From: Owenia fusiformis
Lineage: Eukaryota > Annelida > Polychaeta > Sabellida > Oweniidae
Length of the DNA stretch: 64,000 nt
NCBI GenBank assembly: GCA_903813345.2
Contig: CAIIXF020000007.1
Span: forward strand, 3,167,730 to 3,231,729
Direction: 5' to 3'
Numbering within the stretch: the first letter of the stretch is position 1; each line of letters begins with the position of its first letter. The notes beneath the pieces were generated by a model, which made no database searches, was not told the origin of the DNA, and was given only the letters and a program-made list of their open reading frames with translations. Shown here one piece after another: positions 1 through 64,000 of the stretch. The position numbers and the translations under genes were made by a program.

Positions 1-1029
1 AACATTTAAAGTGAGTTTATTGGCCAACAACCAATCATTGATGTCACACAGTTCAGAATTTACGGTTGTGGTCAAATTATCAAGATTGGAATCACTACAT
101 AATATATTAGTGTCATCCGCATAAATCACCAGTTTGAGTTTATCAGAAACTAGATAGAAATCATTTACAAATATGATAAATAGGAGGGGGCCTAGAACAG
201 ACCCTTGGGGTACTCCACAGTTAACGATTGCTTCTTCAGACAAATATTTCTCGGATAAACTTTTAGAGTATTCAGTTTTCATTTTTCGATTTGATAAATA
301 AGATGAAAACCATGAAAGTGCAATTCCTCTTATACCATAATGTTCCATTTTTTTAAGTAATATTGCATGATTAACAGTATCAAAAGCTTTTGATAGATCC
401 AAATATATTCCGATACAATATTCTTTGTTATCTAATGAATGTCTGACATTTTCAATAAATTCTAGGAGTGCCATGTAAGTTGATCTATGTTTCCGAAAGC
501 CGTACTGGTGTAAATACAATAATTCATATTTCTCTAAAAAAGTAGATACTTTGTCATGCATTATTTTTTCAAACATCTTAGCAAATACACTTAAAATAGA
601 TATTGGTCTATAGTTTGTGAATTTATCATGTTCCCCCTTTTTGAAAATTGGAATAACTTTAGCAAGTTTAAGTTCTTCAGGAAAAATACCTGTGGTCATA
701 GAGAGGTTATAAATGAAAGTAAGAGGATCAGCTATATGATCATGTAATACTTTAACAACCTTTGGTTTAATATCATCAATGGCTGCGGCTGAGTCCTTTA
801 AGTTCTTGATTTGATTTTGGACAGTATTAACATCAACAGGTGCCAAGAAAATTGAATTAATATTACGTTCGATTTTATTAACATTATCAAGTGGGTCTTT
901 ATCAGAGTTAATTTCATTAGCTAGCTTTTCACCAATTGTGCTAAAAAATTTATTAAAATTGTCTGCTATGGATTTTCCATCATCAATTTTTCTTCCTTCA
1001 TGGATAAAATTATCATTAAGGATAATACA
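1..1029 (-). mobile_element. LINE (non-LTR retrotransposon) reverse transcriptase fragment
   Basis: Read on the minus strand, this stretch is one uninterrupted frame of about 340 codons that runs off the left edge. It contains the landmarks of a non-LTR reverse transcriptase in order: a YRPISILSVFAKMFEK block, an HQYGFRKHRST block, LDLSKAFDTVNHAILL (catalytic Asp block A), GVPQGSVLGPLLF and the YADD active-site box, followed by NDWLLANKLTLN. The order and wording resemble the CR1/L2/Jockey group; I cannot place the clade more closely. Upstream of about 1029 the similarity stops, so the copy looks 5'-truncated, as is usual for LINEs. The lack of stops suggests a young insertion. It lies 5' of the first visible exchanger exon, probably in an intron or the 5' flank, in the opposite orientation. 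Confidence 0.93.
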
Positions 1030-1610
1030 AATACAGTTGCATTCCCATTTTATACTGGCTTGCGTCTTTGACTGTAATCCAGAACATCATATGGCTCAGG
1101 GCTCTGCTTGGCATTGGTTAAATTACTATTTATTTCTATTATAATTATTTATTTTTTAGTGAATTAAAGTATTAGTGTCAATGACCGTTTAGATAGTTAG
1201 TGCTATTTTGTCTGTTCCAGTGATCTGTATGTATTACCAGATTTTATTGAAAATAATACCCCTTGCATAATTATATCGCCATTAGCAATTATTTTAAAAG
1301 TAAAATAATTCAAAATAATGCCCTGGGTGGTATTCAGAGGGAAATTATGCATTTTTGATTAATAAGATCAAATGAGAGAATCTGGTAATCTGTTAAATGT
1401 TATTCACACAATTTAGCTAATTCATTATGAAAACATACTGTAATTGTAATTTAATTTATTGTGTACAGAAAATAAGTGATGAGGAACATTAAATATTGGA
1501 CAGTTTGTCGTCAATAGGTATATTTAGGTGTTTTTATGGATAAAACATGTACTTCTAAATTTTTATAAAGCATGTTAGTATTTTAATATTTATTTCTATT
1601 TCTACTCAAG
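1030..1610. other. Non-coding stretch, nothing recognised
   Basis: AT-rich sequence between the LINE fragment and the first visible exon of the anion exchanger. I see no exon, repeat or RNA gene in it. It is probably intron or 5' flank of the exchanger gene, whose start codon I could not find in the window. Confidence 0.5.
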
Positions 1611-4600
1611 GGGCCTTCAGAAGAGCCATCATTTTCTGCATCTGCTAAGGAGCCTCAAGTGCCTGAATCTGAAAAAGTTGAGCGAACAGACAGTGTGCCC
1701 AAAGTGTCCTTTGTAGTAGGTAATGCATAATTACTTTGTTTATATACCATATCCCTTAAAAGTACATGCTAATTTCACTTTGGTATCCACTGCCTTGTAA
1801 ATATTGACTGTTTCTTGTTACATAAAGGGGGGCTCTGAATGGTGACTCGGAAAACTGATTTTCATTGTTTCAAATATGAGCAAGGAGTTCAATCTGAAAT
1901 TGAAAATGTACACCCTATTTTATTTATTTTAAGATCCATTCAAATATCATCTTTCACATTTTAAAAGCAAATATCACTCAAACTGAGTAATATGGACAAT
2001 CGGGAGTTATTCTAGTTTCGTTTTGACTCATATTATTTGAGTTTTGACAGACATACTTCAACTTCATGACTAGCAGAAAAATAAAACCAGTGACACAGTA
2101 AATAGTCTCTTCAAAATATAGTAAACATCCTCGAGTGTTTGCCTATATGTCATAGGTATAAACTTACATTATTTACAGTTCGTTTTTGTTTTAGTTGCAA
2201 ACTGTGTTGAAATTTCAGGTTCTTCATCAATGTCATTAAATGATTATGAAGGTACACTTGTTGTGTCAGGAAGTTCCCGGAATGGGTTATCGTTTTAGCA
2301 ATAGTGATTGTATATTTATTTATTTATTGATTGATTTCTCAATTCACCCCACTTAACTAATACAGTAATACACATTAAAATAACATTTATTTAAGTACAT
2401 TTTTTGGCCCAGCCTCGATTAAAAATTGAAGTTTTATGAGTATATTTTTGTTTGAATTCATTAATTTCTCAAACTTCTGTGTGTTTGGTCTCGTGGTATA
2501 ACATTTAGGAAGGTACCTTTTTCTAATATAACTTAAAGCTTTGCATTCTAAAATGACATGAAATTTATCACCTATTCCTTTACCACATAAATCACAGAAC
2601 CTATTTTCCCTTGGTTGGTATGCTTTGTCAATGTGTTATACCAGACCAACCTGCCTAAAATGTAATTTTATATCTAGTGGCAGAGTGGTTGCTAATGTAA
2701 ATGATTCAACAAAAAGCTGTGGAATAGCATCAACATTTGGAATTAAATCTCCACAAATCTCTTTCATTTTACATTGATATTTGATTCAATGAAATTGAAA
2801 GCAGTAACATGTACATCCATTGAATCACACTAAATGGCTCTAATTACAAAATACCATTTCACGTATCTATATTGGTATTTATTGCCAAAATGATTGGCCC
2901 TATCCTGGAACTTTCTGATCATCCTATTTGTAAAAAATTATATTTATTTATGTAGTTGTATGAGAGAGGGGGCTATCATTTGCCAATGGTAGATCCCTTC
3001 TTCTAAAGCGCAATTTAACTGTTTGCTGTTATGAACATGTTTCTTTTTAATACTACTCGTAGATACTAAATGTAGTGATTCTGTAGCAACTGTGTTTTTG
3101 AAAAAGTAGTATTATATTGTATTTTCAATTGTTAATATCAAATGTTTTAAGGTCAAATTTTCCGATGTACAAACTGACCAAGAAATCAGTATTTCTTTGA
3201 TTTTCTCAATTAACAACATTAGTATCCTATCGGTGTATTTGTATTTTTATTCTATTGGTGGAGATATAATGAACACTCTTTGTCTTAATACCACAAAAGG
3301 TAATTCACAAGAAAGAAATACAAGGTGGTCAAAAAATGTACAAATGTGTAAAATATCAGTGCGAAATTTCTCTAAAGGACAAGGATATGAGGAAAAACTA
3401 GGGTTGCTGTTTCTTTGACCACCCTGTACAATATGAGGACAATATGAATATGAATAGTGATTTCTAATACAGATTTACAGATATACTGTACAGAACATTA
3501 TAGTATCATGTCCAATATATATGTGATACTGTGCTAAATATTACATATCATTCGTTTTTTTTATTTTACAAAGAAGCGTTAACAAATTTTTATAGACACC
3601 ATTTTTGTGACCGGTATTTGTCATCTGTAACACTTTTTTACACATTTGAAACCATTTGCAACAACATCCAAGGTTATGCTCTATCTCAGTATGTCACACC
3701 AATGTCACCCTAATCTCCCGTACCATTACTTCTGGATACACTACCAGTGCCCAGTAGATACATGATCAGCACTTTTGGAGACATTTGGATCCATACATGT
3801 TGCTCTTTAACACACCGATAGTGCTCTTGGATACCCTACCAGTTTTTTCGGATACATTGGAATGAATACCAGTGCTCTTGGATAAATCCTCAGTGATCTT
3901 GTATAAATTCCCAGTGATCATTACTGTGTTCCCATTGCAGGTTTAGGCAAAGATGGAGAAGAGAGTGATGGACATGAGGAGCAAGATGGCTACAGGTAAC
4001 ATTTTTCCATACACCTATTGAACAAGCTCAATTCAACATTTTTTATACATATACATGGGCTATACACAAACAGCTGATATGCTATCGCAATGAATGAAGT
4101 TTTGTGTGAATACAGTGAACCTCACTTTTTATTATCCATTTTCACCTGTTATCCATTACTTGAATAGCAACATACCAATTTTTATCATATTTTATTGGAA
4201 ATTATTTTGTATTTTTCAGTTTTTATTTCTTTCAGACTGGAATTACCCTACTCTTGGATACCTTACTTACCTATAACCAATCAATAAGCAATATGACAAC
4301 TGTCACTTTGAAAAAAAACACATAAATGTCTATTCGATATTATGAATTAAAAATTTCGAAAATAGTTTGAGATTATTTAGGATGAGAATTACGGCTCAAA
4401 CCATTAACATATTTCATATTTAAGAAAAATTTGTATTTACAATTTTATTATTGCAGTTATGCCAACCATGACTCTGGGGAAGATATACCTGGCCAACTTG
4501 ATATTAAAAAGCCTCGTAAATACTACAAGAAAAAAACACCACAGCTTAGAGTTAATGATCAGCTGAGTGGAAGAAGCAGGCGTGGTAGTGACATTAAGTT

Positions 4601-7600
4601 AAATGAATCCTTACGTAGAGTGCCTACAGAGCAAGATGAAGCATCCATGCTGAAGGGGGCTGATCTTGATGAAATGGCCAGTATGTTTTGATATATTCCA
4701 TTATAAATGATATTCAGAATTCAGATCCTCTTGTAAGTACATGTAGATGCTGTGTACTAATGAGGAATACGTAAGGTTGGTCATGAAGAACAAAAATCCA
4801 AGTTCCAGCTCATGATCTTGAACTTTAATAGCTTTATGTACTTAAATCACTATACCAACTAAAGCACTATACTACGTGTTTGAATAAGTAATTGACATTC
4901 CATTCTTTGGGGTTACATCTCACATGTAAAAGAAAGATAGATACTCGCTAAATCTGTAGTCCTTAAAAGAGGCTCAAATAGTCCAAATTATAAAATTTGG
5001 TAATGTTAGTGTCACTTTCACCAACAAAGGATTTTGACACAAACCTGATATTTTCTGTCACTTATGGTTGTTGAAAAATATGAAAATATTGTTTATAATC
5101 ATATGGAACCTAAGGTAAAAAACACATAAAATCCTTTGCTAAGGGCCAGTGGCAGTCAGTCCACCCCAGTGAGAATGTAACCCACAACCCCTTATTACCA
5201 ATAAATAAACACTATACAGTGATATATCATTCATAAAAAGAAATGATGACGATGTATTTAAGGCAACAGATTCCAGAATCTTAAGGGACTGAGGCGACCC
5301 AAGGCACCCAAGAATGCTATGTACTCAATTGTTCAAATAGCCAAGCAAGAGTCAAAGAAGCTGTTTCCTCTAAAGAAGAAGTTTGATCATAGTCCACATG
5401 AGGTATATTATTGAAGTCAATATTATATGAGATAAATGAGATTAAGGATATCAAGGATATCTTATAGAAGATGAATTATATCTATCCAAAGACAAAGGAT
5501 TCAAGGATAGATAAAAGGATGTATTTGATATCCTTCAGGAGATATACCTGTTCCAACAAAATATAATATTAAAATTCAAATGATAGACACTGATAAACAA
5601 GCTTAAATACTTAGGATAGTCAATGACCAATAAGGAAATTTGGGTCTTCAAATTTTGCATCTTACAGAAATATTTAAATGCAATCAACTTGCGTAGAGAT
5701 AAGTACTAGTAAGTAGTAATAAGTATAGTATGTGTATGATTAATATATATATACTACTACTTGTAATCTTGGCATGCTTAATTTGAACATCACCTATCCT
5801 CCTGTCCATGTTTCATATTTATAATAAAAGTATTGTTAACCTGCAGGTGTTCGTTGAGTTAGAAGAGCTTGAAGTTGGAGACAACCAGGACTATGAGTGG
5901 CATGAGAAGGCAAGATGGATCAAGTTTGAGGAGGATGTAGAGGAGGGTGCCAATAGATGGGGTAAACCTCACGTAGCCTCACTTTCATTTCATAGTCTGC
6001 TAGAATTACGGAAATGCCTGGAAGAAGGTGAATAGTATTTTAACTATTTTTATCCCACCGAACGAAGTTCGAGAGGGATATAAGAAAGCTGTTCATCCGT
6101 TTGTCCGTCTGTCCGGACGATCACTCAAATACCGAATGGATTTGGTTCAAATTTGATATGCTGATGCTAAGAGGCATGGGAGAAGATGGCTTCCAAATTT
6201 CAAAATGGCCGCCATTTTTCGTAAAAAAAATATGATCTTTGATAACTCAAATACCAGTGGACAGATTTGGTTCAAACTATATATGCCAATGCCTAGAGAC
6301 AAAGGAGCTCTGTTTGAGAAAAAATGTCTAAGATGATAGCTGAATTTCAAAATGGCTGCCATTTTTCGTAAAAAATGGAATATTTGATAACTCAAATTTG
6401 TTTCAAATTTTATATGCCGATGCCTAGAGATAAAAGGAGCTCTGCTTAAGAAGAAATTTTCAAGATGGCGGCTTTTAATCAAAATGGCCGCCATTTGTCG
6501 TTAAAAATGTAATCTTTCATAACCCAAATACCAGTTGACGGATTTGGTTCAAATTATGTATGCTTGATGCCAAGGGACGAAGGAGGACTGCCCAAGAAGA
6601 AATCTCCAAGATGGCACCCAAATTTCAAAATGATAACTCATATACCAGTTAATGGAATTGGTTCAAAATTTATATGCTGAAACTTCGGTTCAAGGGAGCT
6701 GAAATTTTCAAGATGGCGACTATTTATTAAAACATTTTTTTGTTTGGTGGGATTTGCTACTCCGTGGAGTTGCTGTTTTCTAGTTTATGTATTTTATGGA
6801 CAGAGAAATTATCCAAGGAGTGTAGTGACTAAAATTGACACAAAAATGAAGTTTCACTGAACGAAAACTGTGTTCTGTTGTGCAATATATCTATCTTAAT
6901 TTTAGTGGAACATTCTGTTTCTAAGTATATCTGTTCAGTTTAAATATTTATAAGTGGACACAGTTACTTGAGAATCATGTATGTTACTGGCTATTCTTTC
7001 TCTAAGCTTGGTTATAGCCATTGGATTTACATTTTTGAAAGGACAGCCATATTTTATTTATACATTGTTGTGATGTTGCATATTTCAGGTACTATTATTT
7101 TGGACATGGAAGACAAAGATCTGCCATCTATAGCCTCAGCGGTTGTTAACAGAATGGCAATGAACCATACAATAAGACCAGAAGATAAAGACAGTGTGCT
7201 GAGGGCTTTGTTATTCAAACACAAGTAAGACATATTTTTTGTCTGTTAAAGAATCAAAAAATGCATTATGCATTAGATATTTATAATGAAGAAATAATAT
7301 ACTTTAAAACCTGTCTATTCGGAAGACCATTGGAACTGGCCTAAAAAATGTTTTCTTTATTTTGCAATACTATGATGAGGCGTACATCTTACATTCGACA
7401 GTTTTAATTTAATGTATCTTTGTTTCTATCATAGACACGTCGCTGAGAGGAAAGCATTTTTGCCTAGAAATGTTTCATATAAGAACTTACTGGATCTTGA
7501 TCAAAGGTTAGTAATCTTAAACAATAATCAAATTTTATATATTACATATATAAAAGAGAGGTATGGGATATACATTATGTCAATGTGGTCATGTTTTGTC

Positions 7601-10600
7601 AGTAAATTCTTGGATATTTGGGTATTTTATTTTTGCTTGTGTATGCCACCATTACAGGGTGGGCCAAAAAAAAGTTCACCCTTTTTCATTTTAATCTCAT
7701 TTTTTTATTTTTGATGCAATCCCTTAAAAAATTGATATGTAGATAACTGAGACATTTCTAAACAAGGTCGATATATAACATTAGGTGTGTCTTTGGCTGT
7801 TTTGTTTTTAAAGTAAATGTTCAATATGTCCTCCTTGTTCCTGCACAACCAGTTTTAGTCTATGACGCCATTTTTATTTGGAAACATCTTACAGACTTTC
7901 TTTGCCCCATATTTCTTTTCTGTTCTCAGTACTTTGATTATAGCCTTATCTTCATCTGATAGGGGAGGCATGATATCCTGTGACAGTTACTGAAAAAGAA
8001 TTGCAGTTCATTTCTCAATAGTAATTTTCATTAATCCCAGTTTGAACTCAACTCTTAAGGGGTGCCCAATGACTCTGAGCTTGGAATAAAATCACCAGTA
8101 TTAGTATTCCCAACTCTGAGTACCCCTTTTCCCTGCACTATAAAGCATGAACAGAATTAAAATGGCATCTTGTACAAATTATATTATGTAGAATTTAATA
8201 ACTTATTCATTTGTAATTATATCATAAGTGTATTACATAAAACCATCAAATTATTATCAATATTGTGAACGTAAAATGAGGAAAATTGGATAAAACCATG
8301 GATTTTCAGTAACTTGTTGACCAACTCATCTATGGTAGTATCGGTTGTTTATAAGAGTACTTAATTGTTTAAAGAGGTGTTTATCATCAACACTGACAAT
8401 TTAATTAACACTCTACTTTGTAATATTTTGCATTAACTGACATAAAAATTATATTTACCATGATAACTTCTTTTCAAATTTCACTCCTTTTTTGAAATCC
8501 TCCATTTTGTAAATGAAGTGAATTTCTGGTTTTTTTTTCATGACACACCATAAATATATTTTAGATGTCATGACAACACTGTTTCATAAATTTCACTCAA
8601 ATCCTAACAACATGTACAGAAATGTCTGAGCTATATACATATCAATTTTTAGAGGCATTGCATCAAAAATAAGAAAATTAGATTAAAATGAAAAAGGGTG
8701 AACTTTTTTTTGGCCCACCCTGTATATTCAATATGTGACGTTCAGTTTGGTAAAAGTAGACCAACTGCACACATATTAAAACCTAACATGATGTCTAAAT
8801 ATGATAGATATTGGGAGAGTGAAACCCATTTTGGTGAAAAATTCAGCGACTAGTTTTCTTGGTGCTCTTGGTATGCGAGAGGATTAGACAACTGGTCAAA
8901 AACAGAAAAGGTGTCAAGTTACTGAAAGAGACCTTTTTTCCAAAATAATCAAAGTCAAATCTGGTTATTCGTTGACCACCATCAAATATGACAATAATGT
9001 GTTGTTGAAACAAGTTGCTTTATTTTGGCTGTAAAAGCATGAAGCTTACGTTTTATTAATTTTATCCAGTATTAACTTATTATCCCAATGAACAAAGTTT
9101 AATGGGGATAGAGTCAACTTTTAGGTGACAAAATCTATTCGTTGACATGTATTTTTTCAAAATGATCATTCTAAAAACGGTTAAGGAATGTGTATTTGCG
9201 ATGTTCCTTGATTTATATATTTATCATTTATTTGTGTATTTCATTCTGTAGCATTTACATATGTATGTAATGGTATTCATTCAACATACATTATTTATCA
9301 TATCCAAAATAGAAGCTATATAAAATTCAAACACTTGCAGCCAAGTGTTTGAATTTTAAATAAATCACATTTGTAATATTCTCTATGATTTATTTGTTCC
9401 TACTTTGCATCAATAGGTTTATTTCATAAATACAAACATATATACAATGAAAGACAGCGTTGGGGCAAATCGCCTTCCGGCATTTCATGTCCCCATAATA
9501 TTCAATTATTGTGGAATTCTTTGGAAATAGCAACTTGTTGTTCATTGGGATTTGCTCCTCCATGGGTTGCTCTTTTATTTACATTATGATTTCATATTAT
9601 ATGCATGTTTTATACTACATATAAGTATTTTGGGTGTCACATATTTTGTTTGTTTTTAAAATTATTATTTTGTAAATTAATGTCAATTGCTTTTTCCCAA
9701 TTTATTATACCCACTACAATGTTTTATGATTGTGAATTTGTTGGGATTGGGTCAAAAATATAAATCTATATAGTAGTTCCTTGTAGGGACAATTCTCATT
9801 TTTGACCTGATTTCCTAACAAATATTACGTTGTCCATAATCCTTTTATCACAGAATGCCAAAAATAGCTCAACTTAGCAGTCCCTCGGTTCATTGAACTA
9901 AAGATCTGTTAACTTTTTGTGGGGCTATTTTTGGGTTCCCTGCTTTGGACTGTACAATGAATGTTGTATGAATTATGTTTTTGTTTTGTTGTTTATTTGG
10001 TGTTGCATGTGTTTTTTAGTGAAATGTATAAGCGCTGGAGTCGTAGAAGGTACATATTGCTTTATGGTAGCTGGGTCTTTCTAATTAGATCTCTTATGTA
10101 ATGTTAGACAGTACAATTTTATAGTTAGAAAAACTTCACTTTATTCTAAAGGATGTATTTATTTACTTTGTAGATTATAATACTAGACTCTGCAGTACTC
10201 TGTTGTTCCTGTGTATTGCTCAAACTATTTTAACATTGACTTTTGTTGTTTTGTAATAATTCTTGAGAGAATAACTCTTTTATTCTTCTACACTATGCTA
10301 GAACTCTTCTCTTAACTTAATATGAATGGATGCTTCTTTATTCAAACTTGATGCATTTACAGGTTATTTTTGAAATAAAATACTTGCCTAGAATTGTTAC
10401 ATGCATTCACACATTGGTTCCTTTGTGAAAGATTAAGTTTGCTTTTGGCCAATGTGTGATTGCACAAATAAATATTTCAAGACTTAATGGTCAAAATTGA
10501 CCATTTGTTGTTTTCTTATACATTCTCTCATTTTCAGTATTAATCATTGTCTCAAAAGTTATACTTAAAAACGTTTGCTAAGTTAACAAAATGGGCTGTT

Positions 10601-13600
10601 GCTTAACAAAAGTGATTATTTGTAGAATATAGAGGAACTCATGAGATGACTTTTTATATGAGACATCAGAAAATAATTCTTCAATTGAGATTGTTTTGTG
10701 AAACTTAGTTGCTTTAAGTTGTACTTTTACATTATCACTGTATGTTTGTTTGCATGCTTTTCAAAAATAATGTTTCAATACAGATTATTTTGGGATGCTC
10801 TAAGAATATTTTGTATTTTAGTAGTATTATATTATTAAAGGGCTAATAGCTGTAATTCTCATCCCAAATAACCATACCATATTTTGAATTCATATTGATA
10901 TGTACGAGACTTACACAATTAACAAACTAGGACATAAACTTTCATTTCTGTAATTTTTGAGGCTTGGAAACATTTATAGAAATTGATTTAATTGTGTTTT
11001 AAAATTGAAAAAGGTGCAAGTATATGTTTCAATTTAGAATTTCTTGTACTGCCTAAAAGGAAAATACTTTTTTAAACTTTAATATTTTCATATAGTCTTT
11101 AGTGTCAGAAGTATTAAGGATGTGCATTACAGCAATTGGCCCTTTAAATTTTTGTATTTTGCTGTATGTTTGCATGCTTGTCATTTAACATTAAGAAAAT
11201 TTCTCATGTTAAAATTCAGATATTACTTAAAATATCCAGATCTTTTACTTCAGATATAGGCCAAACATATAAATAAAATAATTTTTATGTTTACTTGTAT
11301 ATACAAGGCTCCTACAGATTTTTAACAATAAAATTTCCTTATTTCCATGGAAATACCCGAGCAACCATTTTATTTTTTCTAGCCCACAATGATGTTTTTG
11401 CATTTCTGATCTGCATTCATGAAACATAGATTAGATTCAGCGTTATACTCATACTTATTTTCACGAATAATCATCAACCACATTACCTCAATTTTTCAAT
11501 TCCAAAATATATCTTAGCAATTTTGGGGAAACAATTTCGGCAAAACCATCATTTTCTCCTGACTGTAGGAACCCTGATTGTAGCGGCCTTTGAGATAAAA
11601 CCAATTTATCTGCACATATTTAGTTGTCTCATTGCTTGTGCTGTATATGTACTTGCAATGGTTGCTTTATGTAATGTTATTAACATGTTTTATTTGGTTG
11701 ATCTTACACGCAATTAGGTCTACTGTCATGCACACTATGCGGAGATTCAGTTTGAGGTATTTAATGCTCATCTCTTCACCATGAATCAAGCTGCAAACTT
11801 TCTTACCCTTACTAACTCATAACAGTCAGATTTATGAACGTGATCACAAAATGAAGAATCAAGTGGGATTGAGTGAAAAACCACAAGAATTCTAATGCCT
11901 GAATTTTTGTACATTTATAATTTTGTATTAACACCTATGCTCAATTTGATACTGATATGTAAGTTGCTGCATCTGGGCTATTGATAAGGATTCTGCTGTG
12001 TGCTGTCTTTTAACATATGTGCTACATTTTTACTTAAGTGACGCAACAATCCTGTTTTGCTTAAAGAGAGAATCAGAGATAGCGAGCAGGCTAAACACAA
12101 AATTGTTTCAATTTTAGAATATTTTTGGCTCATGTCATTCCTTGTCATGTCTATTTTATAAAAATCACAAAAGTGCATACTTTATTCAAGGAAAACAAAA
12201 GATTTTTACAATAATGTATTATTTTTCTATAAGAATGGTTACCATTCTTATTATTTGGGAGAATTTAAACATTTTTCACCCATTTTTGCACTTTGAATCA
12301 TTAATAACTTCACCAATTTATAACATATTGTGAATCTTTTGGGAGATATTGTATTTGATATTGTAAGGAATAGATTGGTAGGTCAATTATGCACGTTGCT
12401 TGTAATTTTGTCACCCTCTATAGAGCTGATTCTGCCTTTAAGCTGACTCATGAAAATATTATTTAGGCACTATGGGAAGAGAGTCCAATATACCTGTCAT
12501 GTCATATAAATTAAGGTACTGGTAAAATAATATACGAGGGTTGTCCTGGAAGTAGTGCACTATATGCTCTAACTTTCTTTAATATTCGTCAATTCAGCTG
12601 GAATTTTCTGTATATTGCACTTGAAGTGTTATCTGTTATATCCTGAAGTTTCTGTATCTTACTTTAATGTTATGGTTGCTATAGCAACACAGAGGTAGGG
12701 GTTGGGTGGGGCAAGTACCAATTTTTCTAATCATGAAAAGCTCTAAAGTGTTATTCTATTTATATATCTTTATTTTTGATTATCAAAATGTTTGGAAAAT
12801 TGTTCACTTTATTCAGCACGATGCTCGCCAATCACAAATAATGACATTTAGCATTGTAATCATTGTAATGTCATTATGCAACAGTTCAATAGTCACAAAT
12901 TCAAATTTAGCCACAGTCAAGAAATTGCACTGATGTCATGCACAAAATGACCAAACTTCATTCTAGCAGGCCTGCCTTAATAGATTGGTTGTGACGTACC
13001 AGACCTGCCTTAATAAATTGTTTGTGTCATTTAAGTAAAAATAGTCTGGTTTAGTGATGTTTTGTTTTGAGATTCCCCAAGTATGGCAAAGTTTGCTATA
13101 TGTAACTCAAAATCCTTGTTATCAATTCAAATATATTTTAGAGTTTTAATTTATTAACATGTTGAGTTGATACAAATCCATGCATCTTCCGAGATGGAGT
13201 ATATTTGAATTGATAACAAGTGTTTATCACATTCATAGAACAAAATCCTTGTGTGTTTCCTTGTGGTAGTGGAGTTACATATACAGGATGTCTATAAAGT
13301 TTCTTTACAAAGGTAAGACTTTGTATTGTAGAGAGACTTTTTGGACACCCTATGTCCCTGTATGATGTTTGCAGCATAGAACTGTTGTGTTACTGTACTT
13401 TTGTGTTATACTTCTTCCTTTGTGATGTTACAGTCCTATTGGTCTATACATGTACATGTACACTGCAAATGTTACATTGCCAGCCATTTTTGTTACACAT
13501 TTTACAGTATACTTCCATGAATTGAAATAATCATGAAAGTCCAATAGCCTCTCTCTCTCTCTTGTAACTTAATATATTTATTTTATTTATTTACATGTAT

Positions 13601-16600
13601 TTATAAAATTGGCACAACCTATGATATATGTACTGTGCTTACCAAACCCCTCTTCTACATTTTTTACATTTACAGCAATTTTATTTAGGATTTCACATTT
13701 TATCAATTAATACAAAACTTGGAATCAGCATCTACTAACTTCATGTAGGACTTCATTGAAGGTACATAAACACCAGTCATAAGAGATAGCTTAGAGGTGT
13801 GAATGTCATTTTAACTGAAATAATCGTTTAGAGTTAAAAACCTGTTAAAAGCTTATATTGGAACTTTCCATTGAGTCTTAAGACTTAAAATTATTGAAAC
13901 AAAAGAAACCTAGTGGAAAGGTCCTGTGGTTTTCAACTCTGAAACATAAGGAAAGGTTTAGAACAGGAATGATAGAAAATGTCTAACTCTACTCTCTTAA
14001 TTGTAACCGTGTCATCAGAATGTTAACATTGACATGAGAAATAACCTATTACCATGGTGTAAGGGTACAAGTTGGTGTAATGAGTGAAATATCAAGTTTA
14101 CCTTCCTAAAGTTAACACATACTGCTGAACCACTGCCAAACGTGATCTCGTTTTAAGTTTTCACATTCATAGGCCAGGTAACACGGGAGTCAATAGCATT
14201 GGTGTAAGGGTACAAGTTGTATAATCAACTGTGGGAAATCTGGTGTAATGAGTGAAATATCAAGTTTACCTTTCTAAAGTTAACACATACATGTACTGCT
14301 AAACCAGCCAAAAGTGATCTCATTTTTAAGTTTTCACATTCATAGGTCATAACACGGGAGTCGATAGCATTTAGGATAATGTCACAAATACAGGTTTTTC
14401 TGCATGTTTTCACCTGGCATTATGTACAATGTAAGTTTACATGCAATAACAGTTCCTGATATTTTGTCGTAATTCTCCTACTTATTACTGTATAAATGTA
14501 TATATTTCTAGCCACGGGTGGTCAAGTTGGGCACATTTACACTGGCCGAGGTAGAATGGGTGAACTTTAAAACTTAACAAACAGAGTTGTAGGCTGTTTG
14601 GGGGTTGATCAGGGATGGAGATTATCTGTTGCTTTTAAATGCTCCAAGATGAGATGCTTTGTAGAATTTTCAGAACTTCTAGGATTTGTACCTTTGAATG
14701 AGTTTGAAAGTAATGGCAAGTGCTTTTATTAAGATTATTTAAGAAATTCCTGGTAGTAATTAGAACATAAAAAAGAATATGTATGGGTTCTGTGATCGGC
14801 GTGGTATTCATTTTTCATCAATATAAAGCAGCAATTCATACATTTAGATGTTTTTATTTTCAATACAAGAATATTTTGATTATTGGTTGTTTCATTCCTG
14901 GTCCATTTTTCATTCATGGGCTATGTTCATTTAATCAGACTTCATCTGTGAAAAAAATTATGTGAAGCAAATAAGTTTCTTTTTTGACAAATTCAAAAAC
15001 CTATTTGATATGTCAGCCATTTTGGGCAGTTTCTAGTCATGTAACTTCAAAACCAATTGTAAAAGCAGTTCTTTGAGACTGATTTCTCACGATGTACTGT
15101 CTCAAGAGGGAGGTCAAATGGTCTTGTAGGCAATTAAACAATATCAATCTCCCTTCTCAACCAACACTCATGCAGCCTACTACTGTTCTTAGCATGGAAA
15201 TGTAGTACCAAAGCTCCAATATATCTTTGCATTGCCATGTGTTTTGTGTTTGACATTGCCATGTTGAAATTTTGAGAGCATGGGCTTAGATTGGAAATAT
15301 GAGCCCTTTTATGCAAGATTTTGCAAGATCTATTCTTTTGCATTTAAATGCAAGTTAAATTCTTTTAATTATCAATAATGCGTAATTATGAATCTGTGAT
15401 ATAGATTGTATATAAAAGCCTGTTACTTTCAGCTTGCTCCTTCCAAATGGCTTCTTAAATGAATAAAAATTAAAAAAAATCTTAATTTGCCTAATTTTAC
15501 TGTGGTTATATTAATACAAGGAAATGTTATAATGTTACGGAGTAAATTAAAAATGATAAACTTGCGGTAGTGTGTAAGTTCTTTAATATTAGGTAAAAAT
15601 GCTTTGTTGGCTTTAGTTAAGGTCACTTTGTAGAGCTCCCACTTTATGGAAATCTTACACAAATGGGAAAAGATTCAAACGCAGATCAAAGATTTTAAGA
15701 ATAAAATGCATAAAATTCATAAAACTCGGGTAAAGGTGTATATGTTGTTTGGTGAGACATTTTGTTATGTATTAACTTGAAGTCTTTGTGTATTGAATCT
15801 TTTCATTTAGTATGTTGTCCTACATCATGAAGGTGTTGGGTTGAACTGTTTTACTCACATGAGACTTCATTTATTGGATTCCCTTTCTTGTAATTTATTT
15901 TGAGTTTTACGACACTTGTTCTTTCTATCTGTAACAGTTAATTGATTAATTTCTTTTGATTTTACATTTGTTTTTTCAGTTTCTTTCCTTTGTGACATAA
16001 ATTGTAATATTGAATGAGGACACTAACCAAGAACATTGTCAGAATTATAAATAAAATACAGGAGTTTCATTTGAATGGGCAAAACGTTTTAAAATTGAAA
16101 CTTTTTGAGAGAAGAACTTCTTATGAAACCCCTGAAATATAAATGTTGTATCGGGTAAAAACTACTCCAAAATACACTCTGTTTACAAAAACAGAAATAC
16201 TGTGATTAAATCATAACATCTTTTTTCTATGTTTTTGTAGGGGTCACACTCAAGAGGAGCTAGTCATAGATAACATGGCCCACAATGTGAAGAAGGCCTC
16301 GAGTATGGATAAAATTGAATCACTGGCGAATGACTCAACAGACGGAATTGCAGATGCCCTGATTTTAAACACACAGAGGGCACCACCGGTGCGAACGCTT
16401 AGCGAGGGGGACGGCACGCATGTTTCATTCTCTGTGCATACAGAGCCTGACAAAATTCGTGTAGATATTGACAATAATATGGTTAAGTGCTTACATAACT
16501 AACACATAGGTGTCATCTCAAAAGTTTCAAAATTCTACATGTAACTCAGTTTGTTAACTGCCAAACCACCCATCTACTCTTGTTAATGAAACTAGACTTG

Positions 16601-19600
16601 AAAGTGAGTGAGTTAGCGAGTTGGAGAATGTTCTTCATGAAAAATGATGAATTCTAAAAATATCAGAACATGAGGCAGTTACAAATCTGTTTTCAAATAT
16701 AAAATTGGACAAAAATTCCATTCTGCACCTGCCCTAGTCTTTTTTGGAAATGATATTAATAGCATAGATTAATGTATCTGCCATTGAACACCCACTCACT
16801 TAAATGAATTAGCTTTTTAAAGTGAAAAATTTCTAGAAGCAATGTTTTCCAAAAATCATGCCAATGATTTCCCTACGATCTTAAATTTATTTTCTGGAAA
16901 AGAGATTGAGATATCCAAACAAACATTGATGTTATTGAGCATAAAAAGGCAGAAATATCCATATTCATTAATATTTCTATCCCCCTTGTTCCTGTTACAA
17001 AATTGCTCATGTAGAATATATTGCAAAACATGAGATGACACCTAAAGGCTAACTTTTATCTTGGTCACTGAGAAAGCTTTGCTAAATTAAATGATTGACT
17101 TAATCAAAGGTCCATGATCACAATGATTTTGCTTAAACTGCAATTGTCCATTTTTAGATTTATAAACCATTATATCTATTACATTACACTGGTTGTAGCC
17201 AATTGAAGCTAAAGTATCCAAGCTAAAGCTTTACATTCTGCTTTGTTACTATATGATATGTGTATACAATAGACTAAATGCCAGAAGAAATTATTTTGAA
17301 TTTTGTCATTAAATATTCAAAATTTAGTTGAGGTGATATAATATTTGAAATCTACATGTAAAATTGATCTATAAATGGGGTTTTAAATATTGCTCATCAA
17401 CTTTGAAATTTTAGTTTTCTAAGTTGGGTAGATTCCCATAGAGTCCATGTTTTTGAACCATGAAAAGTGAAATACCTTTTTGTATTAGACAGATAACATT
17501 TTCTTTTATTGGAGATATTTTCAGTTGTATGATTGTCAAATTTATTTAATAAACCTATTGAATAAATATTGAAGTTTAGAGGAACTTTTTCCTATACCTG
17601 CCATGTCATTTGACCGAAATTAGCCACCTGGTGGTTAAATTGGTAATTAACTACTGGTACCTTGGTAGTTGCATTACAAATTGTATTAGCTCAATATTCG
17701 ATTTAGAAAAACTTGATAATGCTGTTTTGCTTTTTAGGAGGATGAAAAGTCTAAGGTGAAAAAAATTAAAAGTGATGAATCAGATATTCTTAAACGTATA
17801 CCTAAAGGAGCGGAAGCTACTACTGTGTTAGTAGGTACTGTAGACTTTTTGGAAAAACCCACCATGGCATTTGTGCGACTTTCTCAGGGACGGCAGTTGC
17901 GGAATTTGACGGAGGTTCCACTTCCTGTTCGGTTTATTTTCCTCCTGTTGGGGCCACCTACAGCTAATATGGATTACCACGAGATTGGTCGGTCTATTTC
18001 AACACTCATGTCAAATGAGGTAAGAAAATGTAACTTAACTTTCTGCAAGTATTCGTTCTACTGTTGTAGCAATGGATATCCTATCATTTGGTAGTATGCT
18101 CCCGTTTCACTCTACAATAAGTGAGGTAAAAGTTACTCATGATTCAATTTTCTCATTTTCCAGTTGGTGCAAATCAAGAATAATGAACTCAAAAAATAAA
18201 GAATGCATTTAGTAATCCTCCACAGATTTATTTTTTTACTATTTACTCCTTTTACCATGGGCTTTCAAGAGCTCTTGAAAGCCTATGCTTTAACATATTT
18301 ATTACATTGACACTCCAGTTCAGCCTTCCTTATTTCCTAAGGAAAACATTTTGTAGATAATCGTTGAAAAAGTCTGCATATGTAACTTTTGATTCTGACA
18401 ATTTTTTCCAGGTTTTCCATGAAACAGCGTACAAAGCTGAAGAGCGATCTGAACTTTTAAGTGCCATAAACGAGTTTTTAGATGACTCTATGGTCCTGCC
18501 ACCTGGTGACTGGGACAAGAAAACACTCATGCCAATTATGGACATGGCAAAGAAAAATCTAAGAAGAAGGAAAAAAGCAAAGAAAGCTGAAGAAAAAGCA
18601 GGTAAAGTAAAAGCTTATATTAAGTTTCAAAAAGGTTTACAGACTTTAATCAAAACAAATTACGAGATTCAGAATCATAGATTGTGAAATGTTGATCTTA
18701 ATCATTTCAAATCTTGTGTCAAATTTGTATTTTTCTTTTGGTTTTATACACTGTAAATGTTCGTAAAGTAGTGTTGCTTGGTTTAACGATCAAATAAAAA
18801 CCTATCATGTAATCATGCACCTTTCATTTTCCAGGATTAGTGATAGATAAGGGTGGCATCCCAGTAGACCCTCTCAAGAGAACAGGGAAGTTGTTTGGAG
18901 GTCTAGTGAATGATATAAAGAGACGTTATCCTCATTATTTAAGTGACATTAAAGATGGACTGAACTTCCAATGTTTTGCATCTTTTATCTTCATTTACTT
19001 TGCGTGTTTGGCACCTGCAATTACCTTTGGTGGTTTGCTTGGTAAGTTAATACGTTTAATAATCATTTTAGTTTTCTCTTTAAATGATTTATATTCATCC
19101 TGGTCTTCTTTCTGAGTATATGGAATCATTTGTTAACAAAGGGCACTATTAAAAAAATAAAAACTATAATTTTTCAATTTTTTATTCATTGTAACATTAG
19201 AATCAGAATTGAAATTGTCTGGCCTTCATGTATTATGTAGCAGTTACACAGGTGCAGTCCATATGAAATTCTATGAAAAATAGTTATTTTCCAAGCTCAT
19301 CTATCACTTAAAGCATGCATCTTACATACTTAGTCACTGCTTTGTGTCATTTTCCATGCATGATTCATTCATAAACTTCAAATCTGCCTGACATGAAATG
19401 TTCTGAAATTTGATTTGCAACCTGATTTTCTACAACCTTATCTTTTTAAAGTGCCACTGAGAGAGGCAATGAATATATTACTAATAAGAATTCTATATTT
19501 TTTATTTAGGTACATTTGGTGGGTCATAGTCTTGACTCAAGACCCCCCCCCACTTTCTACTTAAACAAGTAAAGTAGATGAGGGTGGAGGGGGGGTTAAG

Positions 19601-22600
19601 GGTCTTGAAGCAAGACGAGTGTGCCAAACTGAAGGAGATTATATGGAGGGTGGAGTATTATGAATTAATTATTATGATCATTTTAAATGTCTCAAAGGAA
19701 CATTCAGAAAGTGCAGAGGGTAGTATGTGACCACAAACCCCCCCAAACCATATTCATGTACTAATCATTGCATTATAATCCCAGAAACTCCAGACTGTTC
19801 TACCTTTAGATATATACAAACTGGCTATTGCCAGACAGACCTGGAAAAGGTAAAAGCTTCATATTGGAGTATAAAGGACTTTTCTTCGAGGAAAAGTTTG
19901 AGCAGTTAGAGTTGCCCTTTTTTGGCAATACATGTATAATTGATATACTTAAACAAAAAGTTATTCATTTGTGATAAATTAAAGAAATACACATAGATCT
20001 TTGAGCACGCTTTGGACTAACTACTGAAGCATAGATAGATATTTGCAAAAGTAAAAACTCTCAAACACTGAATATTTTCACTCTTTTTACTAACATTTTT
20101 CTAGCTTTGCGAAGTACTCCACTTGAAAATGAAAATGTGCAAAATGTGCTGAAAAGAGGGAAAAGTTGGGGAAAATGAGAAAATCAATTCAAAATCAATT
20201 CAAAAATCATCTATAGGACGGCATATACAGGATATGGGAGACAATCCTTTATATATGTTTTTCATGGTTTTGAAAAATATAATTTTCACCCTGTGCAGGT
20301 AATACTCAGATACCAGTGGCCCAATATCTTTTGTATTTTATACATGTGAGTACAAGTTCTACTCAAAAGCCAGTTTTGGAAATGGCTGTTGATTTCAAAA
20401 TGGCCACCAATTTTAAGTATTTTAGTTCAAACATATAAAACTGTAATTTTAATGTATTAAATGCAAATGCTTTAACTGGAAAAGTAGCATAGCGATGTTG
20501 TTGAAATTTTATTTGGGAATGCTAAGAAGCATTTACGCTTTCTCATGACAGTTTATCTAGTAGGCGGCAATTTTAATAAATGGCAGCCATTTTTATGCGT
20601 CATTCTATGTGTTTACTATAACTTGAAAAGAAGTGGAGCAGTTTTGCTAATATTCAGATGTGAAATAGAAGCACATTACACTGCCTAGTGACAGTTTGCT
20701 AATTGGTGGCCATTTCCAAAAATTGCAGCCATTTTTATGGCTCTCCGATAGGATTTGCTACACCTCAGAGTTGCTGTTACCTAACATTAGTCTTTTGTTG
20801 AACGCCTTTCCCCTTTAAGGTGTCAAATCCAGGTTTCTTTATGCTTGTGGCTTCCCAATGCATTACAGGAGAAAAGATGGACAATCTGATGGGTGTCACT
20901 GAGACAATGCTGGCCAGTGCTCTGGGGGGTCTAGTCTTTGCTGCATTTTCTGGCCAACCTTTAGTAGTTATAGGAGCAACTGGTCCCACTATTGTTTTTG
21001 AGGTTGCCATATATAAAGTAAGCCATGTAACAGGTGGTATATACCGTATGCTTGCGCAACAAGGGGGCAGGGGCTTTGCATTGTATGTATGTGTGACTGC
21101 TATCAAACTTAACATTCTTAACCTCTTCAGCTCTACCTATAATTAGAAAATGAGCCATACCACACTGTTTATTCTCATATCTCTTTGTGTGTATGTTAAG
21201 TATGAATGAATGCTTTTGCGCTACTAACTAAATATATACCCATTACTTATAAATTATTAAAACTGTGGTATTTGTAACCACCCTCTCGATCACATGTTTG
21301 ATAATAATACCCCCCCCCCCACTACATCCTTATCTATATCCCTTTAACTGATTAAATCTTCTTTATATTAAGGCCTCTAAGATGTTAGAATGACGTGTTA
21401 TTTAATAAAAGCCATATGAGCTAGGGCACAGGAATAGGGGTCTTATCACAGATTATTTCAATATTTTTGATGTTTGATGTTTTGTATCTTAAAAAGGACA
21501 AAGAGACCTTTCAAATGAGCTGTGGCTTATGTCTTTAACAATATTTTCTTGCAGATATAGACCAAAAAGACGGATTTGAATTTAGCAAATTTTCCCTCTT
21601 ACTCTTGGGCACATTTTTGGCTCTGAAGCACACTTGTAATTTTTGTGATAAGACCAGTTTTCCTGTGTTGAGATTCATGTATTGTATAACATGCTGTATA
21701 TTATGTGTGATCAACAATTAATATTCTCACATTCTTGTTTCTTTTCAGGGTGATTGTATCGTGTAATAACATAATTATATTGTAGTAACTACGTCTGTAC
21801 AGATTGTTTGATATTTGTTGGAAGAATTGATTTTTGATCAGAACCAGGAGTAGAAATTTGCCTCTCAAATTCAGAACTTTCATATTCATGTTTTTATCAA
21901 TAATTTGCTGTACAGTAGAACTTATCTAATCTGAACACCAAACATGATTAGCATTTGTTCACATTTCAATATGTGAGTCAAAGGGTGATAGCAAAATTTG
22001 GACCAAGAAAAATTATTCATATTGAAAGGTGTTAAGATTAGAGAGTTGTTCAGATATATGGGTTCTACTGTTAATGAAAATACCTTTAAATGTAAATACT
22101 GAGCTGATCAAGAAACAGTCACAAACTTCTTGATATCATGGACTATCAGGCCTTTCAATATATAGTATGTACAATGTACATGGCATACTTTAAGATTATG
22201 GAAGTATTTGGTACAGCCATATAAATGATTATATATTATTGCATGTACATCTTAGAGGTGATGTTCTGAATTCTGCAAAGTTCCACTTCTGGTGAACCAT
22301 TCTATTCAATTCTATTCCAGCCTTTGAATTAATTAACCATTGCAGATGTTCATTGGAATTATATGTGCTTACTTATTTTTAACTTTTTAATTCATTTTGT
22401 TTGGTTTAATCATCTCTCACCTCATTTACATACTAGTAATCAAGAATGTGCATGGTTTTGGGGAAAAGATAAACCGTGCAGTCAGATCTTATATCATTAT
22501 CTGTTTTATAGGAAAAATGAAAACATGATTCAAAAATATATCTGAAATTACACTGAATTGTTATTTTGAGATATGACTGCATTTTTAAGCGAGCTTGAAA

Positions 22601-25600
22601 ACATCACTTTCCAATTCTGTATTAAATCCTCATTAGAATCATTTTTGAACAACTACTATGTTTTCCACTATGCATGCACATTTTGAATGCTTATGATATT
22701 TCCCTCATCATTCTTGACTGGTGGGTGGAGCAATTGTACTTTTAGTGGAGGAGCTGAAATTGTAATATGTCTGTAGATATAGAACAATCTATTTTATTCC
22801 ATAATAACATATTTTCCCTGGGAAATAAACTGGGAATAAAATCAGCCAAAACCAGCCAAAATCCTGTATCAGATCCCGTATTGGATCCCGTATCAGCCAA
22901 AATTCCATATCAGATCCCATATCAGAACTATCAGAAAATTTCATGAGACTTAATATTGTGTTATTATGGCATTGTATGATCCATATTAGTATTATAAATA
23001 ATTTCTATTTTAAAAGTTGAAAATGTCGCTTGACAAGTTTAAGAAAAACATTATGGAATAAATAGGTTATTGATGGTTATGATGGAATATGAACTTCTCC
23101 TCAAGGAAATATGATATTGACCAAGGAAAATATCATATTGACCGAGGGTGACAGCCCTTCAATTAAATAACCTCTATATAATCCATCCCTCCCATTAAAT
23201 AACCTCTATATATGTCATCCCTCCCATTAAATAACCTCTATATCTCCAGGCATCTTATTCTCCTCTTTCATTGAGTGTATCTTCACATTTCATTTATGTT
23301 GGCTCCTTTTAAATTTGACTACCTACAGTTTGAAGTGTGCCTTTAGTAACCATTATTTCGTTCTCTTTGGAATTCAGTTTGTTTTGGTTTCAAGCACTGC
23401 AGCTTCAATTTTGTTGTAACCAATTCAGCCTTGTTCAAACCATACTGAATCCTAAACATGTTATTCAGTATTCAGATTGGTTTGATACATATAAACATTT
23501 TTTCATTTTTCATTTAACCTAATGACAAAGTTTCTGTTCAGACGTGAAATGAAAAAGGAACCAAATCATATCGAAAAGTAATCAAAATAAAGGTTTTGAT
23601 AAAATGAAAACAGTTTAATATATACTGAATCAGGTGAACACATATTGAACTTGCAAGCAATTTTTCTGACTAGAGCCATGGTATCAAACACATACACTTT
23701 GGACGTATCCAATGTATACTCATGCAAAATTATATTTCATGAGAATGTACACGTCTCTTTGGATTCAATCCATTCTAGGTGAAATCACCAATAACTGGAT
23801 GGGTGCAGGAGAGATGCTGATTGGCTCAGCAGGCTGTGGAATTATTTTTTCATTGTTGAGTGGCCAACCACTGGTCATTCTGGGATCAACAGGGCCAATT
23901 CTGGTATTTGAAGAGGGCTTATACAGTGTAAGATTTTACTGTATTATACCTCTACTATATGTAGATTCAGCGTAGATGTCTATTATAATTTTATTTTATT
24001 TATTAGACTCAAGATTGAAAATCTATTTTTGTCTTTTTCTTTAGTATTTTTGTTTTCTTAAATAACTTGAAGCATCTTTTTCACAAAAACAGCTTTTTCC
24101 TGGATTCTTTATCTACAATCCTTTGGCCCTCTGTGTTATGCTAAAGGTGAAAGGGAGAATTTTCAATGTTTTATGCAGATGTTACAATCAGAACAATATT
24201 ATACCATACATAAGTCTCAGTTGTCTCTAGATTTTGAAGGTTAAAGGCCAAATCTAGGTCATATTTCATCTGGAGTTTTTAATTGAAATTTATCCTATCT
24301 GAGACTAGTTATCTTTGTGTTTCTCTACATAAATTTACATATGCTGGCTTTAAAGTGTGTCTTTTTATCCCACCGAACAAAGTATGAATAAACATGGCCT
24401 GAGTATGGGTGCTTCAGTTAATAATGGCCATCTTTTTTCATTGAAAATATGTAATCATCAGTTAACAGATTTCATTTTAGAATTTATGTGCTAATGCCTT
24501 ACACATATTAGTGTAGAACTTTGCTCAAGAATGAATTTAGGTCGATGCATTTTAGACAAAGAACCTGCAAAGACATTTCTAACATTATGTCATGTCACAT
24601 CATTGAATATGTAGATTTTGCCAAAAAGTGACAATTATATACTGCCTGGTTATTTTTATTTGAAATGTTTAAAACAACAAGTAAATTGTTAAAATATGTT
24701 TTGTTCGGTGGGATTTGCTACTACATGCTGTTTTTCAAGTTTCTCCACCAGAAATTCCAAGTATAGTCATTTTTCACAATAAAGATTAAATGAATCAGTA
24801 ATCAACAATTTTAAGCAATCCAATTTTTGACTATTGCACATGTGCATGTTGACCATCACATGTCATCAAAAAAATGTTTCTTTAATGAACAAAAAGGACT
24901 ATGGACATAATATGTCATCAAAAAACTGTTTCTTTAATGAACAAAAATGACTATGGACATAATATTAACAAAACGAAAATAACATTTAATGGTAGCATCA
25001 TTTGCTTTCTTTATTCTTGCATGTATGTGTACTCTATTGTACTTGTTGCATAGTGACAATACAATGTTTATGTCTATTTTTGCAAATCCATTGCATGCTT
25101 TTCAGAATTTCAGGGTTAACCATGGACCTTCTTAATGGCATGATCATTCCCTGAGCTAACAATAATAGCTTTACAACCAAACCATTTTGAGACTTAAGCC
25201 CCATTAACTTTCCCTACTATACTAATTTTGTGGCGTGAATTCATATTCTTAACATTATATAGGATTTCATGGTCCAAGTCAACAGGTGAATACAGTGCTC
25301 ACACTAACAACTCCATAACGACATGATGCACACAGAGGAAAATACTTTTCACCACTTTCCAACATAGACTTAACTGTAAAATCAAACCATTTTTACCTGC
25401 ATGGCTTCCTTGTTACCTGATACCAATAACATTGCTCCAAATGCTTCGCTGTGTGAGTGCTCGCATGCATGTACTAAATGCCATTGTATGTGCTGAAAAA
25501 TGTATGGGTACACAAACAGAAGAATTTATAAGTTAAGAATTCCTGAGTCTTTGTTCTCTATCATAATTTCCATGGTTACAACAGTTGATTTAGGAATTTC

Positions 25601-28600
25601 TATTGCTTAAAGAATGTTCTGGTAATGTACCCCAGGGTCTGCTAGGGGTATGATTGTGATGACCTTTGCCCCCTTGTTGCATTCAAGTGTTTAATATGTT
25701 AAACATCTAAAATGACTACACCATTGGATGGAAGTCAAAATCAAGAAGCTGTGATATATTGTTATTGCCACCTGTGTTGGTGTTCATTGTCTGCATTTGG
25801 CCTTTGTAACAAATTGTGACATTTGTCATGCTGAATAGTTAATCCCTATTTAAACATGTTTTCGATTTCCATCCAATGGTTTGGTCAACTCTAGGTTTGG
25901 TATCTGCATGCATATATACTAATGCTACTCAAATTGATGCTGTATGTTAAAGGTATTAGAAAAAAATGTAATTTAACATTGTAGAAAGCAAACATAGAAA
26001 TGTATTAGACAACAACATTATAACTTGCTCATAAAAGATTTTCGTAACACTACAAAAAAAGGTTGTGGCATCATTTTCTATTATTGTGTTCCTTCTCTAC
26101 ATTGATATCTCAAGTCATCGCTATATTGACATTGCTTTACTACCAAATTTCTCTTACAGTTTTGCAAAAGTATCCACATAGAGTTTATGCCTATGAGGGT
26201 GTGGATTGGGGCCTGGGTGGCACTTATGTCTATCATAGTTGTGGCCCTTGAGGGGAGCTTTGTCATCCGCTACGTCACTAGATTCACAGAGGAGATCTTT
26301 GCCCTTCTCATCTCATTCATATTTATATATGAAGTCTTCAAAAAACTTGCAACTGTAAGTATTAACAATCTTTGCATTCCTACAACATAAAACTTGACAA
26401 TCAAGACATAGAATTAAGTTAAACAGTGTCAGCTGTAATTGCCTCATACATGTACATTATGGAAAATCTTGAATCATGGATTTAAAAAATTTATTTTGAA
26501 TAGATTTGAGGTATTTCAGTGAAAATAATCATTCAATTAAAAAGTAAGGAAACAGAAAATTTAATGTGATGTTGTAGCAAAAACAAATTGCAACAAAACT
26601 TTTAATTTGACTTAATGTGCCTTTCACTTAAAACAACTCTATATGGTTGTATTTAGATATTCATCAAACACCCCTTAGCAGCGCACTACCCACCACCGCC
26701 AATCTTCCCAGAGTTAAACTCTACATTGGCAAATAACCTCACGATGGATAACTACACATTAGATGGCAATGCCTCTTTCCCTAACCCCCGTGAGGAATAT
26801 GACTATACCACGGGCCAGCCCAATACAGCATTGCTATCTGTCATATTGACATTTGGGACATTTTTTATCGCCTATTTTCTAAAGCAGTTCAGGAACAGCA
26901 AGTTTTTAGGGCGAAATGTGAGTAATTGATACATTGATTTCAATTTCAACTTGAATGATAAAGTAATAAAAAGGGATTTACAAAGTCATAAGTATGCAAT
27001 AGGCTTCAGGGATATAAAGTTTTTTAAGATGTATGTTATTTGTGTTTCTGTATATATATTTCTTTTATTGACTCAATGATCATGTCATATAAATGACATA
27101 TCAGTCACGTAACAGTGAACAAAATTTTAAACTACAACTACAAATCAGTTTCACATGTTACAATACAAGTATAAACAATAACAAAATATCAGTGTGGTGT
27201 ACCCACAATAAATATGTTATCCATGTTTTTGTTTCAGGCCAGAAGAGCAGTTGGAGATTTCGGAATCCCTATTGCAATTATCATAATGGTGCTAGTAGAC
27301 TATTCTATACAAGACACATATACTCAGGTATTTTTTAAGAGTTCATATCGTTTCATATATTATTTTAAAAATTCCAAAAATCTACATGGTTTTCTATCTC
27401 TCAAATTAAATATACATGAAATGGAGCCAAAAATAATTTCTCTTTCTTGAAATTTTAGAAGCTAAACGTTCCTGATGGTTTGAGTCCTACAGACCCCAAG
27501 AAAAGGGGGTGGTTTATAAATCCCATGGGGATCAACCAACCATTCCAAGTGTGGCAAATATTTGCTGCCATCATACCTGCACTGCTTATTTTTATACTGA
27601 TGTTCATGGAGATTCAAATTACCTCGTAAGTTAAAATAATATATTATAGTTTTTTATGGTGCTATCTTTGCTGTTTTTATCTTAGGTTCTCATGATACTT
27701 TCAGAAAGAGTTTGCGTGATCTCTAGAAAGACCATGACATTAAATGTAGAAGTTTTGAGTCATTGTTCATATTCTCTATTTTGAGAAAATGAGAAAAAAG
27801 TCTGTTAGCTTCACCTGAACATTGTTTTATTTTGTGAAATTAGTATTTTTGTATAAAAATAATCTAGCAAAATTGATTGATAAAAGCTAAATTTGTATAC
27901 ATAGTCAATGTCATCATAATCCTTTTCTTTACATTTGTTGATATATTTCAAACATCAAAAAAATTATCACTTTTTTACATTAAATAAAAAAGGTATTCAA
28001 AAATTAGTTCACCCTGTATTGAAGAGCAAATACCCATTTGAATTATTTTATTTCATTCTTACAGAGTCATAGTCAACAAGAAAGAGCGTAAACTAAGGAA
28101 GGGCTCGGGGTACCACTTAGATCTACTGCTTATAGGGTTCTTCTCCTTGGGCCTTGGTCTGTTTGGTATGCCCCTAGTGTGTTCTGCTGCTGTCCGTACA
28201 GTAGCCCACGTCTCAAGCCTCACCATTATGAGCAAAACACATGCCCCTGGTGAGCAGGCTAAAATAGTTGAGGTTAAGGAACAACGGGTCACAAATGTTG
28301 CTGTACATCTTATGATAGGTATGGATTTGTTTTCGATTAAGGGAATCTGAAATAGATTGTAATAGCCAAATCTCCTGTTATAATCTTTGCTATAATCTAG
28401 GTTTTAATTATTCAAAATACTTGGTCACAGACTATGCTGAACAGTTATGATGCCTAATGGCCTCAATTCTTACAAATTAACGTAGAACTTGTTCAATTGA
28501 AATACCCTTTGTACCCAGAAAGTCTTCAACTTGGGAGTTCTTCCACTATCAGAGGTCCATTTTATAATAACTTGACGGATAACGGGACTTTGAACTATTC

Positions 28601-29718
28601 CACGATGCAGATTTTACTGTATTATGTACATGTATTCATAAAATCATAAAATAAATATCAAATATTTAACACATGCATTGACTGTTTCAGGGGTGTCAGT
28701 ATTGATGGGCCCAGTGCTCCGCCAGGTGCCTATTGCAGTGTTGTTTGGTGTATTCATGTATATGGGGGTAGCATCAATGTCAGGCATACAGCTGTTAAAC
28801 AGAGTAGAACTGATGTTCATGCCAGTCAAGCACCATCCTGATGTGGGATATGTTAGGAGGGTAAGCTCTTAGAAATATATCAAATAAGTTCCTCATGTAA
28901 TGTCACATGCTGAAATATACCCTTTGGGGTCACTGGGTATTGCAATTATCATTTTCATAATATCCCAAACTGATTTAACTGAGGAACATAATGAACAGAC
29001 TAGAGTTTTCATATATCTTATATTTAATATGATTGTGCTCGTAGGTGAGGTCAGTGAAGATGCATCTTTACACATGTGTGCAGTTACTAAGTTTGGCTGC
29101 ACTGTGGGTGGTGAAGTCTACAGAGGCTGCTCTTGCCTTTCCGTTTGTGCTCATATTAACCGTGCCATTGAGACTTAAACTTCTTAAGTACATATTTACA
29201 GAGAAGGAGCTACATGAGGTATGTCTTGTGTCAAACCGTTAAGTGTGTGTCCCTTCATGTACTCATGCAATATGAGACACCCTGTGGAGATAAGAAATGT
29301 ATTTTTAATGTTTTTGATGATCTTTATTAAACATAAGAATTAATGCTGTAAACTGTACTCAAATGAGATGATTACTCAACTGGGATTAAATTTTAATCCT
29401 TCCAGATTAAATATGAATACTGAATCTGACTTAGTTGTGTTACAATTATTGTATCAGGATCTATACTTAAGTGACATATCCACTTCTCCCAGGGCTAATT
29501 CTCCATAAATTTTGCTTGATTTCTCAGTGTCTGGTAATTTTGTCTGCAGTGTTTGGAAATGGAAAACTTGGTGAAGAGCATATCTCTTCAGGTATTAATA
29601 TTATTATATGATCTCTATTCAATGATATATTCTTTTTTAGTTGGACAAAGAAGAAGAGAGTGAAGATGAAGACGAAGATGAACCAGATTTCTACCAGCAA
29701 GCTCACTTCCCAATGTAA
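1611..29718 (+). CDS. SLC4A: SLC4-family anion exchanger (AE2/AE3-like), 5' incomplete
   Basis: Plasma-membrane Cl-/HCO3- exchanger controlling pH and chloride. Exons read: 1611-1719, 3941-3995, 4457-4680, 5263-5402, 5847-6027, 7089-7224, 7435-7506, 16241-16481, 17738-18019, 18412-18601, 18835-19041, one of 20869-21017 or 23779-23927, 26160-26354, 26657-26917, 27238-27327, 27459-27625, 28065-28318, 28691-28860, 29045-29218, 29641-29718. Optional in-frame exons: 2219-2251, 10020-10049, 29550-29591. Phases agree throughout and give 1124 residues without the start (AE2 has about 1240). The cytoplasmic half contains [12 protein letters not shown] and [12 protein letters not shown], as in AE2, and [10 protein letters not shown]. 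The membrane half has PHYLSD, an extracellular loop with NST, NLT and NAS glycosylation sites, a Glu in FMEIQITS (AE1 E681) and an Arg in SAAVRTVAH (AE1 R730). The acidic tail resembles the carbonic-anhydrase-binding tail of AEs. These point to AE rather than NBC. The acceptor of 5263-5402 is weak; the start codon is not visible. Confidence 0.93.
2219..2251 (+). CDS. SLC4A: Candidate 33-nt microexon of the anion exchanger
   Basis: Acceptor aatttcag and donor gtacac bound 33 nt in phase 1-1, the same phase as the junction between exons 1611-1719 and 3941-3995. It would add eleven residues reading [10 protein letters not shown] plus a split glycine in the serine- and acid-rich N-terminal cytoplasmic region. 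Because skipping it leaves the frame intact, it would be an optional cassette. Similarity cannot confirm so short an exon; the support is splice sites, phase and composition only. Confidence 0.5.
2330..2720 (-). mobile_element. LINE ORF 3'-end fragment (C-terminal Cys-rich region)
   Basis: The minus strand reads like the extreme C-terminus of a non-LTR retrotransposon polyprotein. It has a [18 protein letters not shown] cysteine/histidine motif followed by [15 protein letters not shown] and [11 protein letters not shown], the usual ending of CR1/L2/Jockey-type ORF2. At least one in-frame stop lies before the motif, so it is dead. It is in the first visible intron of the exchanger. It is not continuous with the reverse transcriptase at 1-1029, which is a different stretch of a LINE. 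Confidence 0.75.
3322..3428. mobile_element. Small TIR element (MITE-like)
   Basis: Bounded by caaggtggtcaaaaaatg on the left and ctttgaccaccctgtaca on the right, an imperfect inverted pair about 100 bp apart, in an exchanger intron. The ends resemble mariner-type termini. The boundaries are approximate. Confidence 0.4.
6048..6790 (+). mobile_element. Helentron-like non-autonomous repeat, copy 1 (most complete)
   Basis: The left end is TATCCCACCGAAC followed by a hairpin (CGAAC gaa GTTCG). The right end is GTTTGGTGGGATTTGCTA followed by a perfect hairpin (ACTCC gt GGAGT). The ATCCCACCGAAC end is repeated inverted at the right. Between them lie four or five diverged 110-130 bp monomers, each with 'ttggttcaaa', 'atgcc' and an aaaatggccgccattttt palindrome. 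Inverted ends, subterminal hairpins and internal tandem monomers without clear target duplication are known from Helentron-associated elements; that assignment is inference. Three further copies are in this gene (9081-9580, 20380-20775, 24364-24740). Confidence 0.65.
7655..8722. mobile_element. Tc1/mariner-type MITE with internally deleted transposase
   Basis: A 1068-bp element flanked by TA on both sides. Terminal inverted repeats of roughly 110 bp start CAGGGTGGGCCAAAAAAAAG and match with few differences at the right end. Inside, on the minus strand around 7770-7975, a transposase N-terminal helix-turn-helix-like stretch ([19 protein letters not shown]) is followed almost at once, in another frame, by [11 protein letters not shown], a typical transposase C-terminus. 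The catalytic middle is missing, so it is a non-autonomous deletion derivative. It lies in the exchanger intron between 7506 and 10020. Confidence 0.85.
9081..9580 (+). mobile_element. Helentron-like non-autonomous repeat, copy 2
   Basis: Starts TATCCCAATGAACAAAG and ends TTGTTCATTGGGATTTGCT followed by cctccatgggttgctc. It has the same end structure as copy 1 at 6048, but the inner monomers are different and mostly lost. Confidence 0.55.
10020..10049 (+). CDS. SLC4A: Candidate 30-nt microexon of the anion exchanger
   Basis: A strong pyrimidine-rich acceptor (gttttttag) and a gtacat donor bound 30 nt in phase 2-2. This fits in frame between exons 7435-7506 and 16241-16481 and adds EMYKRWSRR-type basic residues to the cytoplasmic domain. 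Skipping it keeps the frame. It is the only exon-like segment I see in the 8.7-kb intron. Support is limited to splice signals, phase and basic composition. Confidence 0.5.
12040..12440 (+). repeat. Dispersed repeat shared with 62575-62935
   Basis: From 'gagagaatcagagatagcga' through 'ttctataagaatggttacca' to 'gtcaccctctatag', this roughly 400-bp block matches 62575-62935 with scattered substitutions. One copy is in the exchanger intron and the other in intron 1 of the third PLAC8 gene. I do not recognise the family; no coding capacity is evident. Confidence 0.75.
12534..12710. mobile_element. Possible mariner terminal sequence
   Basis: 'tatacgagggttgtcctgga' resembles a mariner left terminus (TA, then ACGAGGGTTGTCC). 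I did not find the matching right end, so this may be a solitary end or chance. Confidence 0.3.
13272..13366. mobile_element. Tiny TIR element (about 95 bp)
   Basis: 'tacaggatgtctataaagtt' faces 'gagactttttggacacccta' in inverted orientation, mariner-like in wording (CAGGGTGTCC...AAAGTCTC). It lies in the exchanger intron and has no coding capacity. Confidence 0.4.
14058..14370 (+). repeat. Direct tandem duplication, about 150 bp x 2
   Basis: The block 'ggtgtaatgagtgaaatatc' ... 'ttttcacattcataggccag' ... 'aacacgggagtcaatagcat' occurs twice in succession with small indels, inside the exchanger intron. No function is apparent. Confidence 0.7.
18256..18287. mobile_element. 32-bp palindromic insertion, copy 1
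   Basis: A 32-bp near-perfect palindrome with arms CATGGGCTTTCAAGAG / CTCTTGAAAGCCTATG. It is flanked by cttttac (18249-18255) and ctttaac (18288-18294), a 7-bp target duplication with one mismatch. It lies in the exchanger intron between exons 17738-18019 and 18412-18601. Related insertions are at 52082 and 57006. Confidence 0.7.
20380..20775 (+). mobile_element. Helentron-like non-autonomous repeat, copy 3 (degenerate)
   Basis: The right end 'aggatttgctacacctcaga' 'gttgctg' and internal monomers with aaaatggccaccaatttt-type palindromes match copy 1 at 6048. The left boundary is unclear. It ends just upstream of alternative exon A. Confidence 0.5.
20869..21017 (+). CDS. SLC4A: Alternative exon A (TM2-TM3) of the anion exchanger
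   Basis: This exon encodes 50 residues, starting with a glycine codon split by the upstream phase-1 donor at 19041, and ends in phase 0. It begins [10 protein letters not shown], contains [13 protein letters not shown] and ends VFEVAIYK. It corresponds to human AE1 from about residue 428 to the end of TM3, whose half-helix faces TM10 around the substrate site. The acceptor is ttacag and the donor gtaagc. The next constitutive exon (26160) continues FCKSIH, the expected start of the next segment. A copy of a Helentron-like repeat ends about 100 bp upstream. Exon B at 23779 has the same length, phase and fold position, so only one of them should be used per transcript. Confidence 0.9.
22855..22930 (+). 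repeat. Short tandem repeat
   Basis: Units around 'cagatcccgtat' / 'cagccaaaat' alternate four or five times over about 75 bp in the intron between alternative exons A and B. Confidence 0.5.
23155..23246 (+). repeat. 33-bp tandem repeat, three units
   Basis: The unit 'attaaataacctctatata' plus 'tcatccctccc' is repeated three times in the intron between alternative exons A and B. Confidence 0.7.
23779..23927 (+). CDS. SLC4A: Alternative exon B (TM2-TM3) of the anion exchanger
   Basis: Second version of the same 149-nt exon, with the same phases (in 1, out 0). It begins [14 protein letters not shown], contains [13 protein letters not shown] and ends VFEEGLYS. Compared residue by residue with exon A, 24 of 50 positions are identical, including SGQPLV and the TGP of TM3. 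The first extracellular loop and TM2 differ most. The acceptor is cattctag and the donor gtaaga. Using exons A and B together would add 298 nt and shift the frame. The reading frame is open and the membrane-protein signature intact, so this is not a decayed duplicate. It sits 2.76 kb downstream of exon A and 2.2 kb upstream of the next shared exon. Confidence 0.9.
24364..24740 (+). mobile_element. Helentron-like non-autonomous repeat, copy 4
   Basis: Left end TTATCCCACCGAACAAAG; right end TTGTTCGGTGGGATTTGCTA followed by ctacatgctg. It has the same termini as copy 1 at 6048 and a shorter interior with an aatggccatctttttt-type block. It lies in the intron after alternative exon B. Confidence 0.6.
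24860..24964 (+). repeat. Tandem duplication, 54 bp x 2
   Basis: 'catgtcatcaaaaaa' ... 'gtttctttaatgaacaaaaa' ... 'gactatggacataatat' occurs twice in a row with one or two differences, in an exchanger intron. Confidence 0.75.
29550..29591 (+). CDS. SLC4A: Candidate 42-nt optional C-terminal exon of the anion exchanger
   Basis: Acceptor tgtctgcag and donor gtatta flank 14 codons, phase 0-0, reading [14 protein letters not shown]. It lies between TEKELHE (end of exon 29045-29218) and [17 protein letters not shown] (last exon). In vertebrate AEs the ELQCLDADDA carbonic-anhydrase-binding stretch is continuous here, so this exon may separate the membrane domain from the acidic motif when included. 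With or without it the frame continues to the stop at 29716-29718. Confidence 0.6.
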
Positions 29719-30481
29719 CCCATGCGGTGAAACATCTGCCACAATTTGCATTGTTACTTGTGCAATTTAATGTCTGGAACATTTCTCAAAGTAACACATT
29801 TGATTTCACATCTGGAACATTTGCTTACGTATGGAATTTCACATCTAGAGCCTTGCCAAAGTTACACATGGAATTTCACATCTAGAACATTTGCCAAAGT
29901 TACATATGGAGTTTCACATCTTGAACATTTGCAAAGTTACACCTGGAATTTCACATCTAGAGCTTTGCCAAAGTTACACATGGAATTTCACATCTAGAGC
30001 TTTGCCAAAGTTACACATGGAATTTCACGTCTAGAACATTTGCCAAAGTTACATATGGAATTTCACATCTGGAACATTTGCTTACGTTACACACGGAAAT
30101 TCACATCTAGAACATTTGCTTACGTTACACATGGAATTTCACATCTAGAACATTTGCCAAAGTTACACATGGAATTTCACATCTAGAACATTTGCCAAAG
30201 TTACACATGGAATTTCATATCTAGAACATTTGCCAAAGTTACACATGGAATTTAACATCTGGGACATTTCTCAATGTAATTCCTGCAATGGAACATCTGC
30301 CACATTCCCATTGTTACTTGTGAAATTTTAGATGCAGAAATGTCTTGACTTCATTTGATTTTTCTGAATCTTCCTCTTATTTCTCTCTATGCCTCCAAGT
30401 CTCTTTGATATAATGGTTGATATTAAAAGTAAAATAAAATGATAGATATTTCAAAAGAAAGTAAGTTTAATGGCTAATAAA
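29719..30481 (+). repeat. 37-bp minisatellite and likely 3' UTR of the exchanger
   Basis: Starting about 55 bp after the exchanger stop, about 13 units of 37 bp (core 'ttacacatggaatttcacat' 'ctagaacatttgccaaag') run from about 29774 to 30290. The array is bracketed by related direct repeats ('aacatctgccaca' ... 'cattgttacttgtg') at 29730-29766 and 30292-30326. AATAAA signals follow at 30433-30438 and 30476-30481, so the array is probably transcribed in the 3' UTR. Regular units without spacers rule out a CRISPR. Confidence 0.8.
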
Positions 30482-33400
30482 AACAAGCAAAATGATGTAA
30501 TATATTTCAAGAGTACAATATGAAATTGTTGCTATTTGAAGATAGGGATAGTGTAGATCAGTAGTTCAAAAGTAAATTTTATAGTTAATCAAATCATATC
30601 TTTAATTTTCCTGTGATACCTGTCTCAAATTTAAATGCAACAAGGAATGATGGCTTATATCTACACATATATTATGACATGCTGGGCATGTTTGCTTAAC
30701 TTTCAAAGTGCTCTAAAGCTATCTACCATGTTAATTCATGTTATTTTAAACAAGTTCAAGTTCAGAAGTTAAGAGTCACTGTGGGTGAGAAAAATGTTGT
30801 CAGATTGTTACAATCATATTTCAGAGTTTACTTCAATCATAAAGTTTAATGCAAATTTATTTGACATATTATGAATTTGAGCTGAAAACCTCCATAGGAT
30901 TTTTTCTCAGGTGGGTGAAAAAATCACATTTTCACAATTTAAGTCAAATAAGTCAAAATATCCCCATTTTCTCATATTCAAGTGGGTGCAAATGGATTTT
31001 CAGGTGGGTGCAAGTTTTTTTTAAAATCTCAGGTGGGTGCTGTGCCCACTTGCTTTAATGCTGGGGAGATCAGCGATATAGTAGATATCTCTTAATGATC
31101 TCATGCTCATGCTATATGCTAATTCTCAAGATTCATGTATTCATTATAGATAACTATGGTACTTTACACCTCCTAAACATGTATCTTTAAACTTTTTAAA
31201 ATGTATGCACTCATTTGCTGTGGACAATCTTCTGTTCTGGAAGCAATGATTGTGGTTGTTATGGCAATCTTATTGAGTATGTTCCATCACATAGTCTATG
31301 GAACTGCTTGGTAAATATATGTATGTAACAGTGATGTCATAAAACAATGCAAATGATTTGTACGGAAATGTCCTATACCAAAGGTACCATGTATGAAATA
31401 ACTACATTTTTATATAGTATGTTATAAATTGCTTACTGCAATGAATATTTATGTATATGCCCTCTTTGGCTAGACTAGGATGAGCCCTCCAAAATCAACA
31501 TATTGGTTAGTCACTCGAGTATGCTGCCGATAATGCCCATAATATAACATAGATCGTTACATGTATGTAATCTATATATACAGTATGTGCCATAAACATT
31601 AATGTGAGAACTAAGGTTGTGTCTTTTTTGTTTCTCACCAAATTCTTGAAATTGTTTCATTTTAAGTTTGTAATTTGGTAAAGAATGCTTTACTGTTGAG
31701 TAAAGATAACTGGAAAGAATGCTTTACTACTGAGTAAAGATTGCTTTACTATTGAGTAAACAATACTTCAGTATATATTGAGTGAATAATACCTCCATTC
31801 ATAATCATATCAGAGAGCACTCGACTCCAAAAAGTATGAAAAAACTGTGAATTTTAGCCTTGTCTAAATCATGAGTTGAAGTTTTAAGTGATCTTTGAAT
31901 TTACAAAGAAACTCTCTCATGGTTATTCACACTTCATTTCATTTCCAAAGCTTGATGGATGATGTACACTTCAACAGAATGAATTACATGTAGAATTTGT
32001 GAAATGTTTGAGAATATACACAATGAAGACTTTTCCTGATTTAAATACAATTTATATTGAATCAATCCAATTGCAAATGCAATGGCCAAGATAGTTGCTG
32101 GAGAAATGAATGTACAATATTTGCATAATCTTGTCATTCAGCACCTGTACATAAAGTCTAAGTGAACCATACTATACAAGCTCTAAATATGTTCTTAGAC
32201 AGCTCAATATATTACAAATATTCCATTCTACGTTCTATTATCAGTGAATATATGTACTGTATGTATTTCATAGTTCTCTCTTTATATATATCCTGCAGAA
32301 ATTTATAAGGTTGAATGATGAACATATATCTATTGAAAATGGAATATATGTAAGAATGAATCAGTCATTGAAATAATGTGTATCAGTATGCTTTCTGTCA
32401 TACCTGTAGGCCAGTATAGATCAGTTGTGTGTTTATGGGTGTTTCAATAGTGCTATGAATTGATGAGTGCATTACTTCAAAATATATATTTTAGAAATAT
32501 TTTGTTTTATGAAGTAAGATGTTTGTATGTTTACTCCACATATCGTCTCCACAATATTAGAGTATTTATATGATATAAATGCGTCATTTGAAAAGTGTAA
32601 AAACTCTCGTTTCTGGAAATGGAAAGTTGACTTCTGTGAAAATAGTTCAAGGTGTGTTTCTGATGTAGGTAGCACGATATACTCTTGTTATGCCGTGAAG
32701 GAATTAATAGAACAGTAGAACGATAGAACGAGATTGTTATGGGGTGTTTAAGATGCACATGCACTTGGGGTGGTTGACTTGTTAATGCTGTGTATAGTCT
32801 GACATTGTAACGATTAACTTTGATACAAATAAACTCTAAAAGTACACTGTGGTTTGTGAATGTTTGAACTGTGAGTTTATAGAGAAGCTGGCCTGTTCTA
32901 ATTTCACAGGAGGTCAAAAATCTGCATTCTTGGATTGATAAGTCCACTGGCAAAACATGGTGCTGATGCTGGACACAAGAACCCAATCACATAACGTATT
33001 CACTGAAACGTATACACTAAAACAAGAAAGGTGATGAGTATGAGCATCATAATGGCAGAAATTTGTTGATAAACTCTTGCCCTATTGTAAAACTCATAGG
33101 CTCTGTGTGCTATAATGTATTACTATATTAAAAGTATGAACTTAACCCTTTTCTCAACCATTAATACCATAGCCAGGTTCCACCTTTAAGGGTGCCAAGT
33201 GAGAAAAAGTTATGAGTTGGGTGCAAATCTTAAATATTCCTGAGCATGTCAAGCGGATAAATTTTAAACATTAGAACTATTGATTGATATTTCTCAGTAA
33301 ACCTTACAAAATGTTTCTTAAATTTTTACTTGTTTTATCACAAAAAACATGACGTTTTGATGATTTAAAACCTTAATAGTTTGTGCATGCCCTGTTATAA

Positions 33401-33884
33401 TAAAGCAATACAACCTTGCTACAGTGCTAAATAACCAATACAAAGATGTTTGTATTTTATGTATATTTATATATAGGTAATGGTAAATGGTTAAAAATTG
33501 TAGTAAAGCAGGTGAAAATGGTAAACATGGAATATTTTTGGAAGTTCCTCCCCAAAAAGGTGATGGTTATAATATTTTATTTAAAAAAGCTGGTGACATA
33601 ACTTTCTATGTTTTTAATTGATGAAGAAGCAGATCTGTAGCCCGTTTTTACCAAGGGGGATTCACTTTTCAAAAAATTCCAGGGGGTTCACATTTGACAA
33701 CTTTGGCCAAAAATCATTGAAAAATGCTCAGAATGGTAAAAACTGCATGGTTTTGAGAGAATTTTGGGCCACAGGTGACACCCCTGACTACAGCCCTGTG
33801 AAGCATAATCATGTCATAAACATTTTAATCTAAATAATCTTTGTTCATTTTAATTGACTGGTATATATAGTGACTGTCCTTTTT
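30482..33884. other. Intergenic region between exchanger and four-TM gene
   Basis: No convincing gene on either strand. At 31684-31775 three small hairpin-forming units (ctttact ... agtaaag) follow each other. Around 33630-33800 is a dispersed repeat ('gaaaaatgctcagaatggta', 'cccctgactacagccctgtg') that recurs inverted at 37085-37195. The 151-codon minus-strand frame at 32531-32986 looks like chance. Confidence 0.6.
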
Positions 33885-35600
33885 CTATGCAGTGCTCATA
33901 TCAGTCATTTCTTGCTGCTTCTGTACCGGTACATAATATACAATTTTAGGTCGGTTAGCATTTTTTCCACATACCGCCCTTCCACTAAATACACTCCCCA
34001 AAATGCACATGATGAAATGGAGAACGCCACACAGCATCAAGATAGCGTGTTGAACCATCCGATATGGGTAGTTTTGCCGTACGAAATGCCAGTGATGTGT
34101 TGTGGTGCTCATGGGATTAGTCGTAAAGTCGTGTGATATTGTTATTGGAGTGTTACTCGTGGACTCTATCGTGTTGTTTGTAACACTGCCAACTGTCGTG
34201 ACGCCATCGTCGTCATACACTTGCATCACTCTTGTATCGCGAGTTATACCAATAGCAGCAGTAGTTATTAAAGTCATTGCAAATAAAATAATAGCCAGAA
34301 TGTTGAGCACGAGATATGCAACTATAGTACAATTTGTTTTCTTTCGAGCTGCACTTTGACCAACAATTCCAGTCACACAAAAGAACAAGCCGCTAAATAT
34401 TCCAGCGCCAGTTGTCCAAGTCCGAGTCACGAGCACAGTTATCCCAAGTATCATAGCTAATGCACCAAGGCAAATCTGCAATAGTGAAAGCTTGAACACT
34501 TTCGTTTCTGCGAATCCAGGACGTGATTTGTCTAAACCTTCTGGCGGGGGAATTATGGTCCCCTCATTTATTGGAGGCGGGTTGTTCATATAAATTCCAT
34601 GTCCGTCACCTTGAAATAAAGAAATCATATGAGCAAAGTCACAACCTCCGAACGCAGTGCTCCGAGCATCACCCACTGCACTCTTTCTAATGAATCAACA
34701 GAGTAGATGGTGTCTCACTAGAGCACAACGTTTGGAAGATTATTTATGAATTCGGAGGTTGAATTACTCGACGTCTTCCTTCGTATTTGGGACCACATTA
34801 ATAATGATATTGCTGGTTTTAGACATATGGATGGTATGTTATGATCTCCATTCATTCATCTGTTCATTGCCACATATTATGGTTAAAACTTTTATCCACA
34901 AATGATCTCCCACTTGACTTAACCTCACATTTATCCATATACGAGTAGCTACTCGACTTAACCTCACATTTCCCACATAGCTACTCGACTCTAACCTCAC
35001 AAAAACACAGCATTTTAACTTCACATACCCCAAAAAGCAACTCGACTGAAACTTTACACATCCCACACACCCGACGGGACTTCAACCTCACATATCCCAC
35101 ATAGCTCCTCGATTTTAACCTCACATATATTACATACCCACAACTTCAACCTCACATATCCCACATAGCTCCTCGATTTTAACCTCACATATATTACATA
35201 CCCACAACTTCAACCTCACATATCCCACATAGCTCCTCGATTTTAACCTCACATATATTACATACCCACAACTTCAACCTCACATATCCCACATAGCTCC
35301 TCGATTTAACCTCACATATATTACATACTTATGATTTACGCATGATTCAACCTCACAAATATCACATACCCACAACTTCAACCTCACATATCCCACATAT
35401 GCCACATAACTTCTCGATTTAAATCTCACATATCTGACGTTGATAGCTAAATATTTGTATTCAACTCTACCTGTCGCTCGTACTGGAGTCCCTTGTACGG
35501 TCACGTGCGTAGGGGATCCAGGTGGCAAATGGGGCACAGTGTCATTCTCTCCATTCTCTACAAGGTATTCTTTATCAAGGTGTTTGTATTTTGATCCCAT
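33885..35600 (-). CDS. Four-transmembrane protein (MS4A/CD20-like superfamily), two exons
   Basis: Exon 1 is 35600-35471 (start MGSKYKHLDKEYLVENGEND) and ends in a phase-1 donor (gtagag). Exon 2 is 34609-33885 after an acceptor tttatttcaag. The product is 284 residues. A proline-rich cytoplasmic N-terminus (PPPINEGTIIPPPEG) is followed by four hydrophobic helices: LSLLQICLGALAMILGITVL, GAGIFSGLFFCVTGIVGQ, IVAYLVLNILAIILFAMTLI and MVQHAILMLCGVLHFIMCIL. A polar Thr/Ser-rich loop with an NNT site lies between helices 3 and 4, and is presumably extracellular. The tail QKQQEMTDMSTA is cytoplasmic. Layout and the 'G.GIFSG.FF...G' wording fit the MS4A/CD20-like four-TM proteins; family membership is inferred from topology and not proven. 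Its transcription converges with the exchanger. The intron contains a 64-bp minisatellite. Confidence 0.8.
34865..35440. repeat. 64-bp minisatellite in the four-TM gene intron
   Basis: Three nearly identical 64-bp units occupy about 35087-35290 (core 'cctcacatatcccacatagc' 'tcctcgattttaacc'). They are flanked by diverged units with the same 'aacctcacat' and 'cccacat' words from about 34865 to 35440. It fills most of the 861-bp intron. Confidence 0.8.
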
Positions 35601-35669
35601 TTTTACATTCGTATCGTCAGTCTAGTCTACGAGTGTCTACTCTGAAATCAAAGTTTTATCAATAAGTAT

Positions 35670-36520
35670 CACCCTATGCAGACAGAGCCTGTGGGAAATA
35701 TTGGGTGCGGAGCAAATGAGCGGAGGGTGCGGAGCTAACGGTCATTTTTGAATTTAAATTTGGGATATTTCTGAAACTAAGCCGTTTTGGGACTTCAAAT
35801 ATACCAAGATATGTGTATTTGACACCAAATATCAATACAATTCTGAAAATAGTAGCGCAATTCATTTTATAGCGACGCAGTGTGCCTTAAACCTTTCCCA
35901 GACCTATATATTTTGAAATTATCCTTTTAATACTGAGTCCCCAGCATTCATAAAAAATGGTGTTCAAGGTACACTATCTATACAAATTATTTTTGCATCT
36001 TGGAAGCCAGGCAGTATCTGTGTGATTTTATAAAAATTCGGAAATGTTCTTCAGATATGAGCCCCCTCTAAATATTGGGTGCGGAAGAGCTCCATAAACG
36101 TACCTCCGCACCCAATATTTAGAGGGGGCTCATATCTGAAGAACATTTCCGAATTTTTATAAAATCACACAGATACTGTCTGGCTTCCAAGATGCAAAAA
36201 TAATTTGCATGGGTAGTGTATCTTGAACACCATTTTTTATGAATGCTGGGGACGCAGTATTAAAAGGATATTCTCAAAATATATAGGTCTTTGAAATGTT
36301 TAAGGCATAATGCGTCGCTATAAAATAAATTGCACTACTATTTTCACAATCTTATTGATATTTGGTGTCAAATACACATATCTTGGTATATTTGAAGTCC
36401 CAAAACGGCTTAGTTTCAGAAATATCCCAATTTTAAATTCAAAAATGACCGTTAGCTCCGCACCCTCCGCTCATTTGCGCCGCACCCAATATTTCCCACA
36501 GGCTCTGTCTGCATAGGGTG
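35670..36520. mobile_element. 851-bp foldback element with 5-bp target duplication
   Basis: The left and right halves are inverted copies of each other: arms of about 416 bp with few mismatches around a spacer of about 20 bp near 36095. The termini are CACCCTATGCAGACAGAGCC. Target duplications agtat lie at 35665-35669 and 36521-36525. Each arm carries the word 'aaatattgggtgcgga' near its outer and its inner end. There is no coding capacity. It lies just upstream of the four-TM gene start (35600). A partial copy of one end is at 44646-44702. The superfamily is not identified. Confidence 0.85.
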
Positions 36521-36525
36521 AGTAT

Positions 36526-38230
36526 GAGCGTGTTAACAAGTGTAATATGTTATTTATAACACTAACACATTTCATGTTATACTGTAACAAACATTTACTC
36601 AATTAGATAACTTACAAAACCTGTCGACAATTTCAAGGCCCCATATAAAGTTTCAATTTAAGTCCTAAAAATAGTAAATGATTGATAAAAACATCTTTTC
36701 AAACTTTGTATGGGGCCTTTAAAGATTTTCCCATGTGAGGTTTCAGTTCAGTATACCGAGGTTATCTAATATTAATATATCATATTGGTGGAGGGATAAT
36801 CCCAATATTTTGAACCTCACAGAGGATAATCCATTTATCCTATTACTCGTATGTACATTACCTTGGAAGCATATTATTGGGATATCTGAAAATTCTCGCT
36901 GATGCTTTTAAATTCAGATTATTTCTTAATAAGATAAAGTTGATAGCCTGTTAAGATTACTTATTTTTCTCATATTTCTGTTTTTCTCACGAAACTTAAC
37001 TCTTTACAGATTTTTTTCTCAAATTTGTATGCTATAATCCTGCTCGCAGTTGAAAATACAGCATTTTACAAACTTGCTTTATACATGCAGACCCGTAGCC
37101 AGGGGGGGGTCGATGGCCAAAAATTCTTTCAAAATCATGCAGGTTTTCATTATTCTGAGCACTTTTTAAGTGATTTTGGCCATTTTTGAACCAAAATTGT
37201 TAAAAGTGACTTATGTGTATATGTTATACCTCAAATACGTTCAAGTATGGAATGAACTCCGACTCTGTGGTTTTATTCTTCTAGAAAACTCAGAAATGCT
37301 AAGTGCAAACATTTCTATGTCACACTGTAAAATGTGTATAAATATGCACTTCAAAAAAGTCAAAAGTCAATTAGCCAAATTTTCTCGATTTTAAGCCTTC
37401 CAATATACTTACGGTAACACCTCTATAACAATTTTATCAAGAACAGCTTGGACTTTAATCTAACATTAAAGTTTGTTTTCGTGTTGCAAATGTTGAATAC
37501 TAGTATGTAATAGTTCAAATTGTATTCAAAATAGTTTCATTTTTGATTTTAAATACAATTAACATGCATAAACTCAATTGTATTTAACATGAATTGCATG
37601 CAGGGGAGTGGTATAACCTTATTTTCTTCATATCCTTCACTCGCGTCCCCTAGTCAGTGTAGGCCTAGTTGTATGGCATATGCTATGAATAAATAAATAA
37701 GAATAAGTATGTCATGTTAACAAGGCTAACTTGACACCCTCCTCTTTTTCTTACCTATAATAGCGTTACTTATCACGCATTTTTACTTGAATTAATCCAA
37801 AGTATAATATTGTGTATAATATTGCATTCGTTATACTATGGAGCCTAATGTCCGAGCAAATGTCGTCCTCTACATAATGTTTTACCGTATCACTTTATAT
37901 TACGAGCAGGTGAACAAGCAAGCATCCTAATCTAGGTTACCTTATAAAACTGATTGTATACATGTAGGCCCAATACTTAAAATAGGTTTATTTATTCCAA
38001 ATATATGCATCAAGCAAGCAGTGTTTGTTCAAGTGTACACTTAAAGTCTGAAAGTTGGATTTGAATCACATGGGAACATGTTCAGTATCAATACTTAAGG
38101 TGACAACAGCATAAATCGTATACTTAAACAGTTCAAAGTCTAAATAGTTTAAAGTAATCTTAATTTCGTGTTGTTTCCTATTGTGCATTTCTGCATATGC
38201 ATACTAGTACTCTCGGCTTTGTATAAGAAA
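36526..38230. other. Non-coding stretch with small repeats
   Basis: Contains a short inverted repeat 'ggccccatataaagttt' / 'aaactttgtatggggcc' (36638-36720) and the dispersed repeat 'agacccgtagccaggggggg' to 'gattttggccatttttg' (37085-37195), which is inverted relative to 33650-33800. No gene is recognised. Confidence 0.6.
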
Positions 38231-38697
38231 CCTCCTACCTCATACCGACTTAGCCACGTACGTTGGACATGATACAGTCTTTGAAGGGTTCAATTTTAAA
38301 GATCTTAGTTTATTAAATCTTAGTTTATGATGAATTATAGATGCATTTGTAACGACCCTTGATAGCAAGTTGCTACTGCAGCCCAGCTGGGTTTGATTCC
38401 CACTCGGGGCATCGAATTTAGCACACTTTCTTTCTATTTCTTTATCTAGCTTGTTGGACATGCACGCGGTCGTTAGTTAGTTATTCCCCTGGGGCGACCT
38501 CGGGTCATTACACATTACAATGCACCCATATGCCTTTATTTATGGATCTGTCATCCGTCTAGTCATAAAATAAAGCCGGAATTGTAGAAATGTTAATAAT
38601 TAGAGCTATTTTGAGATTTAAAAATCTTTAAAATTGAAACCTTCAATGACTGTTTCATGTCCCACGTAGGTGGGTAGGTGGGTATGAGGTAGGAAAG
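38231..38697. mobile_element. MITE with tRNA-like interior, copy 1
   Basis: The left end (CCTCCTACCTCATACC ... 'gacatgatacagtctttga' 'agggttcaattttaaagat') and the right end are inverted copies over roughly 70-90 bp; the right end finishes ggtatgaggtagg. The interior holds a tRNA-like segment with a B-box-like ggtttgattcc (38390-38400) preceded by 'tagcaagttgc'. This suggests a SINE carried inside, or a composite element. A second, right-truncated copy follows immediately. Confidence 0.65.
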
Positions 38698-38712
38698 GGC
38701 TTTGTATAAAAA

Positions 38713-39149
38713 ACCTCCTACCTCATACCCCGACCCACGTATGTTGGACATGATACAGTCTTTGAAGGGTTCAATTTTAAAGATCTTGGTTTATTAAATC
38801 TTAGTTTATGATGAATTATAGATGCATTTGTAACGACCATTGATAGCAAGTTGCTACTACACCCCAGCTGGGTTCGATTCCCACTCGGGGCATCGAATTT
38901 AGCACACTCTCGTTCAATTTCTTTATCTGGCTTGTTGGACCTATGCTCGCGGTCGTTAGTTATTTATTCCCCTGGGGCGCCCTCGGGTCATTACACATTA
39001 AAATGCATCCATATGCCTTTATTTATGGATCTGTCATCTGTCTAGACATAAAATAAAGCCGGAATTGTAGAAATGTAATAATTTGAGCTATTTTGAGATT
39101 TAATAATCTTTAAAATTGAACCCTTCAATGACTGTATCATGTTCCACGT
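38713..39149. mobile_element. MITE with tRNA-like interior, copy 2 (right end truncated)
   Basis: The same left end (cctcctacctcatacc) as the neighbour at 38231. The B-box is canonical, GGTTCGATTCC (38871-38881), with an A-box-like tagcaagttgc about 28 bp upstream. The right inverted repeat breaks off after 'tcaatgactgtatcatg'. The 1469-bp tandem duplication begins inside this copy. Confidence 0.65.
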
Positions 39150-40287
39150 AACTAGCTAAATTTTGTATATTTTAGTTTGTTTTTTAATTTGGCTATCATA
39201 AAAGCTTGCATTTGTGGTCTTTTATATTTTGACGCTTCTCTGCCATAATGATGTCCGTTATCGTAGGCCTTACCTTTCAACATGGCGTCAAATAAAAAAA
39301 CTAATTAATGCTTACTCCTTCTCGTGTATTGATGCTTGGATGATTTTGCATCCTCATTTTTGAATTATATTATTCTGTGAATATATTTTATAATGACTCG
39401 AATTCACATCTGTTTAGCTTCCCTAATTGTAAAAATAACACTATATCATTTATAACCCTTTAGCAATCCTTCATTTTCAAACCGGTCCATTTCGAGAAAT
39501 ATGCAGTTTGGGTGGTCATATCGCCCTTGAGAAATCGACGAAAATGATATAGATTCTCATTTAAAATCGAAGACCTCGGAACGATTTTGAGAATGAATCC
39601 CACCACTAGTTAGTGAACGTGCACCTAGCCCGGATGTATCTGTTGAAAATCCCGTAGCTGTACTGTAGACGTCGGTAGATAGGATCGGCCAAATATAATG
39701 ATATGGAATTGAGAGGCAAAAGAGGACCCATCGAAAATCAGCCAGCCTTTCTTGACAATAATCATATGCGATAGTAGAAGTCATCGCGTCTAAGAGAACC
39801 CATTAACTGTGAGTATAACTGCGATCATGTCCTGTTTTAGTTTGTTTTACATTATTCAATTTGCCTTATCCTAAATGCTCACAGAGTATCTGTAATGTAG
39901 CACATTTTTGGAGATCGCCCTGTAAAATTATTGTTTTTATATTTAAAAATGTCAGCTTGTTTGATTCTCACATCGAAACATGAAATATACAATGACGGTA
40001 CATGTGCGAACAAAGGTTTACGTTTATTGTTAAGTCAATTGGACAGTCTACTATCATCATACTTCCTTCAAGTCAGGATATTCTTGGTTATATTCTATCC
40101 TGTTCACACGTGGTGAAATAAATGTGTCTTGTAAATAAACCATTGATCTTTTTCATATCGCAATTAGCTCTGATGTAATGTCAAATGATTCAGCCCTATG
40201 ATATTTATTAAAACTTGATACAGGTAAAAAGCTGCCAATCGCCAAGGACTTTATTTATCAACTCCCAATATGCTAGGATTTGTGTTA
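38819..40287 (+). repeat. 1469-bp tandem duplication, copy 1
   Basis: Nearly identical to 40288-41756; I noticed only a handful of single-base differences. It begins in the MITE interior and ends after ATGCTAGGATTTGTGTTA (40270-40287), the duplicated start codon and first six codons of the Kunitz gene. In this copy the next codon is a stop, so it is a truncated exon 1 with its own promoter copy. Confidence 0.92.
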
Positions 40288-41756
40288 TAGATGCATTTGT
40301 AACGACCATTGATAGCAAGTTGCTACTACACCCCAGCTGGGTTCGATTCCCACTCGGGGCATCGAATTTAGCACACTCTTGTTCAATTTCTTTATCTGGC
40401 TTGTTGGACATATGCTCGCGGTCGTTAGTTATTTATTCCCCTGGGGCGCCCTCGGGTCATTACACATTAAAATGCATCCATATGCCTTTATTTATGGATC
40501 TGTCATCTGTCTAGACATAAAATAAAGCCGGAATTGTAGAAATGTAATAATTTGAGCTATTTTGAGATTTAATAATCTTTAAAATTGAACCCTTCAATGA
40601 CTGTATCATGTTCCACGTAACTAGCTAAATTTTGTATATTTTAGTTTGTTTTTTAATTTGGCTATCATAAAAGCTTGCATTTGTGGCCTTTTATATTTTG
40701 ACGCTTCTCTGCCATAATGATGTCCGTTATCGTAGGCCTTACCTTTCAACATGGCGTCAAATAAAAAAACTAATTAATGCTTTCTCCTTCTCGTGTATTG
40801 ATGCTTGGATGATTTTGCATCCTCATTTTTGAATTATATTATTCTGTGAATATATTTTATAATGACTCGAATTCACATCTGTTTAGCTTCCCTAATTGTA
40901 AAAATAACACTATATCATTTATAACCCTTTAGCAATCCTTCATTTTCAAACCGGTCCATTTCGAGAAATATGCAGTTTGGGTGGTCATATCGCCCTTGAG
41001 AAATCGACGAAAATGATATAGATTCTCATTTAAAATCGAAGACCTCGGAACGATTTTGAGAATGAATCCCACCACTAGTTAGTGAACGTGCACCTAGCCC
41101 GGATGTATCTGTTGAAAATCCCGTAGCTGTACTGTAGACGTCGGTAGATAGGATCGGCCAAATATAATGATATGGAATTGAGAGGCAAAAGAGGACCCAT
41201 CGAAAATCAGCCAGCCTTTCTTGACAATAATCATATGCGATAGTAGAAGTCATCGCGTCTAAGAGAACCCATTAACTGTGAGTATAACTGCGATCATGTC
41301 CTGTTTTAGTTTGTTTTACATTATTCAATTTGCCTTATCCTAAATGCTCACAGAGTATCTGTAATGTAGCACATTTTTGGAGATCGCCCTGTAAAATTAT
41401 TGTTTTTATATTTAAAAATGTCAGCTTGTTTGATTCTCACATCGAAACATGAAATATACAATGACGGTACATGTGCGAACAAAGGTTTACGTTTATTGTT
41501 AAGTCAATTGGACAGTCTACTATCATCATACTTCCTTCAAGTCAGGATATTCTTGGTTATATTCTATCCTGTTCACACGTGGTGAAATAAATGTGTCTTG
41601 TAAATAAACCATTGATCTTTTTCATATCGCAATTAGCTCTGATGTAATGTCAAATGATTCAGCCCTATGATATTTATTAAAACTTGATACAGGTAAAAAG
41701 CTGCCAATCGCCAAGGACTTTATTTATCAACTCCCAATATGCTAGGATTTGTGTTA
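40288..41756 (+). repeat. 1469-bp tandem duplication, copy 2 (functional promoter copy)
   Basis: Second unit of the duplication. Its last bases are the true start of the Kunitz gene (ATG at 41739), so this unit supplies the immediate promoter. A 'gatatttattaaaac' stretch lies about 75 bp before the ATG and could serve as an AT-rich core promoter; that is a guess. The junction with copy 1 shows a short overlap (tta). Confidence 0.9.
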
Positions 41757-43389
41757 AGTTTTGCTGTAATTGCAGGTAACCTTGTCATTCTTACCTTTTG
41801 CATAATTTTACATAATTGCTCACAATGCTCAGACAACTTCCCAGAAATTATTTTATCATAAATTATTTTCAAAGTTAAGCTAGCGCTTCCTTGGTCCAAG
41901 GGTTTTTCGCTTCTTTCCATATTGATTTGAGTAATAAATGAAGTCCTTTGAATAAAGGATGAAACTAGAGGACAAATGGAGAGATTAACATGATACCATA
42001 GTGACTGTTGAAAGAAAAAAGATATTGACGAGTATCTAGATTTTGAAGAGCTCCTAGCAATGTTTGAAAAATGGTAACAGATCAATATTTTCAGTTGCTG
42101 ATGGGAATCGATGTCTAAAAGATGTAGATATAGGCCCATGTGACGCTATCGTACCAAGGTACTACTTCAACCAAGATACTGGTTCGTGCACATCTTTTAA
42201 CTATGGTGGTTGCGGAGGAAATGACAACAACTTTGAGACATTCGAGAAATGTAACACGCTCTGTGGGGAAGGTAAAAGATGCAGTTGTAGATAGGGTGCA
42301 TGCATTCTCATATTATATTAAAAATGGTGGGCAAATTGTGTTAAAATTGATTTGACAAATATTTCTCTAGCGAACTATTATGCAGAATTCAAAACCATAT
42401 TGGCTAGCTAAAATATGATTTTAACCCTTGAAATCTCAGTGAAATAATGGGAAGGTCTAAATGTGGAAAACATTGTGTAACAATATGTTATGAACTGCTT
42501 CCTCCCAACTACACCTTCTGAGTTTAATTGGGTTTTGCTGTTAAACATAGCTTCATCTAATGCACTAGCTAGACTCTGAACCTAAGGTTAGTCATACACC
42601 CATCTGGATGCCATAACCTACAATAACCTGTATATTGGATGTAAGAAGAAAAATCAAAAGTAATTCAATATAAACTATTCCTTTGAAGGTGTATGTGATC
42701 AACCAGCAGACATGGGGCCATGTGAGGCCGCCATGCCAAGATTTTATTACTCGCAGGAAACCGGTACATGTGAGAGATTCATCTACGGAGGTTGTCAAGG
42801 AAACGGAAACAATTTTGAGACTAGCGATGACTGTTTGAAACGTTGTGGAGGTGGAAAAAGTAAGAAATACAAATTGTTCTGTTAGTAAAGGTACAAAATA
42901 TTCCACTTTAAGGGACTTGTAAATCCAGGAGTCGGAACTCTCTATTATTGCCATGGAATGACTATTTGTAAGGAACAGAATCCTTCTAACCGAAAGAACG
43001 TCTTTAATGTTTATTTCCCAGGTACTCTCATGAGTGTAAATATTCATGAGATACATAATGATCAAGGGAACTGCAATGTCAATTTAAGCATATAAAACGG
43101 CATCAATGTTCAACGTTCTACCTTTGTATTTTGATATCTTAAACTTCTTGGCAATATTCAAGGGAACATATGAGCTTCCGTTGTAGAAAGTTTTACTTTG
43201 ACATTTCTAGTTAAAAAATCTGCCTGCAACCTTGCCCCTGAGGTAGGGGATTGTGATGGGGTCTTTGAACGGTGGTACTTCGAAGAATCTCTGGGGCAGT
43301 GTTTGACATTTACTTGGGGAGGATGTGGGGGAAATGCTAACAACTTTCGAACGCAAGAAGAATGCTGCAGAAGCTGCCCATGTGCTTAA
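41739..43389 (+). CDS. Secreted protein with three Kunitz domains
   Basis: Exons: 41739-41775, 42095-42271, 42689-42859, 43211-43389 (taa), 187 residues. Exon 1 is a signal peptide, MLGFVLSFAVIA. Each later exon is one BPTI/Kunitz domain and all introns are phase 1, the classic one-domain-per-exon layout. Each domain has the standard cysteine spacing 8-15-7-12-3 and the NNF motif. The reactive loops read GPCDAIVPR, GPCEAAMPR and GDCDGVFER, so the P1 residues are Asp, Glu and Asp instead of the usual Lys/Arg. Trypsin-like proteases are therefore unlikely targets; it could be non-inhibitory or act on another protein. Domain 3 has an extra Cys next to C51 and another near the C-terminus. AATAAA at 43607-43612 marks the 3' end. 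The promoter region is tandemly duplicated upstream. Confidence 0.93.
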
Positions 43390-43606
43390 ATGCAGTGAGA
43401 TGTTCTGCTGTTCTTCATATTAGTTTAAGATTTTTGCAAGAATTTTACACAATGAAGTACCAGCGCTGAATCGCACTGTGTGATTGTGTTTATTTTAACA
43501 TCGATTTTGCACCTTGGCACGTTTACTATTTCAGTTTGACGGATAGATGACCAGTCCACGTTCAGAAGAAATATTGCATTATTGTCCGACAACCTTATTT
43601 AATTTC

Positions 43607-43612
43607 AATAAA
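43607..43612 (+). other. Polyadenylation signal of the Kunitz gene
   Basis: AATAAA about 220 bp after the stop codon, followed by a T/G-rich stretch (gttttgtcttttg). Confidence 0.7.
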
Positions 43613-43639
43613 ATTGTGCAAACGCATGTTGGATAGTTT

Positions 43640-45493
43640 TGTCTTTTGATGATTTAAAAAAATTCTGATACATGAGCTATAATGATATTTGCAAAATAAT
43701 TGTATTTCATAGGCCTATCTGACTCTAATTCATATCTAACTATTGAGTTACGAGGTGAGTTTAAGGTTAATTGTATTTTCTGAACAATAATCCTGCAACA
43801 GCTTTCTCACAGTGTTTCTGATGCTCATTTATCAAATGTAATGAACAAACAGCATCCGTTGATAAACCCGTAGTTATTAGGGAGGTTAAGATACACGTTT
43901 TCAAAACTTGTACGTGAATGTGTGGAATTATGGTCGTCTGCGCAATAGTTGTCCCATTTGTAAGATAGTTGTTTGCTTGACCGATTGAGTATAAAGGTAT
44001 ACAGAAAATAATTGTGTAACTTTTCCGTGAGTTAACATCAAAATATGAAATAAGAAAATTGATTACAGGTTTGTCCAAAAATTTGATTGTTTGCAGAAAA
44101 TTTATTTTCCTCAAAAATACACAAAAATTGTCCAGTTGCGTATTTGATTGTGTATTGTCATTGTCAAGCTTTCTTCAAAAGCACATCATAGTAACATGCA
44201 GCGAGTCGAGAATTGACACATTTTCGAATTGCGAAAACTAATGTTTTTTGTACATTTTTCCAATACAGTATATGTGTCACTACATTTCTAGTTGTTCGAA
44301 CGAAGCTAATGAAATGTGTCATCTGTCTACAGTCTAGCAGACACCTTTTCATTCAACAACCAAGAGTGGACGTCTAAATAGGTCATGACCCCTTCATTCG
44401 GACTCAGTCAGAACACGCCATCTAGTTCTTGGTGTTCTTTGTACTCTAGCTAGAAGCCCTTGCACAACAACTGTGAGGGTATTTAGTCAATCAAGTAGAG
44501 GGGGTCACGGAGGCTTGTAGCTCGACTAATTCACTGTTTCGGCGTGGTATAATCTGAATGGCCTTTCCAATGGTATATGATGTTCTACATTTATATGACC
44601 TGTACAACTCTTATATTGCAAAATGAAATGTTCCGATTTTTGGCCCACCCTATGCAGATGGAGCCTGTGGGAAATGTTTGGTGCTGCAGAAATGAGCAGA
44701 ATAAATGTACTATTATGATCGAATAATCATGTCATCAAGTACAATATTGAATAGCCGATCACGGGAAGATATGAATATTATGTTTTACATCCGTCCCGAT
44801 ATTGATAACGCCCATGAGCACATATTTGGTCAAACTTGAAATATAGTATAGTAAAACCTACATATAGTACACACTCTGTTTTGTCCCATAGTGTACCTTG
44901 TAAAAATGATAGAGGTGGTCAATTCAAAAAGTGTTCATTAATTTGCAAGTCACTCGGACTTGATTCTTTTGAAGACGGTTCCATGCGCTTGTTCCCTAAA
45001 GAGAGGTATTCAAGCACCCAGGTTTCACTGTACCTGTAAAACATAGTTTACTAGGAAGGTAAAGTAAATTGAATAATCAATTTCCACAAGAGATGTTAAA
45101 TTACTATTATTGTCTTGCTACTTTGACTTCATGGCATTCAGACAACAATCGTGGTTACACTAGTGCACTTAGAAATGAGCTACTAATGTTACGGCGCTTT
45201 TAAAAATTAATGAATTCCTGACACACTTTTTACATACTCGTGTAGATCTAGGCATATGTGCGCACATCGTGGCACTTGTCCCTCCTTAAATGACATTGAA
45301 ACTGTATGGACGTTAAATGGTCCTGTGGGAATAAAAACATACCACCATCAGTCTAGCGCACAACCTCGATAAACACAGTCAATTTGGTACATGTAAATAA
45401 ATAGAGATCGCCTTTAATTGAAGCAATGCTTAAATCTGTGCATCAAACCAAAAGGGGTTTGGCTTAGATGTGGCCATTAGTACTTCTGGAATC
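43640..45493. other. Intergenic region between Kunitz and AprA-like genes
   Basis: No gene recognised. At 44646-44702 is an end fragment (CACCCTATGCAGATGGAGCC and on) related to the foldback element at 35670. The remainder presumably includes the promoter of the AprA-like gene. Confidence 0.6.
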
Positions 45494-48400
45494 ATGGAGA
45501 CACGGGTGTTTTTAGTTTTGCTCCTGTTGGGTGGTGAAGCCATTGGTGCGAATTGGGATGTAAGTAAAAGATAAGACCTACAACTATGTTGACAATTACA
45601 TGTAGTTTACTGTCACTTTCATTATCCAATCACATGTTTACGATTTTACACACCACTTTAAGTATGATAACCCATGCTGGATCAGTTACCATGGATTTTA
45701 CACATAGGTCTGTATCATCACGCCGTACGCACATATTAACCAAATGTCTTCCATGAGGTATTTGTGGAACGAAAACATTTTTGAAAAAATGCTCTCCCTG
45801 CTCATTTTCTGGTACAACATAACGAATGAAGGCATGTGTGACTTTCCTTGATTTTTTCAGGAAAGTATCATTACATTGTCTTCTTTCAGTAAACCTGGTA
45901 AGAGGTCAATGGTAACTGTGTCAGAAGCTTTGAGAAGAAATGGAAACGTGTATTCATGAAATATCAGCATTTTCTGGAGTTACCATTAACATCTTGAAAA
46001 ATAATGTGATTGCCAAGGTCACGCATTTTGATGCGTTTATTAATTGCATGCTTCAAAATACGTACTGCGAAATGATACGTTTTAGCTAATCTGTTGTGAA
46101 AAACCTCTCTATTGTATAGTACATATTGTACTTCTTTCAAGTGGGGCACCAGGTCTCCACTGGACAATTATGTGAATAGAGAGGACAACACTTACACATG
46201 GAGTTTGCTAGAGACATACAGGGTCGATGCTGGGAATGCTGATGAAATTGAAGACACAACCGTGTATGTCCTCAACATGACCTCACAGACTTGGAAAGAT
46301 GGTGAGTTTATGTTTGGTTGTATGGCCAACTATGATAGCTCTTGAAGATAAAGATATAAGAGCTGTGAGTTCAATTCCAACCGGTAGAGTGTGACCGAGT
46401 TTTTCACACAAGCCCATATTCAATTCAAGAGATCCATAGAACTAGTGTTATCACGATTGAAATCAACAAAAATTTGCAATGCCTCATACAACATGTCTCT
46501 GCATAACTATAGTTCTATCTATCTACACATCATATTGTAGGGAATTATAGCTCACGTCCAGTGTGGTACCATCATCTTACCATAGCCATTCCCGATGAAG
46601 TCACTGAATTCGAACACTCGTTCATGTGGATAGGAGGCGGAAGAAATAGAGAAATAGATGAGTAAGTTGTCAATTTGAGAAATCTCAAAAATGAAATCAT
46701 CGTTTGATTTACAGTTCAAGTTTACCTCGAACGTACCCCATGCATATATAGCTTATATAGAGGTGGCTGGGTCTCAGTTGATCATATATATATAGTGGGT
46801 CCAAAAGCGTTCCATGTTCATTTCTATTTCAGACCGCCAACTCCGGATAGCGACACGTTCGTCATGGCAACTGCGTCATTTGCTTTCGAGACACAGTCAT
46901 GTGCGTCCTACCTGAAGCAGATCCCCAATCAGCCAGTCTTCTTGCCAATGTCGGTAAGCAACCAGTGAAAATCTAGTTTTGAATATACCGTTGATTGAAA
47001 ATATAATGAACTTTATGTACATGGCTAGGTTGACACTGAAAATATTTTCTTAACTTAAACTAATATCGAAATACTAAAGTGGTGTCTATAATATATGTCA
47101 ATAATATTCCCAACAACATTACATTGACATTCGTTTTTTAGGATGATCCAAGTAGAAGCAGATCGGAAGATGCAATCATCGCTTGGACCTGGCGTTATTT
47201 CATTGAAACTAATGGAACTGATCCTGACGTACTTTTAAGGAACCCGATGACGAAGGTATTGTCTCTGGCCTATTGTCCTGATTGTTGCCACACTGCTGTC
47301 TGATCCTTGCCATGCAATATTGTCTGATCGTTGCCATACTGCCCTATGGTCTGATTGTTGCCACACTGCTGTCTGATCGTTGCCATGCAATATTGTCTGA
47401 TCGTTGCCATACTGCAATATTGTCTGATCGTTGCCATACTGCAATATTGTCTGATCGTTGCCATACTGCAGTATTGTCTTATCGTTACCATAGGGCCCTA
47501 TTGTCTGATCGTTGTCATACTCCGATATTGTCTGATCTTACTTCCTGCGAAAGCTATTTGGATTTTGATATAATAGCTTTCCCACGGAGCATTTGGACAG
47601 CTCAATGATCGTGACCTTTGAAATCGAATTAAGTCGATCCGCGGCTTACTTTTGGTCTCTAACTGTGTCTTACATCAGTATCATCAATCCGTGTAAGTAT
47701 TGGAGCGCTGGAGTACTTCTTTTTCGATCAAGACTTGTAATTTCTAGTCGAGTGAATCGTTTTACTGCCAAATTCCAACATGGCGGTTTCTGCTCGGACA
47801 TTTTCGTAAATCTCCGGAGGTTGTCCGAACCTAACTAATTCTCAAAATTCATTTCGTTCGTTGCGTATCTCGCACCTAGCAAACCGCCATATTGGAAATA
47901 GGTCTGTAAAACTTTAACTCGATGAACAATTTACAAGTCTTGATCGAAAAAGAAGTACTCCAGCGCTCCAATACTTACACGGATTGATGATACTGATGTA
48001 AGACACAGTTAGAGACCAAAAGTAAGCCGCGGATCGACTTAATTCAATTTCAAAGGTCACTATTGATCAGCTGTTCACTTCTCCGTTTGAGAGCCATAAG
48101 TTTCAAAATCTAACATGGCTCTCGAAGTGAGTAAGTCTGATCGTTGTCACACTGCCCTTGTCTGATCTTTGCCATACAGCCCTATTGTCCGGTTGATTTT
48201 ATATAAGATGTTTCTAGAAGTTATAGCACATTTAATATAAAGGGAATAGCTTTTCGTTTCATTTGTCCCTAAAAATAAAAATATCTAATAACACAATTAA
48301 ACATTGTTCCATGCTCTTTCACTCTACTTTTCCTTTTATATAATACATATAACTGTGACCAAATGGTCACAGTTATTACATGTACCAAGAATAAACTCAA

Positions 48401-51400
48401 GATACTTGCTGAGCAGTGTGTTAATGTCAAGCAGGAGGCGTATATGTTGATGACGTGTTTTTTTTTTATTTTGCCAGGCAGTGATGAGGGCATTCGACAC
48501 TGTTACGACATTCGCACAGCAGCAAAATACGCGGTTCAATATTCAAAAGTTCCTGCCATCCGGTGCATCAAAGGTACGTCAATTAACAGTAAACGCACAA
48601 AGATTAATGCACTGCCACACAAACTGACAAACACTTGTAAAAAATTAAAATTGCTCAATCGTATAATATATCATAAAAAGAACAGCCAGACTAAATTATG
48701 TGATACCCGATACATTTTGAAATTTTAACACAATCGATTCTGACCAGCAAGTCCAATTTTTTTTTTCGATTTTAGCGAGGCTGGACCACGTGGATGGTAG
48801 GCTGTGTTGACAGACGTGTATTTGCCATGGCTCCTATCGTACTAAGTGTACTGAAACTGCAAGAGGTACATGGTGCCAGTGATGTTTAAAAAGTATCACA
48901 TTTTACAATCAACAGGATTTTCATAATTATATGTTCACATGTCTCTAAATTACGCGGTTGACCACAATCCCGGGACGACAATCACGACAATCTGAATCTG
49001 ACTCACGTCAGGGGCGGATCTGAATTTTTTGGTCCCAGTCTTGAATTTTTGGCCCCAAATTTTAGAATTCTAGCCAAATGTTTCAAAATAAGCCCATTAT
49101 TAAAAAAAAATAATGCCCAGTAATTCCAGTTTGTTTCCTGAATTACCCAAAGAAACGCGGCCTGACCTGGTGATTTACATCTTGATTCTCAAGGTTTTAG
49201 TTGCTCCACTTGGAATTCGAAGATGGATATAATTGAACCAGAACCAAAACCCGATTGTGATCGAACATAAACGATGCTGGTCCTATTTGTATCTGAGCTG
49301 GCATTGTGATTTTAAACAATGATATTTTAATTTCAGACAGTCAATTATCACTACCGAGCATATGGCGGATGGTCATTTGCGTTTAATGATTACTGGAGCC
49401 AAAATGTCACGCAGTACATCAATGATCCACGCACTAAGATGATGGCTGATGTAATTGATCCATATAGTGAGTATAATCTTATTAATAGGTCCGATTTTGG
49501 GTATCGTATGTTGAGATATAGTTTCCTCAGTATTTGCATGATATTTAACTTTCGTGCTTATTTGATGTTTTTAAATTCAGTATTTTCCTCCGTAGATCTT
49601 GAATTTACTAATTCATGTGCGACACACTCCCATTTATCCTCTATGCGTATCCTTCTAGGCTATAGAACCAGGTTGACGATGCCTAAGATGGTCATACAGG
49701 CAACTGGTGATGAGTTCTTTAGGCCAGATGAGCCTAACGTTTGGTTTCACGATCTACTTGGACCAAAGTATTTATGGTAAGCTATTGTCAGTGTTAACTT
49801 GCATTATTTCAATGTTTTATGGAGATTTGAACTACATTGGAAATGAATAATAAAGTCTAAGTATTTATGGTAGCCTGTTGTTTTAGTTTCATTATTTCAA
49901 TGTTTTATGATAAAGTCTAATGCATAATCTTAACAATCTTTCCTATGTAGGATCGTGGAGAATACTCACCATGGCTTGACCTTTGCTGAGTTGGACATTT
50001 TCAATAACATGGTCAGCTTCTTTGGGAGTACCACAAAGGTGAATATGTGTAATTACTCCATTGTTTCAATGACGACTATGCTTACTTATACTAAATATGA
50101 AGGTTTAAAGGAATTTTCCTTGCCAAATATGGTAGCTATAACCATATATATGCTTGCCATGTTTAGCAAAACACGCAAAAATGTTTTGATATGGTCAAAT
50201 TTGATCACTTAGAAATGTGATTCTCAATTCCAGTAATCTGCCATCTTTTAAAATTTCACACAGGAAGTGATGTCATCGACTCTCAACTTTGCATATAGCA
50301 TTAGGTGAGAAGCTATTAAGAATTACAAAACCAGCTTAAATATTATTTTTCAACTTTGTATCCTATTTAATCCTTCTGAAAATCTCTTCTTTTATTCTAA
50401 GTTGACAAGCCCTGAAAATATTTTTGCACAGAAAGTAATGATCACTTGTCTAGAAGTGATTTTGTGCTACTTTCCTATACTGTTATGGGCAAGGTTATAG
50501 AAGTTGAGAGTTGATGACATCACTTCCTGCAAGATATCTTAAAAGATGGCAGCTCACTGGAAATAAGCACTAGATTTTTAAATGATCAATATTGACCATA
50601 TTGAAACATTTTCCCATGTTTTGCTAAATATGGAAACTATATATATGATTATAGCTACCATATCAAGAGAGAAAGGCTCTGGCAAGGAATATTCCTTTAA
50701 GCTAGTTAAAGTAGTACAACGAAGCCTCGTAAACCCCAAGGAGCCAGAATTCATTCAACTTGTAATGCTCTTTAACTTTGCATTTTTGCAAATTTGCATA
50801 TACCAACATATTCAAACTCTATTCTTCATTGATTAGACCTGTTGTATAATGTCTCTCTCATCAGTCGTTATAATTGTTATTCGTTTAAAAAATATTACAT
50901 TTCAATCAGGCTTTGCATTAATTATTTTCTGCATTATTTATTCTAGAATTACACTTTGCCGGAATTCAACTGGACACTTTCACAGGTATTTTCTTAAAAG
51001 TAGTTCACGACTTCAGAATACTGGAGACAAGAACACTGAACAACCCGGTGTAAATGAAATTAGGGTCCCCTGTGGATTATGGTCCCCTTTCCTTACGGCC
51101 CTTACTGGCCCTGACTGTGTATAAATAATAACGAAAATAATTGTAATTAGGTCAACATATAAATCAATAGAGAGTAGGACCAAAATTTGATAGGACCACC
51201 TAACCTTTTACACCGGCATAATATATTTTCCCCATTTAGATTCTTTTCTACTTTTGATTCATAAAATTTGTCACGGTTAAAAGAATTTCAGATATTATCA
51301 GACATTGAATCAAGTTCATATGTGCCAAATATGAAGAACCAAAGTTCAGTAGTGTCAAAATTAGGTGACGTTTTGGCGTTTTGTCAAATCATTTTTGTTG

Positions 51401-53084
51401 AACACCATGGCATTTACGAATTTGATTGAAAAGTTACTTCAAGTGACTCTATAATTTGCATCTAGAGTGATGGCAGTGGCGCTATTGATGTATTCACCCC
51501 TCAACAGATCCCTTTAAGGGTCAGCACTTGGTACGGTGAGAGCGCAGATGGGCTCAGGTGAGTCACTGGTATATATTTATATATTAACCTTGCTTAGGAA
51601 AGCCGGTATAAACTCTCATCAGGAGGGGATTTGGTTTTTGAAGCATCCATGGGGGTATAATAAAATGAAATGATGATACGGAAACTCTAAAATAACTCAG
51701 ATTATATTCAAGTATGGTGTAGATAAAAACATATACTTTAATTGAATTAATTGATATAATTTCACTATACATGTTTGTTAGTCAATTTATTACATTCGGA
51801 TGAAACTCAGAATCATAATCAAATTTCAAAAAATCAGGTTCAAGGCAATGGCATACTGGAATACACACTCTTTTTTTCTACTAGGGGAGATATTAGAAGG
51901 GATTTCCGATGGGCCGTAGCCTCAGAGGAATTTCCCGGAGAGGTCGACATTAATCCAGTTGTCTGGGATGAAGACACACTCGCCATCGAAGAAATAGTGG
52001 TAAACAATATACAAATTACATTTTCAAAACAAATAATTACACTTTCAAACCCATTCTACTTGATTTTTCAATTGGTTTTATCATGGGCTTTCAATTAGAG
52101 TTCAAAGCCCATGGTTTTATCAATGCTGGCTATCCTTATTTACTTTTGCATTGACCTATCTTTCAAATCCTTCGAATTTGTGTTTGCAAGCACTGAATTC
52201 AACATTGATGATGAACATGCAATGCTTTAGGAGGACAGGCACTGGAGAGCAACATTTAATGAACCAGCGGAGGGATGGCTTGGCTTCTTTGTAGAGGTAC
52301 ACAACTTTTGAATTCATAGACTTCCTTGATTCTAAAAATACTTGTATTGTATTATTCTATCTGCTGGTGGCCTAATTGTTTTTCGAAATGAAGAAGAATA
52401 TTAAAAGGGCAGTGTCTACAATTCTGAACTAAGTCTTGTATGACCCCAATATGTTTTAATACATAATGATCTGGTACAAACACTCGTGCATTTCAATATC
52501 AACGATTCTTATGAGTTTCAAGCAGCATGTCAAGTTCCAAATTTAGTTTTCCTAGTCTGACCTCATGTTGGGTAATTCAGGATCACAATCACAGATAGAA
52601 CGAATGTCTCTCACCCTAACTCAACATATTTAATAACTTACAAATATCCAAACAACAGTTATAAGATATATAATCCGATATAACACCCCAATATCCCAAC
52701 AACTGAAAACCATTGAATACCTTCTCCATTTTGCCTAGAAGAATCGTGATCAAAATTTGAATGCTACAACCAAGTTTAAAATGACAGCTTCTGTAATATT
52801 AGTTCAAAATGACAGCTTCTGTAATATTAGTTCAAAATGACAGCTTCTGTAATATTAATGCTAAATCACTTCAAATGGTATCAAAATTGCGAATTGGCGA
52901 ATTATGAATTTTAAAAACTAACTATCTATCAAAGCCATATATACCGATACTTCACTTACAGGTCGTATTTGAAAACGATGACGGTGATGAGCTTGAATTT
53001 ACAACCGAGTTGAATGTAATACCTCCAACTTGGCCATTCCCTGCGTGTGGGTCACCGGAGGCATGCAAAGGAACGATTGTTTGA
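45494..53084 (+). CDS. aprA-like: Secreted AprA / PhoPQ-activated pathogenicity-related family protein
   Basis: Fifteen exons: 45494-45559, 46142-46301, 46541-46661, 46833-46953, 47142-47255, 48478-48573, 48776-48865, 49337-49466, 49659-49776, 49951-50038, 50947-50985, 51466-51557, 51885-51999, 52231-52296, 52962-53084; 512 residues, phases consistent. Residues 1-19 form a signal peptide (METRVFLVLLLLGGEAIGA). The mature start SPLDNYVNREDNTYTW and the middle SGASKRGWTTWMVGCVD are signatures of the PhoPQ-activated PqaA/AprA family, an alpha/beta-hydrolase fold. The Ser in GASKRGW, the Asp in QATGDEFF and the His in ENTHHGL could form a Ser-Asp-His triad (inference from order and family). Dictyostelium AprA is a secreted proliferation repressor; the animal function is unknown. 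Several N-glycosylation sites (NMT, NVT, NYT, NWT) fit secretion. Introns carry a 27-bp array, an hAT-like MITE and a foldback element. Confidence 0.93.
47256..47529 (+). repeat. 27-bp tandem array in AprA-like intron 5
   Basis: Nine or ten units of 27 bp (core 'tattgtctgatcgttgccat' 'actgcaa') start right at the donor of exon 47142-47255. The array resumes at about 48135-48190, so the 597-bp element between was inserted into it. The multi-frame reading frames over this array are repeat artefacts. Confidence 0.85.
47538..48134. mobile_element. hAT-like MITE (597 bp) with 8-bp target duplication
   Basis: Termini TTACTTCC ... GTGAGTAA, flanked by gtctgatc on both sides (47530-47537 and 48135-48142), a word that is part of the 27-bp array it interrupted. 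The interior is a foldback: 47611-47790 is an inverted copy of about 47890-48060 ('gtgacctttgaaatcgaatt' against 'aattcaatttcaaaggtcac'). No transposase remains. The 8-bp duplication is the basis for the hAT suggestion. A 69-bp deletion derivative of the same family is at 59393-59461. Confidence 0.75.
50103..50702. mobile_element. Foldback element in AprA-like intron 10
   Basis: Left arm about 50103-50290 and right arm about 50500-50702 are inverted copies ('tttaaaggaattttccttgc' against 'gcaaggaatattcctttaa'; 'gaagtgatgtcatcgactct' against 'gagttgatgacatcacttcc') with about 200 bp between. No coding capacity. The boundaries are approximate. Confidence 0.7.
51046..51218. mobile_element. Small TIR element in AprA-like intron 11
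   Basis: 'ccggtgtaaatgaaattagg' faces 'accttttacaccgg' in inverted orientation about 170 bp apart. The inverted ends are imperfect and there is no coding capacity. Confidence 0.45.
52082..52113. mobile_element. 32-bp palindromic insertion, copy 2
   Basis: Arms CATGGGCTTTCAATTAG / AGTTCAAAGCCCATG. Flanked by a perfect 7-bp duplication gttttat (52075-52081 and 52114-52120). It lies in intron 13 of the AprA-like gene. Confidence 0.8.
52789..52860 (+). repeat. Tandem repeat, about 27 bp x 3
   Basis: 'ttcaaaatgacagcttctgt' 'aatatta' occurs three times, the first unit slightly diverged, in the last intron of the AprA-like gene. Confidence 0.7.
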
Positions 53085-54133
53085 GGGGCTAGAGCAGATC
53101 CCAAAACTATTGTTATTATATTATTGTTTATAATTATTAAAGATTTATAATTATTAAAGATTGGACATAGATAATGATATAAAAATGTTGTGTTTTACGT
53201 CTAGATATAGGGTGGATGTTCGAGAAATTAAGTAATGAATTTTCAAGAGATTCCACAAAATTTGTACAGAACGTACGGATTTCATTTTTTCTCCTATACA
53301 AGCAATGTCAATGGTGGCAACTCGAAATGTGAGACAGTAAGTAGTCAAATTGATTGCGATGCCAATACAGTATAGACAATATCTGGATTAACTCCCGGGG
53401 ATTAACTACTCCTTAAAATACCCTTTGCATTCGTTCGACTTTGCTTCTCAAAAGAGATCTTCGTCGGTAGTTTATAACTAGACTCTGCGCGCAGGGTATC
53501 CTAAAAACGTAATTATATTTTTATTATTTATTTCCTTTATTTTTTATTGATTATGGCATAACAACTGATCAAGGCATGACCTAAAATTCTATACCAATAA
53601 GAATATATTTATTTCGTTTATTTTTATTCGTATCTATTTATTTATTATTATGGCACTAGGCTAGATTGGATGAGTTATATTTGCTTTGTTCGTCCAGTAA
53701 TTGTATTTTTCCAAAACTTGTACATTTGTAGTAAAGATATAAGTTAAACTTCCAAATGGATGTAACGTGTAGGACATTGAGAAGAGGAATTTCTCTAGAA
53801 GAGATAATTTAGTTAATTATTTTTTCATAGATATTTTATCAATTTCTTTGAACTTTATTAATACCAGTTAAATAATTTGAACTTGGAGACAAGTCCACCA
53901 TTTTCATCATATTCATAAAGTAAAAGTAGTATTGTGATCCATGATTCGATTTTGCACGTAATTCCTGTTCCAGACCATCAAATTACTGTGCTATGTGTCT
54001 CAAATCATTAGATATAATGTTTGACCATGTGCACGAAGGTAAATACGCTCCCAAGTAAATGAACGTGGTTTATCTAGATTTATCCCCTGTCGTACGAGTG
54101 TTTGTTACAGTAACATTAGTGATGCTTGATTCA
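53085..54133. other. Intergenic region with relic of a PLAC8 5' region
   Basis: 53416-53483 ('taccctttgcattcgttcga' to 'agtttataactagac') resembles the 5' region of the first PLAC8 gene (about 55980-56040) in the same orientation. Around 53860-54130 the sequence resembles the 3' flanks of the other two PLAC8 genes. Nothing else is recognised. Confidence 0.55.
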
Positions 54134-55964
54134 TTAGTAATTCTGTGTAGTTGTAACAGTTGTTACGTCTTTCTCCATCTGAATAATGTCATATTCTCGC
54201 TTCATCTGGCAAAGAGTACACGGACCGCATAAACAAGCCATGCAACAGTCGTCAATGATACTGCCCTGCAACAAAAGATCCGACAAACGAGGGTCAGAGT
54301 TGTCAAATTTATTGCCCTGACATAATAGCACTTGCAGCTATACAAAGTCAGCAGTTGGAAATTATGAGAATTTGGAATAAATGTTTTAAAAAATATTGAT
54401 TTAACCAAGAGAATTATGAGCTCATTTTGTGATTTACCAATATATTATTCTGGGTTCTGATCTTAGTCCTGAGTGCGATCGAAGCTCCTGGAACACACAT
54501 TGGAGTGCAACACGACTCGTTATTTTTAGAATGGAACCAACACTCGTAGCACGGGCCGCACCAAGTCACCAAACAACCTATAGTACATGGAAATTATATT
54601 TTTACAAATTAAATAAAAATACGACTACGCTTTGTTTTCGTTCCCTAGACTGTAGTACCCGGGATAGAAAATTATATTTTATCTTTGGGTAATATAAATA
54701 TAGGATAAATGACATAAGCCTGTAAGACAAGGGGCTGGTGAGGCTCGTGAGATATGTTTTAAATCGAAGCAGGGAAAATAGTTCTGGGGTAGTATTAAGA
54801 ATAGATCTCAAAAATAAATTTAACTCAATTTTTTAGACGTCGAAGTGTGTGATACGTTGACGTCAGAGTGTAAACGTACGATTTCTGTATTGTCCTATTG
54901 AAAATGAAACTTATATATTTAATTTAGATCACTGGAAACGGCACCATTGTTGAATAAATGTTAAATATACGTACATGATTTCATATCACTGGTACAGCTG
55001 AATAGGGAAGTGGACCATGTTTTACCTCCACCCTGCTGAATAATCACGGTTTGATTGACACCACCCATAGATGGCACTACCTGGGGCTGATTAACTACAA
55101 CACCAAGAGGAGCTGTTCCAACCTAGGAGAACAAAGAAGAGACAAGCCACAGTCACCCCCTTTAGACCAATGACAGAAATGCTTTTTCAAGATTGCCATG
55201 GTAATGTCATTACTAATTGACATTCATAAATGAGTTATTAAATAAAAATCACTCGATTTGCTATTGGAGAAATGGTTTGACGAGTGTTCAGCTTATTTTC
55301 TTTAAATTAATTAATAATTATAAAACCTTCCACTGTGCAAAATATTTCAATCTTGTGGTTTTGTTTTGGAGATAATACAGTCTCTTGATCCACTACTCTC
55401 CTATTAACTATATGTCAAGATACGTCTTAAGCCGGCGACACCAACTTTTCGTTTGATTATAAAACACATAAAGTATGCCCTGGTCATTTTAATGTAAAAA
55501 TAGATATACTTTATTGTAAAATGTTTTAGGCATCATGGTAAACAACAACCTCAAATATGGCTGGACGAGTCACCCCATGGGTGTATATTTTGCCAAAAAG
55601 CCACAATACCTAGTTATTTCTGTCATGCAATGTTCACAATCACAGTGATTTTGATAAAGTGTGGTTTGTTCTGGATTTTATACTCCCGGGCGTTGCAGTT
55701 TTATTGTTATTATACTTCTACATTTATAAACCTTGGGTCTCGATCTCAAATGAGAAAAATACATTGTTACTTTACTGTTTCGAGTATCTCCAACTTCTAA
55801 GAATAAGTGCAGTTTCATAAATATTATAATACAAACACCTGCTGCTTGGAATGATACTGCGCATATTCTGTTTGGTATTCAGTGTATCCTGGTGGTGCGC
55901 CTTGGTGTTGCTGTCCATCTTTCTCAATGGCATCATCTAATGTAGCTCCCTTATTCGAAGACAT
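54134..55964 (-). CDS. PLAC8: PLAC8-family cysteine-rich protein 1
   Basis: Exons on the minus strand: 55964-55839, 55122-54975, 54577-54438, 54265-54134 (stop); 181 residues. The start MSSNKGATLDD was chosen because the paralogs start MSTD and MSTN; an upstream in-frame ATG exists at 56006. A polar Gln/Pro-rich N-terminus is followed by WSTSLFSCTSDMKSCCL, the PLAC8 core with WCGPCYECWF, PGASIALRTKIRTQ, GSIIDDCCMACLCGPCTLCQ and MKREYDII, then a Thr-rich tail. This is the PLAC8/cornifelin/fw2.2 family of small membrane-associated Cys-rich proteins; their molecular role is unsettled, with reported links to growth control and metal transport. Intron phases (0, 1, 0) and exon lengths match the two neighbours. 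It is the most diverged of the three copies (CLCGPCTLC against CCCNPCALC). Confidence 0.92.
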
Positions 55965-56009
55965 CTTTAGGAACAAGTTGTACCCTTTGCATTTGTTCGA
56001 CTTCACTTC

Positions 56010-57574
56010 TTAGCTTCGTCTTAGGTAGTTTATAACTAGACAAACTGCTGTATTATACCTGTTTGTTTATTTATGATTGTAGTATTAGAGATTGATAGGT
56101 GACATCGGCAAGACGTATATGGGGTCGTGTCAACAAATCTGCATGCAGTAAATGTAATTAATTTAGTTTTGACGAGACCACAATCTTGCCCCTCCCCAAA
56201 GAAAACAAATCTAGACATTTAAATTGTTGGATCGCGCGTGATGCGACAACGTTTATGTAGGCTACTTAGTATTTTTAGTATTTTTTTTATTTTTCCATTT
56301 CATAAATAATCCGAATATAGTGGAACCAACCAATAATACTCTGTTCACAATTACATCTTGTCGAAGATGAATGTTTTGACCCGATCCCCAATCTACTGAT
56401 ACGACATCATAATAAAGTTAGTTTGAATAATGCAACTTATCTAGTCACCAAAACAATAAAATGAGAAATGGTAATAATCACAATGTATATGGCTTACCAG
56501 GGTGTAACCAGCTTTCAGCCAGGGGTGGGGGGTGCGATCTCCAAAAGATCGCTTTTCAGTCAGGGGTGCGATTGTGGCATATACAAGCCAAGAAAATAAG
56601 ATTTATTTTGAATTTTACAAATATTTATGCAACTTCCTTCAAATGAGCCACCCCCCTGGGTACTCTTACATGTATGCTTACTCTTAACAAATTTTAACGA
56701 TCGCCATTTCATACGCTCATCTTCTTGTATGTTTGCCTTTGAATTCCGTTTGATACAAGACAGACGTGGTTTAATTAAAACACCTACAATTCATTGACAA
56801 CCCTTTGATTAAATGTATACAAAATAATTTCAAGAAAATGACTTTAAGATGATTTATTGTGTGAGGCAATAAGTTAATCATGAAGTCAATTGGTTTTTTA
56901 TTACCAATTTGGACAAACCATATGACATCTTTCAATAATTGAATCTTTATGGCAAAGCAAATCAACAAAATCATGTGACATCTTTCTATAAGTGAAACTT
57001 TATGCCATGGGCTTTCAACTAGAGTGAAAGCCCATGTTTATGCCAAAGCAAATCAACAAAATCATGTGACATCTTTCTATAAGTGAAACTTTATGGCAAA
57101 GCAAATCAACAAAATCATGTGACATCTTTCAATAATTGAATCTTAATGGCAAAGCAAATCAACAAAATCATGTGACATCTTTCAGTAATTGAATCTTTAT
57201 GGCAAAGCAAATCAACAAAATCATGTGACATCGTTCAATAATTAATTTTTTATGCCAAACCAAATCCATTAAACTTATCTACATCAATATATGAAATACT
57301 AATCTAGTAATTTGAACTCTGAAATAAGCCCACCATATTCACAAAGTATCTCTAGTTTTATGCCTCTTTGGGCTATGCTGGTTTCGAGTTTGAATGTAAT
57401 TTTTTCCAGACCATCAGATATGTGTCTCCGGGGATGTGTCTTAAATCACTAGATATATCTTTGCTCCTATAAGCTCCTATGTCATATAAAAACTTGATTC
57501 TACTCTATTCGTCCCCTACGGGTGTATTCAACTGATCATGTCGCTGTATCAGTAGTGAATGGTGCTAGCTATAT
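56010..57574. repeat. Inter-gene spacer with a 53-bp tandem array
   Basis: From about 56915 to 57245, six or so 53-bp units ('aatcatgtgacatctttcaa' ... 'atggcaaagcaaatcaacaa'). One unit is interrupted by the 31-bp palindrome at 57006-57036. The rest is 5' flank of PLAC8 copy 1 and 3' flank of copy 2, with no gene seen. Confidence 0.8.
57006..57036. mobile_element. 31-bp palindromic insertion, copy 3
   Basis: Arms CATGGGCTTTCAACTAG / AGTGAAAGCCCATG. Flanked by perfect 7-bp duplications tttatgc (56999-57005 and 57037-57043). It sits inside one unit of the 53-bp array whose sister units have no insertion, which shows the empty site directly. Confidence 0.88.
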
Positions 57575-59553
57575 TTAGTACTGGTAATCCTGCATAGTTG
57601 AAGTTGTGACAGTTGTTACGACTTGCTCCCTCTGAATAATGTCATATTCTCGCTTCATCTGACACAGAGCGCATGGGTTACAGCAACAAACCACGCAGCA
57701 GTCGTCTATGATACTGCCCTGAAACAAAAAAAAAACAGCGATAGAAAGTTGTTGATTTTATTGTCATGGCATAATAATACGTGCTATGCACAGTTAACAA
57801 TAACTGCCCCAAATTTTGAAAAAAATGTTTTTAAAAAAATAATAATGATTTAACCAAGAAAATTATGGGATATTTTAATAATTTACCATTATATTGTGTT
57901 GTGTTCTGATCTTTGTCCTGAGTGCAATCGTAGCTCCGGGGACGCATATTGGAGTGCAACATGACTCGTTATTCTTAGAGTGGAACCAGCACTCGTAGCA
58001 CGGGCCACACAACGCGACCAAACAACCTGGTTGATATAGGAGATGCAAATGATATTCTTACAAATGAGATGAGAATACGGTCAACACATTATCAAGTACA
58101 CGTACATGGGAGGAGAAATGACAGCATAAGTGTGTTTTTGTGGGTAATATATAAGTATAAGATTCAATGGCAGGCCATAGTAAAACATGGGACTGGCGGT
58201 GCCCGTGAAGACATGAAACAGTTAAAATAATATTGTGATATAGCAAAATAATGCCTTGAACTCAATTTTCGTCGTTCCTATAGTCTACATGGTGTTTTGA
58301 ATGGTTTTCAACAGAAAGGGACCTCGAAACAATCGGAAACATGTCAGTTAGACGGCAGAAGGTGTAATATGATGACGTCAGAGTGTAAATGTATTACCAT
58401 GACATAAACATGCACCTATATTTTACGCCACTTTGCCCAATCACACTAGAAATGTCACCTTTAATGATTACAGATTAAATAAACGTACACGATTCCATAT
58501 CGCTCGTACAGCTGCATAGAGTAGTGGACCATGTTTTACCCCCGCTCTGCTGAATAATCACAGTTTGGTTGATACCGCCCATAGGTGGTACTGCCTGGGG
58601 CTGATTAACTACAACACCATGGGGAGATGTTCCAACCTAGGAAAACAAGAGAACAAGCCACAGTCCCCCTTGAGGGCAATGACAGAAATGCCTCTTCAAA
58701 AAACGGGTTTGCGGGACGTATTGGTTTCGATACGTCCCGAGGACCCTCGTGATATTTACCCAGATTCATTATGTTGAGAGAAAATGTGTCCTTCTTCTGA
58801 GTATTCGTCTGAGTTTTACCATTTTATATTTATATTCGGGTTTGTTTATTATTCTCATTTGGTATTTCATTGTTTTTTACTCAAAACTCTAGCCCAGAAA
58901 TACACAAACAAATTAAATGTTTATACAGTGTCAATTACTCAGATGGGAGTAGGTAGTTATCAGTTTCACCACCAGGTGGCTAATTCGGGAGAAATAACGT
59001 GGCTGGGAATTAAAAAATTCCCTTTACTGAAATTGAATAATCATCAGTTTTAGTGATTTACTTTTCATATTACCCTTATGTATTCAATAGTTATAGAAAT
59101 TAAAATATGTCCAGTAAAAGAAAATATCTGCCCAACACAAGAAAAGATATTTCACAATTTTCCAACATAGGGTCTATGGGGAGTCTCCCCCGAGAAGTCA
59201 CATTTTCAAAGAAAATTGAATTTTCAAAGTTGATAAACTCTTTTCAAAACCACATTTCTAAAAGTAATTTTACATTTAGATTCCAAATATGACATCAGTT
59301 TGACTGAATTTTGAATTTTTATGACGTAAATCAAGATAATTTCTACTTGCATCTAGTCTATTGGCCCTTGGAAGAAGATAAGTTAGTTTTACTTACTTAC
59401 TTCGAGAGCCATGTTAGATTTTGAAATATATCAAAATCCACATAGCTTTCACAGGAAGTAAAGTTTTACCTGTTGCGGTGATCTGCTATACGCAGGTGCG
59501 TTTAATTCTAACCCAGATGGGCCATCATCAAATCTTTTGTAATCCGTTGACAT
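57575..59553 (-). CDS. PLAC8: PLAC8-family cysteine-rich protein 2
   Basis: Exons on the minus strand: 59553-59470, 58636-58489, 58026-57887, 57718-57575 (stop); 171 residues. Starts MSTDYKRFDDGPSGLELNAP. The core reads WSTTLCSCTSDMESCCL, LCGPCYECWF, PGATIALRTKIRTQHN, GSIIDDCCVVCCCNPCALCQ and MKREYDIIQREQ. The last exon is closest to copy 3; the two share CCCNPCALC and almost the same tail. Exons 2 to 4 are the same length as, or 15 nt longer than, those of copy 3. A 69-bp hAT-like insertion sits 8 bp inside intron 1, yet the GTAAAACT donor is intact. The upstream region (59756-59880) is also shared with copy 3 (63898-64000), so the promoter was duplicated with the gene. Confidence 0.92.
59393..59461. 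mobile_element. 69-bp hAT-like insertion next to a splice donor
   Basis: Starts TTACTTACTTCGAGAGCC and ends CACAGGAAGTAA. Flanked by perfect 8-bp duplications agttttac (59385-59392 and 59462-59469). Reverse-complemented, it equals the two ends of the 597-bp element at 47538 joined together, so it is a deletion derivative. The duplicated word is the intron-1 donor (GTAAAACT on the minus strand) of PLAC8 copy 2. Copy 3 has a single agttttac at the same place, the empty site. Confidence 0.82.
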
Positions 59554-60626
59554 ATTGTTACATTAGTCTGTTTAGCCTAACCGAATTAAGAATATTTCAC
59601 TATAAGTGCTGTATAGATTATACCCTGTACTGTAGTTGTGGATAATTTGAAGAATGGTAATGAATGAGTTAAAAAGTAGATGATTTATGATGCTGTAACA
59701 GTAAAATCGAGACGTATGTTAAAATAGTTGATAAAACAAAGCCAATCAGCTTGAAATATTTCTCGACTTTGAAGTCTTGCCACTTCGTCGAAATGAATTT
59801 CTTGACAACCGAATATGTATTTTATACTATTTATCTCCTTATTATCTTGACCTTTAGAAATGCAAGTGAACGCAGAAAGTATATCAACTTGAGATAAACA
59901 CACCAGGTCACACTTGCCTACCAATAACAATCTATAGGTTTTTTCATATTTTTTTGGTGAAGGCAGAAAGATGTGATGAGTATCAGAATGGTTGGTCCCA
60001 GTGTAGCATCTCTCAGGCGGGCTCTCGGGTTAAGATATTAAATTGTGCGAAACAATAAGTAAATCAGAGTAAATTGGTTCTTTGCATTACCAATCTGGAA
60101 AATGTTTGTCCTTTTAACGTTTAAAACTGTAATATATTAAATACATCCTATTGTCAACAGAATAACAAAATCACATGACATCTTTTAATAACAATTTTTG
60201 TGACAAATTCATTGATTTTATTCCTGTTCAAGACCATCAAAATAATAGTACTACATACTATGTGTCTCAAATCACGAGGTATAACTTTGACCAGATGCAC
60301 ACTACAATGTAAATTAGCTCCTGTGTCATACTTGATTTATCTATTTGTCCCACAGACACGGGAACAAGAGTTCATCCCCCTCCCACTCACTATGTATAAG
60401 GTAGAAAAAGATTTTACATTAGCTACACAGTGAATTGGGGGGGGGATTTAAATCTTCCTGGGCCTGTTATTTGTCCCCTGAGTTAATTCAACTCATCGTG
60501 TCGCAGTATCAGAAGTGATGCAAGCTACATTAGTATCGGAAATCATTGGTTCTTCTCTATTTGACCCCTACTGGTGTATTCAACTGATAATGTTGCTGTA
60601 TCAGTAGTACATGATGCGAGATACAT

Positions 60627-63600
60627 TTAGTACTTGTAATCCTGTATAGTTGAAGTTGTGACAGTTGTTACGACTTGCTCCCTCTGAATAATGTCATATT
60701 CTCGCTTCATCTGACACAGAGCGCATGGGTTACAGCAACAGACCACGCAACAATCGTCCATGATACTGCCCTGAAATAAAAAAAAACGGCAATAAACAGT
60801 TGTTAATGTTGCACTGATGTGCACCATTTGTAAAAAAGTGTACAATCACAGGGCCAACCATGCCCGTAGTTAGCCCGTAGTCAGCTTTTTATAAGGGAAG
60901 TGTGTAGGCTCTAAATTCCGCCCCGCCCACGCATAAGAAATTTTCATGCTAAACCAACTCACTTCGTAATGTAAAGGGTATATCGGAGTGGTCGTGAAAA
61001 TCCAGAAGGAAGGGGGCCCAAAAACTTCAACCGAAACGCCAAGTTTTGCCAGTTTGTTATCTTAATAAGCTACGGGCATGCCAACCTGCTGGCTTTGATT
61101 GACACATAATTTCTTCATCCCTGTATTATTTCCAAGTATTCCAAAACAACAACTTGCACGTGCAGCTACGAACTATCATCAATTAAATATGAGGCCTGAA
61201 ATTATGAGAATTTTGAAAAGTGAAGAAAATTATGAAATAATTAAATAATTTACCATTATATTGTGCTGAGTTCTCAACTTTGTCCTTAGTGCGATCGAAG
61301 CTCCGGGGACACATATTGGAGTGCAACATGACTCGTTATTCTTAGAGTGGAACCAGCACTCGTAGCACGGGCCACACCACGTGACCAAACAACCTATAAC
61401 ATATAAATGCCATCGTGGTAATCCACGCCCTCTCCATCTCTCTCCTTCTGTTCTGCGATGCAACAGAGATAGATGCTATGAGTATCAGAATGTATAAATG
61501 CAAATATTTTTTACAAATGAAATGAGAACTACGCTTTGTTTCCTTACACAAATACACGGGGGGAGCATGGAAACCTAAGCATGGTTTTAATTTTTGTCCC
61601 ACCTACTATGTACAGTGTTTTGAATGGTTTTCAACAGAAAAGGACCTTTAAACAGTTAATTCGTGAATTAACGTGGAAGTAGTTAATGTGTGAATTAACT
61701 ACTTTAAACAGTAAATTAGTTAATTCACACATAGTTCGGCAAGGTGTGTCCGATTCCAGCCAATCCGAACAGAGTATTCACATGATGAACAGTGTGTGAA
61801 ATATCAATAACACATATTAGGCCACTAGTTAAACAGTTGTCATGGTGATGAATGGATTTTTCACATTGGATTGATGACCTGCAAACTTGACCCTTGCATA
61901 AATTTAATTGAAAATGTGTTATTTTAGTGATTTCGTTCCTTTTAGATGATTTTATAGAAAAACATTTGCAATGTGTGAAACAACACCTTCATGGTATGAT
62001 TCAGCAAACAATGCATTGAGTCTTGGGCTTAGATCCTTTAATATACGTACATGTTTCCATATCGCTCGTACAGCTGCATAGGGTAGTGGACCATGTTTTA
62101 CCCCCGCCCTGCTGAATAATCACAGTTTGGTTGATACCGCCCTGCGGCTGATTCACTACAACACCAGTGGAAGCTGTTCCAACCTAGGAGAGCAAGAGAA
62201 TGAAACATAGTTCCGTCACATGGTGTTGCTCAAAAATGAATGGTGGCTAAAATGACAGAAAATATAAAAACTGATATAATTTTTTACAAAATTATTTCAT
62301 ACAACTACTCTTTACAAAGACATGGCTTTTTACAATGCAGGACATCTGAAATTGTAAAGCTAGAAAATGGGCCTAAAGTGAATTCGCGGCCATTTTGAAA
62401 ATAGGCGAGCTTTTGAAGCAGGAGTCACATTGTTTTTTCTTTATTGATGTTGAATAAAAATATTTGAAAATGGGAATCCTATCAACAGAGGATTTAAAAA
62501 AGGCCAATTGTTGACAGAGGTTTTGAAACTTGCCACTATTTTGGACTGATGGAGAGACAGATGGACAAATCAATGTTAAAGAGAGAATCAGATATAGCGA
62601 GCAGGCTAAACAAAAAATTGTTTCAATTTCAGAATATTTTTGTCTCATGTCATTCCTTGTCATGTCTATTTTCTAAAAATCACAAAAGTGCATACTTTAT
62701 TCCAGGAGAACTAAAGATTTTTGCAATAATGAATTATTTTTCTATAAGAATGGTTACCATTCTTATTATTTGGGAGAATTTAAACATTTTTCACTCATTT
62801 TAGCACTTTGAATCTTTAATAACTTCATATTGTGAATCTTTTGGGAGATATTGTAATTGATATTGTTAGGAATAGATTGGCAGGTCAATTATACATGTTG
62901 CTTGTAATTTTGTCACCCCCTATAGATCAGATTCTGCCTTTAACTAAAATGGCTGAAAATAAAAAAAATGGATATAATTTTTTGCCGATTGTTTGTAACA
63001 AAATTATTTCATACAACTACTCTTTACAGTGACATGGCTTTTTACAATGCAGGACACCTGCAGGACTTGTAAAAGCTAAAAAATGGGCCAAAAGTGAATT
63101 CCGCGGGACAAAAATGGGGGCCATTTTGAAAATAGGTCAGCTTTTGAACCAGGAGTCACAGGGGAGTTTTCTGTATTGATGTTGAACAGAAATAACTTAA
63201 AACAGGAAACCTATCGACAGAGGTTTTAAAACTTTAAGCTCACCATGTGACTTAATAAGCCACAGTTCATCTTGATGATAAGGATAATTCGAAGACATTG
63301 AGATTCCAAAATGACAGTTATTAATATTAAGACCACTCAGTTTAACTTGCATTTATTTTGTCAATCAATGTATTGCCGGGATTGACTTTGTCGAGAGAAA
63401 TGTGCCTTGTTTTCTTTTGAATATTTTGAGAGAGGATATACTGTACTTGTGAGTTTTTCATTTTTAACATTGTTAAACTATATTCGAATTTTAAAATATT
63501 CAATGTATTTTGTGTGTCGTTATTTTTACTCGAATCTCTATTCTAGAAATACAAAAATAAACAAACAAATGCTTAATACGGAGTTCAACTGGCCTTGGAT

Positions 63601-63697
63601 GAAGGTAAGTCAGTTTTACCTGTTGCGGCGATCCGCTGAACGCAGGCGGGTTTAATTCTAACCCAACATTGTCAAATATTTTGTAATTTGTTGACAT
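60627..63697 (-). CDS. PLAC8: PLAC8-family cysteine-rich protein 3
   Basis: Exons on the minus strand: 63697-63620, 62183-62051, 61393-61254, 60770-60627 (stop); 164 residues. Starts MSTNYKIFDNVGLELNPP. The core reads WSTTLCSCTSDMETCCL, WCGPCYECWF, PGASIALRTKLRTQHN, GSIMDDCCVVCCCNPCALCQ and MKREYDIIQREQ, with tail TIQDYKY. Exon 2 is 15 nt shorter than in copies 1 and 2 (loss of five codons around VVPSM / AVPPM), in frame. Intron 1 (1.4 kb) is enlarged by dispersed repeats. Together with copies 1 and 2 it forms a head-to-tail cluster on one strand that may continue beyond the right edge. Confidence 0.92.
62276..63235. repeat. Dispersed-repeat block in PLAC8 copy 3 intron 1
   Basis: Two direct repeats of about 240 bp (62276-62530 and 62990-63235; 'cttttacaatgcaggacat', 'ggccattttgaaaatagg', 'cagaggttttaaaact') flank the dispersed repeat shared with 12040-12440 (62575-62935 here). 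The family is unknown and no coding capacity is seen. Confidence 0.65.
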
Positions 63698-64000
63698 ATT
63701 GTTATTTAAGTTTATTTAGGCTAATCAAAGAACTTTTCACTTAGTGATGTCGTGGATCATACCATGTAGCTGTAGATAGGTTGAAGAATGATAATGAATG
63801 AGTAAGAAAATAGATGATTTCTGATATAGTGTCAGTAAATTCTAGAAGCATGTTAAAATAGTTGATAAAACAAAGCCAATCAGATTGGTATATTTCTCAA
63901 CTTTGAAGTCTTGCCACTTCGTCGAAATGAATTTGTTTACAACCGGATATGTATTTTGTACTATTTCTTATCTCCTCTTGACCTTTAGAAGTGAGTGAAC

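What the first reader, a model, noticed from the sequence alone, without database searches (positions are those of the whole stretch)
20869..23927. Mutually exclusive exons swap the TM2-TM3 half of the ion-binding site of an SLC4 exchanger
Seen: two exons of exactly 149 nt with the same entry and exit phases, both with intact splice sites and open frames, encode alternative versions of the same 50 residues (24 identical). Using both gives a frameshift; using either fits the flanking exons. Known: in AE1, TM3 and TM10 half-helices meet at the anion site. Inference: alternative splicing switches the transport site and first extracellular loop between two ancient variants. I do not know of this arrangement in vertebrate SLC4 genes.
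Basis: partly seen in the sequence, partly recalled or inferred. Interest (0 to 1): 0.88.

Follow-up and report, generated by a model that had tools for sequence, protein, structure and literature searches.

The report
Swappable exons in an anion exchanger
An animal gene for a chloride/bicarbonate exchanger carries two old, alternative versions of one exon, so a cell can most likely build the transporter with either of two versions of a segment next to its anion-binding site; this kind of exon swap is known in other ion transporters, but I found no report of it in this family.

Summary
Exons A (20869-21017) and B (23779-23927) are each 149 nt, have GT-AG sites and identical phases, and give alternative versions of one 50-residue segment (24/50 identical). 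The frame is open with either exon. Using both, or neither, gives a premature stop. The gene is an AE1/2/3-type SLC4 exchanger: AE2 is the top PDB hit, and the central Glu681 and Arg730 are conserved. Both copies look selected and old (dN 0.48, dS 2.1). The interpretation needs narrowing. The TM3 residues T465-G466-P467 (AE1 numbering) are the same in both variants and most other site residues lie in constant exons, so the exon does not simply switch the binding site. The clearest charged differences are at the extracellular gate: A keeps K430 but loses E473, and B does the reverse. In bovine AE1 these positions form two of three salt bridges that stabilise the inward-facing state. A long RNA duplex that would loop out B is a weak lead with mixed controls. 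There are no transcripts and no relatives, so use of both exons is inferred. I rate it a new variant of a known kind: mutually exclusive exons in a transporter, as in NKCC2.

The parts
16241..29718 (+). 3' part of an SLC4 anion exchanger gene: 12 exons plus the A/B pair, to the stop codon (end of the cytoplasmic domain, whole transmembrane domain, C-terminus)
   Evidence: Pfam PF00955, PF07565
18835..19041 (+). exon before the pair (TM1 region), ends one base into a codon
20869..21017 (+). exon A: TM1 end-TM2-TM3 variant, Lys430, Ala464-Thr-Gly-Pro, Val473 (AE1 numbering)
23779..23927 (+). exon B: TM1 end-TM2-TM3 variant, Ile430, Ser464-Thr-Gly-Pro, Glu473 (AE1 numbering)
26160..26354 (+). exon after the pair (I528, F532, E535, K539 conserved)
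27459..27625 (+). exon with TM8 central Glu (AE1 E681)
28065..28318 (+). exon with TM10 Ala-Ala-Val-Arg (AE1 T727-R730)
29045..29218 (+). exon with TM13 Lys (AE1 K851)
29641..29718 (+). last coding exon and stop codon
21038..21089 (+). candidate selector: intron stretch starting 21 nt after the exon A donor, complementary to 25645-25700 (14-nt perfect core 21056-21069)
   Evidence: weak, no conservation test
25645..25700 (+). candidate docking site in the intron after exon B (core 25667-25680), 460 nt before exon 26160; pairing would loop out exon B
   Evidence: weak

Best explanation
The gene encodes a Cl-/HCO3- exchanger of the AE1/2/3 type. An old tandem duplication of one exon gave it two mutually exclusive exons, A and B, for the outer end of TM1, TM2 and TM3. 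Shown here: two intact, frame-compatible, diverged copies with the mark of purifying selection, and premature stops if both or neither are used. Inferred: both are spliced in vivo, and transcripts with two or no copies are removed by nonsense-mediated decay. Inferred with less confidence: both isoforms are anion exchangers with the same core anion contacts but a different extracellular gate. A keeps the K430-E535 pair and lacks E473-K851; B keeps E473-K851 and lacks K430-E535. The inward-facing state would then be held by different salt bridges, and a different site-S2 residue (K851 or E535) would be left free, which would change anion affinity, turnover, pH response or stilbene sensitivity between cell types. 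Choice of exon may use pairing of 21038-21089 with 25645-25700, which would loop out B.
For: Exon anatomy and frames. Homology of each exon to the same profile region. Low dN against saturated dS (0.476 and 2.07 by NG86), and 15 of 24 identical residues with different codons. AE type: AE2 696 bits, AE3 693, AE1 634 against 480 for sodium bicarbonate cotransporter 3 (9ovr), with E681 and R730 conserved. Gate residues: 430 K/I and 473 V/E; partners E535, K539 and K851 conserved outside the pair; K430 and E473 both present in the AE1 (4yzf), 8d9n, AE2 and AE3 chains as aligned. Bovine AE1 inward-facing salt bridges D447-K557, K448-E553 and E491-R869 (PMC9751308, passages) map to human 429-539, 430-535 and 473-851 by the 18-residue offset between chains 8d9n and 4yzf (I take 8d9n as bovine AE1 from the matching residue numbers). 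RNA pair: -51.0 kcal/mol; its 14-nt helix is stronger than the best of each of 400 shuffled intron sets.
Against: No transcript, no species name and no related genome could be examined, so exclusive use and conservation are untested. The functional reading rests on mapping to AE1 structures; no isoform model was made. 26 of 50 positions differ, so singling out 430 and 473 is a choice. The RNA pair is not secure: 38 of 222 stretch sets from elsewhere in the same window reach its helix energy; only 10 of 60 planned controls were completed for the long duplex (0 of 10 reach -49.6, best -47.0); and the same docking region also pairs with a G-rich stretch near 19582 in the intron before A (-39.3), which would not favour either exon.
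Confidence: 0.78

Rival explanations
1. Only one exon is used; the other is a silent or dying copy that still looks intact.
For: No transcripts were available; exon A has the weaker acceptor (0.7 against 5.9 for B) and is further from AE1 (23 against 27 of 50).
Against: At saturated dS a neutral copy would not be expected to keep dN at 0.48 and hold QPL, TGP and the helix pattern; only 20 of 363 AG-149-GT frames are open. Both donors are in the range of the other exons.
Confidence: 0.1
2. The swap changes substrate or ion coupling itself: B carries the G-S-T-G-P motif of the Na+-dependent SLC4 members, A carries G-A-T-G-P, so one isoform is a plain exchanger and the other transports a different ion set.
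For: GSTGP is named as the TM3 motif of Na+-dependent members in PMC13263692 (passage); position 464 differs between the exons.
Against: The TM8 Asp is described there as critical for Na+ binding; TM8 here is the AE-type Glu and TM10 has the AE-type Arg, both outside the pair. Position 464 contacts the anion through its backbone and F464C keeps almost 100% activity in human AE1 (PMC8191340, passage). Both variants share T465-G466-P467.
Confidence: 0.12
3. The pair changes folding, trafficking, surface recognition or partner binding through the first outer loop and TM2 rather than transport kinetics.
For: Differences run throughout the segment, not only at the gate.
Against: TM3 and two gate residues also differ; I know of no partner for this protein.
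Confidence: 0.25
4. Assembly or haplotype artefact joining two alleles or paralogues.
For: Genome identity and assembly quality are unknown.
Against: Exon copies are only 83/149 identical in DNA, and none of the 10 other exons tested is duplicated in the window.
Confidence: 0.02

Closest known systems
NKCC2 (SLC12A1) alternative exon 4 variants
   Same: Alternative exons encode a transmembrane segment near the ion path of a transporter; the isoforms differ in ion affinity (stated in PMC6873903, passage; mutually exclusive SLC12A1 exons are named in PMC9741552, passage).
   Different: Different family and fold (recalled); the NKCC2 exons are tested, these are not.
SLC25A3 (mitochondrial phosphate carrier) mutually exclusive exons
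   Same: Mutually exclusive exons in a solute carrier, within a folded domain (PMC5740500, passages).
   Different: Unrelated carrier (recalled); a switch of expression is described there.
Vertebrate AE1, AE2, AE3 (SLC4A1-3)
   Same: Same transporter type, central Glu and Arg, gate partners.
   Different: A 2015 review lists SLC4 variation as alternative N-termini, optional cassettes and alternative C-termini, with optional cassettes in Na+-coupled members and AE4 only and one in the transmembrane domain (NBCe2); 'mutually exclusive' occurs 0 times in its main text (PMC4664831, 12 of 18 passages seen). Mouse AE3 (Slc4a3) has a NOVA-controlled cryptic exon that leads to decay, not an exchange of segments (PMC3552424 and PMC8652244, passages).
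Docking/selector exon clusters (Dscam, 14-3-3zeta, Mhc, MRP1)
   Same: Candidate pairing has the topology with the docking site in the intron downstream of the cluster (described in PMC6071210, passage).
   Different: Only one selector candidate found, no conservation, no experiment.

Membership tests
SLC4 anion exchanger (AE1/2/3 type) | HCO3- transporter membrane domain and Band 3 cytoplasmic domain | tested here: met
   PF00955 5.1e-76 and 1.1e-78 for the two 184-residue stretches with A or B; PF07565 1.5e-103 for a partial join of cytoplasmic-domain exons
SLC4 anion exchanger (AE1/2/3 type) | TM8 Glu (E681) and TM10 Arg (R730) in place of the Asp/no-Arg pattern of Na+-coupled members | tested here: met
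   rule from PMC13263692 passages
SLC4 anion exchanger (AE1/2/3 type) | Na+-independent Cl-/HCO3- exchange | not testable with these tools
   needs transport assay
Mutually exclusive exons | Neighbouring homologous exons, equal length, same phases | tested here: met
Mutually exclusive exons | Double inclusion and double skipping not productive | tested here: met
   premature stops in both cases
Mutually exclusive exons | Exactly one exon in mature transcripts | not testable with these tools
   no RNA data
Docking/selector control | Complementary intron pair that loops out one exon | tested here: inconclusive
   0 of 400 shuffled sets but 38 of 222 native sets reach it; 0 of 10 native for the long duplex
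Docking/selector control | Second selector competing for the same docking site, and conservation | tested here: inconclusive
   next-best partner of the docking region is a G-rich stretch near 19582 in the intron before A (-29.8, -39.3), not after exon B; no relatives to test conservation

The most novel reading that the evidence does not exclude
One AE gene switches its extracellular gate by splicing: isoforms A and B each keep a different one of two salt bridges that lock the inward-facing state, on an otherwise identical anion site, so splicing sets the inward/outward balance of the elevator. The switch is old, set by a long-range RNA duplex, and present in many invertebrate phyla.
Probability: 0.2. 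Interest if true: 0.75.

Novelty: new variant of a known kind. Interest (0 to 1): 0.55.

Why it matters
If both exons are used, nature has made a paired experiment on the moving TM2-TM3 element of the SLC4 elevator, with the rest of the protein held constant. It would allow a direct test of which gate contacts set anion affinity and turnover, and it would add a bicarbonate exchanger to the ion transporters whose transport segment is chosen by splicing.

Tried and rejected
Whole-genome search: none held for this window. Relatives: one viral-contig scan gave two weak loci, L001 and L002 (39 query residues, 45% identity, E 2e-4); the ORFs of L001 read to me like phage genes and none like an SLC4 (no family search done on them), and L002 was not opened; I treat both as chance. 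A prokaryote-genome scan gave 86 pattern matches and no relative. So whether other animals have the pair is untested.

Literature: ten searches of the held library; one search was for AE structures and for NKCC2, the other eight for exclusive exons or splice variants of SLC4 or anion exchangers and for catalogues of such exons. No title or abstract opening in their listings is about mutually exclusive exons of an SLC4 gene; several listings were capped (20 of 30, 10 of 11, 20 of 57, 12 of 34). In one search none of the 20 shown has either term in title or abstract. Both papers were then opened at their passages: they concern a cryptic exon of Slc4a3 that leads to decay; the supplementary exon table of PMC3552424 was not seen. 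The Drosophila gene CG8177 with 'mutually exclusive' gave one paper, whose passage on it concerns expression only. Subscription papers and genome annotations were not searchable, so annotated or published cases may exist.

A guessed small exon 29550-29591 in the first gene model was dropped for the exon at 29641-29718, which carries the acidic C-terminus. The idea that B makes a Na+-coupled isoform was set aside because TM8 and TM10 are of AE type. Steric exclusion of splicing is unlikely: the exons lie 2.76 kb apart. TGCATG motifs were counted (1, 3 and 6 in introns 1-3, 24 on the + strand of the window) and not interpreted. In one search the within-intron pairings had no working control, so I do not use them. 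In one search two of four dN/dS methods failed. No structure prediction was run, since a spliced protein is not a contiguous translation of the window.
Full report
What is there. The window carries, on the + strand, an SLC4 anion exchanger gene. From 16241 to the stop codon at 29718, 12 exons plus either A or B join in one open frame of 819 codons with a single stop at the end. Earlier exons of the cytoplasmic domain lie at about 4.4-7.2 kb; they were not all joined. A partial join of cytoplasmic-domain exons matches Band_3_cyto at 1.5e-103, and the two 184-residue stretches around the pair match HCO3_cotransp at 5.1e-76 (A) and 1.1e-78 (B).

The pair. Exons 20869-21017 (A) and 23779-23927 (B) are 149 nt each, have GT-AG borders, take the same split glycine codon from the upstream exon and end on a codon boundary. 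They share 24 of 50 residues and 83 of 149 bases. With both, a TGA lies 40 nt into B; with neither, a TGA lies 90 nt into the next exon; the stops are 107 and 103 nt before the end of their exons, so both products are expected targets of nonsense-mediated decay (the decay is inference).

Chance and relics. Of 363 AG-149-GT frames on both strands, 20 are open including these two; the pair scores 130 by BLOSUM62 against each other and the next best open frame scores -11 against either. Alone, each exon hits the Pfam profile in the same region. NG86 gives dN 0.476 and dS 2.07; ML gives dN 0.434 with dS 16.3, at saturation; two other methods failed. Of 24 identical residues 15 use different codons. 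I read this as an old duplication with selection on both copies. A-B identity (24/50) is close to the identity of each to human AE1 (23 and 27 of 50), while the flanking stretches are 44/66 and 34/64 identical to AE1, so the duplication may be as old as the split from vertebrates if rates were equal. That is inference from one sequence pair. A profile scan finds two copies only, and none of the 10 other exons tested is duplicated in the window.

Type of transporter. Best PDB matches of the B isoform are AE2 (696 bits), AE3 (693) and AE1 (634), well ahead of sodium bicarbonate cotransporter 3 (480). The TM8 central Glu (AE1 E681) and TM10 Arg (R730) are conserved, as are P419, F423, I528, F532, E535, K539, V729 and K851; T727-T728 of AE1 are Ala-Ala here. 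So the constant part is that of an AE1/2/3-type exchanger.

What the swap changes. The exon equals human AE1 428-477. Helix limits are partly recalled; the passages seen place 429-430 in TM1, 452 and 455 in TM2, and 464-466 and 473 in TM3. The TM3 contacts listed for AE1 are S465 and G466, with F464 added for the outer site S2 (PMC13263692, Table 2, passage). Both variants have Thr-Gly-Pro at 465-467. At 464 A has Ala and B has Ser; human F464C keeps almost 100% activity because the contact is through the backbone (PMC8191340, passage). In bovine AE1 the inward-facing state is stabilised by D447-K557, K448-E553 and E491-R869 (PMC9751308, passages), which are 429-539, 430-535 and 473-851 in human numbers (offset). 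Position 429 is Glu in both variants. At 430 A has Lys and B has Ile. At 473 A has Val and B has Glu. All partner residues lie outside the pair and are conserved, and K430 and E473 are both present in the AE1, 8d9n (taken as bovine AE1), AE2 and AE3 chains as aligned. So each isoform lacks a different one of two gate salt bridges whose residues those four chains all have on the TM1 and TM3 side. E535 and K851, the partners, also belong to the outer anion site S2 (PMC8191340, passage). My prediction is a change in the inward/outward balance, anion affinity and stilbene response, not a change of substrate. This is inference; 26 of 50 positions differ.

How exclusivity may be enforced. The frame alone makes any other choice unproductive. 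In addition, the intron stretch starting 21 nt after the A donor (21038-21089) pairs with 25645-25700, 460 nt before exon 26160, at -51.0 kcal/mol with a perfect 14-nt core. Pairing would loop out B and bring the A donor towards the next exon, the topology described for clusters with the docking site in the downstream intron (PMC6071210, passage). Controls are mixed: 0 of 400 dinucleotide-shuffled sets reach the helix energy, but 38 of 222 native sets elsewhere in the window do (300 drawn, 78 near or over the locus dropped). For the long duplex, 60 native controls were planned and 10 finished in time; 0 of 10 reach -49.6, the best being -47.0. Other intron pairs here reach -40.0 (19552 with 21288) and -39.3 (19582 with the docking region itself), and no selector after exon B was found. 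I keep it as a lead.

What is known. Mutually exclusive exons in ion transporters are a known kind: NKCC2, SLC25A3, and ion transport genes as a class (PMC9741552, abstract and passages). For SLC4, a 2015 review lists alternative N-termini, optional cassettes and alternative C-termini, with one cassette in the membrane domain, and does not use the words 'mutually exclusive' (PMC4664831, passages). Mouse AE3 has a cryptic exon under NOVA control that leads to decay. Eight of my ten literature searches bear on exclusive exons or SLC4 splicing, and no title or abstract opening in their listings, some of them capped, is about an SLC4 case. Genome annotations of invertebrates were not searchable, so the pair may be annotated somewhere without being described.

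Verdict. A real, well-formed, old exon pair in an AE-type gene; very likely mutually exclusive; function inferred. It is a new variant of a known kind, of solid but not extreme interest.

Noticed in passing
window 1-1086 (-): Reverse transcriptase ORF, cut by the window edge (RVT_1 1.5e-31); it looks to me like a non-LTR element.
   Followed up: partly
window 42058-43386 (+): Three Kunitz/BPTI domain ORFs in a row.
   Followed up: partly
window 49331-49777 (+): ORF matching the PhoPQ-related family (PF10142, 1.1e-18) in an animal genome.
   Followed up: partly
window 38721-41582: ORFs of identical listed translation recur about 1.47 kb apart (39560-39802 and 41029-41271; 39901-40113 and 41370-41582), suggesting a recent direct duplication or assembly duplicate; an ungapped 1600-nt comparison at that offset from 39401 gives 1076 matches, so the copy does not cover all of it in register.
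   Followed up: partly
window 35677-35886 (-) and 36304-36513 (+): Two very similar ORFs on opposite strands: an inverted repeat.
   Followed up: no
window 29773-30269: 38-bp tandem array, 13 copies, starting 55 nt after the stop codon of the exchanger gene.
   Followed up: no
window 24367-24714 and 6052: Inverted repeat with ends ATCCCACCGAAC in the intron after exon B, with a similar sequence at 6052: looks like a small transposon.
   Followed up: no
window 33888-34694 (-): ORF with weak CD20 and tetraspanin similarity, below the Pfam cut-offs.
   Followed up: no
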